Part shown: piece by piece, positions 1 through 64,000 of the stretch
How the letters are laid out: every line of letters starts with the position of its first letter
Position numbering within the stretch: position 1 is the first letter of the stretch
Assembly (NCBI RefSeq): GCF_000427665.1
Contig: NZ_KE386572.1
Span: 5,332,373-5,396,372 of the forward strand
Length of the DNA: 64,000 nt
Direction: 5' to 3'
From: Geminicoccus roseus DSM 18922
Lineage (GTDB): Bacteria > Pseudomonadota > Alphaproteobacteria > Geminicoccales > Geminicoccaceae
Notes under the pieces: model-generated
Databases searched by the model: none
What the model was told of the DNA's origin: nothing
The model's input: the letters and a program-made list of their open reading frames with translations, nothing else
Program-made: the position numbers and the translations under genes

Positions 1-2
1 TG

Positions 3-1130
3 CTGCTCGGCAGCGCTGCCGTGGGCGAGGTGCAGGCCCAGGAGCCGATCAAGGTCACCATCGGCTGGGCGCCGCCGGACATCACCGGCGTGTTCAAGAC
101 CGCCACCAACTTCTTCGAAAAGTCGGCGCAGGACGCCAACCAGCACGGCTTCCAGGTCGAGGTGATCACCCGCGCGCCGACCAGCCACCTGGCGTTCGCC
201 GAGCAGGTCGCGATCATCGAGGACTTCATCCAGCGCCGGGTGGACGTGATCGCGGTCTCGCCCTCGGAAGTGCAGACGGTGCGCTCGGCCCTGGCGGCCG
301 CCGGCGAGGCGGGCATCCCGGTGATCGTGGTGAACCTCCTGGAGCCGATCGAGGGCCTCGACATCGCCTCCTATATCGGCTTCGACAACACCCAGGGCGG
401 CATGGTCAGCGCCTATTCGGTGGCCGACTATCTGGGCGGGCCGGGCGTGCTCGGCACCGGCACCGAAATCGAGGCGAAGCCCGGCGACTATCTCGACCTG
501 GAGTTCTGGCAGAAGGCCTATGCCGACCTGTCCGAGGAAGAGCGGGCCAAGGTCCAGGGCAAGGGCGCCATCATCGAGGGCGTGGCCGGCGGGTTCTATT
601 CCACGGCCCGCCTGAACGGCTTCCGCGAGGTCATGGAGCAGTTCCCGAACGTGGAGATCGTCGGCAACACCTGTGCCGCCGACTGGAACCGCGAGAAGGC
701 GGTGCGCTGCACCGAGGACTTCCTGCAGAGCACCGGCCAGGACCTGGACTTCATCTGGGCAGCCTCCAACGAGATGGGCCTGGGCGCCATGCTGGCGCTG
801 GGCAACGCCGACCGGCTGCAGCGGGCCGACCAGCCGCACGAGGCAGGCGACGGCAAGATCGCGGTGTTCACCAACGACGTGACGCCCGAATCGGTCGACC
901 AGATCGCGAACAACGGGATCATCGCCGAAACCACCCACGGCTTTGCCGACTGGGGCTGGTTCGGCACCAAGTTCGCCGTGCAGCTGGCCTGCCAGGAAGA
1001 GGCGCCGGCCCAGTTCGACATCCGCCCGCGCACCGTCTACGTCGCCAATGCCCGCGAGTTCTATCCGGACCCGCAACTTCCCGACATCGACTGGGACGCG
1101 ATCCGGGCGAACTGCAAGAAGAACGGCTGA
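3..1130 (+). CDS. Sugar ABC transporter substrate-binding protein (5' end outside the window)
   Basis: This is the periplasmic binding protein of a ribose/xylose-class ABC importer (Peripla_BP_4 fold) that delivers a sugar-like ligand to the permease encoded downstream. The frame is open from the first bases of the window. The visible start reads LLGSAAVGEVQAQE, which looks like the end of a signal peptide with cleavage after AQA, so the true start lies upstream and GTG at 21 is not a credible start. About 370 mature residues are present, normal for the family. Typical segments are the VDVIAVSPSEVQTV ligand-domain motif and the late FTNDVTPESVDQI segment. The gene leads the sugar operon, followed by a GC-rich hairpin, the ATPase and the permease. 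The exact sugar cannot be read from sequence. Confidence 0.9.
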   Translation: MLGSAAVGEVQAQEPIKVTIGWAPPDITGVFKTATNFFEKSAQDANQHGFQVEVITRAPTSHLAFAEQVAIIEDFIQRRVDVIAVSPSEVQTVRSALAAAGEAGIPVIVVNLLEPIEGLDIASYIGFDNTQGGMVSAYSVADYLGGPGVLGTGTEIEAKPGDYLDLEFWQKAYADLSEEERAKVQGKGAIIEGVAGGFYSTARLNGFREVMEQFPNVEIVGNTCAADWNREKAVRCTEDFLQSTGQDLDFIWAASNEMGLGAMLALGNADRLQRADQPHEAGDGKIAVFTNDVTPESVDQIANNGIIAETTHGFADWGWFGTKFAVQLACQEEAPAQFDIRPRTVYVANAREFYPDPQLPDIDWDAIRANCKKNG

Positions 1131-1178
1131 GGCGGCGCTGCCGCCCGATCCGTGACGGGCTCCGCTGCCGCGGAGCCC
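1131..1178 (+). promoter_or_regulatory. Two GC-rich intercistronic hairpins after the binding-protein gene
   Basis: Directly after the stop codon, GGCGGC (1131-1136) pairs with GCCGCC (1140-1145). A second perfect 9-bp stem follows: GGGCTCCGC (1157-1165) with GCGGAGCCC (1170-1178), loop TGCC. No T-run follows. In ABC operons such hairpins often stabilise the abundant binding-protein message or reduce read-through into the ATPase and permease genes. That role is inferred here. Confidence 0.5.
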
Positions 1179-1231
1179 TCGTTCCGGCGCAGGCTGTCCG
1201 CGCGCCGCGAGGTTCCCTGGAACAGGTGCCG

Positions 1232-2749
<1,518 letters not shown>

Positions 2750-2762
2750 AAGAAACGAACCG

Positions 2763-3815
2763 ATGGCTTCCCAGCAGCGAACCGGAGCGGACCTGCCGTC
2801 CTCGACGAGCACCGGCCTCAGATACCGCGACCTCCTTCTCCGCGGCGGGCCGTTCATCGCGCTCCTGATCCTGTGCGTGCTCCTGTCGATGGCCACGCCC
2901 TACTTCGCCACCGTCGACAACGCCTTCAACATCACCCGGCAGTCGGCCTTCACGGCGATCCTGGCGGTAGGCCAGACCTTCGTGATCCTGACCGGCGGCA
3001 TCGATCTCTCGGTGGCGGCGGTGGCGGCCCTGTCCGCCTCGGTCACCACGGTGCTGCTCACCAGCCCGCTGGTCCTGTTCGGCCATGATTTCGGGATCCT
3101 GCCGGCCCCCGTCTCGATCGCCATCGGCCTGCTGGTCGGCTGCGCCTGCGGCGCGCTCAACGGCTGGATCATCGCGCGGTTCAAGATCCCCGACTTCATC
3201 ACCACGCTCGGCACCATGACCATCCTGCGCGGTGTCGCCCTGATCGTCACCGACGGCCTGCCAGTCCCCTCCTTCCAGGCGACCGCCAGCGGCGCCGGCC
3301 TGCCCGAGGCGTTGATCCAGGCCGGCAGCGGCTCGCTGTTCGGCATGCCGATCAGCGCGATCATCGCGCTGATCGTGGCGCTGGTCGGCTTCTACATCCT
3401 GCGCTACCGGGCACTCGGCCGCGCGATCTATGCGGTCGGCGGCAACCGGGAAGCCGCGCGGGTGTCCGGCATCGACATCGGCCGCACCAAGATCATGGCC
3501 TACATGATCTCCGGCCTCACCGCCGCCATCGCCGGCCTCATCATGGTGGGCCGGCTGAACTCGGCCAACGCGCTGATGGCGGACGGGGAGGAACTGCGCT
3601 CGATCGCTGCGGTGGTGATCGGCGGGACCAACCTGTTCGGCGGCGAAGGCGGCGTGATCGGCTCGCTGGTGGGCGCGGTGATCATCGGCGTCCTGAACAA
3701 CGGCCTCAACCTTTTGAACGTCAGCCCGTTCTGGCAGCGGATCGTGCAGGGCCTTGTGATCGTCCTGGTGGTCATCTTCGACCAGTGGCGGCGCCGGAAA
3801 AGCACAAGCACATGA
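2763..3815 (+). CDS. Sugar ABC transporter permease (RbsC family)
   Basis: Inner-membrane permease of about 350 residues in the BPD_transp_2 family (RbsC/XylH/AraH). The GQTFVILTGGIDLSVAAV segment is the hallmark of the ribose-type permeases. Around ten hydrophobic helices follow, and the C-terminal end is short and basic (WRRRKSTST). It completes the operon with the binding protein and double ATPase. Only one permease gene is present, as expected because this class uses a homodimer. No kinase or catabolic gene follows, so the sugar imported stays unassigned. Confidence 0.92.
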   Translation: MASQQRTGADLPSSTSTGLRYRDLLLRGGPFIALLILCVLLSMATPYFATVDNAFNITRQSAFTAILAVGQTFVILTGGIDLSVAAVAALSASVTTVLLTSPLVLFGHDFGILPAPVSIAIGLLVGCACGALNGWIIARFKIPDFITTLGTMTILRGVALIVTDGLPVPSFQATASGAGLPEALIQAGSGSLFGMPISAIIALIVALVGFYILRYRALGRAIYAVGGNREAARVSGIDIGRTKIMAYMISGLTAAIAGLIMVGRLNSANALMADGEELRSIAAVVIGGTNLFGGEGGVIGSLVGAVIIGVLNNGLNLLNVSPFWQRIVQGLVIVLVVIFDQWRRRKSTST

Positions 3816-3855
3816 AGCTTCGGTCCCGCGTCGCTGACTTCCCGGCCTCCCGGAG

Positions 3856-3880
3856 ATGGGTGGCTGGGACCAACCACCAT
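3856..3880. terminator. Weak dyad between convergent genes
   Basis: The only dyad in the 76-base gap between the sugar permease and the convergent AI-2E family gene is an imperfect stem around TGGCTGG and CCAACCA, with GA in the loop. No T-run follows on either strand, so termination here is a guess. Confidence 0.2.
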
Positions 3881-3891
3881 CCAGAGAGGGA

Positions 3892-5091
3892 TCAATCGGT
3901 TCGACGAGGAGGCGATGCCGCAGGGGCATCCGCCTCGTCCGAATCCGCCCCTCCCTCTCCGGCGGGTGCCTGGCGTTCGGAGAGGAACTCGCCCAGGCCG
4001 GACAGGCCGTCGACATGCTGGGCGAACACCTTCAGCAGCACGAGAATGGGCACGGCGATGACCGCGCCCACCAGCCCCCACAGCCAGCCCCAGAAGGCGA
4101 CGGAAAGGAAGACCACCACGGTGTTCATCTCCAGCCTCCTGCCCAGGACTGCCGGCGTGAGCAGCTGTCCTTCAGCGGTGGTGCTGAGAAGATAGATGGC
4201 GGGCGGCAGCAGCGCCTGCCCGATCGGGTCGAAGGTGACGAAAGCCACGGCCCCCACCAGCGCAGCCCCGATCAGCGCGCCGAGATAGGGGATGAAGTTG
4301 AGCACGAAGGCGAGCGCACCCCACAGCACCGGGTTGGGCATGCCGGCCAGCCAGAGACCGGCGCCGATCCAGATCCCGAGGCAGAGGTTGATGGCGAAGA
4401 CGGTCGCCAGGTAACGGGACACCTCGCGCTCGACACCGAACGCGATGCGCAATGCCTGCTTCTTGTCGTGGAGCGTCGGCAGCACCCTGACGATCTTCTC
4501 GTAGAAGAGATCGCCGGAAGCCAGCAGGAAGAGCAGCAGCACGAGGGTCAGGCCGACGGACGCGACCATGTTGGTCAGGCTGTTGGCGGCGCGGTCGATC
4601 AGGTCCGGCTCCTTGACCACCACCTCCGGCGCCGCTGTTTTGCCCTGGGTGGCCTGCTCCATCTGTTCGGATGCCTGTCGTACCGCATCCACGGTCCCGC
4701 GCAGGGCATTGGCCTTCTCCATGATCCGCTCGCCGATCGCGGGCGCATTGTCGATCCAGCCCGCCACCGGGCCGCTCAGGGAGTAGGCTCCGCTGGCGAC
4801 GACGATGAGGAGCGTGAGGACCAGAACGAGGGCTGTCGCTGGAGCGGGCACACCGCGCTTCTTGAGGAAGCGGACCACCGGGCTGAGCACCAGGGCGAGG
4901 AGGAAGGCGAACACCACGGGGACCAGGAAGCTCTGGGCGAAGTAGAGTGTCGCGACGATCGCCAGGATGAACAGGCCGACGATCGACACGGTCACGGGCC
5001 CCGGCAGCGATCGCCCCTGATCGTCGGACCGGTCGGACCCGTTGGCGCAGGAAGCAGCGCGTGCTGTGGCCTCATCTTCCATGGTGGTCAT
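3892..5091 (-). CDS. AI-2E family transporter (PerM/TqsA-like)
   Basis: Polytopic inner-membrane protein of about 399 residues in the AI-2E transporter (UPF0118) family. Family members include TqsA-type exporters and Na+/H+ antiporters, so the substrate is not certain. The layout is typical: an N-terminal hydrophobic block (GLFILAIVATLYFAQSFLVP and FAFLLALVLSPVVRFL), a soluble central part and a hydrophobic C-terminal half with the family segment LNFIPYLGALIGA. Both tails are hydrophilic and acidic. The start is preceded by GGGAGCCCTTGAG. It is a single gene, convergent with the sugar operon, and shows no functional link to its neighbours. Confidence 0.88.
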   Translation of the reverse strand: MTTMEDEATARAASCANGSDRSDDQGRSLPGPVTVSIVGLFILAIVATLYFAQSFLVPVVFAFLLALVLSPVVRFLKKRGVPAPATALVLVLTLLIVVASGAYSLSGPVAGWIDNAPAIGERIMEKANALRGTVDAVRQASEQMEQATQGKTAAPEVVVKEPDLIDRAANSLTNMVASVGLTLVLLLFLLASGDLFYEKIVRVLPTLHDKKQALRIAFGVEREVSRYLATVFAINLCLGIWIGAGLWLAGMPNPVLWGALAFVLNFIPYLGALIGAALVGAVAFVTFDPIGQALLPPAIYLLSTTAEGQLLTPAVLGRRLEMNTVVVFLSVAFWGWLWGLVGAVIAVPILVLLKVFAQHVDGLSGLGEFLSERQAPAGEGGADSDEADAPAASPPRRTD

Positions 5092-5688
5092 CTCAAGGGC
5101 TCCCTGCGCTCACACATCCATCAACACCTTGCCCCCCGCTCCGGCTTCCCGGACCAAAAGAAGTTGTACCCGCCGCTCAGGATCCTGCCTCTTCCGGCAC
5201 TGTCGAACAGGCCTCCGCCCGTTCTCGTCACATGTCTTCCGGATGGCCCGGCACGCAGCTAGATTGGTGCCAAAGATGTCTCTTGAGCAATGCAGATAAA
5301 AATGAGCAGGTTCTTGAAGATGCAGGGAAGTACGCTGCCACGGATCAACGAACGGCCAGGAGGTTACCGATAACCTGACGTAGTTCCGCTGGCATCCCGG
5401 ACATTTGGAGCCAAACAGCTCCATGAACCGGCATCGGCGCATTGACGTCCAGGCAGCCATACCAAGCATCAGCAGCATTCATGCCGCCGGAAAGCCGCAC
5501 AACCGCACGCTCAAGCATGACAGCCGCAAGGCTCAAACGCCGCCTCGACCAGCGGCCCGGGCCATGGCTGCGCCGGCTTCGATCGCGCGCCGCAGGACCA
5601 GGGGCAGCGCTGCTCGATCTTGATTCTCGCAACGAACTGGAAGGTCGGCGGGTCGGTCGGTGACCCGAGAAGAAAAAGGTATCGGCTC
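5092..5688. other. Non-coding gap upstream of the first BKACE gene
   Basis: This gap of nearly 600 bases holds no open frame with family-like features or convincing codon use. A more AT-rich patch near 5280-5330 could hold a promoter for one of the flanking divergent genes, but no clear -35/-10 pair stands out. A purine-rich AAGAAAAAGG just before 5689 serves as the ribosome binding site of the next gene. Confidence 0.5.
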
Positions 5689-6513
5689 ATGCGGCCCATC
5701 ATCATCAGCGTCGCCATCACCGGTTCTGTGCCGCGGAAGGCGCACAATCCCGCCGTGCCGATCACGCCGTCGGAGCAGATCGAATCGACGCATCAGGCGT
5801 TCGAGGCCGGGGCGACGCTGGTGCACATCCATGTCCGTCACGACGACGAGACGCCGGCCTCGGATCCCGAGCGCTTCGCCCAGGTGCAGGATGGGGTGCG
5901 CCGGCACTGTCCGGGCATGATCATCCAGTTCTCCACGGGCGGGCGCGGCCGGGCGCCCGCCGAGCGCGGCAGCGCGCTCAAGCTTCGCCCGGACATGGCG
6001 TCGCTCTCGACGGGCTCGGTGAACTTCCCGACGATCGTCTACGAGAACCAGCCGCCGCTCGTGACGGAGCTGGCCGGGACGATGAAGCAGTTCGGCGTGA
6101 AGCCGGAGATCGAGATCTTCGACCTCTCCCATCTTCATGGCGCGCGCCGGCTGGCTGATGCCGGGCTGATGGACGAACAGGCGCATCTCCAATACGTGCT
6201 GGGCGTCCAGAACGCCATGCCGGCCGAGCGCCATCTCCTGGAGATCCTGGTCGAGGAGGGGCTGCGGCTGTTCCCGCAGGCGACCTGGACGGCGGCCGGG
6301 ATCGGCCGGCACCAGAGGCCGGTGGCCGGATGGGCGATCGAGCTCGGCGGGCATGTCCGGACCGGGCTGGAGGACAATATCCGGGTGTCCAGCGAGCGCC
6401 TGGCCGGCAGCAATGCCGAACTGGTCTCGATCGCCGCCGGGCAGATCCGAGCGGCGGGGCATCGGGTGGCGACGCCCCAGGAGGCGCGCGCGCTGCTGCG
6501 GCTTTCGGACTGA
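5689..6513 (+). CDS. Beta-keto acid cleavage enzyme (BKACE, DUF849/Kce family), copy 1
   Basis: BKACE enzymes are Zn-dependent. They condense a beta-keto acid with acetyl-CoA and split it into acetoacetate and a new CoA ester. The founding member is 3-keto-5-aminohexanoate cleavage enzyme, and other members act on dehydrocarnitine. Here the Zn-binding HxH is at His46 and His48 (LVHIHVRHDD), and the C-terminal RTGLED has the Arg-x3-Glu-Asp spacing of the catalytic Arg, third Zn ligand Glu and Asp. Length is 274 residues, standard. ATG at 5689 is preferred over upstream starts because MRPIIISVAITG is the natural first strand of the barrel. An IclR gene follows, and a second BKACE closes the island at 20111. 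The substrate is unknown. Confidence 0.9.
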   Translation: MRPIIISVAITGSVPRKAHNPAVPITPSEQIESTHQAFEAGATLVHIHVRHDDETPASDPERFAQVQDGVRRHCPGMIIQFSTGGRGRAPAERGSALKLRPDMASLSTGSVNFPTIVYENQPPLVTELAGTMKQFGVKPEIEIFDLSHLHGARRLADAGLMDEQAHLQYVLGVQNAMPAERHLLEILVEEGLRLFPQATWTAAGIGRHQRPVAGWAIELGGHVRTGLEDNIRVSSERLAGSNAELVSIAAGQIRAAGHRVATPQEARALLRLSD

Positions 6514-6699
6514 TACCTGCGGGACACCATGTCCCTTGATATCGGTCGCACTCCGCGAGAACTACCCGGCGCCGACCGAGGGCCCCGAGCGGCGCGACAC
6601 CGGGCTGAAGCTCCGCCCCATGGGCCGGCGCAGCCAGGCCCACAAAGCGGGCGAACCGGCTGCTCGCCGCTCACAGAACAGGTGCCGGGGCAGGTTCTT

Positions 6700-6732
6700 A
6701 TCGACTATTGATTCTGCATATTGGTATATGAC
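6700..6732 (+). promoter_or_regulatory. Candidate IclR operator, site C (autoregulation)
   Basis: This AT-rich element sits about 75 bases before the IclR start. It begins ATCGA and contains the perfect dyad CATAT (6717-6721), TGGT, ATATG (6726-6730). By hand alignment it matches the element at 17541 in 19 of 33 positions and the one at 10994 in 17 of 33, without gaps. Its right arm is degenerate (TGAC where the others have CGAT). Confidence 0.5.
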
Positions 6733-6805
6733 ACCCACGCTCGGCCCCCCGGCATGTTTCCATGCGGAGGACGCGGCTGGCCGGCGGGTCACGGAAGGAA
6801 GGGTC

Positions 6806-7624
6806 ATGAGCGTCCTGCAGCTGGGCACTCTTGAGAAGGCTTACAAGATACTTGATCTCTACTATGAAAATGCGGAGAGCTTTACTTTCTCCGAAATCGT
6901 GGAGAAGACCGGGCTGGAGAAGGGCTCGGTCCAGCGGCTGCTGTTCACCCTGCAGAACCTCGGGCTCCTGAGGCGGCATCAGCGCTACAAGAGGTACAGC
7001 CTCTCGCCGCGCTTCGTCTCCTACGCGGTCTCGTTCATCCAGGCCGACCCTTTGATGGCGAAGGCGACCCGCCATCTGGAATCGCTGGCCCGGCAGACGA
7101 CCGAGTCGGTCGGCGTGGCGATCATGGACAATGCCCATGTCTTCTATCTCAGCCGGATCCCGAACCTCGTCAGCCATGATTTCGCCCTGCTGCCCATCCG
7201 TCGCCACGCCTATTGCACGGCGGCCGGACGGGCCATGATGGCCCATCTTCCCGACAAGGACGTGGACCGGCTGCTCGCCCTCTCGCCGCTGCGGCGCCTG
7301 ACGGCGCAGACCATCGTCGATCCGGACGAAATCCGCCAAAGGATCGGCACGGCTCGCGAGGAGGGTTTCGCCTGGCAGGATGGCGAAGTCCTCGAACGGG
7401 AGATCGGCGTCGCGGCGGCCATTCTCGGTGAAGGCGACGTGCCCGTCGCCGCCGTGTCGATTTCCATCGACAAGTCCAACTACGACCTTGGCAAGGCCAA
7501 GCAGGTCTTCGGGCCGATGGTGCGGTCCGCCGCCCAGGACATGTCGAGCCCTGCCCTGTCGGCCAGCAGCTTCTCCAGCGCCCTTGCCGGGAGGAAGCCC
7601 GTTCAGGCCGATGCGGCCCGCTGA
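6806..7624 (+). CDS. IclR family transcriptional regulator
   Basis: One-component regulator of 272 residues with the IclR layout. An N-terminal winged helix-turn-helix spans about residues 10-70 (FSEIVEKTGLEKGSVQRLLF), then a linker, then an effector-binding GAF-like domain whose motifs include AAGRAMMAHLP and a REEGFAWQDGE segment. The reading frame extends far upstream, but ATG at 6806 has a strong GGAAGGAAGGG ribosome site and fits the family start. It lies between the BKACE gene and the convergent catabolic genes, and its last 22 bases overlap the end of the VOC gene. IclR proteins commonly control catabolic operons and themselves. The 33-bp element upstream recurs at two neighbouring promoters. 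Confidence 0.93.
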   Translation: MSVLQLGTLEKAYKILDLYYENAESFTFSEIVEKTGLEKGSVQRLLFTLQNLGLLRRHQRYKRYSLSPRFVSYAVSFIQADPLMAKATRHLESLARQTTESVGVAIMDNAHVFYLSRIPNLVSHDFALLPIRRHAYCTAAGRAMMAHLPDKDVDRLLALSPLRRLTAQTIVDPDEIRQRIGTAREEGFAWQDGEVLEREIGVAAAILGEGDVPVAAVSISIDKSNYDLGKAKQVFGPMVRSAAQDMSSPALSASSFSSALAGRKPVQADAAR

Positions 7625-7962
7625 TACAGTTGCACGATGTTGCCGTCCGGATCCTCGAAGGCGAGGGTCCGGCCATGGGCGCCCATGTCCCGTTCGGCGA
7701 TGATCCGCGCGCCGGCAGGCTCGATCCGGGCACGCATCTCTTTCAGCGAATCCACCTCGAATACCGCAATCCCGCCGCTGGCACCGGGAGGCGCTTCCGC
7801 CGGACTGCCCAGCGCCATGCCGGCGTCGCCCACGCCGAACTGGACCCAGCGACCGGGGTCCTCGAACTTGAGGCGCAGGCCCAGCACGCCCTGGTAGAAG
7901 CTCCGGGACCGGGCCGTGTCGCCGACGACGTAGTAGACGTTCTGCAGGCGCTTGATGGCCAT
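7603..7962 (-). CDS. VOC family (glyoxalase/dioxygenase superfamily) protein
   Basis: Small protein of 119 residues made of one vicinal-oxygen-chelate module of two beta-alpha-beta units. The first is RLQNVYYVVGDTARSRSFY and the second ends FEDPDGNIVQLYQ. The canonical metal Glu (E in FEDPDGN) is visible, but the usual first-strand His is not (N in QNVYY), so it may bind ligand rather than catalyse. It is the last gene of the leftward LLM/flavin reductase/aminotransferase run, 15 bases after the aminotransferase stop, and its 3' end overlaps the convergent IclR gene. A role in the same catabolic pathway is inferred from position. Confidence 0.8.
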   Translation of the reverse strand: MAIKRLQNVYYVVGDTARSRSFYQGVLGLRLKFEDPGRWVQFGVGDAGMALGSPAEAPPGASGGIAVFEVDSLKEMRARIEPAGARIIAERDMGAHGRTLAFEDPDGNIVQLYQRAASA

Positions 7963-7977
7963 GGCTTGCTCCGGTGC

Positions 7978-9324
7978 TCAGGCGGCGGCGCGCAGGCCGA
8001 TTTCCGCAAAGGTCCGCTCCACCGCACGATGCAGCCTGTCCACGAGCTCATCGAGCTGGGCGTCGGTCAGGATGAAGGGAGGCGCCAGCAGGACATGGTC
8101 GCCAAGACCGCCATCCAGCGTGTTGCCCGCCGGATAGCAGATCAGCCCCTCCTCCATAGCGTTCGCCTTCAGGCGGAGATGCATGCGCAGCCCCGGGTCG
8201 AGCGGCTGTTTGCTGGCACGGTCCCGGACGAACTCCAGCCCCAGGAACATGCCCCGGCCGCGGATGTCGCCGACATGGTCGTGCTCGCCGAACACCTGGC
8301 GGAGGCGGGTCATCAGGCCGGCGCCCTGTTTGCGGACCCGGGCCAGAAGATCGTCCTCCTCGATCACCTTCTGCACCGCCAGCGCGCCGGCACAGGCCGC
8401 GGCATGGCCCAGATAGGTGTGGCCGTGCTGGAAGAAGCCCGAGCCGCCGCGCACGGCCGCATAGACCGGCGCCGACGCGATCATCGCCCCGATCGGCTGG
8501 TAGCCCGCTCCCAGGCCCTTGGCGATGGCGACGATATCCGGAACGACGCCGTCCTGCTCGCAGGCGAACAGGGTGCCGGTGCGGCCCATCCCGGACATGA
8601 CCTCGTCCAGGATCAGGAGGATGCCATGCCGGTCGCAGATCTCGCGGATCCGCCGGAAGTAGCCGGGCACCGGCGGCACGGCGCCCAGCGTGGCGCCGAC
8701 CACCGTCTCCGCCACGAAGGCGATGACGCTGTCGCCGCCTTCCCGTTCGATCGCCGTCTCGAGTTCGTCGCCCAGCCGATCGACGTAGGCCGCATCGCTT
8801 TCGCCGTCGCCCTGCCCGCGATAGGCGTTGCAGGGCGAGACATGGTCGGCCTCGATCAGCAGCGGCTCGTAGAGCGCCCGGCGGCCGGCATTGCCGCCCA
8901 CCGCCAGGGCGCCCAGCGTGTTGCCATGGTAGCTCTGCCGTCGCGCGATGAACCGGCGCCGCTGCGGCTCGCCCTTTTCCACGAAATACTGCCGCGCGAG
9001 CTTCAGCGCTGCTTCCACGGCTTCCGAGCCGCCGGACAGGAAATAGACATGGTCCAGGTCGCCGGGCGCCCGGTCGGCCAGGAAGGCGGCAAGTTCCTCG
9101 GCAGGCTCCGAGGTGAAGAACGCGGTGTGGGCGAACGGCAAAAGGTCGAGCTGGCGCTTCACCGCCTCGATCACCCGCCGCTCGCTGTGGCCCAGGCAGG
9201 AGACGGCCGCCCCGCCTGACGCATCCAGGTAGCGCCGCCCTGCCGAGTCGATGATGTAGGGTCCCTCCCCGGCCACCGCGCACGGATAGCTCTGCTTCGG
9301 CATCCGGTGGAAGACATGGCTCAT
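7978..9324 (-). CDS. Class III pyridoxal-phosphate aminotransferase
   Basis: PLP enzyme of 448 residues that moves an amino group from an omega-amino or diamino compound to a keto acid. The fold-type I class III features are clear: GGSEAVEAALKLAR for phosphate binding, SYHGNTLGAL, the cofactor Asp in LLILDEVMSG (about residue 240), and the Schiff-base Lys in AIAKGLGAGY (about residue 269). It resembles the omega-aminotransferases annotated as aspartate aminotransferase family. It sits between the VOC gene and the flavin reductase in the same orientation with short gaps. With an amine oxidase and a polyamine-type importer nearby, an amino-group-bearing intermediate is a natural substrate, but it cannot be named. 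Confidence 0.9.
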   Translation of the reverse strand: MSHVFHRMPKQSYPCAVAGEGPYIIDSAGRRYLDASGGAAVSCLGHSERRVIEAVKRQLDLLPFAHTAFFTSEPAEELAAFLADRAPGDLDHVYFLSGGSEAVEAALKLARQYFVEKGEPQRRRFIARRQSYHGNTLGALAVGGNAGRRALYEPLLIEADHVSPCNAYRGQGDGESDAAYVDRLGDELETAIEREGGDSVIAFVAETVVGATLGAVPPVPGYFRRIREICDRHGILLILDEVMSGMGRTGTLFACEQDGVVPDIVAIAKGLGAGYQPIGAMIASAPVYAAVRGGSGFFQHGHTYLGHAAACAGALAVQKVIEEDDLLARVRKQGAGLMTRLRQVFGEHDHVGDIRGRGMFLGLEFVRDRASKQPLDPGLRMHLRLKANAMEEGLICYPAGNTLDGGLGDHVLLAPPFILTDAQLDELVDRLHRAVERTFAEIGLRAAA

Positions 9325-9345
9325 CGGAGGCGCTTTCCTGGTTGG

Positions 9346-9912
9346 TCAGTCGGCTGAAGCAAGGGAGCGGAACGCGCCGTCGAAATAGATCAGCGGCCGG
9401 TCGCCGGCGCCGAGTTCGACCTGCTCCACCACACCGGCGACGACGACGTGAGAGAAGACCGGCATCACCCGCCCGACGCGGCAGTCGATATGGCAGGCGG
9501 CACCGCTCAGCCGCTGCGCGCTGCCCCGCGGGTGGCTCCACGACACCAGGCCGGCGCGTGGACCCGGGCCCATCCGCCCGGCGAACACGTTCGCTTGGCG
9601 CGTCTGTTCCTCGGTCAGCACATGCACGGTGAAGCGCTTTTCCTGGCGTAATGCCGGAAGAATGCTGGAGTTGGCGCGGATCGAGACCAGGAGCGAGGGC
9701 GGCTCCATCGACAGGGATGTCACCGACGTTGCCGTCAGTCCCATGAGCTGCCCGCCATGATGGACGGTCACGGCGCACACACCGCCCGCCAGGCGCCGCA
9801 TGCTCACCCGGAACGCTTCCGCCACGGCCGCTGCCGGTGGGGAAACGGGATCGCCGGCGAGCCAGGGGCCCTCCTCGATGATCTCTCCGATCGGCAGCGT
9901 CGCCTCGTCCAT
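9346..9912 (-). CDS. Flavin reductase family protein (reductase of a two-component monooxygenase)
   Basis: Protein of 188 residues with the flavin-reductase-like FMN-binding split-barrel. It uses NAD(P)H to reduce free FMN or FAD for a partner monooxygenase. Family marks are the VCAVTVHHGGQLMGLTATS and PPSLLVSIRANSS blocks and the late GAACHIDCRV and HVVVAGVVE segments. Its ATG follows the stop of the LLM monooxygenase gene immediately (TGA-ATG), so the two are translationally coupled and very likely form one enzyme system. Confidence 0.88.
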   Translation of the reverse strand: MDEATLPIGEIIEEGPWLAGDPVSPPAAAVAEAFRVSMRRLAGGVCAVTVHHGGQLMGLTATSVTSLSMEPPSLLVSIRANSSILPALRQEKRFTVHVLTEEQTRQANVFAGRMGPGPRAGLVSWSHPRGSAQRLSGAACHIDCRVGRVMPVFSHVVVAGVVEQVELGAGDRPLIYFDGAFRSLASAD

Positions 9913-10980
9913 TCACGCAGCCTCTTGCGCCGGCTTCTTGCCCTCGTCGTCCAGGGCCTTGGTCACCAGCGGCATCACTTCCTGGCCAAAGCGCTCCATC
10001 GAGCGCAGGGCCGCCTTGGCCTCGATCCCGGCCGGCCACATGAAGCAGCTCAGGTCGGTGATCCCGTTGGCGCGCACCTCGGCGACGATGCGCTCGGCCA
10101 CCGTTTCGGCGCTGCCGATCGGCACCGAGGCCTGAATCTTCTCCAGGCTCGGCTCGCCTTCCAATGGCTGATCGGCGATGACGTGCCCGTCCAGGACCTG
10201 CGCACCGACGCGCATGTGCCCGGCACACCGACCGGCATAGCGGATGCCGGCAGCCACCCGGTCAAGTTCCGCACGGTCATCGGTGACATAGACATAGCGC
10301 TGGGCGGCAAAGCGGCGGCCCGCCAACTCGAAGCCGGCCTCGGCATACTTGCCGGCGACGAAGTCGTGCATTCCGGCCAGCGCCTTGCTGTCGCCCCAGC
10401 CGACCGTGATGAACGGGACCGCGTCGGTGGCGACCGCCTGCTTGATGATGGCAGGCGACCAGGAAACGAAATAGGTGTCGATCCGGCGGGGCGTGTAGAG
10501 CCGGATCGCCTGCGGCACATCGGGAAGCTGGTAGAACCGGCCGGAATAGCCGAACCGGTTCTGGTGCACCGCCTGGTCGACGATCTGCCAGATTTCCAGC
10601 ATCCGGTCCTGCCGTTCGGCCAGATCGGCGCCGAACGCCTCGAACTCGAAGCGCTGGTAGCCTGACCCGATGCCCAAGGCGGCCCGGCCCTCGCTCAGCT
10701 GGTCGAGCAGGGCCAGTTCCTCCGCCACCCGGATCGGGTTGTAGAGCGGCGCCACGATCACGGCTGGCCCGAGCCTGATCTGCCTGGTCTCCCGTGCGGC
10801 GGCGGCGGCGAACATCAGGGGCGAGGGCGAGAGGCTGTAGTTCGAGAAGTGGTGCTCCGCGAACCAGGCGGTGTCGAAGCCCATCCTGTCGGCGAGCTTC
10901 ACGCAGTCGAGCGTGCCCTGATAGACCTCGCGCTGCTCGATGCCGAACTGGTTCATCAGGTTGAAAAGGCCGAACCGCAT
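9913..10980 (-). CDS. LLM class flavin-dependent monooxygenase (bacterial luciferase family)
   Basis: This TIM-barrel oxygenase of 355 residues uses reduced flavin supplied by the adjacent reductase to hydroxylate or cleave a substrate. The luciferase-like start (MRFGLFNLMNQFG) is followed by typical blocks: WFAEHHFSNYSLSPSP, IRLGPAVIVAPLYNPIRVAEE, GRAALGIGSGYQRFEF. It is the first gene of a leftward unit (monooxygenase, flavin reductase, aminotransferase, VOC). Upstream is a promoter-like TTGACA/TAAAAT pair overlapped by the 33-bp palindromic element proposed as an IclR site. LLM enzymes near amine importers often attack C-N or C-S bonds; the actual reaction here is not known. Confidence 0.92.
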   Translation of the reverse strand: MRFGLFNLMNQFGIEQREVYQGTLDCVKLADRMGFDTAWFAEHHFSNYSLSPSPLMFAAAAARETRQIRLGPAVIVAPLYNPIRVAEELALLDQLSEGRAALGIGSGYQRFEFEAFGADLAERQDRMLEIWQIVDQAVHQNRFGYSGRFYQLPDVPQAIRLYTPRRIDTYFVSWSPAIIKQAVATDAVPFITVGWGDSKALAGMHDFVAGKYAEAGFELAGRRFAAQRYVYVTDDRAELDRVAAGIRYAGRCAGHMRVGAQVLDGHVIADQPLEGEPSLEKIQASVPIGSAETVAERIVAEVRANGITDLSCFMWPAGIEAKAALRSMERFGQEVMPLVTKALDDEGKKPAQEAA

Positions 10981-10993
10981 GCCGTAGCCTCAT

Positions 10994-11026
10994 ATCGAAG
11001 TTTGGTAAATTTTATCTTTATTCGAT
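10994..11026 (-). promoter_or_regulatory. Candidate IclR operator, site A, upstream of the LLM monooxygenase unit
   Basis: AT-rich imperfect palindrome with arms TATCGAA (10993-10999) and TTCGATA (11021-11027), a perfect 7-bp inverted repeat. In the ATCG-N25-CGAT form it has exactly the same spacing as the element at 17541 and matches it at 22 of 33 positions. It covers the -10 and most of the spacer of the promoter described next, the expected place for a repressor. Confidence 0.6.
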
Positions 11027-11038
11027 AATTGGTGTCAA
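11009..11038 (-). promoter_or_regulatory. Sigma-70-like promoter of the LLM monooxygenase unit
   Basis: On the minus strand TTGACA (11038-11033) is followed after 18 bases by TAAAAT (11014-11009), five of six matches to the consensus -10. Transcription would start near 11000, about 20 bases before the monooxygenase ATG at 10980. Confidence 0.6.
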
Positions 11039-11079
11039 TGTGCGTTCCGGCGGGCGCAGCAGGCGATAGCATCCTGGTC

Positions 11080-11838
11080 TCAGATACCGACGATGACCTC
11101 CCCGCCATTCGGGCTGATGACCTGTCCGGTAATGAAGTCGGAGCGTGGCGAGGCCAGGAAGCCGACGGTGTAGGAGATCTCCCGCGACTCGGCATAACGG
11201 CCGAGCGGCACCCGCGCGACCTTCTGCGGCATCTTCTTGTCGATGTCCGGCTGGGCCATGACCATCTCGGTCAGGACGCCGCCTGGCGCCACCGCATTCA
11301 CGTGGATGTTCCAGGGCGCCAGCTCCCTGGCCCATGCCTTGGTCAGGCCGAGCAGCGCCGCCTTGGCCGCGCAGTAGGGCGAGGCGTAGTGATGGCCGAC
11401 CATGCCCCAGATCGACGAAATGTTGATGATCTTGCCGTAGCGCTGCTTCTTCATGAACGGCAGCACGGCCTTGCCCGCGAAGAAGCTGCCCCGGACATGC
11501 ACCGCGAAGGTGCGGTCGAAATAGTCTTCGGTGGTATCCTCGATCAGCGGCTCGCCGCCGATCCCGGCATTGTTGACCAGGATGTCGATGCGGCCGAACC
11601 GTTCGCCGATGCCGGTGAGAGCGGCGGTGAGCGCCGCGGTGTCGGCGACGTCGCACGCCAGGGACACGGCCTCGCCCCCCTCCGAGCGGACCAGCGCGGC
11701 CGTCTGCTCGGCCCGGACGCCGTCGATGTCCTGGGCGACGATCCGGGCGCCGCGCTCGGCCAGGAGCTGGGCGTGAGCCTTGCCCATGCCGGCCCCTGCC
11801 CCGGTGATGACCGCGACCAGCCCGTCAAGTTCACGCAT
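11080..11838 (-). CDS. SDR family oxidoreductase (FabG-like)
   Basis: Classical NAD(P)-dependent short-chain dehydrogenase of 252 residues. It has the cofactor motif TGAGAGMG, the NNAGIG block, the catalytic Ser in INISSIWG and the Tyr-x3-Lys in SPYCAAK, and ends GQVISPNGG. It closely resembles the SDR encoded just upstream (11964-12734), including the shared VISPNGG C-terminus, so the two look like a local duplication. It is the last gene of the long leftward set that begins at 17510. A 125-base gap before it leaves room for its own promoter. It probably oxidises a hydroxy intermediate of the pathway. Confidence 0.9.
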   Translation of the reverse strand: MRELDGLVAVITGAGAGMGKAHAQLLAERGARIVAQDIDGVRAEQTAALVRSEGGEAVSLACDVADTAALTAALTGIGERFGRIDILVNNAGIGGEPLIEDTTEDYFDRTFAVHVRGSFFAGKAVLPFMKKQRYGKIINISSIWGMVGHHYASPYCAAKAALLGLTKAWARELAPWNIHVNAVAPGGVLTEMVMAQPDIDKKMPQKVARVPLGRYAESREISYTVGFLASPRSDFITGQVISPNGGEVIVGI

Positions 11839-11963
11839 CGTCGTTCTCCTTCATGCCCGCGCGGCCGTGGTGATCGCTCGGGGCGCCGGGCCTCGACCGG
11901 GCCGGCGCGCCCGGGCGCATTGCTTGTCGTTTCGGGAGCACGGGCCATCTGCCCGCGATGGGC

Positions 11964-12734
11964 TCAGAAGCCCACGATGGTCTTGCCCCCGTTGGGGCTG
12001 ATGACCTGGCCGGTGATGAACGCGGCCTCGTCGCTGGCCAGGAACGCCACGGTCGCAGCGATCTCCTCGGGCTGCGCCCAGCGCCCCAGCGGCACCTCGC
12101 GCTCCTCCCGGCGCACCCCCTCCTCGCCGAGATTCTCCAGAACCATCCGGCTCCACACGCCGCCCGGCGCGATGGCGTTCACGGTGATCCCGAACGGGGC
12201 CAGCTCCTTGGCCCAGGCCTTGGTGAGGCCGAGGATGGCCCCCTTGGCGGCGATGTAGTCGGAAGCCATGTGATGCCCCGCCTGCGCCCAGCGCGACGAG
12301 ACATTGACGATCCGCCCGCGGCCCTGGCGTTTCATCGCCGGGACGACGGCACGGCCGCAGAAGAACGAGCCCTTCACGTGGACGCCGATCATCTTGTCGA
12401 ACGCCGCCTGGTCGATGTCCTCGATCACCCGGTCGACGCCGATCCCGGCATTGTTGACCAGGATGTCGACCCGCCCGAATCGCGCCAGCACGTCGGCAGC
12501 CATCCGATCGATCGAGGGGACATCGGAGATGTCGAAGGCGTAGGCGGCGACATTCCCTCCTTCCGCCCCTCCTTCCGCCCGGATCAGTTCCTCCGTCTCG
12601 GCCAGGCCGTGCGCGTCGATGTCCTGGATCACCGCGATGGCGCCTTCGGCCGCCATCCTCATGGCATGAGCGCGCCCCATGCCCGATCCGGCGCCGGTGA
12701 CGATCGCGACCTGGCCGGCGAAGGATTGGCTCAT
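11964..12734 (-). CDS. SDR family oxidoreductase, paralogue of the neighbouring SDR
   Basis: Short-chain dehydrogenase of 256 residues with TGAGSGMGR for cofactor binding, NNAGIGVD, Ser in VNVSSRWA and YIAAK as the catalytic pair. A frame extension adds nine residues upstream, but ATG at 12734 has GGAGACTGAG in front and lies one base after the stop of the ABC ATPase gene, so it is preferred. It shares the HVKGSFF/HVRGSFF and GQVISPNGG segments with the SDR at 11080. An operon role in oxidising an alcohol intermediate is likely. The substrate is not inferable. Confidence 0.9.
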   Translation of the reverse strand: MSQSFAGQVAIVTGAGSGMGRAHAMRMAAEGAIAVIQDIDAHGLAETEELIRAEGGAEGGNVAAYAFDISDVPSIDRMAADVLARFGRVDILVNNAGIGVDRVIEDIDQAAFDKMIGVHVKGSFFCGRAVVPAMKRQGRGRIVNVSSRWAQAGHHMASDYIAAKGAILGLTKAWAKELAPFGITVNAIAPGGVWSRMVLENLGEEGVRREEREVPLGRWAQPEEIAATVAFLASDEAAFITGQVISPNGGKTIVGF

Positions 12735-12735
12735 C

Positions 12736-13881
12736 TCAGTCTCCAGCCACCAGCAGGGCATCGCGGCGGTTCCAGCCGACCGTCACCTTCTGCCCCGCCT
12801 CCAGCAGGGCGATGTCGGGACGGGACGGGATGCGAACCGTGAGCAGAAGGTCGGTGCCTTCGAGCCAGACCCGGTAGCGGATGCTCCCGGTGGTGTAGAC
12901 GGCATCCTCGACCCGTCCCCTGAAGACATTGTCCATTCCCTGGGCCTGGTCGCCGAGCAGGATGGCCTCAGGACGCACGCAGATGGCGTCGGCGCTTCCG
13001 TGGCTTCGGGGTGCGGTGGCCTCGACCACCAGGCCGCTGCCGATCCGGGCGCTGACGTCGCTGCCCCGACCGGCGGACACGCCCAGCACCGGCAGCAGGC
13101 TCGCCTCGCCCAGGAAGCTCGCGACGAAGATGCTCTCCGGCTTCTCGTAGAGTTCGCGGGGCGAGCCGATCTGCTCCAGGGTGCCGCCGCGCATGATCGC
13201 GATGCGGTCGGCCATGTAGGCAGCCTCGTGCTGGTCGTGGGTCACGTAGATGACGGTGGCGCCCAGCGCGTCCTGGAACCGCTTGATCTCCTCCTGCATC
13301 TCCTCGCGCAGGTTCTTGTCGAGCGCCCCCAGCGGCTCATCCATCAGCAGGAGCAGGGGATCGTAGACGGCGGCGCGCGCCAGGGCGACGCGCTGCTGCT
13401 GGCCGCCGGAAAGCTGGGCGGGCTTGCGGTCGCCAAAGCCGGACAGGCGGACCATCTCCAGGACACGCTGGACCTTGGCCGCCATCTCCGCCTTCGGGAA
13501 GCCGCGCATGCGCAGCGGAAAGGCGATGTTCTCCGCGACCGTCATGTGCGGGAACAGGGCATAGTTCTGGAAGACCATCCCGAAGTTGCGGTGGTAGGGC
13601 GGCGTCGCGACGACATCCACGCCGGCGACCTTGATCGAACCGCCGCTGGGCACGACGAAGCCGGCGGTGATGCCGAGCAGGGTCGACTTGCCGGAGCCGC
13701 TCGGGCCGATGATGGCGAAGAACTCCCCCGCCTCGATCCGCAACGACGTGGGCTGCAGCACGGTCAGGGCACCATAGTCCTTGGTCACCCCCCGGAATTC
13801 GACCACCGCACCGCTCCTGGCCGTGCTGCCTGGAGCCGGACTGGCGCCCTCCGTACGGGGAAGATCGAGATGGAGGGTCAT
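12736..13881 (-). CDS. Spermidine/putrescine-type ABC transporter ATP-binding protein (PotA-like)
   Basis: Cytoplasmic ATPase of 381 residues for the importer encoded by the three genes upstream. It has Walker A GPSGSGKST, the Q-loop FQNYALFPHMT, the signature LSGGQQQRVALARA and Walker B LLLMDEPLGALD. A C-terminal TOBE-type regulatory domain holds the CVRPEAILLGD block, as in PotA and related ATPases. The start ATG at 13881 overlaps the stop of the permease gene by 4 bases (ATGA), so it is coupled. Upstream extensions of the frame run through permease sequence and are not coding. Confidence 0.93.
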   Translation of the reverse strand: MTLHLDLPRTEGASPAPGSTARSGAVVEFRGVTKDYGALTVLQPTSLRIEAGEFFAIIGPSGSGKSTLLGITAGFVVPSGGSIKVAGVDVVATPPYHRNFGMVFQNYALFPHMTVAENIAFPLRMRGFPKAEMAAKVQRVLEMVRLSGFGDRKPAQLSGGQQQRVALARAAVYDPLLLLMDEPLGALDKNLREEMQEEIKRFQDALGATVIYVTHDQHEAAYMADRIAIMRGGTLEQIGSPRELYEKPESIFVASFLGEASLLPVLGVSAGRGSDVSARIGSGLVVEATAPRSHGSADAICVRPEAILLGDQAQGMDNVFRGRVEDAVYTTGSIRYRVWLEGTDLLLTVRIPSRPDIALLEAGQKVTVGWNRRDALLVAGD

Positions 13882-14690
13882 CGCGTCGCCTCCCTGCGTG
13901 GCCCGAACCGGCTGGCCATGGCTGCCAGCATCAGGAGCGCCAGCGTGATCAGCAGCAGGACCACGGTCGCGGCGGCGATGATCGGAGTCATCTGGTAGCT
14001 CAGATGCTCCCAGAGCAGACGTGGCACGGTGCGCGTATCCGGACTGGTCAGGAAGATGGCAAGGATCAGTTCGTCGAACGAGAAGGTGAAGGCGAAGATG
14101 AAACCGACCATCACCCCCACCCGGATCATCGGGAAGGTCACGTATCGGAACGTGTTCCAGGGGTTGGCCCCGAGCGTCATCGCCGCGAGCTCGTAGGTCG
14201 GCGCGTAGCTGCGCAGGGATGCCGCCACGGTGATGAACACGAGCGGCATGCACACGACCGCATGACCCAGCAGGATGCCCGCATAGCTGCCGATGATCCC
14301 GAGCCGGACCATGATCGGGAACAGCCCGATCGCGAGAATGATCTGCGGCAGGATGAGGGGCGCGATCATCATCGCCGAGAGCAGCCGCCGGCCCGGAATG
14401 TTGCCCCGGACCAGGGCGATGGCCGCCAGCGTGCCGAACACCGTGGCAAGCAGCGCCGCCGGCAGGCCGATCTTCACGCTGTTCATGATGGCGATGCGGT
14501 ACTCGACGCTGTCGGCAAAGGCCTCGTACCAGCGCAGGGAGAAGCCCGGCGGCGGAAAGCTCAGGAACGTCTCGCTGCTGAACGACAGCGGCACGATCAC
14601 CAGCGTCGGCATCACCAGGTAGATCAGGGTGAGGATCGCGAAGGCCAGGATGCCCAGCCCGGCGATCCGCCAGCGCGCGGCGGCGGTCAT
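13878..14690 (-). CDS. ABC transporter permease (PotC-like)
   Basis: Inner-membrane permease of 270 residues in the BPD_transp_1 family, the second of a heterodimer as in PotBC. The EAA loop that contacts the ATPase is ELAAMTLGANPWNTFRYVTFP. Six hydrophobic segments are present, the first being LGILAFAILTLIYLVMP. The start at 14690 overlaps the previous gene by 4 bases and its end overlaps the ATPase start by 4 bases. The spermidine/putrescine resemblance suggests an amine or other small nitrogen compound. Confidence 0.92.
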   Translation of the reverse strand: MTAAARWRIAGLGILAFAILTLIYLVMPTLVIVPLSFSSETFLSFPPPGFSLRWYEAFADSVEYRIAIMNSVKIGLPAALLATVFGTLAAIALVRGNIPGRRLLSAMMIAPLILPQIILAIGLFPIMVRLGIIGSYAGILLGHAVVCMPLVFITVAASLRSYAPTYELAAMTLGANPWNTFRYVTFPMIRVGVMVGFIFAFTFSFDELILAIFLTSPDTRTVPRLLWEHLSYQMTPIIAAATVVLLLITLALLMLAAMASRFGPRREATR

Positions 14691-15589
14691 GCCGCCTCTC
14701 CCGGGGGCCTGCCACCGCCGACATGGCGCATGGCCCGCTCGTAGAGCAGGAACAAAGCACAGGTCAGCAGCAGCAGCAGCGTCGCAAGGGCGGACGCCAG
14801 CGGCCAGTTCAGGAGGCGGGACGCCTGCTGCTCGATCAGCACGGCCACCATGGTCCGGTGGCCGCCCAGGAGCGCCGGCGTGATGTAGAAGCCCAAGGAC
14901 GAGATGAAGACCAGCACGCACCCGGCGCTGATCCCCGGGACGGAAAGCGGCAGATAGACCGAGATGAACTGCCGGAACGGGTTGGCGCCCATCACGGCCG
15001 CGGCCCGCAGCAAATTCCCGTCAATGCTGCGCATCGTGCTGAGCAGCGGCAGGACCATGAAGGGCATCATGATGTGGATCATCGCGATCTGCATGCCCAC
15101 GCCGTTGCTGGTGAGCCGGAGTGGCCGCTCGATCAGGTCCACCGCCACGAGGAAGTCGTTCAGGATGCCCTTGCGCTGCAGGATGACGATCCAGGCATAG
15201 GTCCGGATCACCGTGCTGGTCCAAAACGGGATCAGGATCGCGGCCAGGCAGAGATGGAGCAGGTTCCCCCTGGCCCGGCTGACCACGAACGCCACCGGGT
15301 AGCTCAGGACGAGGGCAGCCAGGGTGACGAGCAGCGCCGACTGGAAGGTATAGAGGAGGACCGAGAGAGTGCTGCTGCTGGACAGGATCTCCGCATACTG
15401 GGCGAAGCCCGGGGTGGGGCCCGAGAAGCTTTGCACGATCACGGTGCCGAGCGGCAGGACGAAGAAAGCCAGCAGCAGCAGGACGGGCGGCATCAGGAGC
15501 AGGGTGTTGCCCCGCCCCGGCGACCACGGACGACGCCGGGCACGTCTGGATGCTGCCAAAACCGTGCCCATCGTCGTCCGCTGCAGCAT
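14687..15589 (-). CDS. ABC transporter permease (PotB-like)
   Basis: First permease of the heterodimer, 300 residues, BPD_transp_1 family. It has a basic N-terminus, six hydrophobic helices starting with LLLMPPVLLLLAFFVLPLG, and the EAA loop NLLRAAAVMGANPFRQFISVYLP. The binding-protein gene ends 9 bases upstream and the second permease start overlaps its stop. The order binding protein, permease, permease, ATPase is that of a complete importer. Confidence 0.92.
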   Translation of the reverse strand: MLQRTTMGTVLAASRRARRRPWSPGRGNTLLLMPPVLLLLAFFVLPLGTVIVQSFSGPTPGFAQYAEILSSSSTLSVLLYTFQSALLVTLAALVLSYPVAFVVSRARGNLLHLCLAAILIPFWTSTVIRTYAWIVILQRKGILNDFLVAVDLIERPLRLTSNGVGMQIAMIHIMMPFMVLPLLSTMRSIDGNLLRAAAVMGANPFRQFISVYLPLSVPGISAGCVLVFISSLGFYITPALLGGHRTMVAVLIEQQASRLLNWPLASALATLLLLLTCALFLLYERAMRHVGGGRPPGEAA

Positions 15590-15598
15590 GTCCCTTCC

Positions 15599-16684
15599 TT
15601 ATCCGAGCAGCCAGTTGTTGAAGCGGTCGAACACCTCGGGCCCATGCTCCGCCCAGTAGTCGAAGTCCTGGAACACCGCCGTCTGGCTGTTCTGCGGCGA
15701 GTTCGGGAGCCGGGCCAGGGTGGCCTCGTCCAGGAGATCAAACGACTTGGTGTTGACCGGGCCGTAGGGGATCGCCCGGGCAAACGTCGCCTGGTTCTGG
15801 GCGTCCATCATGGTCGCCAGGAACTCCATGGCCGCCTTCTTGTTCTTGGCCCCGCGGGGGATCACCATCGCGTCGCAGACATAGAGGGCATGATCGAAGG
15901 TGTAGTCGACCGGCGCCCCCTCGTCCTTGGGCTTGAACACCCGGCCGTTCCAGACCGTGCCGACATCCACCTCGCCGTCGATGACGAGCTGGGCCGCCTG
16001 GGCGCCCGACGTCCACCAGGTCAAATTGGGCTTGATCCCGTCCAGCATCCGGAACGCCAGGTCCAGGTCGATCGGATAAAGGCTGTCGCGCGACTGGCCC
16101 CCGCCCATCGCCGCAACTTCCAGGGTCTGCGGCGCCAGCTTCCACAGGCTGCGCTGCTCGCTCCTCTCCGGGTCGAAGAATTCCGCCCAGTCCTTCGGCC
16201 GAGCGTCGCCATCGAGACTTTCGGTGTTCCACGCCATGACGTAGGCGGCGACATCGGCGAGCAGATAATGCTCCTTCGCGGCCACAGGCAGGAGCATGGA
16301 CTTGTCGATATAGTCGTAGTCGATCGGCTCCAGCAGGCCCAGGCGAGCAAGCGCCGCCGCCTCGGTCGCGTCGATGTTCAGCACGTCGACGTCGACCGCG
16401 TTGTTCTCGACCATGGCCTTCACGCGGGACGTGTCCATGTAGGGCGCGCCGACGATCTGGATCCCGGTCTTCTCCTTGAACGTATCGAAATACGCGACCT
16501 TGTAGGCCTCCTCGAGCGCGCCGCCGGAATTGGGCACGGTCAGGGTCGCCGGCTGGGCGCGCAGGATGGACGGGAAGCCGGTGACCAGGCCCGCGGCGCC
16601 GAGCGCGGTGCCTGCAAGGATGCGGCGGCGGTCCAGGAGGGGGCCACTCCCACCCGGCGGGGCAATCGTCGGAACGTCTTTCAT
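15599..16684 (-). CDS. Spermidine/putrescine-type ABC transporter substrate-binding protein, Tat-like signal
   Basis: Periplasmic binding protein of 361 residues, SBP_bac_8/PotD-like. The N-terminus carries a twin-arginine motif (LDRRRILAG) before a hydrophobic stretch ending near LRAQP, so Tat export is likely. Later blocks resemble the polyamine binders: IQIVGAPYMDTSRV, VDVLNIDATEAAAL, YPIDLDLAFRMLDGI. It does not show the exact polyamine-binding residues, so other cationic or amino-acid-like ligands are possible. It leads the transporter genes and follows an SDR with a 67-base gap. Confidence 0.91.
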   Translation of the reverse strand: MKDVPTIAPPGGSGPLLDRRRILAGTALGAAGLVTGFPSILRAQPATLTVPNSGGALEEAYKVAYFDTFKEKTGIQIVGAPYMDTSRVKAMVENNAVDVDVLNIDATEAAALARLGLLEPIDYDYIDKSMLLPVAAKEHYLLADVAAYVMAWNTESLDGDARPKDWAEFFDPERSEQRSLWKLAPQTLEVAAMGGGQSRDSLYPIDLDLAFRMLDGIKPNLTWWTSGAQAAQLVIDGEVDVGTVWNGRVFKPKDEGAPVDYTFDHALYVCDAMVIPRGAKNKKAAMEFLATMMDAQNQATFARAIPYGPVNTKSFDLLDEATLARLPNSPQNSQTAVFQDFDYWAEHGPEVFDRFNNWLLG

Positions 16685-16751
16685 GGTACGTATCCTTTGG
16701 TTGTTCGACTGCTCGATCGTTACCGCCGCCCCCCCCGGGTCGGCAGTCTGG

Positions 16752-17510
16752 CTAGACCATGATGATGCCGCCGCCCGCGATCACCGTCTCGCCGGTCATG
16801 TAGCGGTTGCGGTCACTGGCCAGGAAGCACACCACTTCGGCGATGTCCTGGGGCGTGGCTACCCGGCCGAGTGGCGTGGACTTGGCCAGGTCTTCGTAGA
16901 TGCCGAGGGCGCGCAGGTTGGGCGTATCGATCGGCCCCGGCGACACGGCGTTGACCAGGATGCCGTCGGGCGCCAGTTCCTGCGCAAAGGACTTGGTGAA
17001 GCTGATGACCCCGGCCTTGGCCGCCGCGTAGTGGGCATTCTTGGCGTAGGGGATGTAGGCGTCGATCGACGCGATCGAGACGATCCTGCCCGACTGCCGG
17101 GGCTTCATGTGACCGGCGGCGGCCACCGTCATGTGGAACATCGACCGCAGGTTGACATCGAACGTGTAGTCCCACGCCTCGTCGTCGATCTCGAGGATCG
17201 GCTTGCGCGGATAGACCCCGGCATTGTTGACCAGGATGTCGACATGGCCGAGCTTCTCCGCAGCCCTTGTGAACGCGGCATGGGCATCATCGCGTCGTCG
17301 GATGTCGCCCGCCACGCCCACGGCCTTGCCGGCGCCACCAAGGGTGGCCACGGCGCGATCCAGCCCGTCGGCATCGACGTCGATGATGCAGACCCTGGCG
17401 CTCCGAGCGATCAGAAGTTGCGCGATGGCATAACCCAGTCCCTTGGCCCCGCCCGTGACGACGACATGCCTGCCCGCCATCTCGCTCGATTCAGTCACAT
17501 GGGCCTCCAT
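16752..17510 (-). CDS. SDR family oxidoreductase (FabG-like), first gene of the transporter unit
   Basis: Short-chain dehydrogenase of 252 residues. The cofactor loop is TGGAKGLGYA; later come NNAGVYPRKP, Ser in VSIASIDAY and the catalytic HYAAAKAG, ending MTGETVIAGGG. It is less like the two SDRs at 11080 and 11964 than they are like each other, so it may act at another step. It is the promoter-proximal gene of the leftward SDR, importer, SDR, SDR run. The 33-bp candidate operator lies about 30-60 bases before its start. Confidence 0.9.
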   Translation of the reverse strand: MEAHVTESSEMAGRHVVVTGGAKGLGYAIAQLLIARSARVCIIDVDADGLDRAVATLGGAGKAVGVAGDIRRRDDAHAAFTRAAEKLGHVDILVNNAGVYPRKPILEIDDEAWDYTFDVNLRSMFHMTVAAAGHMKPRQSGRIVSIASIDAYIPYAKNAHYAAAKAGVISFTKSFAQELAPDGILVNAVSPGPIDTPNLRALGIYEDLAKSTPLGRVATPQDIAEVVCFLASDRNRYMTGETVIAGGGIIMV

Positions 17511-17540
17511 CCCGAGCTGAGGGCCAGCTCGGACACCAAA

Positions 17541-17573
17541 ATCGCTTTTCGATGAAAATTATTGTTATGCGAT
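17541..17573. promoter_or_regulatory. Candidate IclR operator, site B, between divergent units
   Basis: AT-rich element in the 285-base gap between the leftward SDR/importer unit and the rightward FAD oxidase/BKACE pair. Outer arms ATCGC (17541-17545) and GCGAT (17569-17573) form an inverted repeat with the same ATCG-N25-CGAT spacing as site A. An inner dyad TTTTC-GAT-GAAAA is also present. It agrees with site A at 22 of 33 positions and with site C at 19 of 33. Placed between divergent units, it could control both. Confidence 0.6.
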
Positions 17574-17795
17574 AGTTCTTGCTTGGCAAGCCTGTTCGGT
17601 TCAGTCCTGCTGCATCAAGCCGGCCTGCCCGCGCCGCGCCCGCCGGTGGCTATGCATCCGAAGAGTTCCGGCTGGAAGCGAAACAAGCAGGCGCAGCTTG
17701 ACGCCCCCTGAAGAGATGCGCTGGTATTCGAACGAGATGACGTTCCCCAGCACAAAGAAGTCCGCAGGCACCACGGTTTATCCGGAGCGATCATC

Positions 17796-19163
17796 ATGCG
17801 GCAAATGATCCGGAAGCCGAGCCTGCCAGAGACCCTCCTTGCAGACGATTTTCGCGAGGAACCCTATTGGTGGGCAGCAGCCTCGCCCAAGCAGGGCGAC
17901 GGTAGCGCGCAAGCTGATCTGCCTCGGAAGGCGGATGTCGCGATCATCGGCGGCGGCATCACCGGCATGGTCGCGGCCCTGGATCTGGCGCGGGCCGGCG
18001 CCGAGGTCGTGGTCCTCGATGCGCAGGATATTGGCGAAGGCGCGGCACGCCGCAGCGCGGGCTTCCTGGGCAGGACCCTCAAGCGATCGGTGGACTGGCT
18101 CGCACACGCGCACGGCCGCTCCCATGCGGTGCAGGTCTATCGCGAGCTCGACGCCGCGCTGAAAGGCGTCGCCGCCCTGGTCGAGGCGGAGGGCATCGAT
18201 TGCCACCACACACTCTGCGGTCGGTTCGTGGCCGCCAACTCGCCGGCGCATTTCCGGGCGATGATTGCTGATCTGGAAGCGATGCGGCGCGAGGTCGGCT
18301 TCGACTACATGGTGGTCGAGAAGCACGAGCAGCATCGCGAGATCGTTTCGGACCGCTACTTTGGCGGCGCGGTGATCCCCGACCTCGGCTCGATCCATCC
18401 TGGCCTCTACCATGAGGGCCTGGTCCGGCGCGCCCAACAAGCCGGCGCACGCCTTCATCCTTTCACGGCGGTCGAGCGGGTCCAGCCGGGCGAGGGCCCC
18501 AAGCGGATCACCACCTCGCGCGGTTCGCTGACAGCGCGCGAGGTGGTGGTTGCGACCAATGGCTATACGAGCCGTGGCCTCGGATGGCATGCCCGGCGCG
18601 TCATTCCGTTTCGCGGGTTCATCATCGCGACCGAGATGCTGCCGGCTGGCTTGATCGAACGGGTGCTGCCCCGGCGGCGGACCTATCTCGATACCCGGAT
18701 CAACATCGACTTCATCCGCCCGGCGCCCGATTCCAACCGGATCCTTTTTGGTGGCTCGACCGGGACGCCCAGCGACACAGCGATGCCGCTTGCCGCCACG
18801 TTGCGCGACCGGCTTGTGTCGATCCTGCCTGATCTCGGCGGCGTCAGGCTCAGCCGCGCCTGGACCGGCCAATGTGCGGGCACGTTCGACTTCATGCCGC
18901 ATGTCGGCAAGCATGACGGCGTTCATTTCGGGCTTGGGTACAACTTCGCCGGCATTCCGATCGGAACGCATTTCGGTCGCCTGATCGCGCGTCGCATTCT
19001 CGGACGTCCCCATACCCCATCCGTCTTCGAGACCTCCCGTTTTCCGACAGCGCCCTTCTATAGCGGATCGCCCTGGTTCGTTCCTTTGGCGATGCGCTAC
19101 TTCGACTGGCACGACAAGCGCATCGCCGCGGAGCACGGGCCAGGCCGTGCCGTGCGAGCCTGA
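17796..19163 (+). CDS. FAD-dependent amine/amino acid oxidoreductase (DAO family)
   Basis: Flavoprotein of 455 residues of the D-amino-acid oxidase superfamily, closest in layout to gamma-glutamylputrescine oxidases and related secondary amine dehydrogenases. The FAD motif is ADVAIIGGGITGM (Gly-rich loop about residues 52-57), followed by the second ADP-binding strand VVVLDAQDIGEGAARRSAG. Late blocks are FIRPAPDSNRILFGGST and GLGYNFAGIPIGTHFGRL. It is divergent from the SDR/importer unit and followed 72 bases later by a BKACE gene. It would oxidise the C-N bond of an imported amine or a derivative. The exact substrate is unknown. Confidence 0.9.
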   Translation: MRQMIRKPSLPETLLADDFREEPYWWAAASPKQGDGSAQADLPRKADVAIIGGGITGMVAALDLARAGAEVVVLDAQDIGEGAARRSAGFLGRTLKRSVDWLAHAHGRSHAVQVYRELDAALKGVAALVEAEGIDCHHTLCGRFVAANSPAHFRAMIADLEAMRREVGFDYMVVEKHEQHREIVSDRYFGGAVIPDLGSIHPGLYHEGLVRRAQQAGARLHPFTAVERVQPGEGPKRITTSRGSLTAREVVVATNGYTSRGLGWHARRVIPFRGFIIATEMLPAGLIERVLPRRRTYLDTRINIDFIRPAPDSNRILFGGSTGTPSDTAMPLAATLRDRLVSILPDLGGVRLSRAWTGQCAGTFDFMPHVGKHDGVHFGLGYNFAGIPIGTHFGRLIARRILGRPHTPSVFETSRFPTAPFYSGSPWFVPLAMRYFDWHDKRIAAEHGPGRAVRA

Positions 19164-19235
19164 GGATCAGAGGCCGGCGGAACTGGCGCTGGAACGGTGT
19201 GCCCAATCTCCAGACAGGGCTGGAAGTAAAAGCTG

Positions 19236-20111
19236 ATGCAGAAAGAAACGATCATCACCTGCTCCGTCACCGGCAGCCTGACACGGCCCGAGGACAATCC
19301 CAATCTTCCGATCACGCCGGCGGAGATCGCGGCCTCAGCGCTTGAAGCCGCCGAGGCCGGTGCTGCGATCCTCCACCTTCATGTGCGCCATCCGGACGGA
19401 CGGCCGTCGATGGAGCTCGATCACTATCGGGAGCTTGTCGGGTTGATCCGGGACAAGAACGACGAGGTGATCCTCAACATAACGACGGGGCCCGGTGGAC
19501 GCTTCCAGCCCGGCGAGGCGGATCCCAAGGTGGCGGGCCCGCGCACCAATTTCGTCACCGCCGAACAACGGGTCGACCACATCCGCCACCTCCGGCCGGA
19601 GATCTGCACGCTCGACCTCAACACCATGACCTTTGGCAACGAGGTGGTGATCAACACGCCACCCTATGTGCGCAGGATGTCGGAGATCATCTATGACTGC
19701 GGCGTGCGGCCGGAGTTCGAGCTGTTCGACAGCGGCGACGTCGCTCTTCTCAATGATTTTCTTGCCGGCGGCATCTTCCGCGGCCCGCCGCTGGCCAGCC
19801 TCGTGCTGGGCGTCAAATATGGCTTCGCGGCCTCGCCCGAGACGATGCTCTACGCCCGCAACCTCCTGCCGCGCGGTGCCATCTGGACAGGGTTCGGCAT
19901 CGGCCGGGCTGCCTTCCCCATGCTGATGCAGTCCTTTCTCCTGAACGGCCATGTGCGGATCGGCATGGAGGACACGATCCGCATCTCCAGGACGGAACTC
20001 GTGCAAAGCAATGCCCAGCTTGTCGAGCGGGCACGCTGGCTTCTGGAAGGACTTGGAGCGGCGATCGCGAGCCCAGGTTCGGCAAGGGCGCAACTCGGAC
20101 TGACGACCTAG
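19236..20111 (+). CDS. Beta-keto acid cleavage enzyme (BKACE, DUF849/Kce family), copy 2
   Basis: Second BKACE of the island, 291 residues. Zn ligands His47 and His49 ([11 protein letters not shown]) and the C-terminal RIGMEDTIR reproduce the catalytic Arg-x3-Glu-Asp arrangement. It starts 72 bases after the FAD oxidase stop, presumably in one transcript. It differs clearly from copy 1, for example in the [19 protein letters not shown] region that shapes the substrate pocket, so the two probably cleave different beta-keto acids or act at different steps. Products would be acetoacetate and a CoA ester. Confidence 0.91.
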
Positions 20112-20186
20112 CATGCTTCAGGGCATGCGGTTGAACTGGTTGTGTCGTCGGCCTTCCTGAGCCAGGCGGCTGCCGCCGTTGGCGGC
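20111..20186. terminator. Hairpins between the convergent BKACE and SDR genes
   Basis: GCATGC (20111-20116) can pair with GCATGC (20123-20128), loop TTCAGG, directly at the BKACE stop. Further on, GCCGCC (20172-20177) pairs with GGCGGC (20181-20186), loop GTT. Neither is followed by a T-run. They may end transcription from either side but are not classical intrinsic terminators. Confidence 0.3.
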
Positions 20187-20251
20187 CCAATCGCCGTCGC
20201 GGCGCCGGAGACTCCCGGAAGCCGCCGGCGCTGGTTTTGGACCGGCTGGTC

Positions 20252-20983
20252 CTACCATGGCGCCAAGCCCGCCGGCTCGACGAAGCGCCCGGAGACCGCA
20301 TTCTCGCCGAGCAGGGCGTACTCGACCGGCAGGTGCGCGCCCTGTTCGGGGGTCATCGTGCCGCGATGGCCGGTCAGGTCGGTCTTCACGTAGCCGGGGC
20401 ATACCGAGTTCACGGCGATGGCGGTGCCCTCCAGCTCTGCTGCGAGTTGCACGGTCAGCATGTTCAGCGCCGCCTTGGACGCGTTGTAGCCGATCAGGCG
20501 GGCCGAATAGTAGGGTGACGAGGGATCGCCGTTGATCGCCAGCGAGCCGAGCGTGCTCGCCAGGTTGACGATGCGGCCCGCTGGCGACTTGCGCAGCAGC
20601 GGCAGCATCGCCTGCGTCACGGCGAGCGTGCCGATGAAGTTCGTCTCCATGACCCGGCGCACGGCGGCCGTCGATGCCATGCCGGGCGGGCCGTCGGCGG
20701 CATCCGCGATGCCTGCATTGTTGACGAGGATATCGAGCCGGCCATGCCGCTCGGCGATCCACCGGGCAGCCGCGAGGATGGTCGACTCGTCGTCCAGATC
20801 GACCCGGACGGCTTCCACGCCCGGCCCGCCCGCCGACAACCCGGCCGCGGCCCGGCGGCCGCGCTCCTCGTCGCGCGACCCGACGATCACGGTCACGCCG
20901 GCTTTGCCGAGCTGGCGTGCGATTTCCAGCCCGATGCCCTTGTTGGCACCGGTGACAAGCGCAATGCGTGCAGTGTCGGCCAC
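20252..20983 (-). CDS. SDR family oxidoreductase, TetR-paired
   Basis: Short-chain dehydrogenase of 243 residues in the carbonyl-reductase-like group: start IALVTGANKGIGLEIARQL, NNAGIADAADG, Ser in VNLASTLGSL, catalytic pair in IGYNASKAAL, end SGRFVEPAGLAPW. It is divergent from the TetR gene with about 75 bases between the starts. That arrangement usually means the TetR represses it and itself, and that the SDR acts on the inducer or detoxifies a carbonyl. It is convergent with the BKACE gene and probably separate from that pathway. Confidence 0.9.
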   Translation of the reverse strand: MADTARIALVTGANKGIGLEIARQLGKAGVTVIVGSRDEERGRRAAAGLSAGGPGVEAVRVDLDDESTILAAARWIAERHGRLDILVNNAGIADAADGPPGMASTAAVRRVMETNFIGTLAVTQAMLPLLRKSPAGRIVNLASTLGSLAINGDPSSPYYSARLIGYNASKAALNMLTVQLAAELEGTAIAVNSVCPGYVKTDLTGHRGTMTPEQGAHLPVEYALLGENAVSGRFVEPAGLAPW

Positions 20984-21057
20984 GCGATTCTCCCTTCAGA
21001 TCCTGGCTCAGCGGCGCCATCAATCTAGGAAGGATCGTTCACCTTGCGGATTCGCCT

Positions 21058-21696
21058 ATGCATGCGCCGCCGCCACGTCATCTAAGTCCCCGGAAAAGGC
21101 CGCGTCAGGCACGGGCAGCCGTGACCGTGGACGCGATGCTGGAGGCGACCCCTCAGGTTCTGCTGTCCGAGGGGATCCCTCGGCTGACCACCACCCGGGT
21201 GGCGGAGCGCGCCGGGGTTTCGGTCGGGACGATGTACCAGTACTTCCCCCACAAGCAGGCGCTGCTGTATGCCCTGAACGAGCATTACCTGGACAGGGTC
21301 GCGCTGAGGGTGGAAGCGGCCTGCCGGGAGCATCGCGGCGCCTCCACCGCGGCCATGGTCGAAGCGCTCGTTGCTGCCTATTGGGAGGCGAAGACCGAGC
21401 GGAGCGATGTCACCCGCGCGCTGTACCGCTCGGTGGTCGAACTCGACAACGAATCGCTGGTCGAGGCATTCGCACAGCGCCTGGACACTGCAACGCTGGC
21501 GATGTTCGCCAGCGCATCGGACGCTGCCGGTAGGGATCTCACGCTGGCCAACACCACCCTCCTGTCGGCGATCTTCGGGACGGTGCGCAACGTGTTCGAG
21601 CGGAACCTGCCGACGCCCCTGCAGCAGGACATCCGCCGGCAGCTGGTGACCATGTGCCTCGCTTATCTGGAGGCTGTCCGAGCAAGAGAGGATTGA
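21058..21696 (+). CDS. TetR family transcriptional regulator
   Basis: DNA-binding repressor of about 212 residues. The helix-turn-helix spans about residues 20-65 (PRLTTTRVAERAGVSVGTMYQYFPHKQ), followed by an all-helical ligand domain. An in-frame extension begins at 20968, but MHAPPPRHLSPRKRP at 21058 is the natural start, leaving a 74-base divergent promoter region toward the SDR at 20983. No strong palindrome stands out there; AAGG and CCTT flank 21030-21045. Confidence 0.88.
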   Translation: MHAPPPRHLSPRKRPRQARAAVTVDAMLEATPQVLLSEGIPRLTTTRVAERAGVSVGTMYQYFPHKQALLYALNEHYLDRVALRVEAACREHRGASTAAMVEALVAAYWEAKTERSDVTRALYRSVVELDNESLVEAFAQRLDTATLAMFASASDAAGRDLTLANTTLLSAIFGTVRNVFERNLPTPLQQDIRRQLVTMCLAYLEAVRARED

Positions 21697-21722
21697 GAGA
21701 CGTCGCCGGATCTGGACCGCCC

Positions 21723-22160
21723 TCAAGCCGGCAGCAGCTTCTCCAGAAGCAGGTAGTTGATGCCGTCCTTCACCGTGTAGGTGATCTTGTCCGCGCAATG
21801 CATGATCAGCCGCAGGCCCATGCCGCTCTCGGGGAGGCTGTCCAGGTCGTCCGGGTCCACCTCGAACGGGGCGCTGCGCGCCCGCTCCAGGAGTTCGGGC
21901 GGGATGCTGGTGCCCTGATCGGCGATCCTGATGGCCACCCGGTCGTCGAGCAGTTCCACCGTGATCAGGATCGGCATGCCTGCCCGCTCGGCAAAGCCGT
22001 GCTCGATGACGTTGTTGACTGCCTCGACGAAGCCCAGCTCCAGTTCGTCCAGCGCTTCGGGGTCCAGGACCACAAGGCCGCACACACCGCGCAGGGCGGC
22101 CGCGGCCAGCGCGACTTGGGCGAGATCGCTCTCGATGGTGAACGTGATCCTCCGAGCCAT
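21723..22160 (-). CDS. Anti-sigma factor serine kinase (RsbW/SpoIIAB-like HATPase_c)
   Basis: Protein of 145 residues with a lone GHKL ATPase domain. The N box is VEAVNNVIEHGF, G1 IRIADQGTSIP and G2 ESGMGLRLIM. Such proteins bind a sigma factor or another target and phosphorylate an STAS antagonist. It is the last gene of a three-gene cassette with the STAS protein (23 bases upstream) and the PP2C response regulator, so it closes a partner-switching loop. No sigma factor gene lies in the window, so the output is encoded elsewhere or is not a sigma factor. Confidence 0.9.
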   Translation of the reverse strand: MARRITFTIESDLAQVALAAAALRGVCGLVVLDPEALDELELGFVEAVNNVIEHGFAERAGMPILITVELLDDRVAIRIADQGTSIPPELLERARSAPFEVDPDDLDSLPESGMGLRLIMHCADKITYTVKDGINYLLLEKLLPA

Positions 22161-22183
22161 GCCGGCCTCTGCCGCAGCGCTTG

Positions 22184-22552
22184 TCAGCTTTGCCGGATCG
22201 CGCTGGCCGCCTGCTCAGGCGTATCGTGCAGCTTCAGGACCCGGTCCAGGCGGGTGAGCTTCAAGAGCTTGAGGACCGCGCCGTGGGCGCCGCTGATGGC
22301 CAGGGTGCCCCGGCTGCCGACCGACTTCATGCAGGAGACGACCGCGCCAAGCGCGCTGCTGTCCATGAAGTCGACCTCCGCCAGGTCCAGCACGACATGG
22401 TGCTGGCCGGCCTCGACCTGGCGGGTGACGATCGTCTTGAACAAAGGCGCGGTGCTGGCCGTCAGCCGCTTGTGCAGGACCCGGACGATCAGGACGCCGT
22501 CCTGATCCCGTGCCTCGACCAGTTGGTCCTCTAGGCTCGCCGACCCGTTCAT
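22184..22552 (-). CDS. STAS domain anti-sigma factor antagonist (RsbV/SpoIIAA-like)
   Basis: STAS protein of 122 residues. The likely phospho-acceptor Ser lies in DFMDSSALGAVVS, the standard site phosphorylated by the RsbW-like kinase and dephosphorylated by the PP2C protein. Nine bases separate it from the phosphatase gene, and 23 from the kinase gene. When unphosphorylated it should bind the kinase and free its target. Confidence 0.91.
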   Translation of the reverse strand: MNGSASLEDQLVEARDQDGVLIVRVLHKRLTASTAPLFKTIVTRQVEAGQHHVVLDLAEVDFMDSSALGAVVSCMKSVGSRGTLAISGAHGAVLKLLKLTRLDRVLKLHDTPEQAASAIRQS

Positions 22553-22561
22553 GTCGCTTCC

Positions 22562-23812
22562 TCACTTTTTCTCGAGGACCAGTAGGGACACGTCGTCCTC
22601 ATAGGCCAGCCCGCCTCGCCACAGGCTCAGCTGCTCTCCCAGATCCTGTACCGCTACCGTGAGTGGCAGGTCCATGGAAATACCGACGGATGCCGCGAAG
22701 CGTTCCTCGGAATACAGCTCATCATTCGGCCCGCAGCATTCGATGATTCCGTCGGAATAGAGGACCAGGCGGTCGCCTGGCTGCAAGTCGATCTCGACAT
22801 TTTCGTAAACGGCATCCGGAAACAGTCCTACTACCGGGCCGCCGTCCCCGACCATCACCACCTCGCGGTCGGAGCGCCGGACGTGCAGCGGCGGCGGATG
22901 GCCCGCCTGGCAGAGCACCAGCCGGCCCGTCCCCTCGTCGACCAAGCCGAAGACCATGGTGAAGTAGGTCGCATCCTCGTCCGCCTGGAACCGCCGGTTC
23001 AGTTCCGCGACGATGGCGGCCGGATCCCACAGAGTTGCACCCCCGCTGTCCGGCCGGCCGCCGATCTGCAGCCCGCCCCCGGAAAGCAGCCGCTGCAGGG
23101 TGAAGGACAGAAGGGCGGCCGGAACGCCATGGCCGGCGACGTCGATCTGGAAGAACGCCAGCATGGTGGGGCCCTGCCGCACCACCCCGAACGTGTCGCC
23201 GCCGACATGGCTGGAGGGAAAGAACAGCCAGTCGAAGCGCAGGCCCGGCAGGTCGGCCGGACGGGGCAGAAGCCGCCGCTGGGCCAGGGCGGATGCTTCC
23301 AGGTCGCGCCTCAGCTGGGCATGGGCCGCCTCCAGCTCCTGGTTGGCGATGCTCAGCGTCTGGTTCTTCGTGGCGAGCTGGCGCTCCAGGTCGAGAACCC
23401 GCTGGCCCGCATGCAGGCGCACGCGCAGCTCCGCCAGGTCGGGCGGCTTGATCAGGAAGTCGTCGGCACCGGCTTCCATGCCCTCCACCAGGGCGGCGCT
23501 GTCGTTCCGGCCGGTGAGCAGAATGATGTAGACGTAGCTCCTGGCCTGTCTCTCGCGGATGCGCCGGCAAAGTTCCACGCCGTCGACGTTCGGCATCATC
23601 CAGTCGGAAACGATCAGGTTGATGGCCGAGCTTTCCAGGATATCCAGAGCCTCCTGGCCATCGCCGGCCACGGTGACGTCATAGCCGATGGCCTCCAGGA
23701 CCCCGGCCATCAGCTGCCGCATCTGGGGATCGTCCTCGGCCAGCAGCACCTGCGGCCGCCGCTTACTCGCTGCACTCGGCCGGCCGTCTGGCTGCCCGGA
23801 CTCGAAGATCAT
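22562..23812 (-). CDS. Response regulator with PP2C (SpoIIE/RsbU) phosphatase output
   Basis: Protein of about 416 residues. A receiver domain (phospho-acceptor Asp about residue 70 in LIVSDWMMPNVDG) is joined by a coiled coil (about 150-190, rich in Glu/Gln/Leu) to a PP2C-type phosphatase domain. Phosphatase motifs DVAGHGVPAALLS and LVLYSDGIIE are intact, whereas the usual GGDxxD reads GGDTFG. It should couple a histidine-kinase signal to dephosphorylation of the STAS protein. TTG at 23815 is an alternative start. The cognate kinase is not adjacent; the hybrid kinase at 40533 is far away and ends in its own Hpt. Confidence 0.9.
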   Translation of the reverse strand: MIFESGQPDGRPSAASKRRPQVLLAEDDPQMRQLMAGVLEAIGYDVTVAGDGQEALDILESSAINLIVSDWMMPNVDGVELCRRIRERQARSYVYIILLTGRNDSAALVEGMEAGADDFLIKPPDLAELRVRLHAGQRVLDLERQLATKNQTLSIANQELEAAHAQLRRDLEASALAQRRLLPRPADLPGLRFDWLFFPSSHVGGDTFGVVRQGPTMLAFFQIDVAGHGVPAALLSFTLQRLLSGGGLQIGGRPDSGGATLWDPAAIVAELNRRFQADEDATYFTMVFGLVDEGTGRLVLCQAGHPPPLHVRRSDREVVMVGDGGPVVGLFPDAVYENVEIDLQPGDRLVLYSDGIIECCGPNDELYSEERFAASVGISMDLPLTVAVQDLGEQLSLWRGGLAYEDDVSLLVLEKK

Positions 23813-23967
23813 CAATCAACAGTTCCAGCTACGAAATCGCCTGTTCCGGTGCTGGAACAGTACAGATGTCGGAGCTACTGCTCCTCGGGAAACAGTCTTG
23901 TCCATGTGGTCAGGCCGCACAAGCGAGCAGCCTGTCCCACCCCTCACCCTGGCAGCCTCCTCCCCCT

Positions 23968-25065
23968 TCAGCCGCGGAGCGCGCTGGCCACCGCCTCCCA
24001 GGCAGGCTTTTTCTGCATGCCGTCGGTGTAGAGGAGAGGACGGACCTGCAGGCCGTCCTTGCGGGGACGATAGGTGGCCAGCCAGCTGTGGATGTCGCTG
24101 AGGCCCCAGGTCACGGCCGCCACCGTGGCCGGAACGGCAAGGACGCAGCCGAGGATGGCCTGATAGGCCTCGGCCACCAGGGCATCGCGCACCGCGATGT
24201 CCGCCGGGGCATACTGGTCGGAGACATCGATCTCGGTGATCATGATCTTGAGACCGAGCGCTGCGACATCGTTGCAGAAGCGAGAGAGCACGTTCGGGTC
24301 GAAGTTCCGGATCGGCGCCTCGATATGCCCCTGCAGGCCCAGCGCATGCACCGGCACGCCCCGGGACACCAGCCGCTCCAGCATGCGCAGGGTCGCTGCG
24401 CGCTTCATGTCGCCACCGCCGGACGCATAGATCAGGCCGTAGTCATTATAGACCAGCATCGCGCCGGGATCGGCCGCAGCCGCGGCCTCGAAGGCGATCT
24501 GGATGTAATCGGGCCCGACGTTCTGCAACCAGGTCGTGTTGCGCAGGCCGCCCACGCCGGCCGGCGAGATGTCGATCGCCTCGTTCACCACGTCCCAGGA
24601 GTGGAGCTTGCCCTTGTAGCGCCCCGCGACGGCGTTGATGTGCCGCGTCAGCAGTTGCCGCCCGTTCCCTGGGTTGATCGCGTTCGGCAGCCAGTCCGGC
24701 AGGGACTGGTGCCAGACCAGGGTGTGCCCGCGGAACGCCATGCCGTTCTGCTGCGCGAACGCCAGGCGGCGGTCGACCGCCGAGAAGTCATAGACGCCCT
24801 GGGTCTTCTCGATGAAGCGCCACTTCATCTCATACTCGGGCACGACCAGCCCGGCATCCGCGACCACCACTTCCCGATAGGACTGACTGGTCGCGACCAG
24901 CGGGCCGATGGCGGTTCCGAACAGGATCCCCCGCTGCTTTGCCAGGGTCGACAAGGAGGGCACCTGCATGGCGGCGCCGCGAGCGGAGGCTGGTGCCAGC
25001 GACGTGGCCAGCAACGCGCCCCCGCCTGCCAGCCCGGCCTCGATCAGATGTCTGCGGTCGACCAT
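23968..25065 (-). CDS. Endo-1,4-beta-xylanase (GH10), exported
   Basis: Glycoside hydrolase family 10 enzyme of 365 residues that cuts xylan backbones. The acid/base Glu is in SWDVVNEAID (about E162) and the nucleophile in IMITEIDVSD (about E278). GHTLVWHQSLPDW and the NDYGL segment are family marks. The start ATG at 25065 has GGAG nine bases upstream and gives a signal peptide (hydrophobic GLAGGGALLATSLAPASA); the longer frame starting at 25194 is not supported. It is divergent from the GH3 glucosidase. Together they would take xylan or beta-glucan to monosaccharides. Confidence 0.93.
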   Translation of the reverse strand: MVDRRHLIEAGLAGGGALLATSLAPASARGAAMQVPSLSTLAKQRGILFGTAIGPLVATSQSYREVVVADAGLVVPEYEMKWRFIEKTQGVYDFSAVDRRLAFAQQNGMAFRGHTLVWHQSLPDWLPNAINPGNGRQLLTRHINAVAGRYKGKLHSWDVVNEAIDISPAGVGGLRNTTWLQNVGPDYIQIAFEAAAAADPGAMLVYNDYGLIYASGGGDMKRAATLRMLERLVSRGVPVHALGLQGHIEAPIRNFDPNVLSRFCNDVAALGLKIMITEIDVSDQYAPADIAVRDALVAEAYQAILGCVLAVPATVAAVTWGLSDIHSWLATYRPRKDGLQVRPLLYTDGMQKKPAWEAVASALRG

Positions 25066-25227
25066 GACATGCTCCAATCGGCTGGGTCGGCAGCGGGCTT
25101 GCTTCCGCCACAGCAGCGCCGCCATGCACAAGGAAATTCTTCCAGACTCTTGAAAAGTTACTCCGATAGGTGCCAGATTTTCTCCCTGGGCCATGGAGTT
25201 TTTTGTCAGATTCCGGAAAGGGCGAGA

Positions 25228-27240
25228 ATGAAGAGGCGTAAGGTTGAGAAATATCGCGGCGCGAATGTACTTATACCGCGCCGAGCGGGATATTTTCTTT
25301 GGATCGGAATCGCCCTTCTCGCAGCTTCGTCCACCGTGTCGGCGCAGGACGCTTCCACCGTAAACGCGCCACGACCTTCAGTCCATCGGGAAAACTGGCC
25401 TCAAGTCGACCCCCCTGTTCTGGACGACCCGCATCTTACATCGCGCGTCATGGAATTGGTCAGCCGCCTGACTGTTGAAGAAAAAGTCGGACAGATTATT
25501 CAGGCCGACATCGCGAGCATCACGCCGGAGGATCTGCACCGCTATCCGCTGGGCGCGATCCTGAGCGGCGGGACGTCAGCGCCGAACCACAACGACTATT
25601 CCCCTGCCAAGGACTGGCTGGCCCTGGCCGACGCCTTCTACGACGCGAACCGGGCGCGCGGCGGCACCTATGTCCCCCTGCTGTGGGGAACGGATGCGGT
25701 CCATGGCCACAACAACATCATCGGCGCCACCATCTTCCCGCACAACATCGGGCTCGGTGCTGCCCACAATCCCGAGCTGATGCGCCGGATCGGCGAAGTC
25801 ACGGCGACAGAGGTGCAGGTCACCGGCGAGGATTGGACTTTCGCACCGGCGGTCTCGGTGGCGCGCGATGACCATTGGGGGCGGACCTACGAGAGCTATT
25901 CCGAAGATCCGGAACTGGTTGCGCTCTATGGGGGCGCCATCGTCGAGGGGCTGCAGGGCCGTCCGGGCACGCCGGACTTCCTGGGCAGCGACCGCGTGCT
26001 GGCGACCGCCAAGCATTTCCTCGGCGACGGCGGCACCTTTAGCGGCAAGGACCAGGGGGACGCGCGGATCTCCGAGGAGGAACTGCGCGACCTGCATGGC
26101 CCGGGCTACGTGACCGCTCTCCAGGCCGGCGCACAGACGGTGATGGCCTCCTATTCGAGCTGGCAGGGCATCAAGATGCACGGCAACCCTGCCCTGCTCA
26201 CCGACGTCCTGAAGGGACGCATGAGCTTCCAGGGCTTCGTGGTCGGCGACTGGAACGGGCACGCCCAGGTCCCGGGCTGCTCCAAGGAAAGCTGCCCGCA
26301 GGCGATCATCGCCGGGCTGGACATGTTCATGGCGCCGGACAAGTGGAAGGAACTCTACGCCAACACCCTGGCCCAGGTGCAGGCCGGCGAGATCCCGATG
26401 GCCAGGCTGGACGATGCGGTCGGCCGCATCCTCCGGGTCAAGATGCGCGCCGGCATGTTCGAGCGCCCGCGCCCTTCCGAGCGGCCGCTGGCCGGCCGGT
26501 ACGAACTCCTGGGCGCCCCGGAGCACCTGGAGGTGGCCCGCCAGGCGGTGCGTGAATCGCTGGTGCTGCTGAAGAACGACCGGAAGGTCCTGCCGCTCGC
26601 GCCGAACCAGCGGGTCCTGGTGGCCGGGAACGGCGCCGACAGCATCCCGAAGCTGGCCGGCGGATGGTCGGTCACCTGGCAGGGCACCAACATCGCGAAC
26701 CACAACTTCCCGAACGGACAGTCGATCTTCGCGGGCATCAGCGAAGCGGTCGGCGCCGGTGGCGGCTCAGTCGAGCTGAGCGTGGATGGAAGCTTCACGA
26801 CCAGGCCGGACGTGGCCGTGGTGGTGTTCGGCGAAGAGCCCTACGCCGAGACCAAGGGTGATCGGGAGACCACCGCCTACCACGCGATGCATGGCGCCGA
26901 TCTCGAACTGCTGCAGCGCCTGAAGGAGCAGGACGTGAAAATCGTCTCGATCTTCCTGTCCGGGCGCCCGCTCTACACCACGCCGGAGATCAACGTTTCG
27001 GATGCCTTCGTTGCCGCCTGGCTGCCGGGCACGCAGGGCGGCGGGGTCGCCGACCTGCTGTTCGCCCGGCCGGACGGATCGATCGCCCACGACTTCCGCG
27101 GCCGGCTGTCCTTCTCCTGGCCGAAATATCCGGACCAGATCGTCAACCGGAACGACGCGGACTACGACCCCCTGTTCCCCTATGGCTACGGCCTCACCTA
27201 TGCCGAGGCCCGCGAGCTCGGCCAGTTGCCGGAGAGCTGA
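25228..27240 (+). CDS. Beta-glucosidase/exo-glucanase (GH3), exported
   Basis: Family 3 glycoside hydrolase of 670 residues that removes sugars from the ends of beta-linked oligosaccharides. After a signal peptide (YFLWIGIALLAASSTVSAQ) come the (alpha/beta)8 domain with KHFLGDGGT (about 262) and the nucleophile Asp in GFVVGDWNG (about D341), then the second domain with RESLVLLKNDRKVLPL. The frame is open far upstream, but ATG at 25228 follows GGAAAGGGCGAG and precedes the signal peptide. The esterase gene starts 13 bases after its stop, so they are one transcript. Confidence 0.94.
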   Translation: MKRRKVEKYRGANVLIPRRAGYFLWIGIALLAASSTVSAQDASTVNAPRPSVHRENWPQVDPPVLDDPHLTSRVMELVSRLTVEEKVGQIIQADIASITPEDLHRYPLGAILSGGTSAPNHNDYSPAKDWLALADAFYDANRARGGTYVPLLWGTDAVHGHNNIIGATIFPHNIGLGAAHNPELMRRIGEVTATEVQVTGEDWTFAPAVSVARDDHWGRTYESYSEDPELVALYGGAIVEGLQGRPGTPDFLGSDRVLATAKHFLGDGGTFSGKDQGDARISEEELRDLHGPGYVTALQAGAQTVMASYSSWQGIKMHGNPALLTDVLKGRMSFQGFVVGDWNGHAQVPGCSKESCPQAIIAGLDMFMAPDKWKELYANTLAQVQAGEIPMARLDDAVGRILRVKMRAGMFERPRPSERPLAGRYELLGAPEHLEVARQAVRESLVLLKNDRKVLPLAPNQRVLVAGNGADSIPKLAGGWSVTWQGTNIANHNFPNGQSIFAGISEAVGAGGGSVELSVDGSFTTRPDVAVVVFGEEPYAETKGDRETTAYHAMHGADLELLQRLKEQDVKIVSIFLSGRPLYTTPEINVSDAFVAAWLPGTQGGGVADLLFARPDGSIAHDFRGRLSFSWPKYPDQIVNRNDADYDPLFPYGYGLTYAEARELGQLPES

Positions 27241-27253
27241 CCTGTCCCGCCTG

Positions 27254-28897
27254 ATGATGAAGCGTCGCGGCCTCGCCATGGGCATCGGCGGGACGGCGGC
27301 CATGGCGGCCCTGCCGGCCGAAGCCGCGCCCGGACTGGACCTGCAGGCCCACATGCCGGGTCCGCTCTCGACCGACACGCCGCCGGTGGAGACCCGCTCC
27401 GGCAAGGTCCGGGGCTATCGCCGCAACGGCATCCATGTCTTCAAGGGCATCCCCTACGCCGCGCCGACCTCGGGCCAAGCGCGCTTCGGGCCTCCTGGCC
27501 GACATCCCGGCTGGAGCGGGACGCGCAGCGCGCTGGCTTATGGTCCGGTCTGCCCGCAGGCGCCGCGCTGGCGCAACGACTACCTGGCCTTCCTGTTCGA
27601 CTGGAACGAAGGCTATCCGGGCGAGGACTGCCTGTTCGTCAATGTCTGGACGCCGTCGGTCACGGAAGGGCGGCGCCCGGTGATGGTCTGGCTGCACGGC
27701 GGCGGGTTCTATGCCGGGTCGAGCTATGAGCTGCCGTCCTATGACGGGGAGCATCTCAGCCGGCGCGGCGACGTGGTGGTGGTCTCGGTCAACCACCGGG
27801 TCGGGCTGCTGGGCTATCTCAACCTCGGCGCCCTGGCAGGCGACGCCTATCCGCATGCCGCCAATGCCGGAATGCTCGATCTGGTCGCCGCGCTCGACTG
27901 GGTGAAAAGCAACATCGGGCAGTTCGGCGGCGATCCGGGCAACGTCACCCTGTTCGGGCAGTCGGCGGGAGGCTGGAAGATCAATGCGCTGACGGTGATG
28001 CCCGCCGCGGAAGGCCTGTTCCAGAAGGCGATCGTGCAGAGCGGTTCCAGGCTCCGGCTGGGCGAGCCCGAGCAGACCGCGGCGCTGGCCAGGGCGACCG
28101 TGGCGGAACTCGGACTCGAGGGGGCGGATCTCGCAAGGCTCCAGGAGCTGCCGGCCTCAGCTCTGGTCGATGCCGGCATCGCAGGCCGCAAGCGCCTTGC
28201 GGACGAGCAGGACGTCCCGCTCTCCGCGGTCCAGTGGCAGCCGACCGTGGACGGCGACGTCATCCCTACCCACCCCTACGATCCGGAGACGCCAGGCTGG
28301 GCTGGCCGCCTGCCGATGATCATCGGCACGACCAAGCACGAGCGCAGCCCGAGCCTGGCCGATCCCAGCCTCGAAGCCATCGACCTGGCCGCGGTGGCCG
28401 AGCGGCTGAGGCCGGAACTCGGCGAGCAAACCGACCAGGTCCTCCATGCCTACCGGCTGGCCCATCCGCAGGCCGCGCCCGTGGAACTCCTGGCCCTGAT
28501 CAACAGCCCCAGGACCGATGCAATCACCCAGGCCGGGCGACAGGCGCAGGACGCGCCGGTCTATCTCTACTGGTTCGCCTGGGAGACGCCGGTGCTGGAC
28601 GGGCGGCCGCGTGCCTTCCACGGCCTCGACCTGCCGTTCATGTTCGACAACACCGACCGCTGCGCCGGCATGACCGGCGCCACGGAGGAAGCGCGCATCC
28701 TCGCGGCCCGGATGAGCGCGGCCTGGATCGCCTTCGCGCATCGAGGCGATCCCAACCATCCGGACCTGCCGCCCTGGCCCCGCTTCGAGCCCGGCACCGG
28801 CAGCACGATGGTCCTTGCAGAACGCTGCGCGGTCGCGGAGGACCCTGATCGCGAGGAGCGCAAGGTCCTGGAGGCTGCGCTGGAATCAGACGGGTAA
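27254..28897 (+). CDS. Type B carboxylesterase, exported
   Basis: Alpha/beta hydrolase of about 547 residues in the COesterase family. The nucleophile Ser lies in LFGQSAGGW (about S237), the oxyanion-hole HGGG in VWLHGGGFY, and the catalytic His probably in AFHGLDLPF near the C-terminal third. The N-terminus MMKRRGLAMGIGG plus a hydrophobic stretch looks like a secretion signal, possibly Tat. Placed directly after GH3, it may remove acetyl or aromatic esters from plant cell-wall polymers. It is convergent with the envelope locus with only 16 bases between. Confidence 0.92.
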   Translation: MMKRRGLAMGIGGTAAMAALPAEAAPGLDLQAHMPGPLSTDTPPVETRSGKVRGYRRNGIHVFKGIPYAAPTSGQARFGPPGRHPGWSGTRSALAYGPVCPQAPRWRNDYLAFLFDWNEGYPGEDCLFVNVWTPSVTEGRRPVMVWLHGGGFYAGSSYELPSYDGEHLSRRGDVVVVSVNHRVGLLGYLNLGALAGDAYPHAANAGMLDLVAALDWVKSNIGQFGGDPGNVTLFGQSAGGWKINALTVMPAAEGLFQKAIVQSGSRLRLGEPEQTAALARATVAELGLEGADLARLQELPASALVDAGIAGRKRLADEQDVPLSAVQWQPTVDGDVIPTHPYDPETPGWAGRLPMIIGTTKHERSPSLADPSLEAIDLAAVAERLRPELGEQTDQVLHAYRLAHPQAAPVELLALINSPRTDAITQAGRQAQDAPVYLYWFAWETPVLDGRPRAFHGLDLPFMFDNTDRCAGMTGATEEARILAARMSAAWIAFAHRGDPNHPDLPPWPRFEPGTGSTMVLAERCAVAEDPDREERKVLEAALESDG

Positions 28898-28913
28898 AGC
28901 GGTGGACACGGAG

Positions 28914-30824
28914 TCAGCCCGGCCCCTCGGCGCGTCGGCTCCTTAGGCGGTCGAGCACGGCCTGGCTGGGCTGCCCGGTGACCGGGAGGTCGTGGCCGCC
29001 CTCGAACGCCCGGATCGCCGCCTGGGTTCGCGGTCCCATCTGGCCGTCGATCGGCCCCGGGTCGTAGCCCGCCTCCTGCAGAAGCTCCTGCAGCGACAGC
29101 AGCAGATCCTTGCCGCTCGGCCCGGCTGGCGCGGGCTCTGGCGAAGCAGAGGCCGGTGCCGTGGACGCTGCCGGCGCCGCGCTGTTGGCCTTCTGGTAGG
29201 CGCTGACGAAGCGCTCGATATAGTAGATGAAGGTATCCAGCTCCGGCCCGTTCGCGCTGTCGCTCGGCCGCGCGACGCCACCGTCGCCCCAGGTGCCGGT
29301 CAGGAGATGGATCGAGCTGTCCCGCACCAGCGCGACCTCCTGGCGCAGGCTGATCCAGACCCGGAAGACGCATCCTTTGTTGGCATCTCCCGGAGTCAGA
29401 TAGAACTCGAGCTGCGGCCGGCCGGGCGTGTCCTGGACTTCCTCCTTCGACAGCAAGCGGATGCCCGCCGCGTCGAACCGCGAGCGGATCGCTTCCAGCA
29501 CGCCGCTGCGCAACTTGCCCTTCGCCGACGGAGGCTCGACCAGATAGTCCACGATCACAAAGACGCCCGGCAGGCCTCGCAGCGAGTCGATCGGCTCCTG
29601 GATATCTCCCGGCGCTATCCGGATAGGCTCGCACGCCGCGCGCGAGATGGTGTCCGCCGGAGAGGCGGCCGGCGTTGATTGCGCGGTGGCGGCGGAAGCC
29701 TTGGGGGCTGCGGCGGACTTCGGAGCGGCGGCGGACGCTTTGGGAGCGGCGGACGCTTTGGGAGCGGCGGACGCTTTGGGAGCGGCGGCAGCAGCTTTGG
29801 GAGCGCCAGCGGCAGCCTTGGGGGCGCTGCCGGAAGCCTTGGCCGGCGCCGGCTGGGCCGGAGCGGCAGCCGGCTCCTGCGGGGGCGGCCGAACCGGCGA
29901 TGCTGCGGCAGCCGGCGGCGGTGGCGCGGCTGGTTCAATGGATGCCGCTCCAGCCACCTGGAGCGCGATCTGACCCGCCGGGACAGTCGGCCCGGTCTCC
30001 TGGGGCGGCACCTGCTCGGCCGCCAGCGCTGCCGTAGGTCCGCGCATGGAGCCGGTCGGGGGCACCGATGGCGTCGCGCCGTCATTGGCCTGCGCAGCAG
30101 CGGCCGCGGGGCCGGCAGTTCCTTCCTGCAAGGGTGCGGACGATGCGCTTCCTGATGCCGTGCTGGTGGACGACGTCTGGCTGGGTGCGGCAGGAGCAGG
30201 CTTTGCGCCTGCCGCGGCCTTGGGAGGATTGGCGAAGGGTCGCCGCGGGGCCGCGTCGAAGGCGAGGTCCGCTGCCTGCCCGTTTTCAACCCAGCGGATG
30301 AAGGCGGCCACCGTCGCCAGGCCGTCGATGGGCAGGATGTCTCCATCCTCCAGCGGCGTCAGGCTCGACGCCGCCAGCAGTTCAACCGTCCTATCCGGCG
30401 CGGATAGGGCTGGAAGGGTGGCGGCATCCTCCGCGTCGCCGGTGAGGCTGAAGCGCTCGGCGGAGGCGACCCCGTCGAGGCTGATGGATGGGCGGCCATC
30501 CTCGCCGACGCTCAGCCGTACCGGCCCGCGCCTTGCGGAACAGTCGACCGGCCTGGGCGTGCACTCGACCTCCCAATATTCTGCGTCGAGCCGCTCACCC
30601 TGGCCAAACCGGGCGAAGCCATCCGGGTTGAAGCGAAAGAACAGGTCGCCGGCCCTGCCCTCCTGGAACGTCGGCCAGCCTACCGGGCCACGCAGATATT
30701 GCTCGATCTCCTGTGCCCCGGCAGCGAACGGCTTGGCGGTGTCGACAATCGCCTCCTGCGCGGCGGCCGGCGTGGCAACCGCGGCGGCGACGGCTGCCGA
30801 GGCCAGCCAGAGCCGGTGCTTCAT
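28914..30824 (-). CDS. Exported modular protein with C-terminal peptidoglycan-binding domain
   Basis: Protein of 636 residues. Order: signal peptide (AVAAAVATPAAAQE); an N-terminal domain of about 90 residues rich in aromatic and charged positions (GPVGWPTFQEG); a long Ala/Pro/Lys linker built from repeats (about 210-420); a middle domain of about 150 residues (LRGLPGVFVIVDYLVEP to FIYYIERFVSAYQKAN); and a C-terminal PG_binding_1 module (LLQEAGYDPGPIDGQMG). The first and middle domains are clearly shared with the beta-barrel protein at 37023. Its ATG overlaps the stop of the DUF3131 gene upstream by 4 bases. I do not recognise the N-terminal or middle families. It may anchor a polysaccharide machine to the wall. 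Confidence 0.85.
   Translation of the reverse strand: MKHRLWLASAAVAAAVATPAAAQEAIVDTAKPFAAGAQEIEQYLRGPVGWPTFQEGRAGDLFFRFNPDGFARFGQGERLDAEYWEVECTPRPVDCSARRGPVRLSVGEDGRPSISLDGVASAERFSLTGDAEDAATLPALSAPDRTVELLAASSLTPLEDGDILPIDGLATVAAFIRWVENGQAADLAFDAAPRRPFANPPKAAAGAKPAPAAPSQTSSTSTASGSASSAPLQEGTAGPAAAAAQANDGATPSVPPTGSMRGPTAALAAEQVPPQETGPTVPAGQIALQVAGAASIEPAAPPPPAAAASPVRPPPQEPAAAPAQPAPAKASGSAPKAAAGAPKAAAAAPKASAAPKASAAPKASAAAPKSAAAPKASAATAQSTPAASPADTISRAACEPIRIAPGDIQEPIDSLRGLPGVFVIVDYLVEPPSAKGKLRSGVLEAIRSRFDAAGIRLLSKEEVQDTPGRPQLEFYLTPGDANKGCVFRVWISLRQEVALVRDSSIHLLTGTWGDGGVARPSDSANGPELDTFIYYIERFVSAYQKANSAAPAASTAPASASPEPAPAGPSGKDLLLSLQELLQEAGYDPGPIDGQMGPRTQAAIRAFEGGHDLPVTGQPSQAVLDRLRSRRAEGPG
29722..29820 (-). 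repeat. In-frame 18/21-bp tandem repeats coding an Ala/Pro/Lys/Ser linker
   Basis: Units of GGAGCGGCGGACGCTTTG (two exact 18-bp copies at 29743-29760 and 29761-29778) are flanked by 21-bp variants starting at 29722, 29779 and 29800. In the protein they encode APKASA-type repeats. Unit lengths are multiples of three, so copy-number changes would lengthen or shorten the linker without breaking the frame. Confidence 0.85.
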
Positions 30825-32500
30825 GGGTTCTTCGCACCAGCGGGTGACGCTGTGACGGTGGCAGGATCTGCCTGAGCAGGCTGAGCGGTGGGTGGCGACG
30901 CCGCGCTCGCCGCGCCTGGCATGGGTTGCTGCGAAGACTGCAACGCATCTGGCGCAGACGCCGCCTGAGCCTGGGCCGCGGCTTGGTCTCGGGCCGCAGC
31001 TTGCGCCTGGGCAGCCAGCCAGTCGGGCTGGTCCGGCAGGTTGCGCCGCTCCCGGATGTCGCCGTCCTGCATCGCGGTGAACCACACCTCGGCACCAGGC
31101 TCGCGGGGTGGCGTCAGGATCTTGCCCTGGGCCTTGTAGAGCAGGGCAGCCAGCAGGATGCCGTTGTTGTTGGCGGTGAACACCTCGATCGGACCACTGC
31201 CGTTCTCGAGCAGGCCCTCGTAGTAGCCGCGCTCCTCGTCGTAGAGATCGGAAACCGCCTCGAAGAGGATGTCGGTGTAGTGGGTATCCCAGAGCACCCA
31301 CATGCCGAACGCCGCCTTGGTGGAGACGGCCGCATAGTCAGGCGAGTAGTCGCCCCGGGGACTCAGCGTGTTCCAGGCATAGCCCGACGAGAAGATCGTG
31401 TCGTAGACGAAGAACGGTCCGCCCTGGACGTTGTGCTCGCTGCGCGCGGTCATCATGCCGGTGGTCTGGTAGCGGCACTCCTGCACCCGGTAGATCCGGT
31501 CGGCGAACTCGGCGCGCCAGCCATCCGTGTGCACCGTCTCGTCCGAACTCATGTCGCTCGGCAGATCCCAGTTCAGTTCCATGCCGTCGAGGATGTAGCC
31601 CTCCGTCACGACATAGTTCTGGGTGTGGTAGAATCGCGGATCGCGCGCGTCGTAGGGGACATGCTCCTTGCAGATCTGGACCGTCGCCAGCGGCTTGGCC
31701 TGCCGGGCAGCCGCCGGCTTGAAGCCCCACAGCATGAAGCCCTTGGCGGCATACTCTTCGTAGCCGAGCCTTCCCTCCTGCACGTAGTCCGTCTCGCCAT
31801 CCTTGCCGACGCGGCTGCCGTACAGAACACCCTTCTCGTCGATGACGTTGCTGTAGTTCCAGCGCAGCAGGACCCCATCGACCGAGTTGCCCAGATACGG
31901 ATAGCGGTGCTTCAGGATGCGCATCCAGACCAGGAAACGGCCGATGTCCAGCGCCGAGAACCCGATCTCGTCCGGCTTGTTGGCGTAGTTCACCATGGCG
32001 CCGGTCTCGGTGTGGTACACCTTGTTCGGCAACTCGCCCCGGAACAGCTTCAGGTTCCGGAACGTCCCCAACAGCTTGTACATCCGCCGATCGAAATCGT
32101 TCTTGGTGATGATCCCGAGTTCGTAGGCCGCGACCGCGCCGCTGATATAGGAGGCCGTGTCCCACAGCGTGGTCGAAGGGAAGCGGCCCACCGCGTTGGC
32201 CAGGCCGGTCTTTTCCTGGGTGAAGGTCTCGAAATACTTCCAGGCCTGCCTGGCGATCTGCATCTCGCGCTCGGAGAGGTCACCCTGACGCGCCTTGAAC
32301 GGCCGGAGAAATGGGCCGGGCCCACCTTCACCGATGGGCAGGGAATCCCCTTCACCCGTCTCGTCGCCGCCGGCCACCGGCGCGCGCTCCTGCGCAAGGG
32401 CGCGTCGCGGATCGGCCATCGCGCCACCCAGCAACACCACGCCGAAGCCTGCAGCCAACAACAGGAAGCGGTTCACGTGCACGTCGAGCAGCCTTTTCAT
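30821..32500 (-). CDS. DUF3131 domain protein, exported (second copy)
   Basis: Protein of 559 residues. A signal anchor (FLLLAAGFGVVLLGGAM) precedes a DUF3131 domain recognisable by blocks shared with the neighbouring copy: WKYFETFTQEKTGL, LPNKVYHTETG, LGYEEYAAKGF, ANNNGILLAALLYKAQG. The C-terminal 90 residues are a low-complexity Ala/Gln/Pro tail. The start overlaps the stop of the first DUF3131 gene by 4 bases and its stop overlaps the start of the modular protein. DUF3131 has no assigned activity. Its company with a GT2 synthase suggests a periplasmic glycan-handling role. Confidence 0.88.
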   Translation of the reverse strand: MKRLLDVHVNRFLLLAAGFGVVLLGGAMADPRRALAQERAPVAGGDETGEGDSLPIGEGGPGPFLRPFKARQGDLSEREMQIARQAWKYFETFTQEKTGLANAVGRFPSTTLWDTASYISGAVAAYELGIITKNDFDRRMYKLLGTFRNLKLFRGELPNKVYHTETGAMVNYANKPDEIGFSALDIGRFLVWMRILKHRYPYLGNSVDGVLLRWNYSNVIDEKGVLYGSRVGKDGETDYVQEGRLGYEEYAAKGFMLWGFKPAAARQAKPLATVQICKEHVPYDARDPRFYHTQNYVVTEGYILDGMELNWDLPSDMSSDETVHTDGWRAEFADRIYRVQECRYQTTGMMTARSEHNVQGGPFFVYDTIFSSGYAWNTLSPRGDYSPDYAAVSTKAAFGMWVLWDTHYTDILFEAVSDLYDEERGYYEGLLENGSGPIEVFTANNNGILLAALLYKAQGKILTPPREPGAEVWFTAMQDGDIRERRNLPDQPDWLAAQAQAAARDQAAAQAQAASAPDALQSSQQPMPGAASAASPPTAQPAQADPATVTASPAGAKNP

Positions 32501-33843
32501 GATCTGGCGCGCCCCGGGAAAGTCAGCAGGGGGCCGAAGGCCCTGAAGTGCAGGCTTTCCAGGATGATGGCGTTGGTGTTGGCGGTGATGGTGCCGTTGG
32601 TCGCCCCGTCGGCTTCGAACCGCCCGGTGAACCAGCCGCGTTCCGGGTCGTTCAGAGGGAAGATCTGCGACAGCAGGCCGGATGTGTACTCGTTGGGCAT
32701 CAGCGCCGACCAGCCGAACACGCTCTTGGTGTCCAGGAAGCGCAGCTGGTCGAATCGCTCGCCCTGCGGCGAGAGCACCGCCCAGGGAACGCCGTTGCCG
32801 ACGACGCAGCCGTAGACGAAATAGGGAGCGCCCGGCACGTGACCCTCGCTGAGCGCGGTCGGGAGGCCGGTAGCCCGGGCACGCGCCTGCTGCGCACGCA
32901 AGACCGCCCAGGCCGAGGCGCGCGAGCGTGCGTCGAAGCCCATCTCCAGCCCCTCGAGCACGTAGGGTTCGCTGGTGGTGCATACTTCGGCGTCGAACTG
33001 TTCCGCGTGGCGGTCGTCCACCGGGACCAGCACGCCCATGGCATCCACGAAGTGAACCGTGTCGGCTACCTCGAGCGCCCGGTACGCGTCGAGACCCAGG
33101 CGGACGAGTCCCTTGGCCGCATACTCTTCATAGCCCAGCCGGCCCTCCTGGACAGGCTCGGGGTTCGTCGGCAGCCGGCCCACCATCACCCCGTTCAGGA
33201 GCATCGCGTCGATCCGCCAGCCCTTCTCGATGGCCGCGATCTTCTCGGCATGCTCGGGGTAGCCGGCCTCGACGATCTCCATGGCGATCAGCAGGCGCGC
33301 GAGATCCAGGGCCGACCAGCCGATCCCGTCCTCGGTCGGCTCACCGTTATAGTCGGTCATCTTCAGGCTGCGGACGTCGTAGGACTTGTTCGGCAGGCTG
33401 CCGGCGTAGAGTGGGAGCTTTCCGATCGAATCGAGCGCCCTGACCATGTAGTCGTCGAAGGCGCCGGGGGTGATCAGGCCCAGCCTCTGGGCGGAAACCA
33501 GGGCATTCAGGTAGGAACCGATCTCCCAGGCCGTGACGCCGAAGAACCGGTCCACCGACCCCGGCAGCCCCGTTTCAGGATGGACGTTCTGCTCGAAGTA
33601 GCGCCAGGCCAATTGCGCCCAGGCCACCTGGTCCGGGGAGAGCGGCAATGGCTGCGCAACCGGCGCCTGGCCGGCCGCCTCGAGCATGGCCTGCATCTGC
33701 GTGGGCTCGGGGCGGCCCGCGGCGGATCGAGCCTGCTCCGCCTCGACTCCTTCCAGCGCCAGGATGATGGAAAAGCTCACGAGCAGGCCGAGCAGGAAGA
33801 TGAGGTGGCCGCGCGCGCGGTAGATTCCACTGCGGAAGTTCAT
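32497..33843 (-). CDS. DUF3131 domain protein (first copy), membrane-anchored
   Basis: Protein of 448 residues with one N-terminal membrane segment (HLIFLLGLLVSFSIILAL) and a periplasmic DUF3131 domain. It shares WRYFEQNVHPETGLPG, LPNKSYDVRSLKMTDY, QEGRLGYEEYAAKGL and TANTNAIILESLHFRA with the second copy, so the two arose by duplication but have diverged strongly. It lacks the long tail of the other copy. Its start overlaps the stop of the GT2 gene by 4 bases (ATGA). No catalytic mechanism is established for the family. Confidence 0.88.
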   Translation of the reverse strand: MNFRSGIYRARGHLIFLLGLLVSFSIILALEGVEAEQARSAAGRPEPTQMQAMLEAAGQAPVAQPLPLSPDQVAWAQLAWRYFEQNVHPETGLPGSVDRFFGVTAWEIGSYLNALVSAQRLGLITPGAFDDYMVRALDSIGKLPLYAGSLPNKSYDVRSLKMTDYNGEPTEDGIGWSALDLARLLIAMEIVEAGYPEHAEKIAAIEKGWRIDAMLLNGVMVGRLPTNPEPVQEGRLGYEEYAAKGLVRLGLDAYRALEVADTVHFVDAMGVLVPVDDRHAEQFDAEVCTTSEPYVLEGLEMGFDARSRASAWAVLRAQQARARATGLPTALSEGHVPGAPYFVYGCVVGNGVPWAVLSPQGERFDQLRFLDTKSVFGWSALMPNEYTSGLLSQIFPLNDPERGWFTGRFEADGATNGTITANTNAIILESLHFRAFGPLLTFPGRARS

Positions 33844-35702
33844 GGGCTCGGCACCCCACTCATCAGGCCGATGGCGGCAGGCTCCGGCTCGTCCTCAAGC
33901 GGCTCCTCCTGGTAGAAGGCGGCCGTCACGATCGGCAACATCGCGAGCACGTTGTTCAGTCCCCAGAACAGGTTCGCCAGGAGTGCCCCCAGCTTGTAGT
34001 CACGCAGGTCCAGCGACCAGCAAATGAACGCGAAGGCCAAGCTCCAGAGCGTCAGCAGAATGATCGCGAGCTGTGGCCATACGAGGTAAAGGAAGTTGCC
34101 TTCCTGACGCACCTTCGGAGTCACCTTGAACTTGATTTCCTTGCGCAGGAGGGTCGTCCAGATCGCCCGCAGGTTGATCGGGAAGAAGTTCAGATAGGCC
34201 GCCTTCGGCTTGTAGCCCGCGATGTTCCAGGTCCCCACCATGGTCGCCAGTTCATTGGCGATCAGGAACGGGATGAGGTGCATGAAGAACTCATCAGAAT
34301 AGGCGGCGACTGGCGCAACATTGAACAAAAGATAGATGATCGGCGCCAGCAGGAAGACCGTGTTCCAGATGGCGCCCAGATAAGAATAAAAGGTCGACCC
34401 GTACATGATCTTCTGCGGCAGGGTCAGCCCTTTACGGAAGAGCGGGTTCTCGTGGAACAGGATATCCAGGCTGCCGCCGGCGTAGCGAAAGCGCTGCATC
34501 GCCCAGGTCAGCAGGTCCTGCGGCGAGAGCATCTTCGATTCCACGAACGGGTGCTGCACCGACTTCCAGCCGCGCTCGCGGTCGCTGTGCAGGACGATGG
34601 AGGTGAAGATGTCCTCGGAGGCATGGAACTTGTATGGCGTCACCTCGGTGTTGAGCGCCGCCTCCTGCCGGATCAGTTCCTCGACCACCGGATCCAGCGT
34701 CGTCTCGTTCAGCATCCGCAGCGTGCTGGAGATGGTGCCTTCCGCATCCCGGTCGCTGGCAAGAACATAGGAACGAAGGGCGGCCTCCATCACCGCCTCC
34801 CGGCGATGGATCGAAGCCGCGCCGCAGCAGAACCCCGCATTCGCCCAGTTCCGGCGGCGCAGGATGATATCGTAGAAGAGCTGCGGGTCGTTCACGAACG
34901 GATCGTGCCCGACCTCGACCGGGCCGATCACCCGCTCCACGGCCCGCCCGATGAAGCGGCCGAAACGGCCGAACCGGCGCTCCAGAACCTTGGGGAGCGG
35001 CTTGCCCGCCGGCAGGTCGTAGAACCATTGCGGGGTCTGCACCCAAGCCATCTTCGGATCGCGGAAATAGCCGAGCGTCCGCTCCAGGATGGTCGCGAAC
35101 GGCCGGGTATCGGCGTCGCAGATCAGGATGAAGTCGCCGCTGGTGTGCTCGATGGCGTTGCGCAGGTTGCCGGCCTTGAAGCCGATATTGGAGGGCCGGG
35201 TGATGTAGTTGACCCCCTCCTCGGCGGCCACGGCGGCCATGGCCGGCCGCTTGCCGTCGTCCAGGACGTGGATGCGCAGGTCCAGGGGGTGCGGATAGCG
35301 GATGTTCCTGGCATCGCGCAGGCCCAGCCGGACCAGTTCCGGATCCTCGTTATAGGTCGCGAAGAACACGTCGACGGCGATCGGGCGCCCAGGTTCGTCG
35401 GCATCGATGTCGCAGTCCTGGGCGTTTTCCGGCGGCGGGAGGATCGGCGGATCGCTGGTCTTCCAGAGATTGACCGTGAACAGGATCAGGCCGAAATATG
35501 CCAGGGTCTCCGCAAGCGCCACCGGCAGCGCGAACCAGAGCGCGTCGTAGTTGAGCGAGTAGAGCCAGCGCCAGCCGATGTACCAGCCGCCCAGGACCAG
35601 CGACACCGTGGCCAGGAACTGCCAGAGCGATTCACGCTGGTCCGAGTGGGGAACGGGTGGCGGCGGCTTCCTGCCTTCGTACCTTGTAAAATAAAACGGC
35701 AT
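33840..35702 (-). CDS. Membrane glycosyltransferase 2 (cellulose/curdlan synthase-like)
   Basis: Processive-type GT2 synthase of 620 residues. Two N-terminal membrane helices precede the cytosolic GT-A domain with VDVFFATYNED (first Asp), CDADTRP (DxD) and HASEDIFT (acceptor-site Asp in SED where TED is usual). The acceptor motif is QRFRY in place of QxxRW. At least four more helices follow. No PilZ domain is visible, so it is not a standard c-di-GMP-controlled BcsA. It heads the coupled operon GT2, DUF3131, DUF3131, modular protein. The polymer is unknown; a beta-glucan is a reasonable guess. Confidence 0.92.
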   Translation of the reverse strand: MPFYFTRYEGRKPPPPVPHSDQRESLWQFLATVSLVLGGWYIGWRWLYSLNYDALWFALPVALAETLAYFGLILFTVNLWKTSDPPILPPPENAQDCDIDADEPGRPIAVDVFFATYNEDPELVRLGLRDARNIRYPHPLDLRIHVLDDGKRPAMAAVAAEEGVNYITRPSNIGFKAGNLRNAIEHTSGDFILICDADTRPFATILERTLGYFRDPKMAWVQTPQWFYDLPAGKPLPKVLERRFGRFGRFIGRAVERVIGPVEVGHDPFVNDPQLFYDIILRRRNWANAGFCCGAASIHRREAVMEAALRSYVLASDRDAEGTISSTLRMLNETTLDPVVEELIRQEAALNTEVTPYKFHASEDIFTSIVLHSDRERGWKSVQHPFVESKMLSPQDLLTWAMQRFRYAGGSLDILFHENPLFRKGLTLPQKIMYGSTFYSYLGAIWNTVFLLAPIIYLLFNVAPVAAYSDEFFMHLIPFLIANELATMVGTWNIAGYKPKAAYLNFFPINLRAIWTTLLRKEIKFKVTPKVRQEGNFLYLVWPQLAIILLTLWSLAFAFICWSLDLRDYKLGALLANLFWGLNNVLAMLPIVTAAFYQEEPLEDEPEPAAIGLMSGVPSP

Positions 35703-35729
35703 GTTCCGCCACTGAGGCTATTTTTATGC

Positions 35730-35758
35730 GATATTCAATAGGGTAGTTTTTATGTCAA
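35730..35758 (-). promoter_or_regulatory. Candidate promoter of the GT2 operon
   Basis: On the minus strand a perfect TTGACA (35758-35753) is followed after 17 bases by AATATC (35735-35730), a weak -10. Transcription would begin just before the GT2 ATG at 35702. The gap to the divergent acyltransferase is AT-rich, unlike the surroundings. Confidence 0.45.
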
Positions 35759-35839
35759 GCTTTAGCTAGACATTTCCGGATATTTCATTCTTCCTGCGCG
35801 GCGGCTCAACAACGCCATTCTGCCCACGGTGAGATCGTC

Positions 35840-37006
35840 ATGGCTTCAAGGGCTTCCGAGGCATCGCGCTTTGCCTGGCTGGACACGCTGAGGCTCCTTG
35901 CAGGCATCTGCATCGTCGCCGTTCATTCCACGTCCAACCCTGCGGGAAACCCTTTCCCCAACTTCCCCGAGGGGGAGCGAATCGCCCCGATCCTGTTCCG
36001 CTCGATCGTCTATATCGCGCGCACCGAGCTGTTCCTGATCATCTCCGTGTTTCTCCTCATGATGGCGCTGGATCGACGGCCGCGCTCCTATGGCACCGTG
36101 ATCCGCGAGCAGGCCCGTCGCCTGCTGGTGCCGTTCGCCTTCTGGGTCGTGGTCTATGCCTTCTACCGCCTGATCAAGGCCGCGCGTTTCGGCTATGCGG
36201 CGAGCATCCTGACCGATCTTGCCGATCCGTGGAGTTGGGCCGGTTACCTCCTCCTGGGCAACGTCCAGTATCACATGCATTTCCTGCCGACCTTGTTCGG
36301 CATGATCCTGCTGTTCCCTGCCTACCGTCTCGCAGTGCGCCTGCCGATCCTGGGCGTGTCCGTCCTGATCTTCCTGTCGGCCAAGCTGGTGCTCGACCAA
36401 TGGGTCTACGGGACCCTGAGCGGTTCGCCGTGGCTCGAATACGTCGTGCGGCTCGTGAAGATCTTGACCTATGGAGGCTACGGCATCCTGGCAGCCAGCT
36501 TCTATGGCATTCTGAAGCGTGACTTCGACACCGAGACCGGGCGGCAGATCTTCGGTGTCGTTCTTCTGCTGGGCGCCGCCTTGTTCATGGTGAAACTCGT
36601 CCATGCCTACCAGATCATCAAGACAGGGACCTGGGTCTTCACCTTCACGCCCGGGTACTGGGCGGACTATCTCATGCCGCCACTCCTGTTCCTCGGCATC
36701 ATGTCGATGCGGCACCTCAATTGGCCTCCGATCTTTTCCCGCCTGGCGCCGTTCAGCTTCGGCATCTACCTCATGCATCCGCTCCTGATGGACCTGGTCG
36801 AGATCATGATCGCGCCCTGGAACCTGGTCCCCTGGCAGATGGTGAGCCTGAAGTTTCCGCTGGTCCTGGTCAGCACCGTGATCCTGGTGATGCTGGTCGC
36901 ACGCCTGCCATTCCTGTCCTGGACCATCGGCCTCAGCGCCAAGCCGGCGCGCCAGGCGCCCCCGATGCAGACACCACCCGCAGCCATGGCCCTGCCCCGT
37001 TCCTGA
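35840..37006 (+). CDS. Acyltransferase 3 family membrane protein
   Basis: Integral membrane O-acyltransferase of 388 residues with about ten helices. The catalytic-type His is in ICIVAVHSTSNP in the first helix, and the family's RRLLVPFAFW segment and FSFGIYLMHPLLMD close to the C-terminus are present. Such enzymes transfer acetyl or succinyl groups to exported sugars. It is divergent from the GT2 operon with a shared 137-base promoter region and convergent with the beta-barrel protein gene. It probably decorates the polymer made by the GT2. Confidence 0.9.
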   Translation: MASRASEASRFAWLDTLRLLAGICIVAVHSTSNPAGNPFPNFPEGERIAPILFRSIVYIARTELFLIISVFLLMMALDRRPRSYGTVIREQARRLLVPFAFWVVVYAFYRLIKAARFGYAASILTDLADPWSWAGYLLLGNVQYHMHFLPTLFGMILLFPAYRLAVRLPILGVSVLIFLSAKLVLDQWVYGTLSGSPWLEYVVRLVKILTYGGYGILAASFYGILKRDFDTETGRQIFGVVLLLGAALFMVKLVHAYQIIKTGTWVFTFTPGYWADYLMPPLLFLGIMSMRHLNWPPIFSRLAPFSFGIYLMHPLLMDLVEIMIAPWNLVPWQMVSLKFPLVLVSTVILVMLVARLPFLSWTIGLSAKPARQAPPMQTPPAAMALPRS

Positions 37007-37022
37007 TGGGAAGCGAGGCGGC

Positions 37023-39449
37023 TCAGGGCTCGGCGAACCAGTCGATCACCTCTTCCAGCGGAACCCGGTAGGTCAGGCTGACGGCGCCATCGAGAAAGCG
37101 GCTGCCCCCGTCGCGCCAGGGCCAACGGTTCCCGGAAGAATTGCTGTACTCCAGGGAGAAGGTGCCCGGCCGCCAGTTCGACCAGCCGAAGGAGTAGCTG
37201 TAGTCCGGGTCCCAGTCCTGCTGCTGGTCGGGGTCCGGATAGAGAAAGGCGGTGCCTCCGACGAACAGGCTTCGCCAGATATAGTAGCGGCATCCGAAGG
37301 AGAGCGACGTCTTGAAGCTCTTGTCGCTGTTGCTGGCCTGATCAAAGTAGCGGGGTGTCGTCGAGATCGCCGGCTGGCAGGCGAAGATCCGGCTTTCTTC
37401 GGTATAGAGCGGCGCAAAGACACGGTCCTCGATGGCCAGCTTGTAGGCAGCCCGGATCGATCCCTCCTCCAGCCTGGTGAAGGCCTCCTCCCCGTCGGGA
37501 TCGAAGCGGTTGCCGCCATAGTTCCCGTAGGTCAGCGAGAAAGTGCCGGGGCGGTAGTCGTCATAGCCGAAGGCATAGGCGAAGTCCGGGTTCCAGGGCT
37601 GCTGGTGGGAGGGCTCCAGGTACTGGTAGAGCGTCAGCCGCCCGAACCAGCCGGTGTCCGGCCAGTTGAGACTGAGGGTCGTGCTGAAGGTCGGCGTCGA
37701 CGGAGGTTCGCGGTCCGGCCCGATGATGTTCGGATCCTGAACGACGTCATTCTCCCCGGCGCGAAGCGGAAGGCCCACGCCCAGCGTGATGCCGAGGGCG
37801 CGGTCGAGCCACTGCCCCCAGGTCAGTTCCGGCGTGGTCCGTCTGGCGACCGCCTTCTTGCGCGGGGCGCTGCTGTTGGCGGTGCGCCAGTCGGCGATGA
37901 AGCTCTCAAGGTAGTAGGTGATGGATTCGACTTCCGCCCCCTCGTCGAACCCCAGGCGGGACGGACCGCTCTTGCTCCACGTCCCGCCATAGAGCGCGGT
38001 CCCGGTGGCGCGTCCGAGCACCACCTGCTGCCGGAGGCTGATGGATACGCGGAACGGGCAGCCGGTCTCCGGGTCCCCGGTGGAAAGGTAGAACTCCAGG
38101 CGCGGCTGGCCGGGCAGTTCCGCCAGGTCCTTGGCGCTCACCACCCGCAGGCCTGCCTCTTCCAGCCGCCTTTCCACCCGCTGGCGGACTTCCGCGCGCA
38201 GCTTGCCCTTCAGCGGCGCCGGTTCGGTGAGATAGTCGGTGAGCACGGCCACGGCTTCGAGGCCGCGCAGGCCGTCAATCGAATCGCCGAGCGGCGCCTC
38301 CGGATCCAGCGGCTCGATCGGGCAGGTCGCGCCGGGCGCCAGGCCGGCCGCAGGCGAGCCTGTCGGGCGCTCGGCCGGCACCCGCGGCGCTGGCGAGGAG
38401 ATCAGCTCCATCCCGTTCCGGAGATGAAGCGGCTTCGGGTCGGGTGGTCGGGGCGCCGCGGCCGAAGAAACGGACAGAGATGAAGACGGCGTCTCGGCTG
38501 AAGGAGAGAGTTCCAGGCCGGGCTCCGGGGCTGGCGGCCCAGCGGCAGGCTGGACCGGTACCGCTTCGGGCAGCGCAGAAGCGGGGACCTGCGCGGGCGG
38601 TGCCGCTGGAGCGACAGCCGGAGGGGTGCTGGCAGGTGGATCCGGGACGGGCGCGGGCTGGGTGGCTACTGACGACGGGACTGTGGCTGGTGGCCGCAAC
38701 GCGGGCGCCGAAGCGATGGCCGCACGATCGTCTGCCGGCGGCGCAATTGGGAGGAGAGCCTCGGGTGGTGCAGGAGGTTCGGGTGGAAGGTGACCGGATG
38801 GAGGCGGCCGTTCATCCTGGCCCGCAACAGCATGACCCGCTGCCGGCTCCCCGCCATTCTCGGCCCATCGCAGATAGCGGATGACCACCGCCAGCCCGTC
38901 CACCGGCAGGGCCGGCCTGCCATGCTCCGGCACGAGGGCGGTTGTTCCCTCCAGACCGCCGGCCGAAGCAATTTTGGACAACTGGCCGAGGGTTGCCGGC
39001 GCCATGTCCGGGTTATCGCCTTGTCGGAGCCGGAGTTCGGTCGGGGCGTCCTCGATGGAAAGGATGACCTGACCTTCTGCCCCCAGTTCCACGTGCAGAC
39101 TCTCGCGGCTCGCCCGGCAATCGATCGACGGCCAGGAGATGCACAACACTTCCCAGACGGTCTCCGGATCCCGCTCGTCCACCGCGAACCGCGCATAGCC
39201 GTCGGGGTCGAACCGGTAGGTGATCCCGTCCGCCACACCCTGCTGGTAGGTGGGCCAGCCAATGGCACCCCGGATGTCCTGATCCCGCTCGACCGCGCCC
39301 GGTGCGAAGGCCCGGCTGGTATCAAGGAACGCCTCTTGGGCAGCGGCTGTTCCAGCGGCATGGGTCAGGACCAGCGCCAGTGCCAGCCGCCCGGCACTCC
39401 ATCGCCCTGCAGGAGGATATTCGCAGCGCCTCTTCACCAGGCAGGCCAT
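37023..39449 (-). CDS. Exported modular protein with C-terminal outer-membrane beta-barrel
   Basis: Protein of about 808 residues. After a signal peptide (ALALVLTHAAGTAAAQE) it repeats the architecture of the protein at 28914: N-terminal domain with GAIGWPTYQQG and FDPDGYARF, a Pro/Ala-rich linker, then the same middle domain (GLRGLEAVAVLTDYLTEP to ITYYLESFIADWRTAN). Instead of a peptidoglycan-binding module it ends in about 260 residues of alternating aromatic strands with two internal repeats around RPGTFSL, followed by TYGNYGGNRF or EYSNSSGNRW. A final Phe-rich strand suggests a beta-barrel. ATG at 39449 is preferred over 39497. It may form the outer-membrane end of the polysaccharide system. 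Confidence 0.82.
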   Translation of the reverse strand: MACLVKRRCEYPPAGRWSAGRLALALVLTHAAGTAAAQEAFLDTSRAFAPGAVERDQDIRGAIGWPTYQQGVADGITYRFDPDGYARFAVDERDPETVWEVLCISWPSIDCRASRESLHVELGAEGQVILSIEDAPTELRLRQGDNPDMAPATLGQLSKIASAGGLEGTTALVPEHGRPALPVDGLAVVIRYLRWAENGGEPAAGHAVAGQDERPPPSGHLPPEPPAPPEALLPIAPPADDRAAIASAPALRPPATVPSSVATQPAPVPDPPASTPPAVAPAAPPAQVPASALPEAVPVQPAAGPPAPEPGLELSPSAETPSSSLSVSSAAAPRPPDPKPLHLRNGMELISSPAPRVPAERPTGSPAAGLAPGATCPIEPLDPEAPLGDSIDGLRGLEAVAVLTDYLTEPAPLKGKLRAEVRQRVERRLEEAGLRVVSAKDLAELPGQPRLEFYLSTGDPETGCPFRVSISLRQQVVLGRATGTALYGGTWSKSGPSRLGFDEGAEVESITYYLESFIADWRTANSSAPRKKAVARRTTPELTWGQWLDRALGITLGVGLPLRAGENDVVQDPNIIGPDREPPSTPTFSTTLSLNWPDTGWFGRLTLYQYLEPSHQQPWNPDFAYAFGYDDYRPGTFSLTYGNYGGNRFDPDGEEAFTRLEEGSIRAAYKLAIEDRVFAPLYTEESRIFACQPAISTTPRYFDQASNSDKSFKTSLSFGCRYYIWRSLFVGGTAFLYPDPDQQQDWDPDYSYSFGWSNWRPGTFSLEYSNSSGNRWPWRDGGSRFLDGAVSLTYRVPLEEVIDWFAEP

Positions 39450-39604
39450 GCTCCGTAGATCAAGGGCGCGCGGCCTACATAATCCTGGCCCGTGCACCTT
39501 CCAAGAGGTGCGACAACCAGGAACGCTACAACGTCGATTTAATGATCGTTCTCAGGGCAAATCCCGTATGAGGACCGCTCCGACAATTGTATTTCCGATA
39601 TGAC

Positions 39605-40399
39605 ATGCGGCGAATTTCTCACTTGTTTCCGGCGATAGTCGTAGCTCTGCTGGCGGCGGGCTGCGGCCCCAGGCTCGACAGCTGTGGCGGCCCCCCTGGC
39701 GGCTGGGGCTTCGACGGCTCGGGCCAGCTGCTTCCCGTACTGGAAACGGTTCCTCCTGCGCTGACGATCGTCGCGCTTGGTTCCTCCAGCACCGAGGGCA
39801 TCGGGGCGTCCACGCCGGCATACACCTATCCCGCGCAACTGCAGCGCATCCTCGACAACCGCTATCCGGATGCTGACATCAAGGTGTTCAACAAGGGTGT
39901 CGCCCAGGAGATCGTGGCGAGCAACCTGGTCCGCCTGGACCGGGATGTGCTTTCCCTTTCGCCCGACCTCGTCATCTGGCAGGTCGGCACCAACGACGCG
40001 ATCTACCTGGACGACCTGACGACGATCCTGGAGCAGGTTCAGACCGGCATCGACCGGATCAAGAAGTCCGGGACGCGACTGGCCATCCTGTCCCCCCAGT
40101 CGTTTCCCGACGAGGCGCGCGACGGGCGCATCCGACGGATGAACGACGCCCTGCGCGACATGGCGCTCGCCAACGACGTGTCGTTCCTGGACCGGCACGG
40201 GCTGATGACGTGGTGGCTGGACTCCCGCACCCTGTTCCCCGACGAACTGCTCGGCGGGGACGCCCTGCACATGAGTGACCGAAGCTACGAATGTCTTGCC
40301 ATCCGTATCGCAGATCTCGTACCGGCGCTCGCCCAGACTCAGAGTGACAAACATCTGGCATCATCGCCGCAGGTGCCACTCACCGTCTTGCCAAGATAG
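39605..40399 (+). CDS. SGNH/GDSL hydrolase lipoprotein
   Basis: Esterase of about 264 residues with a lipoprotein signal (lipobox LLAAGC). SGNH residues are visible: Ser in VALGSSSTEG, Asn in WQVGTNDA, and Asp/His in GDALHMSD. Members of this family add or remove O-acetyl groups on exported glycans. ATG at 39605 gives MRRISHLFP and is preferred over 39587. It is divergent from the beta-barrel protein gene, with about 155 bases between the starts, and near the acyltransferase. It is likely part of the envelope polysaccharide locus. Confidence 0.88.
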   Translation: MRRISHLFPAIVVALLAAGCGPRLDSCGGPPGGWGFDGSGQLLPVLETVPPALTIVALGSSSTEGIGASTPAYTYPAQLQRILDNRYPDADIKVFNKGVAQEIVASNLVRLDRDVLSLSPDLVIWQVGTNDAIYLDDLTTILEQVQTGIDRIKKSGTRLAILSPQSFPDEARDGRIRRMNDALRDMALANDVSFLDRHGLMTWWLDSRTLFPDELLGGDALHMSDRSYECLAIRIADLVPALAQTQSDKHLASSPQVPLTVLPR

Positions 40400-40532
40400 C
40401 CGCATCCCCTTTTTGCATTGGTGCAGGGTAGGTCGATCTGGCCCAAGGTTCACGTGGGGACCTGAGGGATCCGGGGCCGCGACTTCGCCGGGGCTGCCTT
40501 TCAATATTCCAACCGACTCTCAGGAGACAGAG

Positions 40533-42614
40533 ATGCCGGCGGCTCCCATACCCGAGGACGAGGACGAACGCCTAGCCTCCCTCCTGGCCTGCAACATTCT
40601 TGATACGCCGTCTGATCCACGCTTCGATTCCATGACCCGCCTTGCGGCGCGGCTCTACGGCGTCCCGATCGCGCTGGTGTCGCTGATCGATGACCGGCGA
40701 CAGTGGTTCAAGTCGTCGGTCGGCGTGTCGCTCACCGAAACCTCCCGCGATCTCGCCTTCTGCGCGCATGCGCTTCTCCATCCGGATCAGCCGCTGGTGG
40801 TGGAAGATGCGACGTTGGATCCGCGCTTCGCCGACAACCACCTCGTGACCGGCCCGCTCGGGGTGCGCTTCTATGCCGGTGTCCCGCTGCGCGATCGGGA
40901 GGGACGAGCACTCGGCACGCTCTGCATCCTCGACCAGCGGCCGCGCCAAATGCAGCTCGTCGAGTTGCACACCCTGATCGACCTGGCTGCGGGCGTGGGC
41001 TCGGTGATCGAGCTGTACCGGAGCCTCGCGACGCTCCAGGACGGAGAAGAGGTCGCCCGAACGCGTGCCGAGGAGTTGGACGCGGCGCGGCGGAAGGCCG
41101 AGGAGGCGGACAAGGCCAAGTCGATGTTCCTGGCGGCGATGAGCCACGAGATCCGCACCCCGCTCACCGGCGTGCTCGGCATGGCCGACCTGCTCAGCCA
41201 CGAGGCGCTCACCGTCAGGCAGCGCGGCTATGTCGACGTGATCCGCACCTCCGGCCGCCACTTGCTGACCGTCATCAACGACATCCTGGATTTCTCCCGG
41301 CTCGAAGCTGGCGGCCTGATCCTCGAGCAGATCGACTTCGCGATTGCCGATGTCCTGGAGCAGACCCGCTCGATCCTGTCGCCTCATGCGCATGAGCGCG
41401 GGCTGCAACTGGCGTTCGACATCGCCCAGCCGTCGCCCCCGGCCGTGAAAGGCGATCCCACCAGGCTGCGACAGGTCCTGGTCAACCTGATCGGCAACGG
41501 CCTGAAATTCACGAGCGAGGGCGGTGTCTGGGTGAGCATTCGGTGCCGGCCCCTGCCGGACGACCGGGTCAGCTGTCGTTTCGAGGTGCGTGACACCGGC
41601 ATCGGGATTGCCGAGGAGCGCCAGGCGGAACTCTTCGAGGCGTTCACCCAGGCCGACCTGTCCACCAGCCGCCGCTATGGCGGCAGCGGCCTCGGCCTTG
41701 CGATCTGCCGCCAGCTCGTGACGGCCATGGGCGGCACGATCGGTGTCGAGGGCCGGCCCGGGCAGGGCAGCACCTTCTGGTTCGAGATACCGTTCGAGCG
41801 GGGCAGCCTGGTCGCCGCACAGGAGAAGGCTGCGCTCGATCCGGCCTCGATGCCGAGCCTGCGCGTCCTGGTGGTCGAGGACGTGGCCGTCAATCGCGAC
41901 CTGCTGGAAGCCACCCTCGCCCGCTATGGCCACGTGGTGGCGTTCGCCGAAAACGGTGCCGAGGCGGTCGCCAAGGTCGCAGCCCAGTCCTTCGACCTGG
42001 TGCTCATGGACATGCAGATGCCGGTCATGGACGGGGTCGAAGCGACCCGGCGCATACGTGCGCTGCCTCCGCCGGCCTCCACGGTCCCGATCGTCGCGCT
42101 GACCGCCAACGTGCTGGAGACCGAGCGACAGCGCTGCTTGGCGGCCGGCATGAACCAGGTGCTCATCAAGCCGGTCGTCTGGACCGACCTGTTCGGCGTC
42201 CTGGCCTCGGTCGGCCAGCGCAGTCCCGCAGTCCATCGTCCCTCCCCCACCGCAGTCCCCCGCGATCGCCAGGAGACGCCGGATGCCGAGGGACTGGTGG
42301 ACCGGCAGCGGATCGACGCTCTCCGGTCGCTTCTGGGCGCTACCAAGCTCGAGAAGATCCTGCGGGATGTCATCCTGTCGACAGAAACGTCGGCGAAGGA
42401 GATGACGGATCTGGGAGAGGACGCGGCGGCCGTGGCGAGCATTGCGCACCGCCTGTGCGGCACCACGGCGAGCCTGGGATTGGCGCGCATCGGCGCGGCA
42501 AGCCGGGAGATCGAGGACCTCGCCCGCGAGGGGAAGCCCCTGCAGGCCGCCATCGCGGAACTGCACCAACTTGCCCGAAAGACCCGGGATCTGTTGGACT
42601 TGCAGGAAAGCTGA
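40533..42614 (+). CDS. Hybrid sensor histidine kinase (GAF-HisKA-HATPase-REC-Hpt)
   Basis: Cytosolic kinase of 693 residues with no membrane segment. A GAF sensor (about 20-160) is followed by a coiled coil, then the phospho-His in [13 protein letters not shown] (H205), and an ATPase domain with GTGIGIAEE-type G1 ([12 protein letters not shown]) and G2 ([14 protein letters not shown]). A receiver ([14 protein letters not shown], acceptor Asp in [13 protein letters not shown]) and a C-terminal Hpt domain ([13 protein letters not shown]) complete it. ATG at 40533 follows CAGGAGACAGAG. It should relay phosphate through its own REC and Hpt to a separate regulator. No partner lies next to it. Confidence 0.93.
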
Positions 42615-42995
42615 CCGCCCCGCCCTTGATCCAGAGCGAGGCGGTTAGGAAGTGGACCCGGTCCCTCTGACCAGCCTGCCGCAAACCTGCCCGAGGCTCT
42701 TCGTCGGGCGCGAAGGCAAACGGGCGCATATGGTCGCCCTTCAGGAGCTCACAGGGTTCTCGAGGACTCTTGTTCAGCCACCATTCCTGCCGTTCCCATT
42801 CGATGCCACGATCCTCCCATGGCCACGCGATCTCCGGTGGATGGATCTTCGCTGAACCTAGTTCGGACGTATCTGGTAGCGTCCGTGGACGTGGTGGAAA
42901 TTTGGCGCCCGCGCGGGTGTAGGGCGAGGTGCCCATCGGACCGGCGGTTTAGGGTGGAGTTGCAAGGCACTGACCCGGACCGGCAAGGAGAGCCG
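42615..42995. other. Gap with no supported gene
   Basis: Between the kinase and the small RTX-like gene I see no frame that resembles a known family. A Trp-rich stretch on the minus strand (around 42690-42860) stays open but lacks a credible start and is not recognised. Only the AAGGAG ribosome site at the right end is functional in appearance. Confidence 0.4.
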
Positions 42996-43256
42996 ATGAT
43001 CGAGGACAGAATGCCACCGGCGGAACTGCTGCAGAGGACTGGAGTTGGTGACCTCCTGCTCGGCCTGGGTGGCAACGACATTCTCAAGGGTGGAAGGCAC
43101 AACGACCTGATCGTCGGTGGGGCCGGCCAGGTCCGCTACGTCGAGGGGGACGGCAAGACGACCGTCGCGATCAAAAACGATGGCAGCCAGGCAGCCGAGA
43201 TGCAGTTCGCCATGAGCGGCACACTCGACCCGCGCGCGCCCGACTTCATCCACTGA
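42996..43256 (+). CDS. Short protein with one RTX-type calcium-binding repeat pair
   Basis: Open frame of 86 residues with a good ribosome site (AAGGAG, 5 bases before ATG). The centre reads LGGNDILKGGRHNDLIVGG, two neighbouring degenerate nonapeptides of the GGxGxDxLx haemolysin-type calcium-binding repeat. There is no catalytic or signal part. It is either a fragment left from a larger RTX exoprotein or a very small calcium-binding protein. The short length and the gene-poor flanks favour a remnant. Confidence 0.5.
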   Translation: MIEDRMPPAELLQRTGVGDLLLGLGGNDILKGGRHNDLIVGGAGQVRYVEGDGKTTVAIKNDGSQAAEMQFAMSGTLDPRAPDFIH

Positions 43257-43482
43257 GCCGGATCCGGGCAGGCGCGGCACTTGTTACACCCTGTCCGGCC
43301 GCCGTGACCCAGATCCGGCGGTTCGCGGACAAGCTGACGTCAAACGTCCTGATCACCAGATCGCTCGCCCTGGACGAAGCCCTTTTTGCCCAGTTCATCG
43401 ATCCCCTTGCCGGCCTGGTCATGGTCGTCGCGACTGCATGATGGGCGGTGCTGACGATCCTGCTCACGCTGCACGACCTCGC

Positions 43483-44262
43483 CTACACCGTCGGAACGGT
43501 TCCGCCGTCGATCACATGCTCGGTGCCCGTGATGGACGCGGCGCGGTCGGAGGCAAGGAACGCAACCAGGCTGGCGACCTCGGCCGGTTTGCTTGGCCGG
43601 CCGATCGGGATGCCGCCCAGGGTGTCCATGATCATCTTCCTGCCGCCCTCGATGTCTGTCCCCGCCTTCTCCGCAAGACGGCGCGCAAGCTCGGTCGAGG
43701 CTTCCGTCTCGATCCAGCCGGGCGAGACCCGCACCACCCGCACGCCCTTCGGCGAGACCTCCTTGGAGAGGCTCTTGCTGTAGGTCGAGAGCGCGGCCTT
43801 GGCCGCGGCATAGGCTGTCGTGGCTTCGGGAAGGGGAAGGACCCGCTGGATGGACGACACATGGATCACCACCCCGCCGCCTTGAGCGATCATGCCCGGC
43901 AGGAGCCGTCGGTCGAGGCGGACGGCAGGAAAGAGGTTGAGATCGAGCTCTTTCCGCCATTGGTCCTCCGTCAGCGCGGCAAAGCCTCCGGCCGGGGCGG
44001 ACGAGCCGCCGAGCATGTGGACGATGATGTCGACCCCGCCCAGGTGGCGATGCACCGTCTCCGCCAGGGCCGCGCAACCTTCGTCAGTCATCAGATCGAC
44101 CGCCACGAAGTCGTCATCCGACAGGCCCGCTGGTCGCGAACGCGCACATGTCAGGACACGCGCCCCGAGATCGCGGAACAGTTCCACCGTAGCTGCCCCC
44201 GCGCCGCGCGTGCCCGAGGTGATCAGCGCGCGCTTGCCCGCCAGGGTAACGAACCCGCTCAT
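43483..44262 (-). CDS. SDR family oxidoreductase
   Basis: Short-chain dehydrogenase of 259 residues. The cofactor region reads [14 protein letters not shown], with Ser-Gly-Thr in place of the common Thr-Gly. The NNAG position reads HMLGGSSAP, an unusual change also seen in some divergent SDRs. Catalytic Ser (HVSSIQRV) and YAAAK are intact. It starts 4 bases inside the end of the SnoaL-like gene, so the pair is coupled, and the LysR gene is divergent upstream. Substrate unknown. Confidence 0.88.
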
Positions 44263-44582
44263 GCGCCGATCTCCAGGCCTGCGATCCGGCCGTCAGCAAG
44301 GTGGAACGCGAAGGTGAGCGTCGTGGGACTGCCGGGGAACCGGCCGGTCACCCGGGCGCGGACCCTGGTCACGCCGTCCTGTTCGTCCATCTCGAACGGC
44401 TCCGCGACGTGCTGGTACTTTGCCTTCGCCATCTGCCACCACGCCCGAATGGCCTCCTGGCCGACATGGCTCCGCCCCTCGTCCTTGACGATGCCGCCCG
44501 GCATGAAGGCGCTGGCCAGAGCCCCGCCTTCGTTGCTCCTGTCCGCATCGAAATAGGCCTGGATTGGAACAGGCAGGTTCAT
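44259..44582 (-). CDS. Nuclear transport factor 2 / SnoaL-like family protein
   Basis: Small protein of 107 residues with the NTF2-like cone fold pattern: an N-terminal helix [17 protein letters not shown], then [14 protein letters not shown] and a closing sheet [14 protein letters not shown] and [18 protein letters not shown]. Such domains bind or isomerise small ligands. It is the first gene of a two-gene unit with the SDR (ATGA overlap) and is divergent from the LysR regulator, which probably controls it. Confidence 0.85.
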
Positions 44583-44650
44583 CAAACCGCTCCTTGTCTC
44601 TGCATGGCTTGGGCTGCACCACCAGATACGGCTGGACGTCCGTTCCGATA

Positions 44651-44668
44651 AGCCGGACAAATCCGGCT
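44651..44668. promoter_or_regulatory. Perfect dyad between LysR and its divergent target unit
   Basis: AGCCGGA (44651-44657), spacer CAAA, TCCGGCT (44662-44668): an 18-bp dyad with perfect 7-bp arms, 24 bases before the LysR ATG and about 70 from the divergent start at 44582. It is the obvious candidate LysR-type binding site. Confidence 0.6.
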
Positions 44669-44691
44669 GAGGCATTGCGGAATCCAGGACA

Positions 44692-45597
44692 ATGTATCGG
44701 GCTGGGCTGAACGATCTCGATGCGGTGATGGCCATTGCGCGACGGGCCTCGTTCCGGTCGGCGGCCCGCGATCTGGCCATGTCGACGACCGCGCTCAGCA
44801 ACGCGATCGCGAAACTCGAGGCGGATCTGGGGGTCCGTTTGTTCAACCGCACCACGCGCAGCGTTTCGCTCACCGATGCTGGGCGGCGGTTCGTCGAGCA
44901 GGTCGGCCCGGCCTTGCAGGACATCCATGCCGCCATGGAAGCCGCGCGCTCGCAGCAGGCGACCCCGTCGGGCACGCTTCGCATCAACACCTTTCCGACG
45001 GCGGCGCGCGAGATCCTTTTACCCCTCGTGCTCGAGTTCCTGCGTCGCTATCCGCAGGTGCATCTCGACCTCGTCACCGAGGGAGAGCTCGTCGATATCG
45101 TGGCGGAAGGCTTTGATCTGGGCGTGCGTGGCGCCGCCCAGGTACCCAGCGACATGATCGCCGTGTCCCTGGGGCAGCCGCAGCGTTTCGCGGTCGCAGG
45201 CTCGCCAAGCTATTTCAGCAAGCGCGACCGGCCGCGCATCCCCTCCGATCTCCTGGATCACCCGTGCGTTCGCGTCCGCCTGCCGAACGGCGCCCTTTAC
45301 CGGTGGCAGTTCGAGAAAGGCGGACAGACGGCCCAGATCGAGGTCCACGGACCGCTCACACTCGACGAGGCCAGTCTTGCACGAGCCGCCGTGCTGGAAG
45401 GCACCGGGATCGGCTTCTTCATGGAGCCGGACGTGCGCGCCGATCTCCAGGCGGGGCGCCTTGTCCGGGTGCTGGAGGACTGGACGCCGCCGTTCGGGGG
45501 CCTCTGCCTGTACTACCCGGGACGACGCAACCCCTCGGCGGCCCTCAAGGCGTTCATCGGCCTGGCACGGGAGCTTGCCCGGCCATCCGCCCGATGA
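44692..45597 (+). CDS. LysR family transcriptional regulator
   Basis: Regulator of 301 residues. The N-terminal winged helix-turn-helix is typical ([42 protein letters not shown]), followed by the two-lobed substrate-binding domain ([28 protein letters not shown] to [16 protein letters not shown]). It is divergent from the SnoaL-like/SDR unit and separated from it by a perfect 18-bp dyad, so it probably activates that unit in response to its substrate and represses itself. Confidence 0.93.
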
Positions 45598-45630
45598 CCG
45601 GCCGTGACAGCTTATCTGACCAGGGAGAGA

Positions 45631-46377
45631 TCAGCCCGAAGCGGCCAGCGCAACGGCGTCCGCGCCAGCCGGCAGGCGCATCGGGGATGTGGGGTCGGTC
45701 GCGGCACGCCAGATGGCCTCCGCCACGTCACGGGAGTGGGTGACGTCCGAGGAGGACTGGGCCCAGTTGGCGAAGACGTCCTGCACCAAGCCGGCATAGG
45801 CTTCCGGAAAGCCGTCCCGCATCCGAGCCCGCGCGTTGTCGCCGAACCGGGTCTCCGGGGCCCGTCCCGGCAGCACCAGGCTTACCCGGATGCCGAACTG
45901 CCGGAGTTCCAGGGCCAGCACCTCGGTGAACGCGTTCACCGCCGCCTTGCTGGCCGTATAGGTCGAAAGCAGAGGGAGCGGCTTCATGGTCACGCTCGAG
46001 GTGACGTTCACGATAATCCCGGCCCGCCGTGCCCGGAACTGAGGCAGCACCGCCTGGGTCACCGCCATCGTGCCGAACGTGTTGGTCTCGAAGATCTCCC
46101 GCGCCATCTCCATGGGCGTGCCTTCGAGAGCATTGAGCCAGCCGATCCCGGCATTGTTGACCAGGACATCGACCGGCCCGGCTATTTCCACGGCCTGGCG
46201 GATGCTGTCCCGGTCAGTGACGTCGAGGCCCAGGATGCGCAGGCGGTCGGAGGCTGGAAGCACGTCCTCCCTTGGCGCGCGCATCGTGGCGACAACCGTC
46301 CAGCCACGATCGAGAAAGAGACGGGCGGTATCGAGGCCGAATCCGGACGAACATCCGGTGATCAGAACGGTCTGCAT
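45631..46377 (-). CDS. SDR family oxidoreductase, AraC-paired
   Basis: Short-chain dehydrogenase of 248 residues, start TVLITGCSSGFGLDTARL, NNAGIGWLNAL, Ser in VNVTSSVTMK, catalytic STYTASKAAV. The C-terminal region (RAPETRFGDN) resembles the oxidoreductases commonly found beside AraC genes. Its ATG is about 100 bases from the divergent AraC start, and it is convergent with the LysR gene. Substrate unknown. Confidence 0.9.
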   Translation of the reverse strand: MQTVLITGCSSGFGLDTARLFLDRGWTVVATMRAPREDVLPASDRLRILGLDVTDRDSIRQAVEIAGPVDVLVNNAGIGWLNALEGTPMEMAREIFETNTFGTMAVTQAVLPQFRARRAGIIVNVTSSVTMKPLPLLSTYTASKAAVNAFTEVLALELRQFGIRVSLVLPGRAPETRFGDNARARMRDGFPEAYAGLVQDVFANWAQSSSDVTHSRDVAEAIWRAATDPTSPMRLPAGADAVALAASG

Positions 46378-46478
46378 GGCGAGGTTCCCGAACCTGGTCT
46401 GTACTGACGCGACGATAGACCAGGACGAACGGACGCCCTATCATAGGAAGTCCGGGGTTTCTTCGCCAAAGTCCGAAA

Positions 46479-47438
46479 ATGGTTGATCCTCTCGCTGAGT
46501 TCGTCACGCTGCTCCAGCCGGGCGCCCCGTTCTCCAAGATGGTCAGCGCGGCCGGATCCTGGCGGGTCCGCCGGGCGGAGGCCGGCCGGCCCTTCTATGC
46601 GTTGATCCTTGATGGTTCCTGCCGGCTCGACGTGACTGGCCACGCGCCGATCACCCTGGAGAAGGACGACTTCGTCCTGATCCCTGCAGCCTATGACTTC
46701 ACGATGACGAGCCGCGAGCCTCCGGCGCCGGACGTCGCCGACACTGTCCCTGTTCCCTTATCCGATGGGGTGTTCCGCGTCGGCGATCCGGGCGAGGAAG
46801 CGGACTTGCGCGTGCTGGTCGGCTACTGCGTCTTCGCTTCTCCGGACGCGGCCCTGCTGGTTTCGCTCCTCCCCAGGCTCGTGTTCGTCCGCGGCGAGAA
46901 AAGGCTCAGCAACCTCGTGCAGATGGTTGGAGAGGAAACCCGGGAGCGGCGGCCGGCACGGGAGGTCGTGCTGGCGCGCCTGCTCGAGGTGCTGCTGATC
47001 GAGGCGCTGCGTTCCGCCGCCGGCACCGCCGCCTCGCCCGGTCTCGTGCGCGGCCTCGCGGACATCAGGCTCGCGATCGCGCTGCGGCGGATGCATGAAG
47101 ACCCGGCCCGGCCCTGGACGGTCGCAGAGCTGGCGAACGAGGCTGCCCTCTCCCGCTCCATGTTCTTCGAGCGGTTCACCCGCACCGTGGGCATCACCCC
47201 GATGGCGTACCTGCTCGCCTGGCGCATGGCTCTGGCCAAGGATCTGCTTCGGCAGAACGGGCTGGCCGTTTCCGAGGTCGCGGAACGGGTCGGCTATGGC
47301 TCCGCCAGCGCGTTCAGCGTGGCGTTCACCCGTCATGTCGGGCTCGCGCCGATGCGCTACGGACGGGAGCGGCCGGAAGGAGAGGTGCTTGCGACCGCAG
47401 CGCCCAGGGCTGCTCCCGCCAGCGCTCCGGCCGGCTGA
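46479..47438 (+). CDS. AraC family transcriptional regulator (cupin_6 sensor)
   Basis: Regulator of 319 residues. The N-terminal half is a cupin_6-type ligand domain (about 1-190, YALILDGSCRLDV and LEKDDFVLIPAAYDF). The C-terminal half has two helix-turn-helix units (AELANEAALSRSMFFERFTRTVGITPMAYLLAWRM and VSEVAERVGYGSASAFSVAFTRHVG). This family usually activates an adjacent oxidoreductase gene, here the divergent SDR. It is convergent with the ynjD-type ATPase gene, 15 bases apart. Confidence 0.92.
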   Translation: MVDPLAEFVTLLQPGAPFSKMVSAAGSWRVRRAEAGRPFYALILDGSCRLDVTGHAPITLEKDDFVLIPAAYDFTMTSREPPAPDVADTVPVPLSDGVFRVGDPGEEADLRVLVGYCVFASPDAALLVSLLPRLVFVRGEKRLSNLVQMVGEETRERRPAREVVLARLLEVLLIEALRSAAGTAASPGLVRGLADIRLAIALRRMHEDPARPWTVAELANEAALSRSMFFERFTRTVGITPMAYLLAWRMALAKDLLRQNGLAVSEVAERVGYGSASAFSVAFTRHVGLAPMRYGRERPEGEVLATAAPRAAPASAPAG

Positions 47439-47453
47439 CCCGATCCAGGTGCG

Positions 47454-48134
47454 TCAGGAAATGGGCGGGTCCAGGTGCACCCGGCGGCCGCCGGCGGCTT
47501 CCATGTCGGCCGGATCGTGGGTCACCAGCAGGGTCGGCAGGCGCAGTTCCCGGGCATGATCGAACACGAAGGCCCGGAACTCCGCGCGCAGCGCGCTGTC
47601 CAGCTTGCTGAACGGCTCGTCGAGCAGCAGGGCATGCGGGGCAGCCAGCAGCGTGCGCAGGAGGGCGACCCGGGCGCGCTGGCCGCCGGAGAGGGTTGCC
47701 GGATCGCGATGCTCGAAGCCGGCAAGTCCCGCCTCGGCCAGCGCCTGCGCCACGGCGGCACACCGTTCGTCGCGCGACCGATGCAGCGTGCGCGGCAGGC
47801 CGAACATCAGGTTGCCGCCGACCGAAAGATGCGGAAACAGGACAGCATCCTGGAACAGGAGGCCCAGCCGGCGCTGCTCGGGTGGGAGCGTGTCGATGCG
47901 ACGACCAGCGAGCACGACCCGGCCGGTGGCCTCGAAGGCGCGGCGGTCGATGAAGCCCGCGACATAGGCCAGCAAGGTCGACTTGCCGACGCCGCTGGCG
48001 CCCATGACGCTCACCACCTCGCCCGGCTGGATCGCGAGCGAGAAGTCGGCCAGGAGCGGCTCTGCCTCGTCGCGGGCGCGGATGGTGATCCCGTGCAGGG
48101 AAAGCCCGGCGGCTGGTTCCACGGGGTCGCTCAT
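47454..48134 (-). CDS. ynjD: ABC transporter ATP-binding protein (YnjD type)
   Basis: ATPase of 226 residues, short because it has no regulatory C-terminal domain. Walker A is GASGVGKST, Q-loop LFQDAVLFPHLS, signature LSGGQRARVALLR, Walker B LLLDEPFSKLD. It is the last gene of the three-gene ynjBCD-type set and its start overlaps the permease stop by 4 bases. The E. coli YnjBCD substrate is not firmly established; a thiamine- or metal-like ligand has been suggested for related systems. Confidence 0.88.
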   Translation of the reverse strand: MSDPVEPAAGLSLHGITIRARDEAEPLLADFSLAIQPGEVVSVMGASGVGKSTLLAYVAGFIDRRAFEATGRVVLAGRRIDTLPPEQRRLGLLFQDAVLFPHLSVGGNLMFGLPRTLHRSRDERCAAVAQALAEAGLAGFEHRDPATLSGGQRARVALLRTLLAAPHALLLDEPFSKLDSALRAEFRAFVFDHARELRLPTLLVTHDPADMEAAGGRRVHLDPPIS

Positions 48135-49810
48135 CGGGCCAGGTCACGGCGGTTGCGGTAGAGGAGGGCCGGTGCCGCCAGCGCCAGACCGTAGCCGGCG
48201 AGCGGCAGGCTCGCCTGCAGGACCGCCAGCATGCCGACCAAACGGCGGTCGGCGCCGCCGGCCAGGGTGACGGCCTCGGTGGTAAGGGTGACGATGCGGC
48301 CGGCCCCGGCGAACAGAGTCGGCAGATACTGGCCCACGCTCACCGCAAAGCCCACCGCCGCCGCAATCAGGATCGGGCGAAGCAGGATCGGCAGCTTGAC
48401 CGCCAGGAAGATCCGGCAGGGTCCGGCACCCAGTGCGGCAGCGGCCGCGATCTGCCGGCGGTCGAGTGCGCGGAACGGGTCGGCCAGCGAGAGAAACACA
48501 TAAGGGACCACGAAGATCGCGTGCACCCAGACCACCGCGACCAGGGTGCCGTCCAGGTCCAGCCGGATCAGGGCGACCTGGACGCCGAACAGGAAGCCGA
48601 TCTGCGGCACCAGGAGCGGCAGGTAGAGCAGCCACAGCGAGCGCGTCGCCGGACGGCCGCCGCCCCTGGCCTCGTTCTCCAGGCAGGCCAGCGCCAGGAC
48701 CAGAGCCAGGGCAGCCGAGGCGATGCCGATGATCGCGGTGGTGCCGGCGGTGGCCAGGACCGGGCCGCCCTCCCTCAGCCACAGCCCGAACCGCCACTCT
48801 GCCGGCAGGAGGTCGGGGAACCGCCAGATGCCGGCGATCGACCAGACTCCCATCGCCGCCAGCGCCAGGAGGCCCAGGCCGACCAGGAGTGCGGCAAGGT
48901 CGGCGGCACGCCGGACGACGAATGCCGCCACCGGCGAGGTCCCGCCCCGCTCGATCCAGCGGCGGCCGAGCCAGCCCAACGGGATCTCCGCCAGCCGCCA
49001 GACGAGGATCGCGCCCAGCACGATCACGAGTTGCAGCACGGCGGCGGCCGCCGCAGGAAAATAGCGCTGCAGGTCGGCATCGGCGAACCAGCGGGTGGCG
49101 ATCACGGCCAGCGGCGGCGGCTGGCCCGGGGCAAGGATCATCGCCACGTCCACCGCCGAGAGGGAGAAGGCCATCACCGCGAATACCGGCAGGCGGATCT
49201 GCGGGTAGATCTGCGGGAAGACCGTCTTGACCCAAGCCAGGGCTGGCGGCTGCCCGAGGGCGCAGGCGGCGGCCATGGTACGCGCGACCGGCACCTGCGC
49301 GGAGGCTGCCATCGTCATCAGGACGAGGTAGGGCACCTCCTTGAGCAGCAGCCCGGCCACGAAGCTCAGGCCCAGCGGATCCTGCACGGTTGCCAGCCCC
49401 ACCGGCGGCCGGTCCCAGCCGGTCAGCCAGGGCGAGACCAGGCGGACCAGCCAGCCGCTCGGCATCACCAGGAAGGCGAAGCCCAGCGCCATCGTGCTGG
49501 GCGGGCTGGCCAGCAGCAGCGCCAGCGCCGAACGCAGCCGAGGAAAGGCCGGCCGCTCCGCCATGGCTGCGCAGAACCCGGCCGCCAGCAACAGGGAGAG
49601 CAGCGTGGCGAGCAGGCCGGAGGCGAGCGTCAGCCAGACGGCGCGCTCGATCCCGGGTGCTGCGAACAGCACCCGCCAGCCATCCAGGCCCAACGCGGTC
49701 CCGCCGATCGCCTCCAGATAGCCGAAGGCGGGCAGGATCGTCCCGATCAGGCCCGCGAGAAGCGGGATGAGGAGGAGCGACAGGGTGATCGCGGGCGCGA
49801 GGCGCAGCAT
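48131..49810 (-). CDS. ynjC: ABC transporter permease, two fused permease domains (YnjC type)
   Basis: Inner-membrane protein of 559 residues with about twelve helices in two BPD_transp_1 halves, as in YnjC and the ThiP/FbpB class. Each half has an ATPase-contacting loop (VARTMAAACALGQPPALAWVKTVFP in the first, RRQIAAAAALGAGPCRIFLAVKLP in the second). The binding-protein gene ends 10 bases upstream, and the ATPase gene overlaps its stop. The long fusion means no second permease gene is needed. Confidence 0.9.
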   Translation of the reverse strand: MLRLAPAITLSLLLIPLLAGLIGTILPAFGYLEAIGGTALGLDGWRVLFAAPGIERAVWLTLASGLLATLLSLLLAAGFCAAMAERPAFPRLRSALALLLASPPSTMALGFAFLVMPSGWLVRLVSPWLTGWDRPPVGLATVQDPLGLSFVAGLLLKEVPYLVLMTMAASAQVPVARTMAAACALGQPPALAWVKTVFPQIYPQIRLPVFAVMAFSLSAVDVAMILAPGQPPPLAVIATRWFADADLQRYFPAAAAAVLQLVIVLGAILVWRLAEIPLGWLGRRWIERGGTSPVAAFVVRRAADLAALLVGLGLLALAAMGVWSIAGIWRFPDLLPAEWRFGLWLREGGPVLATAGTTAIIGIASAALALVLALACLENEARGGGRPATRSLWLLYLPLLVPQIGFLFGVQVALIRLDLDGTLVAVVWVHAIFVVPYVFLSLADPFRALDRRQIAAAAALGAGPCRIFLAVKLPILLRPILIAAAVGFAVSVGQYLPTLFAGAGRIVTLTTEAVTLAGGADRRLVGMLAVLQASLPLAGYGLALAAPALLYRNRRDLAR

Positions 49811-49820
49811 CGGCCCGGGC

Positions 49821-51050
49821 TCAAGGCAGGTAGCGCTGCTCCCAGGCCTCGACGATCCGGGTCATCCAGCTCGGGTGCGGCTCCAGCAGCATGCTGCCCA
49901 TCTCCTGGTTGGTGGGCACGGCCACGGCATCGGCCGGGCGTTCGAACAGCGCCTGCTGCGCCGGGTCGAGTTTCGCCAGGTCCAGCACGGTGAAGTTGCC
50001 GAGCTGCTCCGGGTCCTGGGCGCGGGCCTGGACCTCGGGCGAGAGCAGGAAGTCGGCGACCACCATCGCCGCTTCCTTGTGGGCGGCGTTGTAGGGGATC
50101 GCCACGAAGCTGGTATTGCCGATGGTGCCGCCGTCCGGGACATAGACCCGCGCAGTCCTGGGCAGCGTGCCCAGCCGAATCGCAACTGCGGCCTCGGCTG
50201 GGTTGAACGCGGCGTACAGTTCGATCTCGCCGTCGCTCATCAGCTGCCGCTGGGCGGGCCCATTCGCCGGAAACTCGCGCCCGCCTCGCCAAAGATGGGG
50301 GCGCAGCGCGTCGTACCAGGCCCAGAGCGGTTCGACGGTGGCGGCGAAGGTCGCGTCGGTCGCCGGCTCCTGCAGGACGGCCGGATCGGGGGCCAACTCG
50401 TAGAGGGCCTGCTTGAGGAAGGTGGCGCCCAGGAAGTCGCGCACGGTCGGATGGGTCAGCCGGCCGGGGTTCTCCTTCACCCATTCCAGCATGGCCGGCA
50501 TTGAGCGCGGCAGATCATAGGCCGCGATGCGCGCGCTGTCGTAGACATAGACGATCTGTGCCATGTGCCAGGGCGATTCATATCCCTCGGTCGGCACGGT
50601 GAAGTCGATCACGTTGGAGGGCTTGTTGGTGGTGTCGACATAGCGCCAGTTCGGCAGATCCTGGGCGAACGGGCCGAACAGCAGGTCCTGCTGCCGCATC
50701 GCCAGGAAGTTGGCGCCGTTGATCCAGACCAGGTCCACCGAGCCGCCCTGGTCGCGGCCGGCCGACTTCTCGGCCAGCACCCGCGCCACCGCCTCGGCGG
50801 TGTCGGTCAGCTTGACGTGCTCCACCTCGACCCCGAAGCGCTCTTCCGCCTCCTCGCCGACCCAGGCGATGAACGCATTGGTCTGGGGATCGCCCGCCCA
50901 GGCGTTGAAGTAGACGGTCTGGCCGCGTGCCTCGGCCAGGACCTCGTTCCACTCCCGCGCCTGGCTGCCGGACGGGCTGCCGATCAGGGCGGCAAGCGCG
51001 ACGGCCAGACCCAGGGCGTGGCGGACGATCGGGCTTCGGCGAGATGTCAT
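49821..51050 (-). CDS. ynjB: ABC transporter substrate-binding protein (YnjB type)
   Basis: Periplasmic binding protein of 409 residues. A signal peptide (LGLAVALAALIGSPSGSQA) precedes YnjB-like blocks: GQTVYFNAWAGDPQTNAFI, VDLVWINGANFLAMRQQ, GYESPWHMAQIVYVYD and TIGNTSFVAIPYNAAHKE. It is the first gene of the leftward transporter unit. About 170 bases separate its start from the end of the TetR gene, which is in the same orientation. The ligand is unknown. Confidence 0.9.
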   Translation of the reverse strand: MTSRRSPIVRHALGLAVALAALIGSPSGSQAREWNEVLAEARGQTVYFNAWAGDPQTNAFIAWVGEEAEERFGVEVEHVKLTDTAEAVARVLAEKSAGRDQGGSVDLVWINGANFLAMRQQDLLFGPFAQDLPNWRYVDTTNKPSNVIDFTVPTEGYESPWHMAQIVYVYDSARIAAYDLPRSMPAMLEWVKENPGRLTHPTVRDFLGATFLKQALYELAPDPAVLQEPATDATFAATVEPLWAWYDALRPHLWRGGREFPANGPAQRQLMSDGEIELYAAFNPAEAAVAIRLGTLPRTARVYVPDGGTIGNTSFVAIPYNAAHKEAAMVVADFLLSPEVQARAQDPEQLGNFTVLDLAKLDPAQQALFERPADAVAVPTNQEMGSMLLEPHPSWMTRIVEAWEQRYLP

Positions 51051-51225
51051 GCGGTCCTTCCAAACTGGCTTGCGGCGAGCACCCGAGCATCGACCAACCC
51101 CGGGCTTACGGCGAGGCGGGCCTGCCAGAACGCCGGAGCATGGAAGTGGTTCGCTCCCAGCTGGAGAAAAGTTTCATGATTGCCAGCCTTTTCCATGGGC
51201 ATGGTCGCCGTCGGTGGCTGCTGAC

Positions 51226-51852
51226 CTAGTTCAGCTTCTCCTTCTCACCAGGCCGGGCCAGGGTTGCCAGGGCGGAGCGGGCGATACCTTCAAGCAGGTC
51301 GCGATCGGCGGTCGCCCGGGCCAGGACCCGGATCGACACCACGGCCGACAGCAGGAGCCGGGCGGCTTCTGCGGCCGGCAGTGCCCCATCCACCCTGTTC
51401 GCCGCCTGCGCCCGCTCGACCGTCTGCCGAAATCCGCCTTCAATCTCGGCAAGCCCGGCACAGATCCGCTCGCGCAGCTCCGAATCGAACGGCGCCACCT
51501 CCATGGCGCTGTTGACCAGCATGCAGCCGCGCCGGTCGGCCAGCGAGACGGCGACCAGATCGACAAAGAAGGCTTTCAGCCCGGCCATGGGATCGGCGGC
51601 TTGGTCGAGCGCGCCGATCCGGCGGCGCATCGACTGGTCGAGATAGCGCTCCAGCGCGCGGACGAACAAAACGCGCTTGTCGCCGAAGGCGTTGTACAGG
51701 CTTGCGCTGGTCATCCCCATGGCTGCCGCGAGATCACGGATAGACGTCCCCGTGTATCCGCTCACCCAGAACTGGCCAATTGCCGCATCGAGAACCACGT
51801 TTTCATCGAACAAGCGTGGCCTTCCCACCTGAACATTCTCCTTTATCGCCAT
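51226..51852 (-). CDS. TetR family transcriptional regulator
   Basis: Repressor of about 208 residues with the DNA-binding domain GYTGTSIRDLAAAMGMTSASLYNAFGDKRVLF near residues 30-60 and a TetR_C-type ligand domain (CMLVNSAMEVAPFD). ATG at 51852 gives MAIKENVQVGRPRLFDE, the usual start; an upstream start at 51879 is less likely. It is divergent from the peroxiredoxin gene, and a clear 22-bp inverted repeat lies between. It probably senses an electrophile or oxidant and controls the redox genes to its right. Confidence 0.9.
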   Translation of the reverse strand: MAIKENVQVGRPRLFDENVVLDAAIGQFWVSGYTGTSIRDLAAAMGMTSASLYNAFGDKRVLFVRALERYLDQSMRRRIGALDQAADPMAGLKAFFVDLVAVSLADRRGCMLVNSAMEVAPFDSELRERICAGLAEIEGGFRQTVERAQAANRVDGALPAAEAARLLLSAVVSIRVLARATADRDLLEGIARSALATLARPGEKEKLN

Positions 51853-51900
51853 GCCACATGGTTCGGCCGCGATACGCATTCCCGATATCCAACTTGACCG

Positions 51901-51922
51901 TTTTAGAACAAACGATCTAAAA
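51901..51922. promoter_or_regulatory. TetR operator candidate
   Basis: TTTTAGA (51901-51907), 8-base spacer, TCTAAAA (51916-51922): perfect 7-bp inverted repeat in the 134-base divergent region, about 50 bases from the TetR start and 65 from the peroxiredoxin start. The TAGA/TCTA core recalls the operators of redox-sensing NemR-like TetR proteins. Confidence 0.65.
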
Positions 51923-51986
51923 AGGCAACCAAGCCGGCCGGTCTCCTACCGCGCCGGGACGATCCCACCATCTCATCGAGGACCAC

Positions 51987-52535
51987 ATGACCGATCTCAC
52001 CCCGCTGTTCCCCCGTCAGAAGGTCCCCGGCCTGTCCGTGCCGCTGGCCGGTGGCGGGACCTTCGACCTCGCTGACGAGAAGCCGGGCAACTTCACGCTG
52101 GTCGTGTTCTACCGCGGCCTGCACTGCCCGATCTGCAAGGCGCAGTTGCTCGACCTCCAGTCCAAGATCGAAGCGTTCGAGAGCAGGGGCGTCTCGGTCA
52201 TCGCCATCTCCTCGGACGATGCCGAACGGGCCGAGCGAACCCAGGAAGCCTGGCACCTCGACAAGCTGCGGGTCGGCTATGGGCTGGACCTGAAGAAAGC
52301 CCGGGAATGGGGCCTGTTCATCTCGTCGGGCCGCGGCAAGACATCCGCGGGCATCGAGGAGCCGGCGCGCTTCAGCGAGCCCGGCCTGTTCCTGGTCCGC
52401 CCCGACGGCACGCTCTACTTCAGCAGCGTGCAGACCATGCCGTTCGCGCGGCCGGCGCTGGCCGACATCCTGGGGGCGGTGGATTTCGTGCTGAAGGCCG
52501 ACTACCCGGCCCGCGGCGAGATCGAAAGCCTCTGA
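51987..52535 (+). CDS. Peroxiredoxin-like protein (AhpC/TSA superfamily)
   Basis: Thioredoxin-fold protein of 182 residues. The active site reads FYRGLHCPICKAQL, a CxxC with a peroxiredoxin-like setting, followed by VSVIAISSDDAERAERT. It likely reduces peroxides or acts as a thiol oxidoreductase. The ribosome site is GAGGACCAC before ATG. It faces a TetR gene across an inverted repeat and is followed by a flavoprotein disulfide reductase, which could be its electron donor. Confidence 0.88.
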   Translation: MTDLTPLFPRQKVPGLSVPLAGGGTFDLADEKPGNFTLVVFYRGLHCPICKAQLLDLQSKIEAFESRGVSVIAISSDDAERAERTQEAWHLDKLRVGYGLDLKKAREWGLFISSGRGKTSAGIEEPARFSEPGLFLVRPDGTLYFSSVQTMPFARPALADILGAVDFVLKADYPARGEIESL

Positions 52536-52669
52536 GCAGGCGCGGACGGGGTGGGGCCGGATCCCACCCCGGTGCCTCCGGTAACCTTTTCCCCGTCCGC
52601 GGCGCAGTAGAAGGTGAAGAACGGAAGCGCAGCCACCCCGGCAGCGGGTTTGCCATCCAGGGAAACGAC

Positions 52670-54805
52670 ATGAATTCCGGCACCGTCAGCTCGCGCTTCC
52701 TCTGGGCCTCCCTGCTCGTCCTGGTCGTCGGCGCAGCGATCTTCGTCTTCGCCGATGGCGCCCGGTTGTTCGACATCGGCAGCATCGCCCAGCATCGCGA
52801 CCGCTATGTCGACTGGATCAGCGCCAACCCGCTCCTTGGCGCGGGCGCCTTCTTCCTGGCCTATGTGGCGGTCACCGCAGTGTCGATCCCCGGTGCCGCC
52901 GCCATGACCGTCTTGGCCGGCAGCCTGTTCGGCCTGGTCACCGGGACGATCCTGGTGTCGTTCGCCAGCGTGGCGGGCGCAACGCTGGCGATGCTGGCGG
53001 CGCGCTACCTGCTGCGCGGCTTCGTCGAGCGCCGGTTCGGCAACGCCATGGCCAAGCTCAACCGAGGCGTAGAGCGCGACGGCGCCAGCTACCTGTTCGG
53101 CCTGCGCCTGGTCCCGGTGATCCCGTTCGTGGCGATCAACCTGGGCATGGGCCTCACCCGGATGAACCCCCTCACCTTCGCCTGGGTCAGCCAGCTCGGC
53201 ATGCTGCCGGCGACCCTCGTCTACGTGAACGCCGGCAGCCAGCTCATGTCGGTCGAGCGGGCCAGCGACCTGTTGAGCGCGCGGCTCCTGCTGGCCTTCC
53301 TGGCGCTGGCGATCTTTCCGTTCGCGGCCAAGCGAGGGGTCGCGTGGTGGCAGCGGCGCGGCGCCGAGGCGACATGGCAGCGCCCCGCGCGGTTCGACTA
53401 TAATCTGGTGGTGATCGGCGCCGGGTCGGCAGGCCTGGTCAGCGCCTATGTCGCCGCCGCCGCCAAGGCCAGGGTGGCGCTGATCGAACAGAACCAGATG
53501 GGCGGCGACTGCCTGAACACCGGCTGCGTGCCGTCCAAGGCGCTGATCCGTTCGGCCAAGCTTGCCAAGGAGGCGCGGCAGCCCGAGCGCCTGGGCCTGG
53601 ATGGTGACCTGAGCGTGAACTTTCCCGCGGTCATGGCACGCATCCGCCGGGTGATCGCCAGGATCGAGCCCCACGATTCAGCGGAGCGCTACCGGGGTCT
53701 TGGGGTCGAGGTGATCTCTGGTCGCGCCACGATCGTCGATCCCTGGACGGTACGGGTCGACGGACGCAGCCTGTCGACCCGCAAGATCGTGGTCGCCACC
53801 GGCGCCGAGCCGAGCCTGCCCCCGATCCCCGGGCTGGAGGCGGTCGAGCCGCTGACCTCGGAAAGCCTGTGGTCGCTGACCGAGCAGCCTGTCCACCTGC
53901 TGGTGGTGGGCGGCGGCGCCATTGGCTGTGAGTTGGCCCAAAGCTTCGCCAGGCTTGGCAGCAAGGTCGTGATGGTCGAGGCCGCGCCCCGGATCCTGGG
54001 GCAGGAGGACGACGACGTCGCCGCCGCCATGGTCGCGACGTTGGAGCAGGACGGCGTGGAGATCCTGGCTGGCGCCGGGATCGCCCGCTTCGAGCAGACC
54101 GGCCTTGGCGGCAGAGCTCACATGGAGGATGGCCGGGCGATCGAGTTCACCCGCGTGCTGGTGGCGACCGGCCGCCGCCCCCGCGTCACCGGCTTCGGCC
54201 TGGAGGAACTCGGCCTGCTGGACGATGGCAAGCTGGTCGTCGACGAGCGCCTGCAAACCCGCCTGCCCAGCATCCACGCCGCCGGTGACGTGATCGGGCA
54301 GCTCCAGTTCACCCATGCCGCCAGCCACCATGCATGGCACGCGGCGGTGAACTCCCTGTTCGGCCGCATCTGGAGCTTCAACGTGGACGTCAGCGTGTTC
54401 CCGATCGTGATCTATACCGACCCCGAGATGGCCCGGGTCGGGATCACCGAGGCCGAGGCCAGGGCCAGGAACATCCCGGTTGAGGTCACCCGGTTCGACC
54501 TGGCGGATCTCGACCGCGCCATCACCGATGGGGCCGATGACGGCTTCATCAAGGTGCTGACCGTGCCGGGCAAGGACCGGATCCTGGGCGCGACGGTGGT
54601 CGGCGCCCGTGCCGGCGACCTCTTGGCCGAGTTCACCCTCGCAATGCGGCATGGGCTGGGCCTGAAAGCGATCCTGAAGACTATTCATCCCTACCCGGGC
54701 TGGATGGAGGCCAACAAAGCGGTGGCCGGCGCCTGGCAGCGCGACCATGTTCCCGACTGGGCGATGTCCCTGTCCGAGCGCTGGATGCGGTGGCAGCGCG
54801 GATGA
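52670..54805 (+). CDS. TVP38/TMEM64 membrane domain fused to a FAD-dependent disulfide reductase
   Basis: Fusion of 711 residues. Residues 1-230 are a TVP38/TMEM64 (SNARE-associated, DedA-like) membrane domain with the VSIPGAAAMTVLAGSLFG re-entrant motif and GLRLVPVIPFVAINLGMG. Residues 240-711 are a pyridine-nucleotide disulfide reductase like mercuric reductase: FAD loop VVIGAGSAG, redox pair Cys281/Cys286 (GGDCLNTGCVPSK), NAD loop VVGGGAIGCELAQ, second FAD motif HAAGDVIG and C-terminal IHPYPGWMEA. No metal-binding N-terminal domain is present. ATG at 52670 follows CAGGGAAACGAC. This fusion is known in proteobacteria but its substrate is not. Confidence 0.92.
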   Translation: MNSGTVSSRFLWASLLVLVVGAAIFVFADGARLFDIGSIAQHRDRYVDWISANPLLGAGAFFLAYVAVTAVSIPGAAAMTVLAGSLFGLVTGTILVSFASVAGATLAMLAARYLLRGFVERRFGNAMAKLNRGVERDGASYLFGLRLVPVIPFVAINLGMGLTRMNPLTFAWVSQLGMLPATLVYVNAGSQLMSVERASDLLSARLLLAFLALAIFPFAAKRGVAWWQRRGAEATWQRPARFDYNLVVIGAGSAGLVSAYVAAAAKARVALIEQNQMGGDCLNTGCVPSKALIRSAKLAKEARQPERLGLDGDLSVNFPAVMARIRRVIARIEPHDSAERYRGLGVEVISGRATIVDPWTVRVDGRSLSTRKIVVATGAEPSLPPIPGLEAVEPLTSESLWSLTEQPVHLLVVGGGAIGCELAQSFARLGSKVVMVEAAPRILGQEDDDVAAAMVATLEQDGVEILAGAGIARFEQTGLGGRAHMEDGRAIEFTRVLVATGRRPRVTGFGLEELGLLDDGKLVVDERLQTRLPSIHAAGDVIGQLQFTHAASHHAWHAAVNSLFGRIWSFNVDVSVFPIVIYTDPEMARVGITEAEARARNIPVEVTRFDLADLDRAITDGADDGFIKVLTVPGKDRILGATVVGARAGDLLAEFTLAMRHGLGLKAILKTIHPYPGWMEANKAVAGAWQRDHVPDWAMSLSERWMRWQRG

Positions 54806-54832
54806 CCCACGGCAGCCGAGGCTGAACCGGCC

Positions 54833-55450
54833 ATGCTCGACCGACACATCGTCGACGTGCAAAGCCGCTTCCTGCGCCGGCCGGCTGGATGGCTGGCTGC
54901 CCGCGGCGTCGGCGCCGATGTCCTATCGCTGGCGGGTTTCCTTGCAGGTCTGGCCGCTGCCCTGCTGATCGTCCTGGAGGCGTTCGGGCCGGCGCTGGTC
55001 CTGATCATGGCCAATCGCCTGCTGGATGGGCTGGACGGCGCGGTGGCCCGGCAGGCCGGGCCCACCGATCGCGGCGCCTTCCTGGACATCGCGTTCGACT
55101 TCTTCTTCTACGCCACCATCCCGGCAGCGTTCGCCCTGGCCGATCCCGCTGCCAACGCGCTGGCTGCCGTCGTGCTCCTGGTGTCGTTCGTCGGGACCGG
55201 CAGCAGCTTCCTGGCCTTCTCGGCGCTTGCCGCCAAGCGCGGCATCAGCTCAGCCGCCTTCCCAGCCAAGGGCATCTACTACCTGGGCGGGCTCACCGAG
55301 GGGACCGAGACAATTCTCGCCTTCGCCGCCATGTGCCTGTGGCCGGCCGCCTTTCCCTTCATCGCCGGTTTGTTCGCCGCGGCCGCCTTCATGACCACCA
55401 TCCTACGCTGGTGGTGGGGCTGGCGGCTGCTTTCGGGGAGTCCCTCATGA
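54833..55450 (+). CDS. CDP-alcohol phosphatidyltransferase
   Basis: Membrane enzyme of 205 residues that swaps CMP of a CDP-alcohol (usually CDP-diacylglycerol) for an alcohol. The signature DGLDGAVAR...G...D...D is present at LLDGLDGAVARQAGP and RGAFLDIAFD, but the spacer between AR and the Gly is 7 rather than the usual 8 residues. Several hydrophobic helices follow. The start is 28 bases after the fusion gene stop, and its stop overlaps the DUF3047 start. The product phospholipid is not known. Confidence 0.88.
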   Translation: MLDRHIVDVQSRFLRRPAGWLAARGVGADVLSLAGFLAGLAAALLIVLEAFGPALVLIMANRLLDGLDGAVARQAGPTDRGAFLDIAFDFFFYATIPAAFALADPAANALAAVVLLVSFVGTGSSFLAFSALAAKRGISSAAFPAKGIYYLGGLTEGTETILAFAAMCLWPAAFPFIAGLFAAAAFMTTILRWWWGWRLLSGSPS

Positions 55451-56100
55451 CCCGGATCCTGGCAGCACTGCTGCTGCCCTGCCTCGCCAGCCCGATTTCC
55501 GCCGATGCCAGGCAGGTCGTCCCGGTGGGACGCTTCTCCGAAGGAAGCCTGGATGACTGGAGCACGCGCAGCTTCTCCGGCGAGACCCGCTATCGCCTTG
55601 TCCAGGATCCGGAGCGGAATATCGAGGTGCTGGAAGCCAGTGCCAGCGGCGGCGCATCGGGACGCTTCACCGAGGTCGAGATCGACCTGGAGGAGACGCC
55701 CTTTTTGAACTGGTCGTGGAAGGTGACGCGGATCTTCCCTGGCCTGGACGAGCTTCAGAAGAATGGCGACGACTTTCCGGCGAGGATCTACGTGGTGGTC
55801 AAGCGCGGTTTTCTCGACCTGACCTCGATCTCGCTGAACTATGTCTGGGCCAGCAGCCATGCGGCCGCCAGCGTCTGGACGAGTCCCTACACGGATCAGG
55901 TGCGCCTGATGGCAGTCGATTCCGGAACCGAGGAACTCGGCGAGTGGGTCGTCCACAAGCGCGACCTACGCGCCGACCTGCGCCGGGTCTTCGGCGAGGA
56001 CATCGACAGGATCGACACGGTCGCGCTGATGACCGACGCGGACGACCATGGCGGCGAGGCACGAAGCTTCTACGGCGACATCTGGTTCAGCGCGAACTGA
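55447..56100 (+). CDS. DUF3047 family protein, exported
   Basis: Protein of 217 residues with a signal peptide (ILAALLLPCLASPISADA). The mature part is a beta-rich domain with the DUF3047 blocks FLNWSWKVTRIFPG, DDFPARIYVVVKRG, NYVWASSHAAASVWTSPYTD and ALMTDADDHGGEARSFYGDIWF. The family has no proven function and often sits near membrane-lipid or redox genes. The ATG overlaps the stop of the phosphatidyltransferase gene by 4 bases. It is convergent with the cyclase gene with only 4 bases between. Confidence 0.88.
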   Translation: MTRILAALLLPCLASPISADARQVVPVGRFSEGSLDDWSTRSFSGETRYRLVQDPERNIEVLEASASGGASGRFTEVEIDLEETPFLNWSWKVTRIFPGLDELQKNGDDFPARIYVVVKRGFLDLTSISLNYVWASSHAAASVWTSPYTDQVRLMAVDSGTEELGEWVVHKRDLRADLRRVFGEDIDRIDTVALMTDADDHGGEARSFYGDIWFSAN

Positions 56101-56104
56101 CCTC

Positions 56105-57508
56105 TCAACCCAGGACGTAGAGATCCTGGGGGTCGTCGATTCCGGCCACGTGGCGTCCGCGCAGGACATGGCCTGCCCGGGCCGGCCGGTAGCCCTGCTG
56201 CAGCGCCTGCTCGTAAGTGGCGAGCGTCGTCAGGCCGTGGACCTGTTCCTGCCGGGTGTGCTTCTCGAGCTTGGAGGCAAGATTCACCGGCTCGCCCATC
56301 ACCGTGTATTCCAGGCGCGAACGATGGCCGAGCGGCCCGGACAGCACCGGCCCGCAGGCTGCCGCGAGCATGATGTCGAGCGAATCCTGGCCCGCCTCGT
56401 TGCGGCGCGCGCACCAATCCTGGCCGGTGGCGCAGATCTCTTCGGCCGCCCGCATTGCGTCGGCGGCAAAGGATTCGGCCGGCACCACCGCGCCGAAGCT
56501 CGCCAGGATCCCGTCGCCCAAATACTTGTCGATGCTGCCGCCATGGCGCTGGATGACCGGAACGATCGCGTCGTGATAGTCGGCGATCAGCGAAATCGTG
56601 TCGTTCGGGCTGAGCCTGGCCGTGGTCGCGGTGAAGCCGCGCAGGTCGATCATCAGCACGACCGCGTCCCGCACCATGCCGCCGCCGCCCATGCCGGTCC
56701 GCCCATGCGCCCGGATCCGCCGCGCGATCTCCGGCGCAAAATAGCGCGACAGCTCGCTGGCTTCCTGCTCCTCGACCACCGCGGCGATCAGCAGGCGGCG
56801 CGCCCGGGCCAGCCCGATCGCGAGGATCCCGGCGACCACCAGGATCGACACGATCTTGTCGAACTCCGCCCCCAGCAGCAAAGCGTCGGTGTTGGCGTAC
56901 TCGACGAAGTTGTGGGTGATCTGCCCGGCCCCCATCCAGTAGGCATAGGCCAGCAGGACGAGCCAGGCGAATGCTCCCGCCACGCCGGTGAACAGCACCA
57001 GCTCCGCCTCCAGCCGGAGCGCCCGCAGGGCGATCAGGATGAAGACATACATGAGGGTCGGCGCCTTCAGATAGGTCGCCGGCGAGACCTGGTACTGCAG
57101 GTGGAAGCTCCAGATGGTCGACATCAGGACCAGCAGGTCGATCACCACCGACAGGTAGAGGAACCCCCGGGAAAGCCGGTCCTGCAGGGCCAGCCGCAGG
57201 CGGATGCCGGTGAAGATCGCGTAGAGCAGCAGCGCCCAGGGCACCGGCTCGAACGGCACCATTTCCGGGAAGGCCTTGGGCGTCAGGGTGTAGAGGAAGG
57301 CGAACACGGCGATCGCGGCGAACTGGACATAGCAGACCAGCACCTCGCTGCGCGCGTCCTGGGCGCGGATCGCCTGGAGGATGCGGTCGGGCGGCGCCTG
57401 GGGTGGTCGCGGGCCGATGAAGCGGTCGATCACCTCCTTCACCATCGCGCCCAGCCGCCCGGCCTGCCGCCTCGCATGGATTCGCAGGTTGGTCGCAGGC
57501 ATCGGCAC
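56105..57508 (-). CDS. Class III adenylate/guanylate cyclase with membrane domain
   Basis: Membrane cyclase of 467 residues. About six N-terminal helices precede the catalytic domain (about 270-450). Metal Asp residues lie in LMIDLRGFT and YLGDGILASFG. The segment YTVMGEPVNLASKLE carries the Asn of the transition-state pair, but Lys stands where most class III cyclases have Arg (NxxxR), and Thr sits at the adenine-selecting position. Many bacterial relatives share this NxxxK form, so activity is plausible. It is a single gene, without a visible regulator next to it. Confidence 0.9.
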   Translation of the reverse strand: MPMPATNLRIHARRQAGRLGAMVKEVIDRFIGPRPPQAPPDRILQAIRAQDARSEVLVCYVQFAAIAVFAFLYTLTPKAFPEMVPFEPVPWALLLYAIFTGIRLRLALQDRLSRGFLYLSVVIDLLVLMSTIWSFHLQYQVSPATYLKAPTLMYVFILIALRALRLEAELVLFTGVAGAFAWLVLLAYAYWMGAGQITHNFVEYANTDALLLGAEFDKIVSILVVAGILAIGLARARRLLIAAVVEEQEASELSRYFAPEIARRIRAHGRTGMGGGGMVRDAVVLMIDLRGFTATTARLSPNDTISLIADYHDAIVPVIQRHGGSIDKYLGDGILASFGAVVPAESFAADAMRAAEEICATGQDWCARRNEAGQDSLDIMLAAACGPVLSGPLGHRSRLEYTVMGEPVNLASKLEKHTRQEQVHGLTTLATYEQALQQGYRPARAGHVLRGRHVAGIDDPQDLYVLG

Positions 57509-57574
57509 CCTCGGCCTCTTGGATGATCGGGCCCAGCAGCCCGGCGGCGGATAAGGTGATGCCAGTATGGCAGA

Positions 57575-57960
57575 TCAGGCCGGCCGGGTCCCTTGGGGAT
57601 GGTCGAACCGGGCGGCGATCAGGTGGTCGAGCGAGAGCCAGCCTGGCCCGCGCGCGATCAGGTAGACCAGCACGGTCGCCCAGACGCCGTGAAGCGGATA
57701 GGCGCTGGGATCGACGAACAGCTGGATCACCAGGGTCATGCCCAGGAGCGCCAGAGCCGAGAACCGGGTGGCGAGACCCAGCAGGAGCAGCACCGGCAGC
57801 ACATGCTCGGCCAGGGCGGTCACCGGTGCCGCAATTTCAGGCGGGATGAGCGGCAGGCCGTACTCGTCGCGGAACAGGTCGATGGTGAAGTCACCCAGCC
57901 GCGGCATGCCGAACACGAAGGTCCCGTCGACGATATCGAGCCGGAAGCTCTCGATCTTGG
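57575..57960 (-). pseudogene. DoxX family protein, C-terminal part cut by an IS3 element
   Basis: Residues from KIESFRLDIVDGTF to the stop of a DoxX-type membrane protein (about 128 codons), with helices ALAEHVLPVLLLLGLATRF, LALLGMTLVIQLFV and a last one through VWATVLVYLI. The 5' part lies on the other side of the insertion at 59300-59416. Removing the IS and one CTTGG copy rejoins GQTK to IESF in frame, restoring a DoxX protein of normal length. In bufferin operons the DoxX protein (BufD) is the membrane partner. The gene is inactivated here. Confidence 0.9.
57956..57960. repeat. Target site duplication, left copy
   Basis: CTTGG immediately left of the IS3 element, repeated at 59300-59304 immediately right of it. 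The 5-bp length fits the IS3 family. Confidence 0.9.
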
Positions 57961-57988
57961 TGGAGTGCACCCTGTTTGACCGGACAGG
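57961..57988. repeat. IS3 element terminal inverted repeat (orfB side)
   Basis: Starts TGGAGTGCACCC and ends CCGGACAGG reading inward. It pairs with 59271-59299 with a few mismatches and one or two single-base indels. Confidence 0.9.
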
Positions 57989-58000
57989 TTCTGGGTTGGA

Positions 58001-58849
58001 TCAGGCACTGAGTTTGCGGAACTCAGCAGGTGATTGGAAGCGCAACGCCGAGTGTGGGTGGATGGTGTTGTAGTCGTCCATCCAAGCCGGCAGCAGACGG
58101 AGGATGGTGTTGGGGTCTGGCAGGATCGAGAGCCGCAGATAGTCGCGGCGGAAGGTCTTCACGAAGGCCTCGGCGATGCCGTTGCTTTGTAGGGAGCGGA
58201 CGGGCGTGAAGCACAAGCGCAGGCCGAGGGCAGTGGCCGTGTTACGGGTCTCCCTGGCGATGTAGGCGCTGCCGTTGTCCGACAGCCATTCCACCGGATG
58301 CGATGCCTTCGGACTGCCAAAGCGCTTTTCCACGCAGGCGACCATGAGATCCTGAACCATCTCTCCCGAGATGCCGGCTGTCGTGGCCGACCAGGCGATG
58401 ATCTCCCGATCGCAGGCGTCGATCGCGAACAGGATGCGGACGATCTCGCCATTGCGGCAGGTGAGTTCAAAGTGGTCGGAGCACCAGCGGATGTTGGAGG
58501 TCACGGCGATGACCATCCCGTCGTGGGTCCGACCGAGCTGCTGGCCGGTGTGACGCTGCAGGGTGAGGCTGTGGTTCTGCAGGATACGCAGCACCCGCTT
58601 GGTATTCACCCTTGGCAGATCCTGACCGTGCAGGCGGCGGTTCAAGAGCGCGGTGATGCGGCGATAGCCGTACGATGGCCGCTCGTCGACCAATTGGCGG
58701 ATCAAGGGCAGGAGGCAGCTGTCCTCGGCCTTGTGGTAGCGCCCGCGGGGCCTGGACGAGCCCGCCCGGCGCTCGGCCAGGTTGGAGCGGGCTACACCGA
58801 GGGTGGTGGCGATGGCCGTCATCGCGAACCGTCCCTGCGACTGCTCCAC
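58001..58849 (-). CDS. IS3-family transposase OrfB (DDE catalytic part)
   Basis: Protein frame of 282 residues with an rve integrase core. The catalytic triad is visible as Asp in RWCSDHFEL, Asp in WLSDNGSAY and Glu in NGIAEAFVKTF, and YGYRRITALLNRR is the IS2-group pre-domain. It overlaps orfA by 31 bases and is normally made as an OrfAB fusion by -1 slippage at the A7 run. The frame is intact, so the element may be active. Confidence 0.95.
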   Translation of the reverse strand: MEQSQGRFAMTAIATTLGVARSNLAERRAGSSRPRGRYHKAEDSCLLPLIRQLVDERPSYGYRRITALLNRRLHGQDLPRVNTKRVLRILQNHSLTLQRHTGQQLGRTHDGMVIAVTSNIRWCSDHFELTCRNGEIVRILFAIDACDREIIAWSATTAGISGEMVQDLMVACVEKRFGSPKASHPVEWLSDNGSAYIARETRNTATALGLRLCFTPVRSLQSNGIAEAFVKTFRRDYLRLSILPDPNTILRLLPAWMDDYNTIHPHSALRFQSPAEFRKLSA

Positions 58850-59238
58850 GACGGCAGCAGCGACATCGGTTTTTTTGCCCGTACCGCATCCAAGGCTTCC
58901 TTGAGGATCTCCACCTCGAGAGTCTTCCGTCCCAGCAGGCGCTCCAGTTCACGGACCCGCTTCTCCAGGTCACGCACCTGGGTCTGGCCGACCACCGGCT
59001 CATCGGCCTGAACGGCTTCGAAGCCACCCTCCAGCATGCGCCGCCGCCAGTTGAACAGCATGCTGGGCGCAATGCCGGCTTGGCGGGCGACCAGGGAGAC
59101 ACTCATGCCGGGCTGCATGCTTTCCTCGACCAGCCTTACCTTCTCGGCGGTCGAGAACCGGCGCCGGCGCTGCACCGAAGAGATCACCTCGACGCGCGGC
59201 GGAGGGCCGTTCGGATCAGAAGCCATCGTCTTATCCAT
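58819..59238 (-). CDS. IS3-family OrfA (helix-turn-helix protein)
   Basis: Protein of 139 residues. It has a helix-turn-helix of the HTH_Tnp_1 type (FSTAEKVRLVEESMQPGMSVSLVARQAGIAPSMLFNWRRRM) and a leucine-zipper-like coiled coil (RDLEKRVRELERLLGRKTLEVEILKEAL). It binds the IS ends, and alone it regulates transposition. An internal ATG at 59226 is an alternative start. Confidence 0.94.
   Translation of the reverse strand: MDKTMASDPNGPPPRVEVISSVQRRRRFSTAEKVRLVEESMQPGMSVSLVARQAGIAPSMLFNWRRRMLEGGFEAVQADEPVVGQTQVRDLEKRVRELERLLGRKTLEVEILKEALDAVRAKKPMSLLPSWSSRRDGSR
58870..58876 (-). promoter_or_regulatory. Slippery A7 run for -1 frameshifting into OrfB
   Basis: On the minus strand GGGCAAAAAAACCG lies near the end of orfA. 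A -1 slip there turns the reading from ...RAKKPMSLL into ...RAKKTDVAAAVV and on into OrfB, giving the transposase fusion as in other IS3 elements. Confidence 0.8.
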
Positions 59239-59270
59239 AGGCGTATGCCTATGCCTTATCGGCTGACGAC

Positions 59271-59299
59271 CCTGTCCGGTTCAAACGGGGTGCAGTTCA
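59271..59299. repeat. IS3 element terminal inverted repeat (orfA side)
   Basis: Reading inward it begins TGAACTGCACCC and ends CCGGACAGG. It matches the other end at 57961. Confidence 0.9.
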
Positions 59300-59416
59300 C
59301 TTGGTTTGGCCGGGCTTCCAGACCACCGCGGCGATCGAGAAGCGCCCGAGAAGGGCGATCAGGCCGTGCGGGATCCCGGCAAACAGCCGGATGCTGCTCC
59401 GCACCAGGCGTTCCAC
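59300..59416 (-). pseudogene. DoxX family protein, N-terminal part cut by the IS3 element
   Basis: Frame from GTG at 59416 reading VERLVRSSIRLFAGIPHGLI then ALLGRFSIAAVVWKPGQTK, typical of the first DoxX helix, ending at the IS junction after Lys. ATG at 59466, which overlaps the DUF2063 stop by 4 bases, would be the natural coupled start, but its frame differs, so a one-base lesion between 59416 and 59460 is also possible. The right copy of CTTGG is at 59300-59304. Confidence 0.85.
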
Positions 59417-59462
59417 CGTGCCCCTGCCGGCGACACCCCGTCGTTCTTGGACAGGCTGGCAC

Positions 59463-60036
59463 TCATGGCAGGTCTCCGTCGACGTCGATCCGGGACACGA
59501 TCCGCAAGGTCATCAGGGCGACGAACCCGGCGGCCGGGTCGAAGTCCGGCATTGCCTGGAGGGTCCGCAAGCGCCGCGCCGAGCGCGGCGCCACCGGCCA
59601 GGGCCTCCGCGAGTACCGCCATCCCCGCTGGAACCAGTTGCAGTTCGCGACCCGCAGGTCCGGGCGGATCACCAGCACCGATCCGCCGGCATTCAGCTCG
59701 ATCGTGCGCCGGCCGGCCGGGAACCGGCGGCGCCGGTCCGAATCCTTCGACGAAGCCGGACCGGGTTTCGCCATACTCGTGCAGCAGCCGCGAAGTCGGC
59801 GGTTCGGCCAGCACGTAGAGCCGCGCCATCGCCCGGAAGAAGTCGCGGCACAGGAGGGCCTGGCCCACCGGGAACCGGCAGGCCAGCGCATTCACCGGGG
59901 AAGCGACGACGTTGATGCGGTAGATCGCGAAGCGCTGGCCAGGATCGCTGCCGTTCCAGCTGCGCAAGCCCGGCGGGGGCCGGCCCTCCGGTTCCAGGAG
60001 CGCCCGGAGGAAGCCGCCATGGACGAGGCCGGCCAT
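59463..60036 (-). pseudogene. DUF2063 (BufC-like) gene, multiply frameshifted
   Basis: Starts with ATG at 60036, sharing one base with the stop of the MNIO gene (TAATG). The first 100 codons match DUF2063 well (PGLRSWNGSDPGQRFAIYR, FFRAMARLYVLAEPP, HEYGETRSGFVEGF). The family resemblance then jumps frame near 59740 (ELNAGGSVLVIRPDLRV), back near 59640 (LVPAGMAVLAEALAGG) and again near 59560 (MPDFDPAAGFVALMT). The middle of the domain is missing: about 190 codons remain of the usual 250. DUF2063 proteins partner MNIO enzymes as substrate-recognition subunits. This copy cannot work. Confidence 0.85.
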
Positions 60037-60856
60037 TATCCAACGTGCGCCGGTGCACCGGCCAGGACATGGTCGGCCTCTGCCGCCGCGCGGAGCAGCA
60101 CCGGAAGTTCGGGAATGTCCGCGTCCCATTCGATCAGGGCAGGCGGGGTACCGGTCCGGCCGACGAGCCGGCGGCACAGCGCCCAGACCTCGCCGGCGAC
60201 CGGCCGGTCGTGGCTGTCGACCAGGAGCGCCGCTCCCAGCGAAGCGGTTTCGGCGGCCGCGCCGGCCAGATGGACCTCGCCCACCGCCTCCACCGGAAAC
60301 GCGTCGAGATAGGCGGCCGGGTCCCAGCCGTGATTGGTCGCCGAGACATGGACATTATTCACGTCCAGCAGCAGGCCGCAGCCGGTCCGCCGCACGATCT
60401 CCTTCAGGAACTGGAACTCGGTCATCGTGCTCGTCGACCAGGCGACATAGGTGGAGGGGTTCTCCAGCAGCATCCGCCGGTTCAGGACGGCCTGCACCTG
60501 GTCGACATGCCGGCAGACCGTGCACAGGGGTCGGCAGTCATAGGCAACCGGCAGGAGGTCGTTCAGATAGAGCCCGTCAAGGGTCGACCAGGCCAGGTGC
60601 TCCGAGAAGGAACTGGATTCGTAGCGGCCGCAAAGGTCGCGCAGACGCCTGAGACGGTCTTGGTTCAAGGAACCAAGTGTCCTGATCGAAAGCCCTACCC
60701 GTGCAGCGAGAGCGGGTAGATCGCGCGGATCTGGGCCAGCAGCCGGTGGCCGGGCCCGCCCGCACCCATGAAGTTCTCCGCATGGACCTCCAGGAAACCC
60801 AGGTCCGGCCGGCTGGGGAGACACCTGGGTCGTGCTTTCGCCGCGGTGTCGGCCAT
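60036..60856 (-). pseudogene. MNIO (DUF692, BufB-like) gene with a one-base deletion
   Basis: MNIO enzymes are multinuclear iron oxidases that modify Cys residues of peptide precursors such as bufferins. From ATG at 60856 the frame reads [12 protein letters not shown], then [20 protein letters not shown] and IYPLSLHG, and stops at TAG. Adding one C to the C-run at 60698-60700 restores [13 protein letters not shown] and the rest of the family: FSEHLAWS, LLENPSTYVAWS, LLLDVNNVHVSATNHG, LLVDSHDRPV, LIEWD. The start also lacks the usual GVGLK strand, and the residue after HLAG, usually His, is Ala. No precursor gene is seen upstream. Confidence 0.88.
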
Positions 60857-60895
60857 ATCATCTCAGGGAGCGGATCAGCCGGTTCGGGAACAGGC

Positions 60896-61627
60896 ATGGA
60901 GCGCATTCAACGACATCCTAGCAACGAGATCGGCCGGGATCTCGCGGTGGGCGACATACACGGCCATTTCGACCGCCTCCAGGCGGCGCTGGACGCGGCC
61001 GGGTTCGATCCCGCCCGGGACCGGCTGTTCTCGGTGGGCGACCTGGTCGACCGCGGGCCGCAGAGCGAGCAGGTCCTCCACTGGCTGGACCGGCCATGGT
61101 TCCATGCGGTGTGCGGCAACCATGACGACTACGCGGTCCGGATCGCCCGGGGCAACCCGGTCGACCGGGACAACTACCGGCGCAATGGCGGCGGCTGGTT
61201 CCTGGCCCTTCCCGCCCCCAGGCAGCAGGAGATCGGCGCCGCCCTGGCAAGGCTGCCGATTGCCATGGAGGTCGAGACCGACAACGGCGTGGTCGGCATC
61301 GTCCACGCCGACTGCCCGTTCCCCGATTGGCAAAGCCTGCGCAAGGTCCTGCAGGACCCGCCCAGCCGGCGCGTCCTGGCCCAGGCGGAGGACGAGTGCA
61401 TGTGGTCCCGGGCCCGGCTCGAGCGCGACGATCTGGAAGACGTCGCCGGCGTGCGCGCGGTCGTGGTAGGCCACACCCCGCTGGCGCACCCGGTCGCCCT
61501 CGGCAACGTCTACCACATCGACACGGCCGGCTGGCTCCCGCAGGGCCGCTTCACCCTGCTGGACCTCGCCACGCTGCACGATGCGCACGGCCAAGCCATC
61601 CCGGCACTGACCGCGCCGGCCCCATGA
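60896..61627 (+). CDS. Serine/threonine protein phosphatase, PrpA-like metallophosphoesterase
   Basis: Enzyme of 243 residues of the calcineurin-like family. Metal ligands are visible in order: AVGDIHGHFD, VGDLVDRGP, CGNHDDY, VHADCPF and VGHTPLAHP. ATG at 60896 lies just before the first motif; the longer frame starting upstream overlaps the MNIO gene and is rejected. It is divergent from the MNIO gene, with 39 bases between the starts. It is the last ordinary chromosomal gene before the tRNA-Pro remnant. Confidence 0.9.
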   Translation: MERIQRHPSNEIGRDLAVGDIHGHFDRLQAALDAAGFDPARDRLFSVGDLVDRGPQSEQVLHWLDRPWFHAVCGNHDDYAVRIARGNPVDRDNYRRNGGGWFLALPAPRQQEIGAALARLPIAMEVETDNGVVGIVHADCPFPDWQSLRKVLQDPPSRRVLAQAEDECMWSRARLERDDLEDVAGVRAVVVGHTPLAHPVALGNVYHIDTAGWLPQGRFTLLDLATLHDAHGQAIPALTAPAP

Positions 61628-61643
61628 AACCGCCCGCTTCCCT

Positions 61644-61693
61644 TGGTCGGGGTGGTCAGATTTGAACTGACGACCCTCTGCTCCCAAAGCAGA
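61644..61693 (-). pseudogene. 3' half of tRNA-Pro(UGG), integration junction (att site)
   Basis: Minus strand: the anticodon arm TCTGC-TTTGGGA-GCAGA is complete with anticodon TGG, followed by a T arm GTCAG-TTCAAAT-CTGAC, the acceptor strand CACCCCG and the encoded ACCA. The D arm and 5' acceptor strand (expected CGGGGTG) are absent; the upstream sequence is unrelated. This is what an integrating element leaves when it uses the 3' part of a tRNA gene as attachment site. The intact gene should lie at the other end of the element. Confidence 0.85.
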
Positions 61694-61714
61694 AGCTGAT
61701 CATGCCCGACAGTT

Positions 61715-61961
61715 CGTGTCCGCTTCCTGTCGATATCTTACCCATTGAATTTGCGTAGCACTCTCTTGTACTCTCTGCTTCTTGATTGATGCCGCTTCAC
61801 GGACACGGCACGTCCGTGTCCGCTGATTCCGGACACGAGACGGACACGGCTAGCGACAGAGGGTCAAGGCGTGGCCATCGGATCAGCCACACCAGACATG
61901 CTTACGGCTGTGATTGCAGAAGCATTTCGCCCGTCCAGGGCAGAAGCAGACGACGTGTCCG
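61715..61961. repeat. Six copies of the octamer CGGACACG near the integration site
   Basis: Exact copies: minus strand at 61715-61722, 61815-61822 and 61954-61961; plus strand at 61800-61807, 61830-61837 and 61841-61848. The second and third form a hairpin with perfect 9-bp arms (CGGACACGG and CCGTGTCCG) around CACGT. They lie between the att remnant and the integrase start, where arm-type binding sites of an integrase or excisionase would be expected. Confidence 0.75.
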
Positions 61962-62100
61962 CCGCTGCCTGAGGGCGGGACATCAACGCAGCGCTCCTAC
62001 AGCTTGGCGCTGTGTTCACTCCGCCGTCCAATCAGCATCTGGCAGCGGGGTGGTTCAGCAAGCTGGCCAGCGCATCAGCCTAACGCGACAGGGACGGTAC

Positions 62101-63345
62101 ATGCCTACGAAGCTCACCCCAGCTTTCATCAAGGCGATTGAAGCGCCTGCCAGTGGCAATCGCATTGAGTGGGACACGGTCGAGCGCGGGCTTGGCCTGC
62201 GCATCACTGCGTCCGGCCATCGCTCCTTCGTGCTGCGCTACGTGGTGGACGGCCGAGAGAGGCGCATGACCCTGGGCGAGTATCCCGCGCTGTCGCTCTC
62301 CGTTGCCCGCCAGATGGCCAGCGAGCGGAAGGGTGAGGTCATCAAGGGTGCCGATCCCCTTGATGCCAGGAAGGCCGCCAGGGACGCGCTGACAGTGGCG
62401 GAGCTGATCGCGCGCTATCTCGACGCACCGAAGAACCGCGGCCTGTCACCCCGAACCCTAGTCGAGCGCAAGCGCTATCTGAACATCACTGCCAAGCCTT
62501 TGCATCGGCTCGCGGCCGAGCGGGTGGGCCGTGCGGACGTGGCTGCACTGTTCATGGACATTGCCAAGGAAAACGGCCCGATCGCTGCCAACCGCGCGCG
62601 AGCAACGCTCTCTGCCATGTTCGCCTGGGCCATCGCCCAGGGCCTCGTCCAGGCGAACCCGATCCAGGGTACGGCCAAACCCGGTGAAGAGAAGAGCCGG
62701 GACCGCATCCTTTCTCCGGACGAGCTCCGTACGATCTGGCAGGCTTGCGGTGACGACGATCATGGCCGCATCGTCCAGCTCCTGCTCCTGACCGGCCAGC
62801 GCCGCGAGGAGATCGGCGGCATGCGCTGGTCCGAGCTCGATCTGGACGCTGGCCTCTGGTCCTTGCCTGCTGCACGGACGAAGAACGGCCGCTCGCACGA
62901 CGTGCCGCTCTGCGATGCGGCGATCAAGATCCTGGAGCGCGTCGAGCACCGCCCCAAGCGCGATCTCGTCTTCGGCACAGGTAGCGGCCCGTTCTCCGGC
63001 TGGTCGCGCTGCAAGGAACGCCTGGACCGCCGCATCGCACTGTCACGCGCCAAGGCTGCCGGGCGTGACACGTCGACCAATGAAGACCGGCTGACTCCCT
63101 GGGTTCTGCACGACCTGCGCCGTACGCTCGTCACCGGCATGGCCGAACTCGGCATCGTCCCGCACGTGATCGAAGCCGTCGTGAACCATATCTCGGGTCA
63201 TAAGAGCGGCGTCGCAGGGGTCTACAATCGTGCGACCTATGCTTCCGAGAAGCGCGCGGCGCTGGCGCGCTGGGGAACTCATGTTGAAGTGATGCTCTTA
63301 AGCGGTCTGCGGAAGATCGTTCCCTTACGTCGTGCCGCCGGCTGA
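62101..63345 (+). CDS. Tyrosine integrase, P4/CP4-57 type
   Basis: Site-specific recombinase of 414 residues. The N-terminal DUF4102 arm-binding domain shows as MPTKLTPAFIKAIEA and TLGEYPALSLSVARQ. Next comes a core-binding domain (LSPRTLVERKRYLNI to WAIAQGLVQANPIQG). The catalytic domain has the first Arg in TGQRREEIGGMRW, His-x-x-Arg in LHDLRRTLVTGM and the Tyr in AGVYNRATYASEKR. Start ATG at 62101 follows AGGGACGG; the longer frame is not supported. With the tRNA-Pro remnant at its left, it marks one end of a genomic island that continues past the window. Confidence 0.95.
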   Translation: MPTKLTPAFIKAIEAPASGNRIEWDTVERGLGLRITASGHRSFVLRYVVDGRERRMTLGEYPALSLSVARQMASERKGEVIKGADPLDARKAARDALTVAELIARYLDAPKNRGLSPRTLVERKRYLNITAKPLHRLAAERVGRADVAALFMDIAKENGPIAANRARATLSAMFAWAIAQGLVQANPIQGTAKPGEEKSRDRILSPDELRTIWQACGDDDHGRIVQLLLLTGQRREEIGGMRWSELDLDAGLWSLPAARTKNGRSHDVPLCDAAIKILERVEHRPKRDLVFGTGSGPFSGWSRCKERLDRRIALSRAKAAGRDTSTNEDRLTPWVLHDLRRTLVTGMAELGIVPHVIEAVVNHISGHKSGVAGVYNRATYASEKRAALARWGTHVEVMLLSGLRKIVPLRRAAG

Positions 63346-63468
63346 ACGGGCAGCCCTCGTTCCTGTTAAAGTTCAATCCCATCGCACTAGCTCATCTCAG
63401 GGTCACCCCCAGATCGAGAAGTGCCGGCCGCCGCACAGGACTCGGCACCGAGTCCGGCGCCGGGCCAA

Positions 63469-63994
63469 CAAAGCGATCATCTGGCGTTACCAGAACAGGA
63501 CGAACTGGCGCAGCCTGCCGTGTCGGTTCGAGGCATGGTAGATGGCGGCCCAGATCTTCATCCGTCAGGGCGAGCTTGGCATCTGGCTGCGGCTGCTGAC
63601 GATGGCACAGGAGCAGCGCGTGCAATTGGACATGACCCGCCAGAAAAGGGGGCGGTAGAGTCCGATGCCCTGCGGGTGAGGCATTTAGCCGATCTCGCGG
63701 TGGCTAAGGCACCAAAGCCTGTGTGGTCGCCGACAGCGTTAGCCGTGCCATCGCCATCAACCTGGCACTCAGGCGAGCGTATAAACTGTCTCAAGCGGTC
63801 GGCCTGCTGGATCGTCCGCGGGATGTGCTGCACGGAGAGCTACACCCGCCACACCTTCCGCAAGCAGATCTGGAACCTGAGCAGCTGACCGGCGATTCCT
63901 CTGCAGCGGCACGAGGCGCCAGTCGCCTGTCCTGCTTGGATCTATACCAACCGCAAGCGCATCGAGCAATTCTTGGGCTGGCTCGCGGAATGGT
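63469..63994 (+). pseudogene. IS5-family transposase, decayed
   Basis: Fragments of one transposase appear in changing frames. IIWRYQNRTNWRSLPCRFEAW ends at a stop (63538-63540), then MAAQIFIRQGELGIWLRLL continues in the same frame. Near 63825 SYTRHTFRKQIWNL occurs in another frame, then PAIPLQRHEAPVACPAWIYT and NRKRIEQFLGWLAEW in a third, ending at a stop. This is the order of IS5/IS427-type transposases. At least one nonsense codon and two frame changes show it is dead. It lies just inside the island. Confidence 0.75.
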
Positions 63995-64000
63995 AAGGCA

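What the first reader, a model, noticed from the sequence alone, without database searches (positions are those of the whole stretch)
28914..40399. Envelope polysaccharide locus with swappable C-terminal modules
A GT2 synthase, two DUF3131 proteins and a modular exported protein are chained by 4-base overlaps, and a second modular protein lies nearby. The two modular proteins share the same N-terminal domain and middle domain. One ends in a peptidoglycan-binding module, the other in a beta-barrel with internal repeats. This suggests a synthase in the inner membrane, a wall anchor and an outer-membrane exit, with acyl modification by the acyltransferase and SGNH lipoprotein. No c-di-GMP domain, BcsB/BcsC or Wza-type export protein is seen.
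Basis: partly seen in the sequence, partly recalled or inferred. Interest (0 to 1): 0.8.

Follow-up and report, generated by a model that had tools for sequence, protein, structure and literature searches.

The report
Partner-switch-linked glucan export locus
A bacterial gene cluster that probably makes, reshapes and exports a sugar polymer carries enzymes whose predicted fold is most like those that cut or cyclise beta-1,2-glucans, plus its own phosphorylation switch; related clusters sit on plasmids of plant and gut bacteria, and I found no paper that gives it a function.

Summary
GT2, two DUF3131 proteins and a modular protein are chained by three ATGA overlaps; the two modular proteins share an N and a middle domain, one ending in PG_binding_1, the other in a predicted 12-stranded barrel. 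New here: (1) DUF3131 has the fold of the beta-1,2-glucan-enzyme (SGL) group: model pLDDT 91.3; the 15 best-ranked solved entries all belong to that group, GH189 cyclisation domain first (Z 32.6). (2) The locus is larger: RsbW-like/STAS/RR-SpoIIE genes (21,723-23,815), found in 17 of 19 type II relatives, and a hybrid kinase (40.5-42.6 kb; kinase in 15 of 19). (3) The GT2 subfamily has QxxKY where processive synthases have QxxRW. (4) N, middle, PG-binding and barrel modules are separate genes in relatives; N-middle fusions occur only here among 96 entries, linking them as one machine. (5) The barrel also occurs in lambda-like and Mu-like prophages. The SGNH lipoprotein is not conserved with the system. 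Best reading: a synthase-dependent, partner-switch-controlled glucan system with GH189-like periplasmic processing and an outer-membrane exit. Polymer, linkage and catalysis are untested.

The parts
21723..22160 (-). RsbW-like HATPase (anti-sigma/serine kinase type)
   Evidence: HATPase_c_2 E 6e-20; homologue of the RsbW-type gene of type II loci
22184..22552 (-). STAS (antagonist) protein
   Evidence: STAS E 9e-19
22562..23815 (-). response regulator fused to SpoIIE phosphatase
   Evidence: Response_reg E 4e-28 and SpoIIE E 3e-39
23968..25194 (-). GH10 glycoside hydrolase, accessory; membership in the system uncertain
   Evidence: Glyco_hydro_10 E 5e-84
25228..27240 (+). GH3 glycoside hydrolase, accessory; membership uncertain
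   Evidence: GH3 N and C domains; likely start
28914..30824 (-). modular exported protein P0004: N domain (about 30246-30758), low-complexity linker, middle domain (about 29181-29660), PG_binding_1 (28944-29096)
30821..32500 (-). DUF3131 protein P0003 (type D2), signal peptide by eye, GH189/GH144-like fold
32497..33843 (-). DUF3131 protein P0002 (type D1), N-terminal hydrophobic stretch by eye
33840..35702 (-). BcsA-like GT2 synthase P0001 without PilZ; QRFRY in place of QxxRW
35840..37006 (+). membrane acyltransferase P0006 (PF01757)
   Evidence: acyltransferase-type gene in 19 of 19 type II loci
37023..39497 (-). modular exported protein P0005: N domain (about 38843-39347), linker, middle domain (about 37860-38351), predicted 12-stranded outer-membrane barrel (37026-37850); true start probably downstream of 39497
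39587..40399 (+). SGNH/non-GDSL lipoprotein; neighbour, not conserved with the system
   Evidence: 0 of 95 other loci
40533..42614 (+). GAF-histidine kinase-receiver-Hpt hybrid kinase (first in-frame ATG at 40533)

Best explanation
The locus encodes a synthase-dependent glucan assembly and export system. Shown by sequence or model: a BcsA-like membrane GT2 of its own subfamily; two old, separate DUF3131 paralogues, the folded one with the GH189/GH144 fold; a membrane acyltransferase; a peptidoglycan-binding module and a predicted 12-stranded outer-membrane barrel, each joined to the same two exported domains; and a SpoIIE/STAS/RsbW module with a hybrid kinase. Inferred: the GT2 polymerises and extrudes a beta-glucan; the two DUF3131 enzymes cut, transfer or cyclise it in the periplasm; the acyltransferase decorates it; the N and middle domains dock onto the periplasmic machinery and hold the wall anchor and the barrel in line, the barrel being the exit; the partner switch, not c-di-GMP binding by the synthase, turns the system on. 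Beta-1,2 linkage is suggested by the DUF3131 fold but not shown.
For: Only cyclic beta-1,2-glucan synthases match the DUF3131 profile in the PDB at E <= 1 (8wy1 E 1e-4; 8rf9 and 8rf0 E 0.019), and the Pfam DUF3131 model reaches its cut-off on synthase-sized frames of 2830-2991 aa in 3 genomes. Fold: Z 32.6 to 8wy1 and 22.3-29.3 to the 14 other entries of the group, next 21.4. Six acidic residues are invariant in 48 DUF3131 rows of both types. In a tree of 56 domains, D1 and D2 clades hold 22 rows each (98/93 and 100/97). Barrel fold: KdgM Z 13.4, NanC 12.4, Tsx 12.4. Type II loci (19): GT2 19, acyltransferase 19, STAS 19, SpoIIE 17, RsbW 17, PG-binding 17, barrel 12. GT2, two or three DUF3131, acyltransferase, SpoIIE, STAS and barrel also stand together on plasmids of Salmonella, Paracoccus seriniphilus and Pseudooceanicola; the Pantoea copy has GT2, three DUF3131, SpoIIE and barrel, but its acyltransferase stretch is split over two frames, its STAS hit lies apart at the edge of the stretch, and RsbW was not found. 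N-middle, middle-barrel and N/middle-PG-binding fusions occur only in the window. PMC12102758 (abstract and passages): GH144, 162, 189, 192-194 act on beta-1,2-glucan.
Against: The sequence match of DUF3131 to GH189 covers only the first about 90 residues; catalytic-residue equivalence could not be mapped. The 48 rows are mostly from Rhodobacterales; in 10 more divergent rows only D124, D223 and E247 of the six stay invariant (E181 and E187 in at least 90%). One protein of the same clan (Group 4) had no substrate found (PMC12102758 abstract). The GT2 is nearest to cellulose synthases, which make beta-1,4. Accessory hydrolases differ by lineage: GH10/GH3 here, GH16 or GH2 in some relatives, so they point to no single linkage. 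Type I loci (61) show no barrel and no PG-binding gene within the fetched DNA, so the exit is not universal. The barrel model is moderate (pLDDT 78.3); autotransporter translocators (Z 12.1-12.2) and a designed 12-stranded barrel (Z 11.5) match nearly as well as sugar channels; P0005 lacks the C-terminal Phe that 14 of the 15 other rows have; barrel genes also live in prophages. The partner switch could control something else.
Confidence: 0.6

Rival explanations
1. An osmoregulated-periplasmic-glucan-like system: the GT2 and DUF3131 proteins make and trim an acylated glucan that stays in the periplasm, and the barrel is a side protein (uptake or surface protein).
For: OpgC-annotated acyltransferases in the Salmonella and Paracoccus liaowanqingii loci; SGL-type fold of DUF3131; no barrel found in 61 of 61 type I loci within the fetched DNA.
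Against: The own genome already holds two OpgG genes elsewhere; the window's acyltransferase shows no similarity to the Salmonella OpgC; the barrel is fused to the same domains as the wall anchor.
Confidence: 0.2
2. A cellulose-like or other non-beta-1,2 polymer, with DUF3131 proteins as BcsZ-like trimming hydrolases of a new specificity.
For: GT2 matches BcsA best (PDB 7lby E 2e-32); GH10/GH3 nearby; relatives' GT2 are annotated cellulose synthase.
Against: QxxRW changed to QxxKY in the subfamily (K 62 of 64, Y 63 of 64); CelA model 220 bits against a cut-off of 699; no PilZ and no BcsB- or BcsC-type match among the locus genes scanned; the near-fold relatives with a known substrate act on beta-1,2-glucan.
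Confidence: 0.2
3. The barrel is an outer-membrane enzyme or receptor-masking protein (OMPLA- or Lom-like) rather than an exit channel.
For: One homologue scores 25.8 bits on Pfam PLA1 (cut-off 27); OMPLA Z 9.9; homologues sit between J and the tail fibre in lambda-like prophages and near a MuA-type transposase, places where lysogenic-conversion genes are known (recalled).
Against: The PldA His-x-Ser site (recalled) reads Asn-x-Ser/Gly here; KdgM, Tsx and NanC channels lead the fold list, though by little; fusion to the wall-anchor domains.
Confidence: 0.15
4. Unrelated neighbours that happen to lie together.
For: SGNH is missing in the 95 other loci and GH16 is found in only a few; GH10, GH3 and carboxylesterase were not seen in the annotated relatives.
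Against: GT2, two DUF3131, acyltransferase and partner switch recur in distant lineages and on plasmids.
Confidence: 0.03

Closest known systems
[quoted passage not shown]
   Same: A glucan synthase coupled to a GH189-fold enzyme; DUF3131 is closest in fold to the GH189 domain
   Different: Here synthase and (alpha/alpha)6 enzymes are separate proteins, the synthase is BcsA-like GT2, there are two or three such enzymes, and no GH94-type match was listed for the locus genes scanned
SGL clan beta-1,2-glucanases (GH144, GH162, GH192-194)
   Same: Fold, Z 22.3-29.1
   Different: 10-12% identity in those alignments; the clan paper does not hold the word DUF3131 (library word search; supplements not searched); no tested activity found
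Bacterial cellulose synthase BcsA system
   Same: GT2 core with DDG, DAD and ED motifs; inner-membrane synthase with a periplasmic glycan enzyme and an outer-membrane barrel in concept
   Different: QxxKY/QxxRY for QxxRW, no PilZ, no BcsB- or BcsC-type match among the locus genes scanned
Osmoregulated periplasmic glucans (OpgG/OpgH/OpgC)
   Same: GT2, glucan-processing enzyme, acyl modification
   Different: OpgG lies elsewhere in the genome; OpgH was not searched for; the window's acyltransferase is not OpgC
Vibrio fischeri syp with SypA/SypE (PMC4517449, seen in a search listing only)
   Same: A STAS protein controls an envelope polysaccharide
   Different: A different kind of polysaccharide locus without DUF3131 (recalled)
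Klebsiella 'block 3b' (PMC12974863, one passage read)
   Same: Cellulose synthase, three DUF3131, OpgC, hybrid kinase, anti-sigma factor and antagonist listed together
   Different: That passage gives no mechanism or product

Membership tests
SGL clan / GH189 | (alpha/alpha)6 fold close to GH189/GH144 | tested here: met
   Z 32.6 to 8wy1 (rmsd 2.9, 350 aligned), 22.3-29.3 to 14 other SGL-group entries, next 21.4 (only Foldseek's top 1000 chains were aligned)
SGL clan / GH189 | recognisable sequence kinship | tested here: met
   PDB profile hits at E <= 1 are 3 CGS sequences, E 1e-4 to 0.019, over the first about 90 positions; hhalign probability 95 over 86 columns
SGL clan / GH189 | clan residues (E239/F286/Y367 of XcSGL) and GH189 catalytic E1356/E1442 | tested here: inconclusive
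   Six acidic residues invariant in 48 rows, three of them in 10 more divergent rows; alignment unreliable past the N-terminal part; no coordinates available
SGL clan / GH189 | activity on beta-1,2-glucan | not testable with these tools
   needs enzyme assay
BcsA cellulose synthase | GT2 catalytic motifs DD, DxD, xED | tested here: met
   DD 63 of 64 (1 gap), DAD 64 of 64, ED 64 of 64
BcsA cellulose synthase | QxxRW | tested here: not met
   K in 62 and Y in 63 of 64; window QRFRY
BcsA cellulose synthase | PilZ domain; CelA model over cut-off | tested here: not met
   no PilZ listed at E <= 1; 220 bits versus cut-off 699
OPG system | OpgG in the locus, OpgC-type acyltransferase | tested here: not met
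   OpgG only elsewhere in the genome; P0006 matches PF01757, no PF10129 listed at E <= 1, no similarity to an OpgC
OPG system | OpgH synthase | not tested
   no search for OpgH was run; the GT2 scores 20 bits on the MdoH model against a cut-off of 884
12-stranded outer-membrane barrel | 12 strands matching solved outer-membrane barrels | tested here: met
   12 strands; KdgM Z 13.4, NanC 12.4, NalP translocator 12.1; model confidence moderate
12-stranded outer-membrane barrel | outer-membrane location and conductance | not testable with these tools
   needs fractionation and bilayer recording
OMPLA (PldA) | catalytic His-x-Ser and Asn (recalled) | tested here: inconclusive
   the look-alike motif reads N-x-S/G; the Pfam match of one homologue is below cut-off
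SpoIIE/STAS/RsbW partner switch | phosphatase, STAS antagonist and HATPase kinase side by side | tested here: met
   coordinates
SpoIIE/STAS/RsbW partner switch | phosphorylation-dependent partner exchange and its target | not testable with these tools
   needs biochemistry

The most novel reading that the evidence does not exclude
A split, mobile counterpart of the cyclic glucan synthase: a GT2 with its own acceptor-site signature (QxxKY) feeds two dedicated GH189-like transglycosylases that make a new cyclic or re-linked glucan, which is acylated and leaves through a wall-tethered 12-stranded channel, all gated by a phosphorylation partner switch instead of c-di-GMP; phages have taken the exit protein as a lysogenic-conversion gene.
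Probability: 0.25. Interest if true: 0.87.

Novelty: new variant of a known kind. Interest (0 to 1): 0.67.

Why it matters
If right, a Pfam family without assigned function (DUF3131) becomes a set of candidate glucan-remodelling enzymes, and a polysaccharide locus found in many marine Rhodobacteraceae, in Azotobacter and Vibrio and on Pantoea and Salmonella plasmids gets a testable product and control. It would also widen two rules: glucan cyclisation or transfer domains need not be fused to their synthase, and a synthase without PilZ can be tied to a partner switch. The fusion proteins of this genome name the exported docking domains whose partners can be tested directly.

Tried and rejected
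Mapping the GH189 catalytic residues E1356/E1442 onto DUF3131 by profile alignment failed: only the N-terminal part aligns reliably, and the global mode aligned 25 columns at a probability of 0.13. Linear interpolation along the aligned ranges puts the clan residues near E181/E187, D223 and F303/Y305 of the model; this is a guess made by head, not a test. A full-length alignment of P0005 (A4) misplaced the first barrel strands onto the middle domain and was not folded; the barrel alone was folded, so the N and middle domains have no model. N and middle domains gave no Pfam or PDB match worth naming (the PDB rows have E 0.8-0.9). The barrel has no PDB sequence match at E <= 5 and no match at E <= 1e-3 in 50,697 phage records; in the library of predicted viral structures only 2 weak matches reach E 0.001, one of them an uncultured Caudovirales protein. 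The SGNH lipoprotein as a partner was rejected (0 of 95). Literature: DUF3131 occurs in 3 papers of the held library and PF11329 in 0; searches listed no study of the locus beyond the Klebsiella passage. Only open-licence papers were searched, so a study elsewhere cannot be excluded. Families not listed by VIA-align are not excluded.
Full report
What was checked. GT2 (33840-35702), DUF3131 D1 (32497-33843), DUF3131 D2 (30821-32500) and the modular protein P0004 (28914-30824) overlap by ATGA at all three junctions. P0005 (37023-39497) lies beyond an opposite-strand acyltransferase. P0004 and P0005 share the N domain (41% over 179 residues) and the middle domain (44%). Neither domain gave a Pfam match worth naming (21 N rows; 16 middle rows) or a solved structure.

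The locus is larger than reported. On the same strand lie an RsbW-like HATPase (21723-22160), a STAS protein (22184-22552) and a response regulator fused to a SpoIIE phosphatase (22562-23815). A GAF-kinase-receiver-Hpt hybrid kinase follows at 40533-42614. Genes of these kinds flank the same synthase genes in relatives. Between them lie GH10, GH3 and a carboxylesterase, which I did not see in the annotated relatives (carry no annotation).

Relatives. One scan of named genomes with a D2 profile returned the best 80 of 250 confirmed loci: by title mostly Rhodobacteraceae in the wide sense, some only 'Alphaproteobacteria', and one Azotobacter beijerinckii. A plasmid search found 25 records with DUF3131 and 15 with a match to P0005, in the 15 listed rows always in its barrel. 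I sorted the 80 loci into two arrangements by the order seen: type I (61 loci, L040-L100; D2 followed by an N-domain protein) and type II (19 loci, L101-L119; typically partner switch, D2, acyltransferase, GT2, D1, PG-binding protein, often a barrel protein). With profile and single-sequence searches over all frames, type I: N domain 61 of 61, acyltransferase 42, GT2 34, middle domain 20, STAS 16, RsbW 7, SpoIIE 3, GH16 2, hybrid kinase 1, barrel 0, PG-binding 0. Type II: GT2 19 of 19, acyltransferase 19, STAS 19, SpoIIE 17, RsbW 17, PG-binding 17, hybrid kinase 15, barrel 12, N domain 8, middle domain 0. The acyltransferase count pools three queries, one of them OpgC-type, and the kinase query is a common type. 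Loci reach at most 10 kb each side and many contigs are short, so absences are weak evidence. The other 15 loci in the table were picked because they had a hit and are not a sample; of them 11 have GT2, 8 SpoIIE, 8 STAS, 7 barrel, 7 acyltransferase. The window is the only one of the 96 entries that holds every part.

Fusions. In those 96 entries the N and middle domains occur in one frame only in the two window proteins; middle-barrel, N-PG-binding and middle-PG-binding fusions also occur only there; N-barrel fusions occur in 9 others. Domains that are separate genes elsewhere and fused here probably work together (inference). That is the strongest reason to see wall anchor, barrel and the two exported domains as one structure.

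DUF3131. The D2 profile matches only cyclic beta-1,2-glucan synthases in the PDB at E <= 1 (8wy1 E 1e-4, two others E 0.019), over about 90 N-terminal positions. Of 385 sampled genomes of the class, 8 (own included) have a Pfam DUF3131 match; in 3 of the 8 it falls on frames of 2830-2991 residues, and in 2 of these that is the only match. An AlphaFold2 model of D2 from 48 rows has mean pLDDT 91.3. Foldseek ranks GH144, GH189 and related proteins first. VIA-align, which looks only at Foldseek's best 1000 chains, gives Z 32.6 for the GH189 domain 8wy1 (rmsd 2.9, 350 aligned), 26.8-29.3 for whole CGS, 25.2-29.1 for GH144, newer glucanases and three uncharacterised 'putative glucoamylases', 22.3-22.6 for GH162; the first row outside this group scores 21.4, so the margin over other (alpha/alpha)6 enzymes is clear for GH189 and small for GH162. 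According to PMC12102758 (abstract and passages read) GH144, GH162, GH189 and GH192-194 act on beta-1,2-glucan, while a Group 4 protein of the clan had no substrate found. GH189 is a retaining transglycosylase with E1442 as nucleophile and E1356 as acid/base (PMC10834661, passages). Six acidic residues are invariant in 48 DUF3131 rows of both types, three of them also in 10 more divergent rows. A tree of 56 domains puts 22 rows in a D1 clade and 22 in a D2 clade (98/93 and 100/97); 12 rows fall outside both, among them the first DUF3131 of the Pantoea, Salmonella and Vibrio plasmids and the Nostoc rows, several on long branches of unsure place. The pair is therefore old and probably not redundant. 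The window's D2 groups with type I loci (100/99), its D1 with the Azotobacter D1 (90/91, below the starred level), while its regulators and barrel are those of type II: the locus looks mosaic.

GT2. It matches cellulose synthases best but falls far below the CelA cut-off (220 against 699 bits), and no PilZ domain was listed. In 64 aligned GT2 proteins of such loci (window included) the processive signature QxxRW (recalled) reads QxxKY: K in 62, Y in 63; the window has QRFRY. 'Cellulose synthase' is therefore not a safe name.

Barrel. From 16 rows the C-terminal 275 residues fold into 12 strands, mean pLDDT 78.3, with weak loops. Best solved folds by VIA-align are KdgM (Z 13.4), Tsx and NanC (12.4), then autotransporter translocators (12.1-12.2), VhGalP (11.8), FapF and a designed 12-stranded barrel (11.5), OMPLA (9.9). 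So the match shows a 12-stranded transmembrane barrel; the lead of sugar channels is small. Foldseek scores are modest and led by OmpG (best E 4e-5). Of the 15 other rows 14 end in Phe, as outer-membrane proteins often do (recalled rule); P0005 ends in FAEP. One homologue touches the OMPLA family below its cut-off. Homologues are found in 11 viral contigs: of the three I opened, two are lambda-like, with the gene between the J protein and the tail fibre, and one lies beside a MuA-type transposase; another is in an Edwardsiella plasmid-borne prophage beside a Lom protein. So the module travels by itself. In 385 genomes of the class the barrel profile hits only the own genome and one weak case.

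Own genome. It holds two OpgG genes elsewhere and no PF10091 glucanase match, and its only DUF3131 matches are the two here, so this locus is not the ordinary periplasmic-glucan system. The acyltransferase is PF01757; the Salmonella locus uses an OpgC, so the acylation step seems kept while its enzyme changes.

Mechanism, with likelihoods. Polysaccharide locus: about 0.95. Glucan: about 0.65. DUF3131 active as glucan hydrolase or transglycosylase: about 0.7; beta-1,2 linkage: about 0.4. Barrel in the outer membrane: about 0.85; exit channel: about 0.55. Partner switch controls this locus: about 0.7. Apart from the sequence and fold facts above, each of these is inference.

Known or new. The mentions of DUF3131 in the held papers are three: a Klebsiella accessory block with cellulose synthase, three DUF3131, OpgC and regulators (PMC12974863, passage), a Brucella expression table (PMC6382750, passage) and a Shewanella network paper (listing only). 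A Burkholderia paper that came up for SpoIIE and cellulose (PMC7444824, passages) concerns another gene and bcsB. I found no paper that gives the system a function. I rate it a new variant of synthase-dependent polysaccharide systems.

Noticed in passing
L121 7743-8609, L128 7743-8609, L039 9740-10612, L120 7761-8750: Homologues of the P0005 barrel are carried by prophages: between J and tail fibre in lambda-like ones (one, in Edwardsiella, beside a Lom protein) and beside a MuA-type transposase; candidate lysogenic-conversion outer-membrane proteins.
   Followed up: partly
G000:C5:4856537-4857961 and 4125938-4127383: Two OpgG (MdoG) genes elsewhere in the genome, so an ordinary periplasmic-glucan pathway probably exists beside this locus.
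   Followed up: partly
window 23968-28897: GH10, GH3 and a carboxylesterase form a plant-polymer-degrading-looking cluster between the partner switch and the synthase operon.
   Followed up: no
window 52307-54805: VTT membrane domain fused to a pyridine-nucleotide disulphide oxidoreductase (PF09335 + PF07992).
   Followed up: no
L032, L036, L037, L138: DUF3131/GT2 clusters lie on large plasmids of Paracoccus, Pseudooceanicola and Salmonella, with a globin gene (L138, also Pantoea L033) or a heme-NO-binding gene (L036) nearby, hinting at oxygen or NO input.
   Followed up: partly
L033 5121-6526: In the Pantoea stewartii plasmid the acyltransferase stretch is split over two frames and carries no annotated gene, and an IS66 element lies nearby; the cluster may be decaying there.
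   Followed up: no
   Followed up: no
alignment A5, C158 and C187 of the first row: Two cysteines invariant in 16 barrel rows; type II barrels carry a further pair in the first repeat, suggesting one disulphide per repeat.
   Followed up: no
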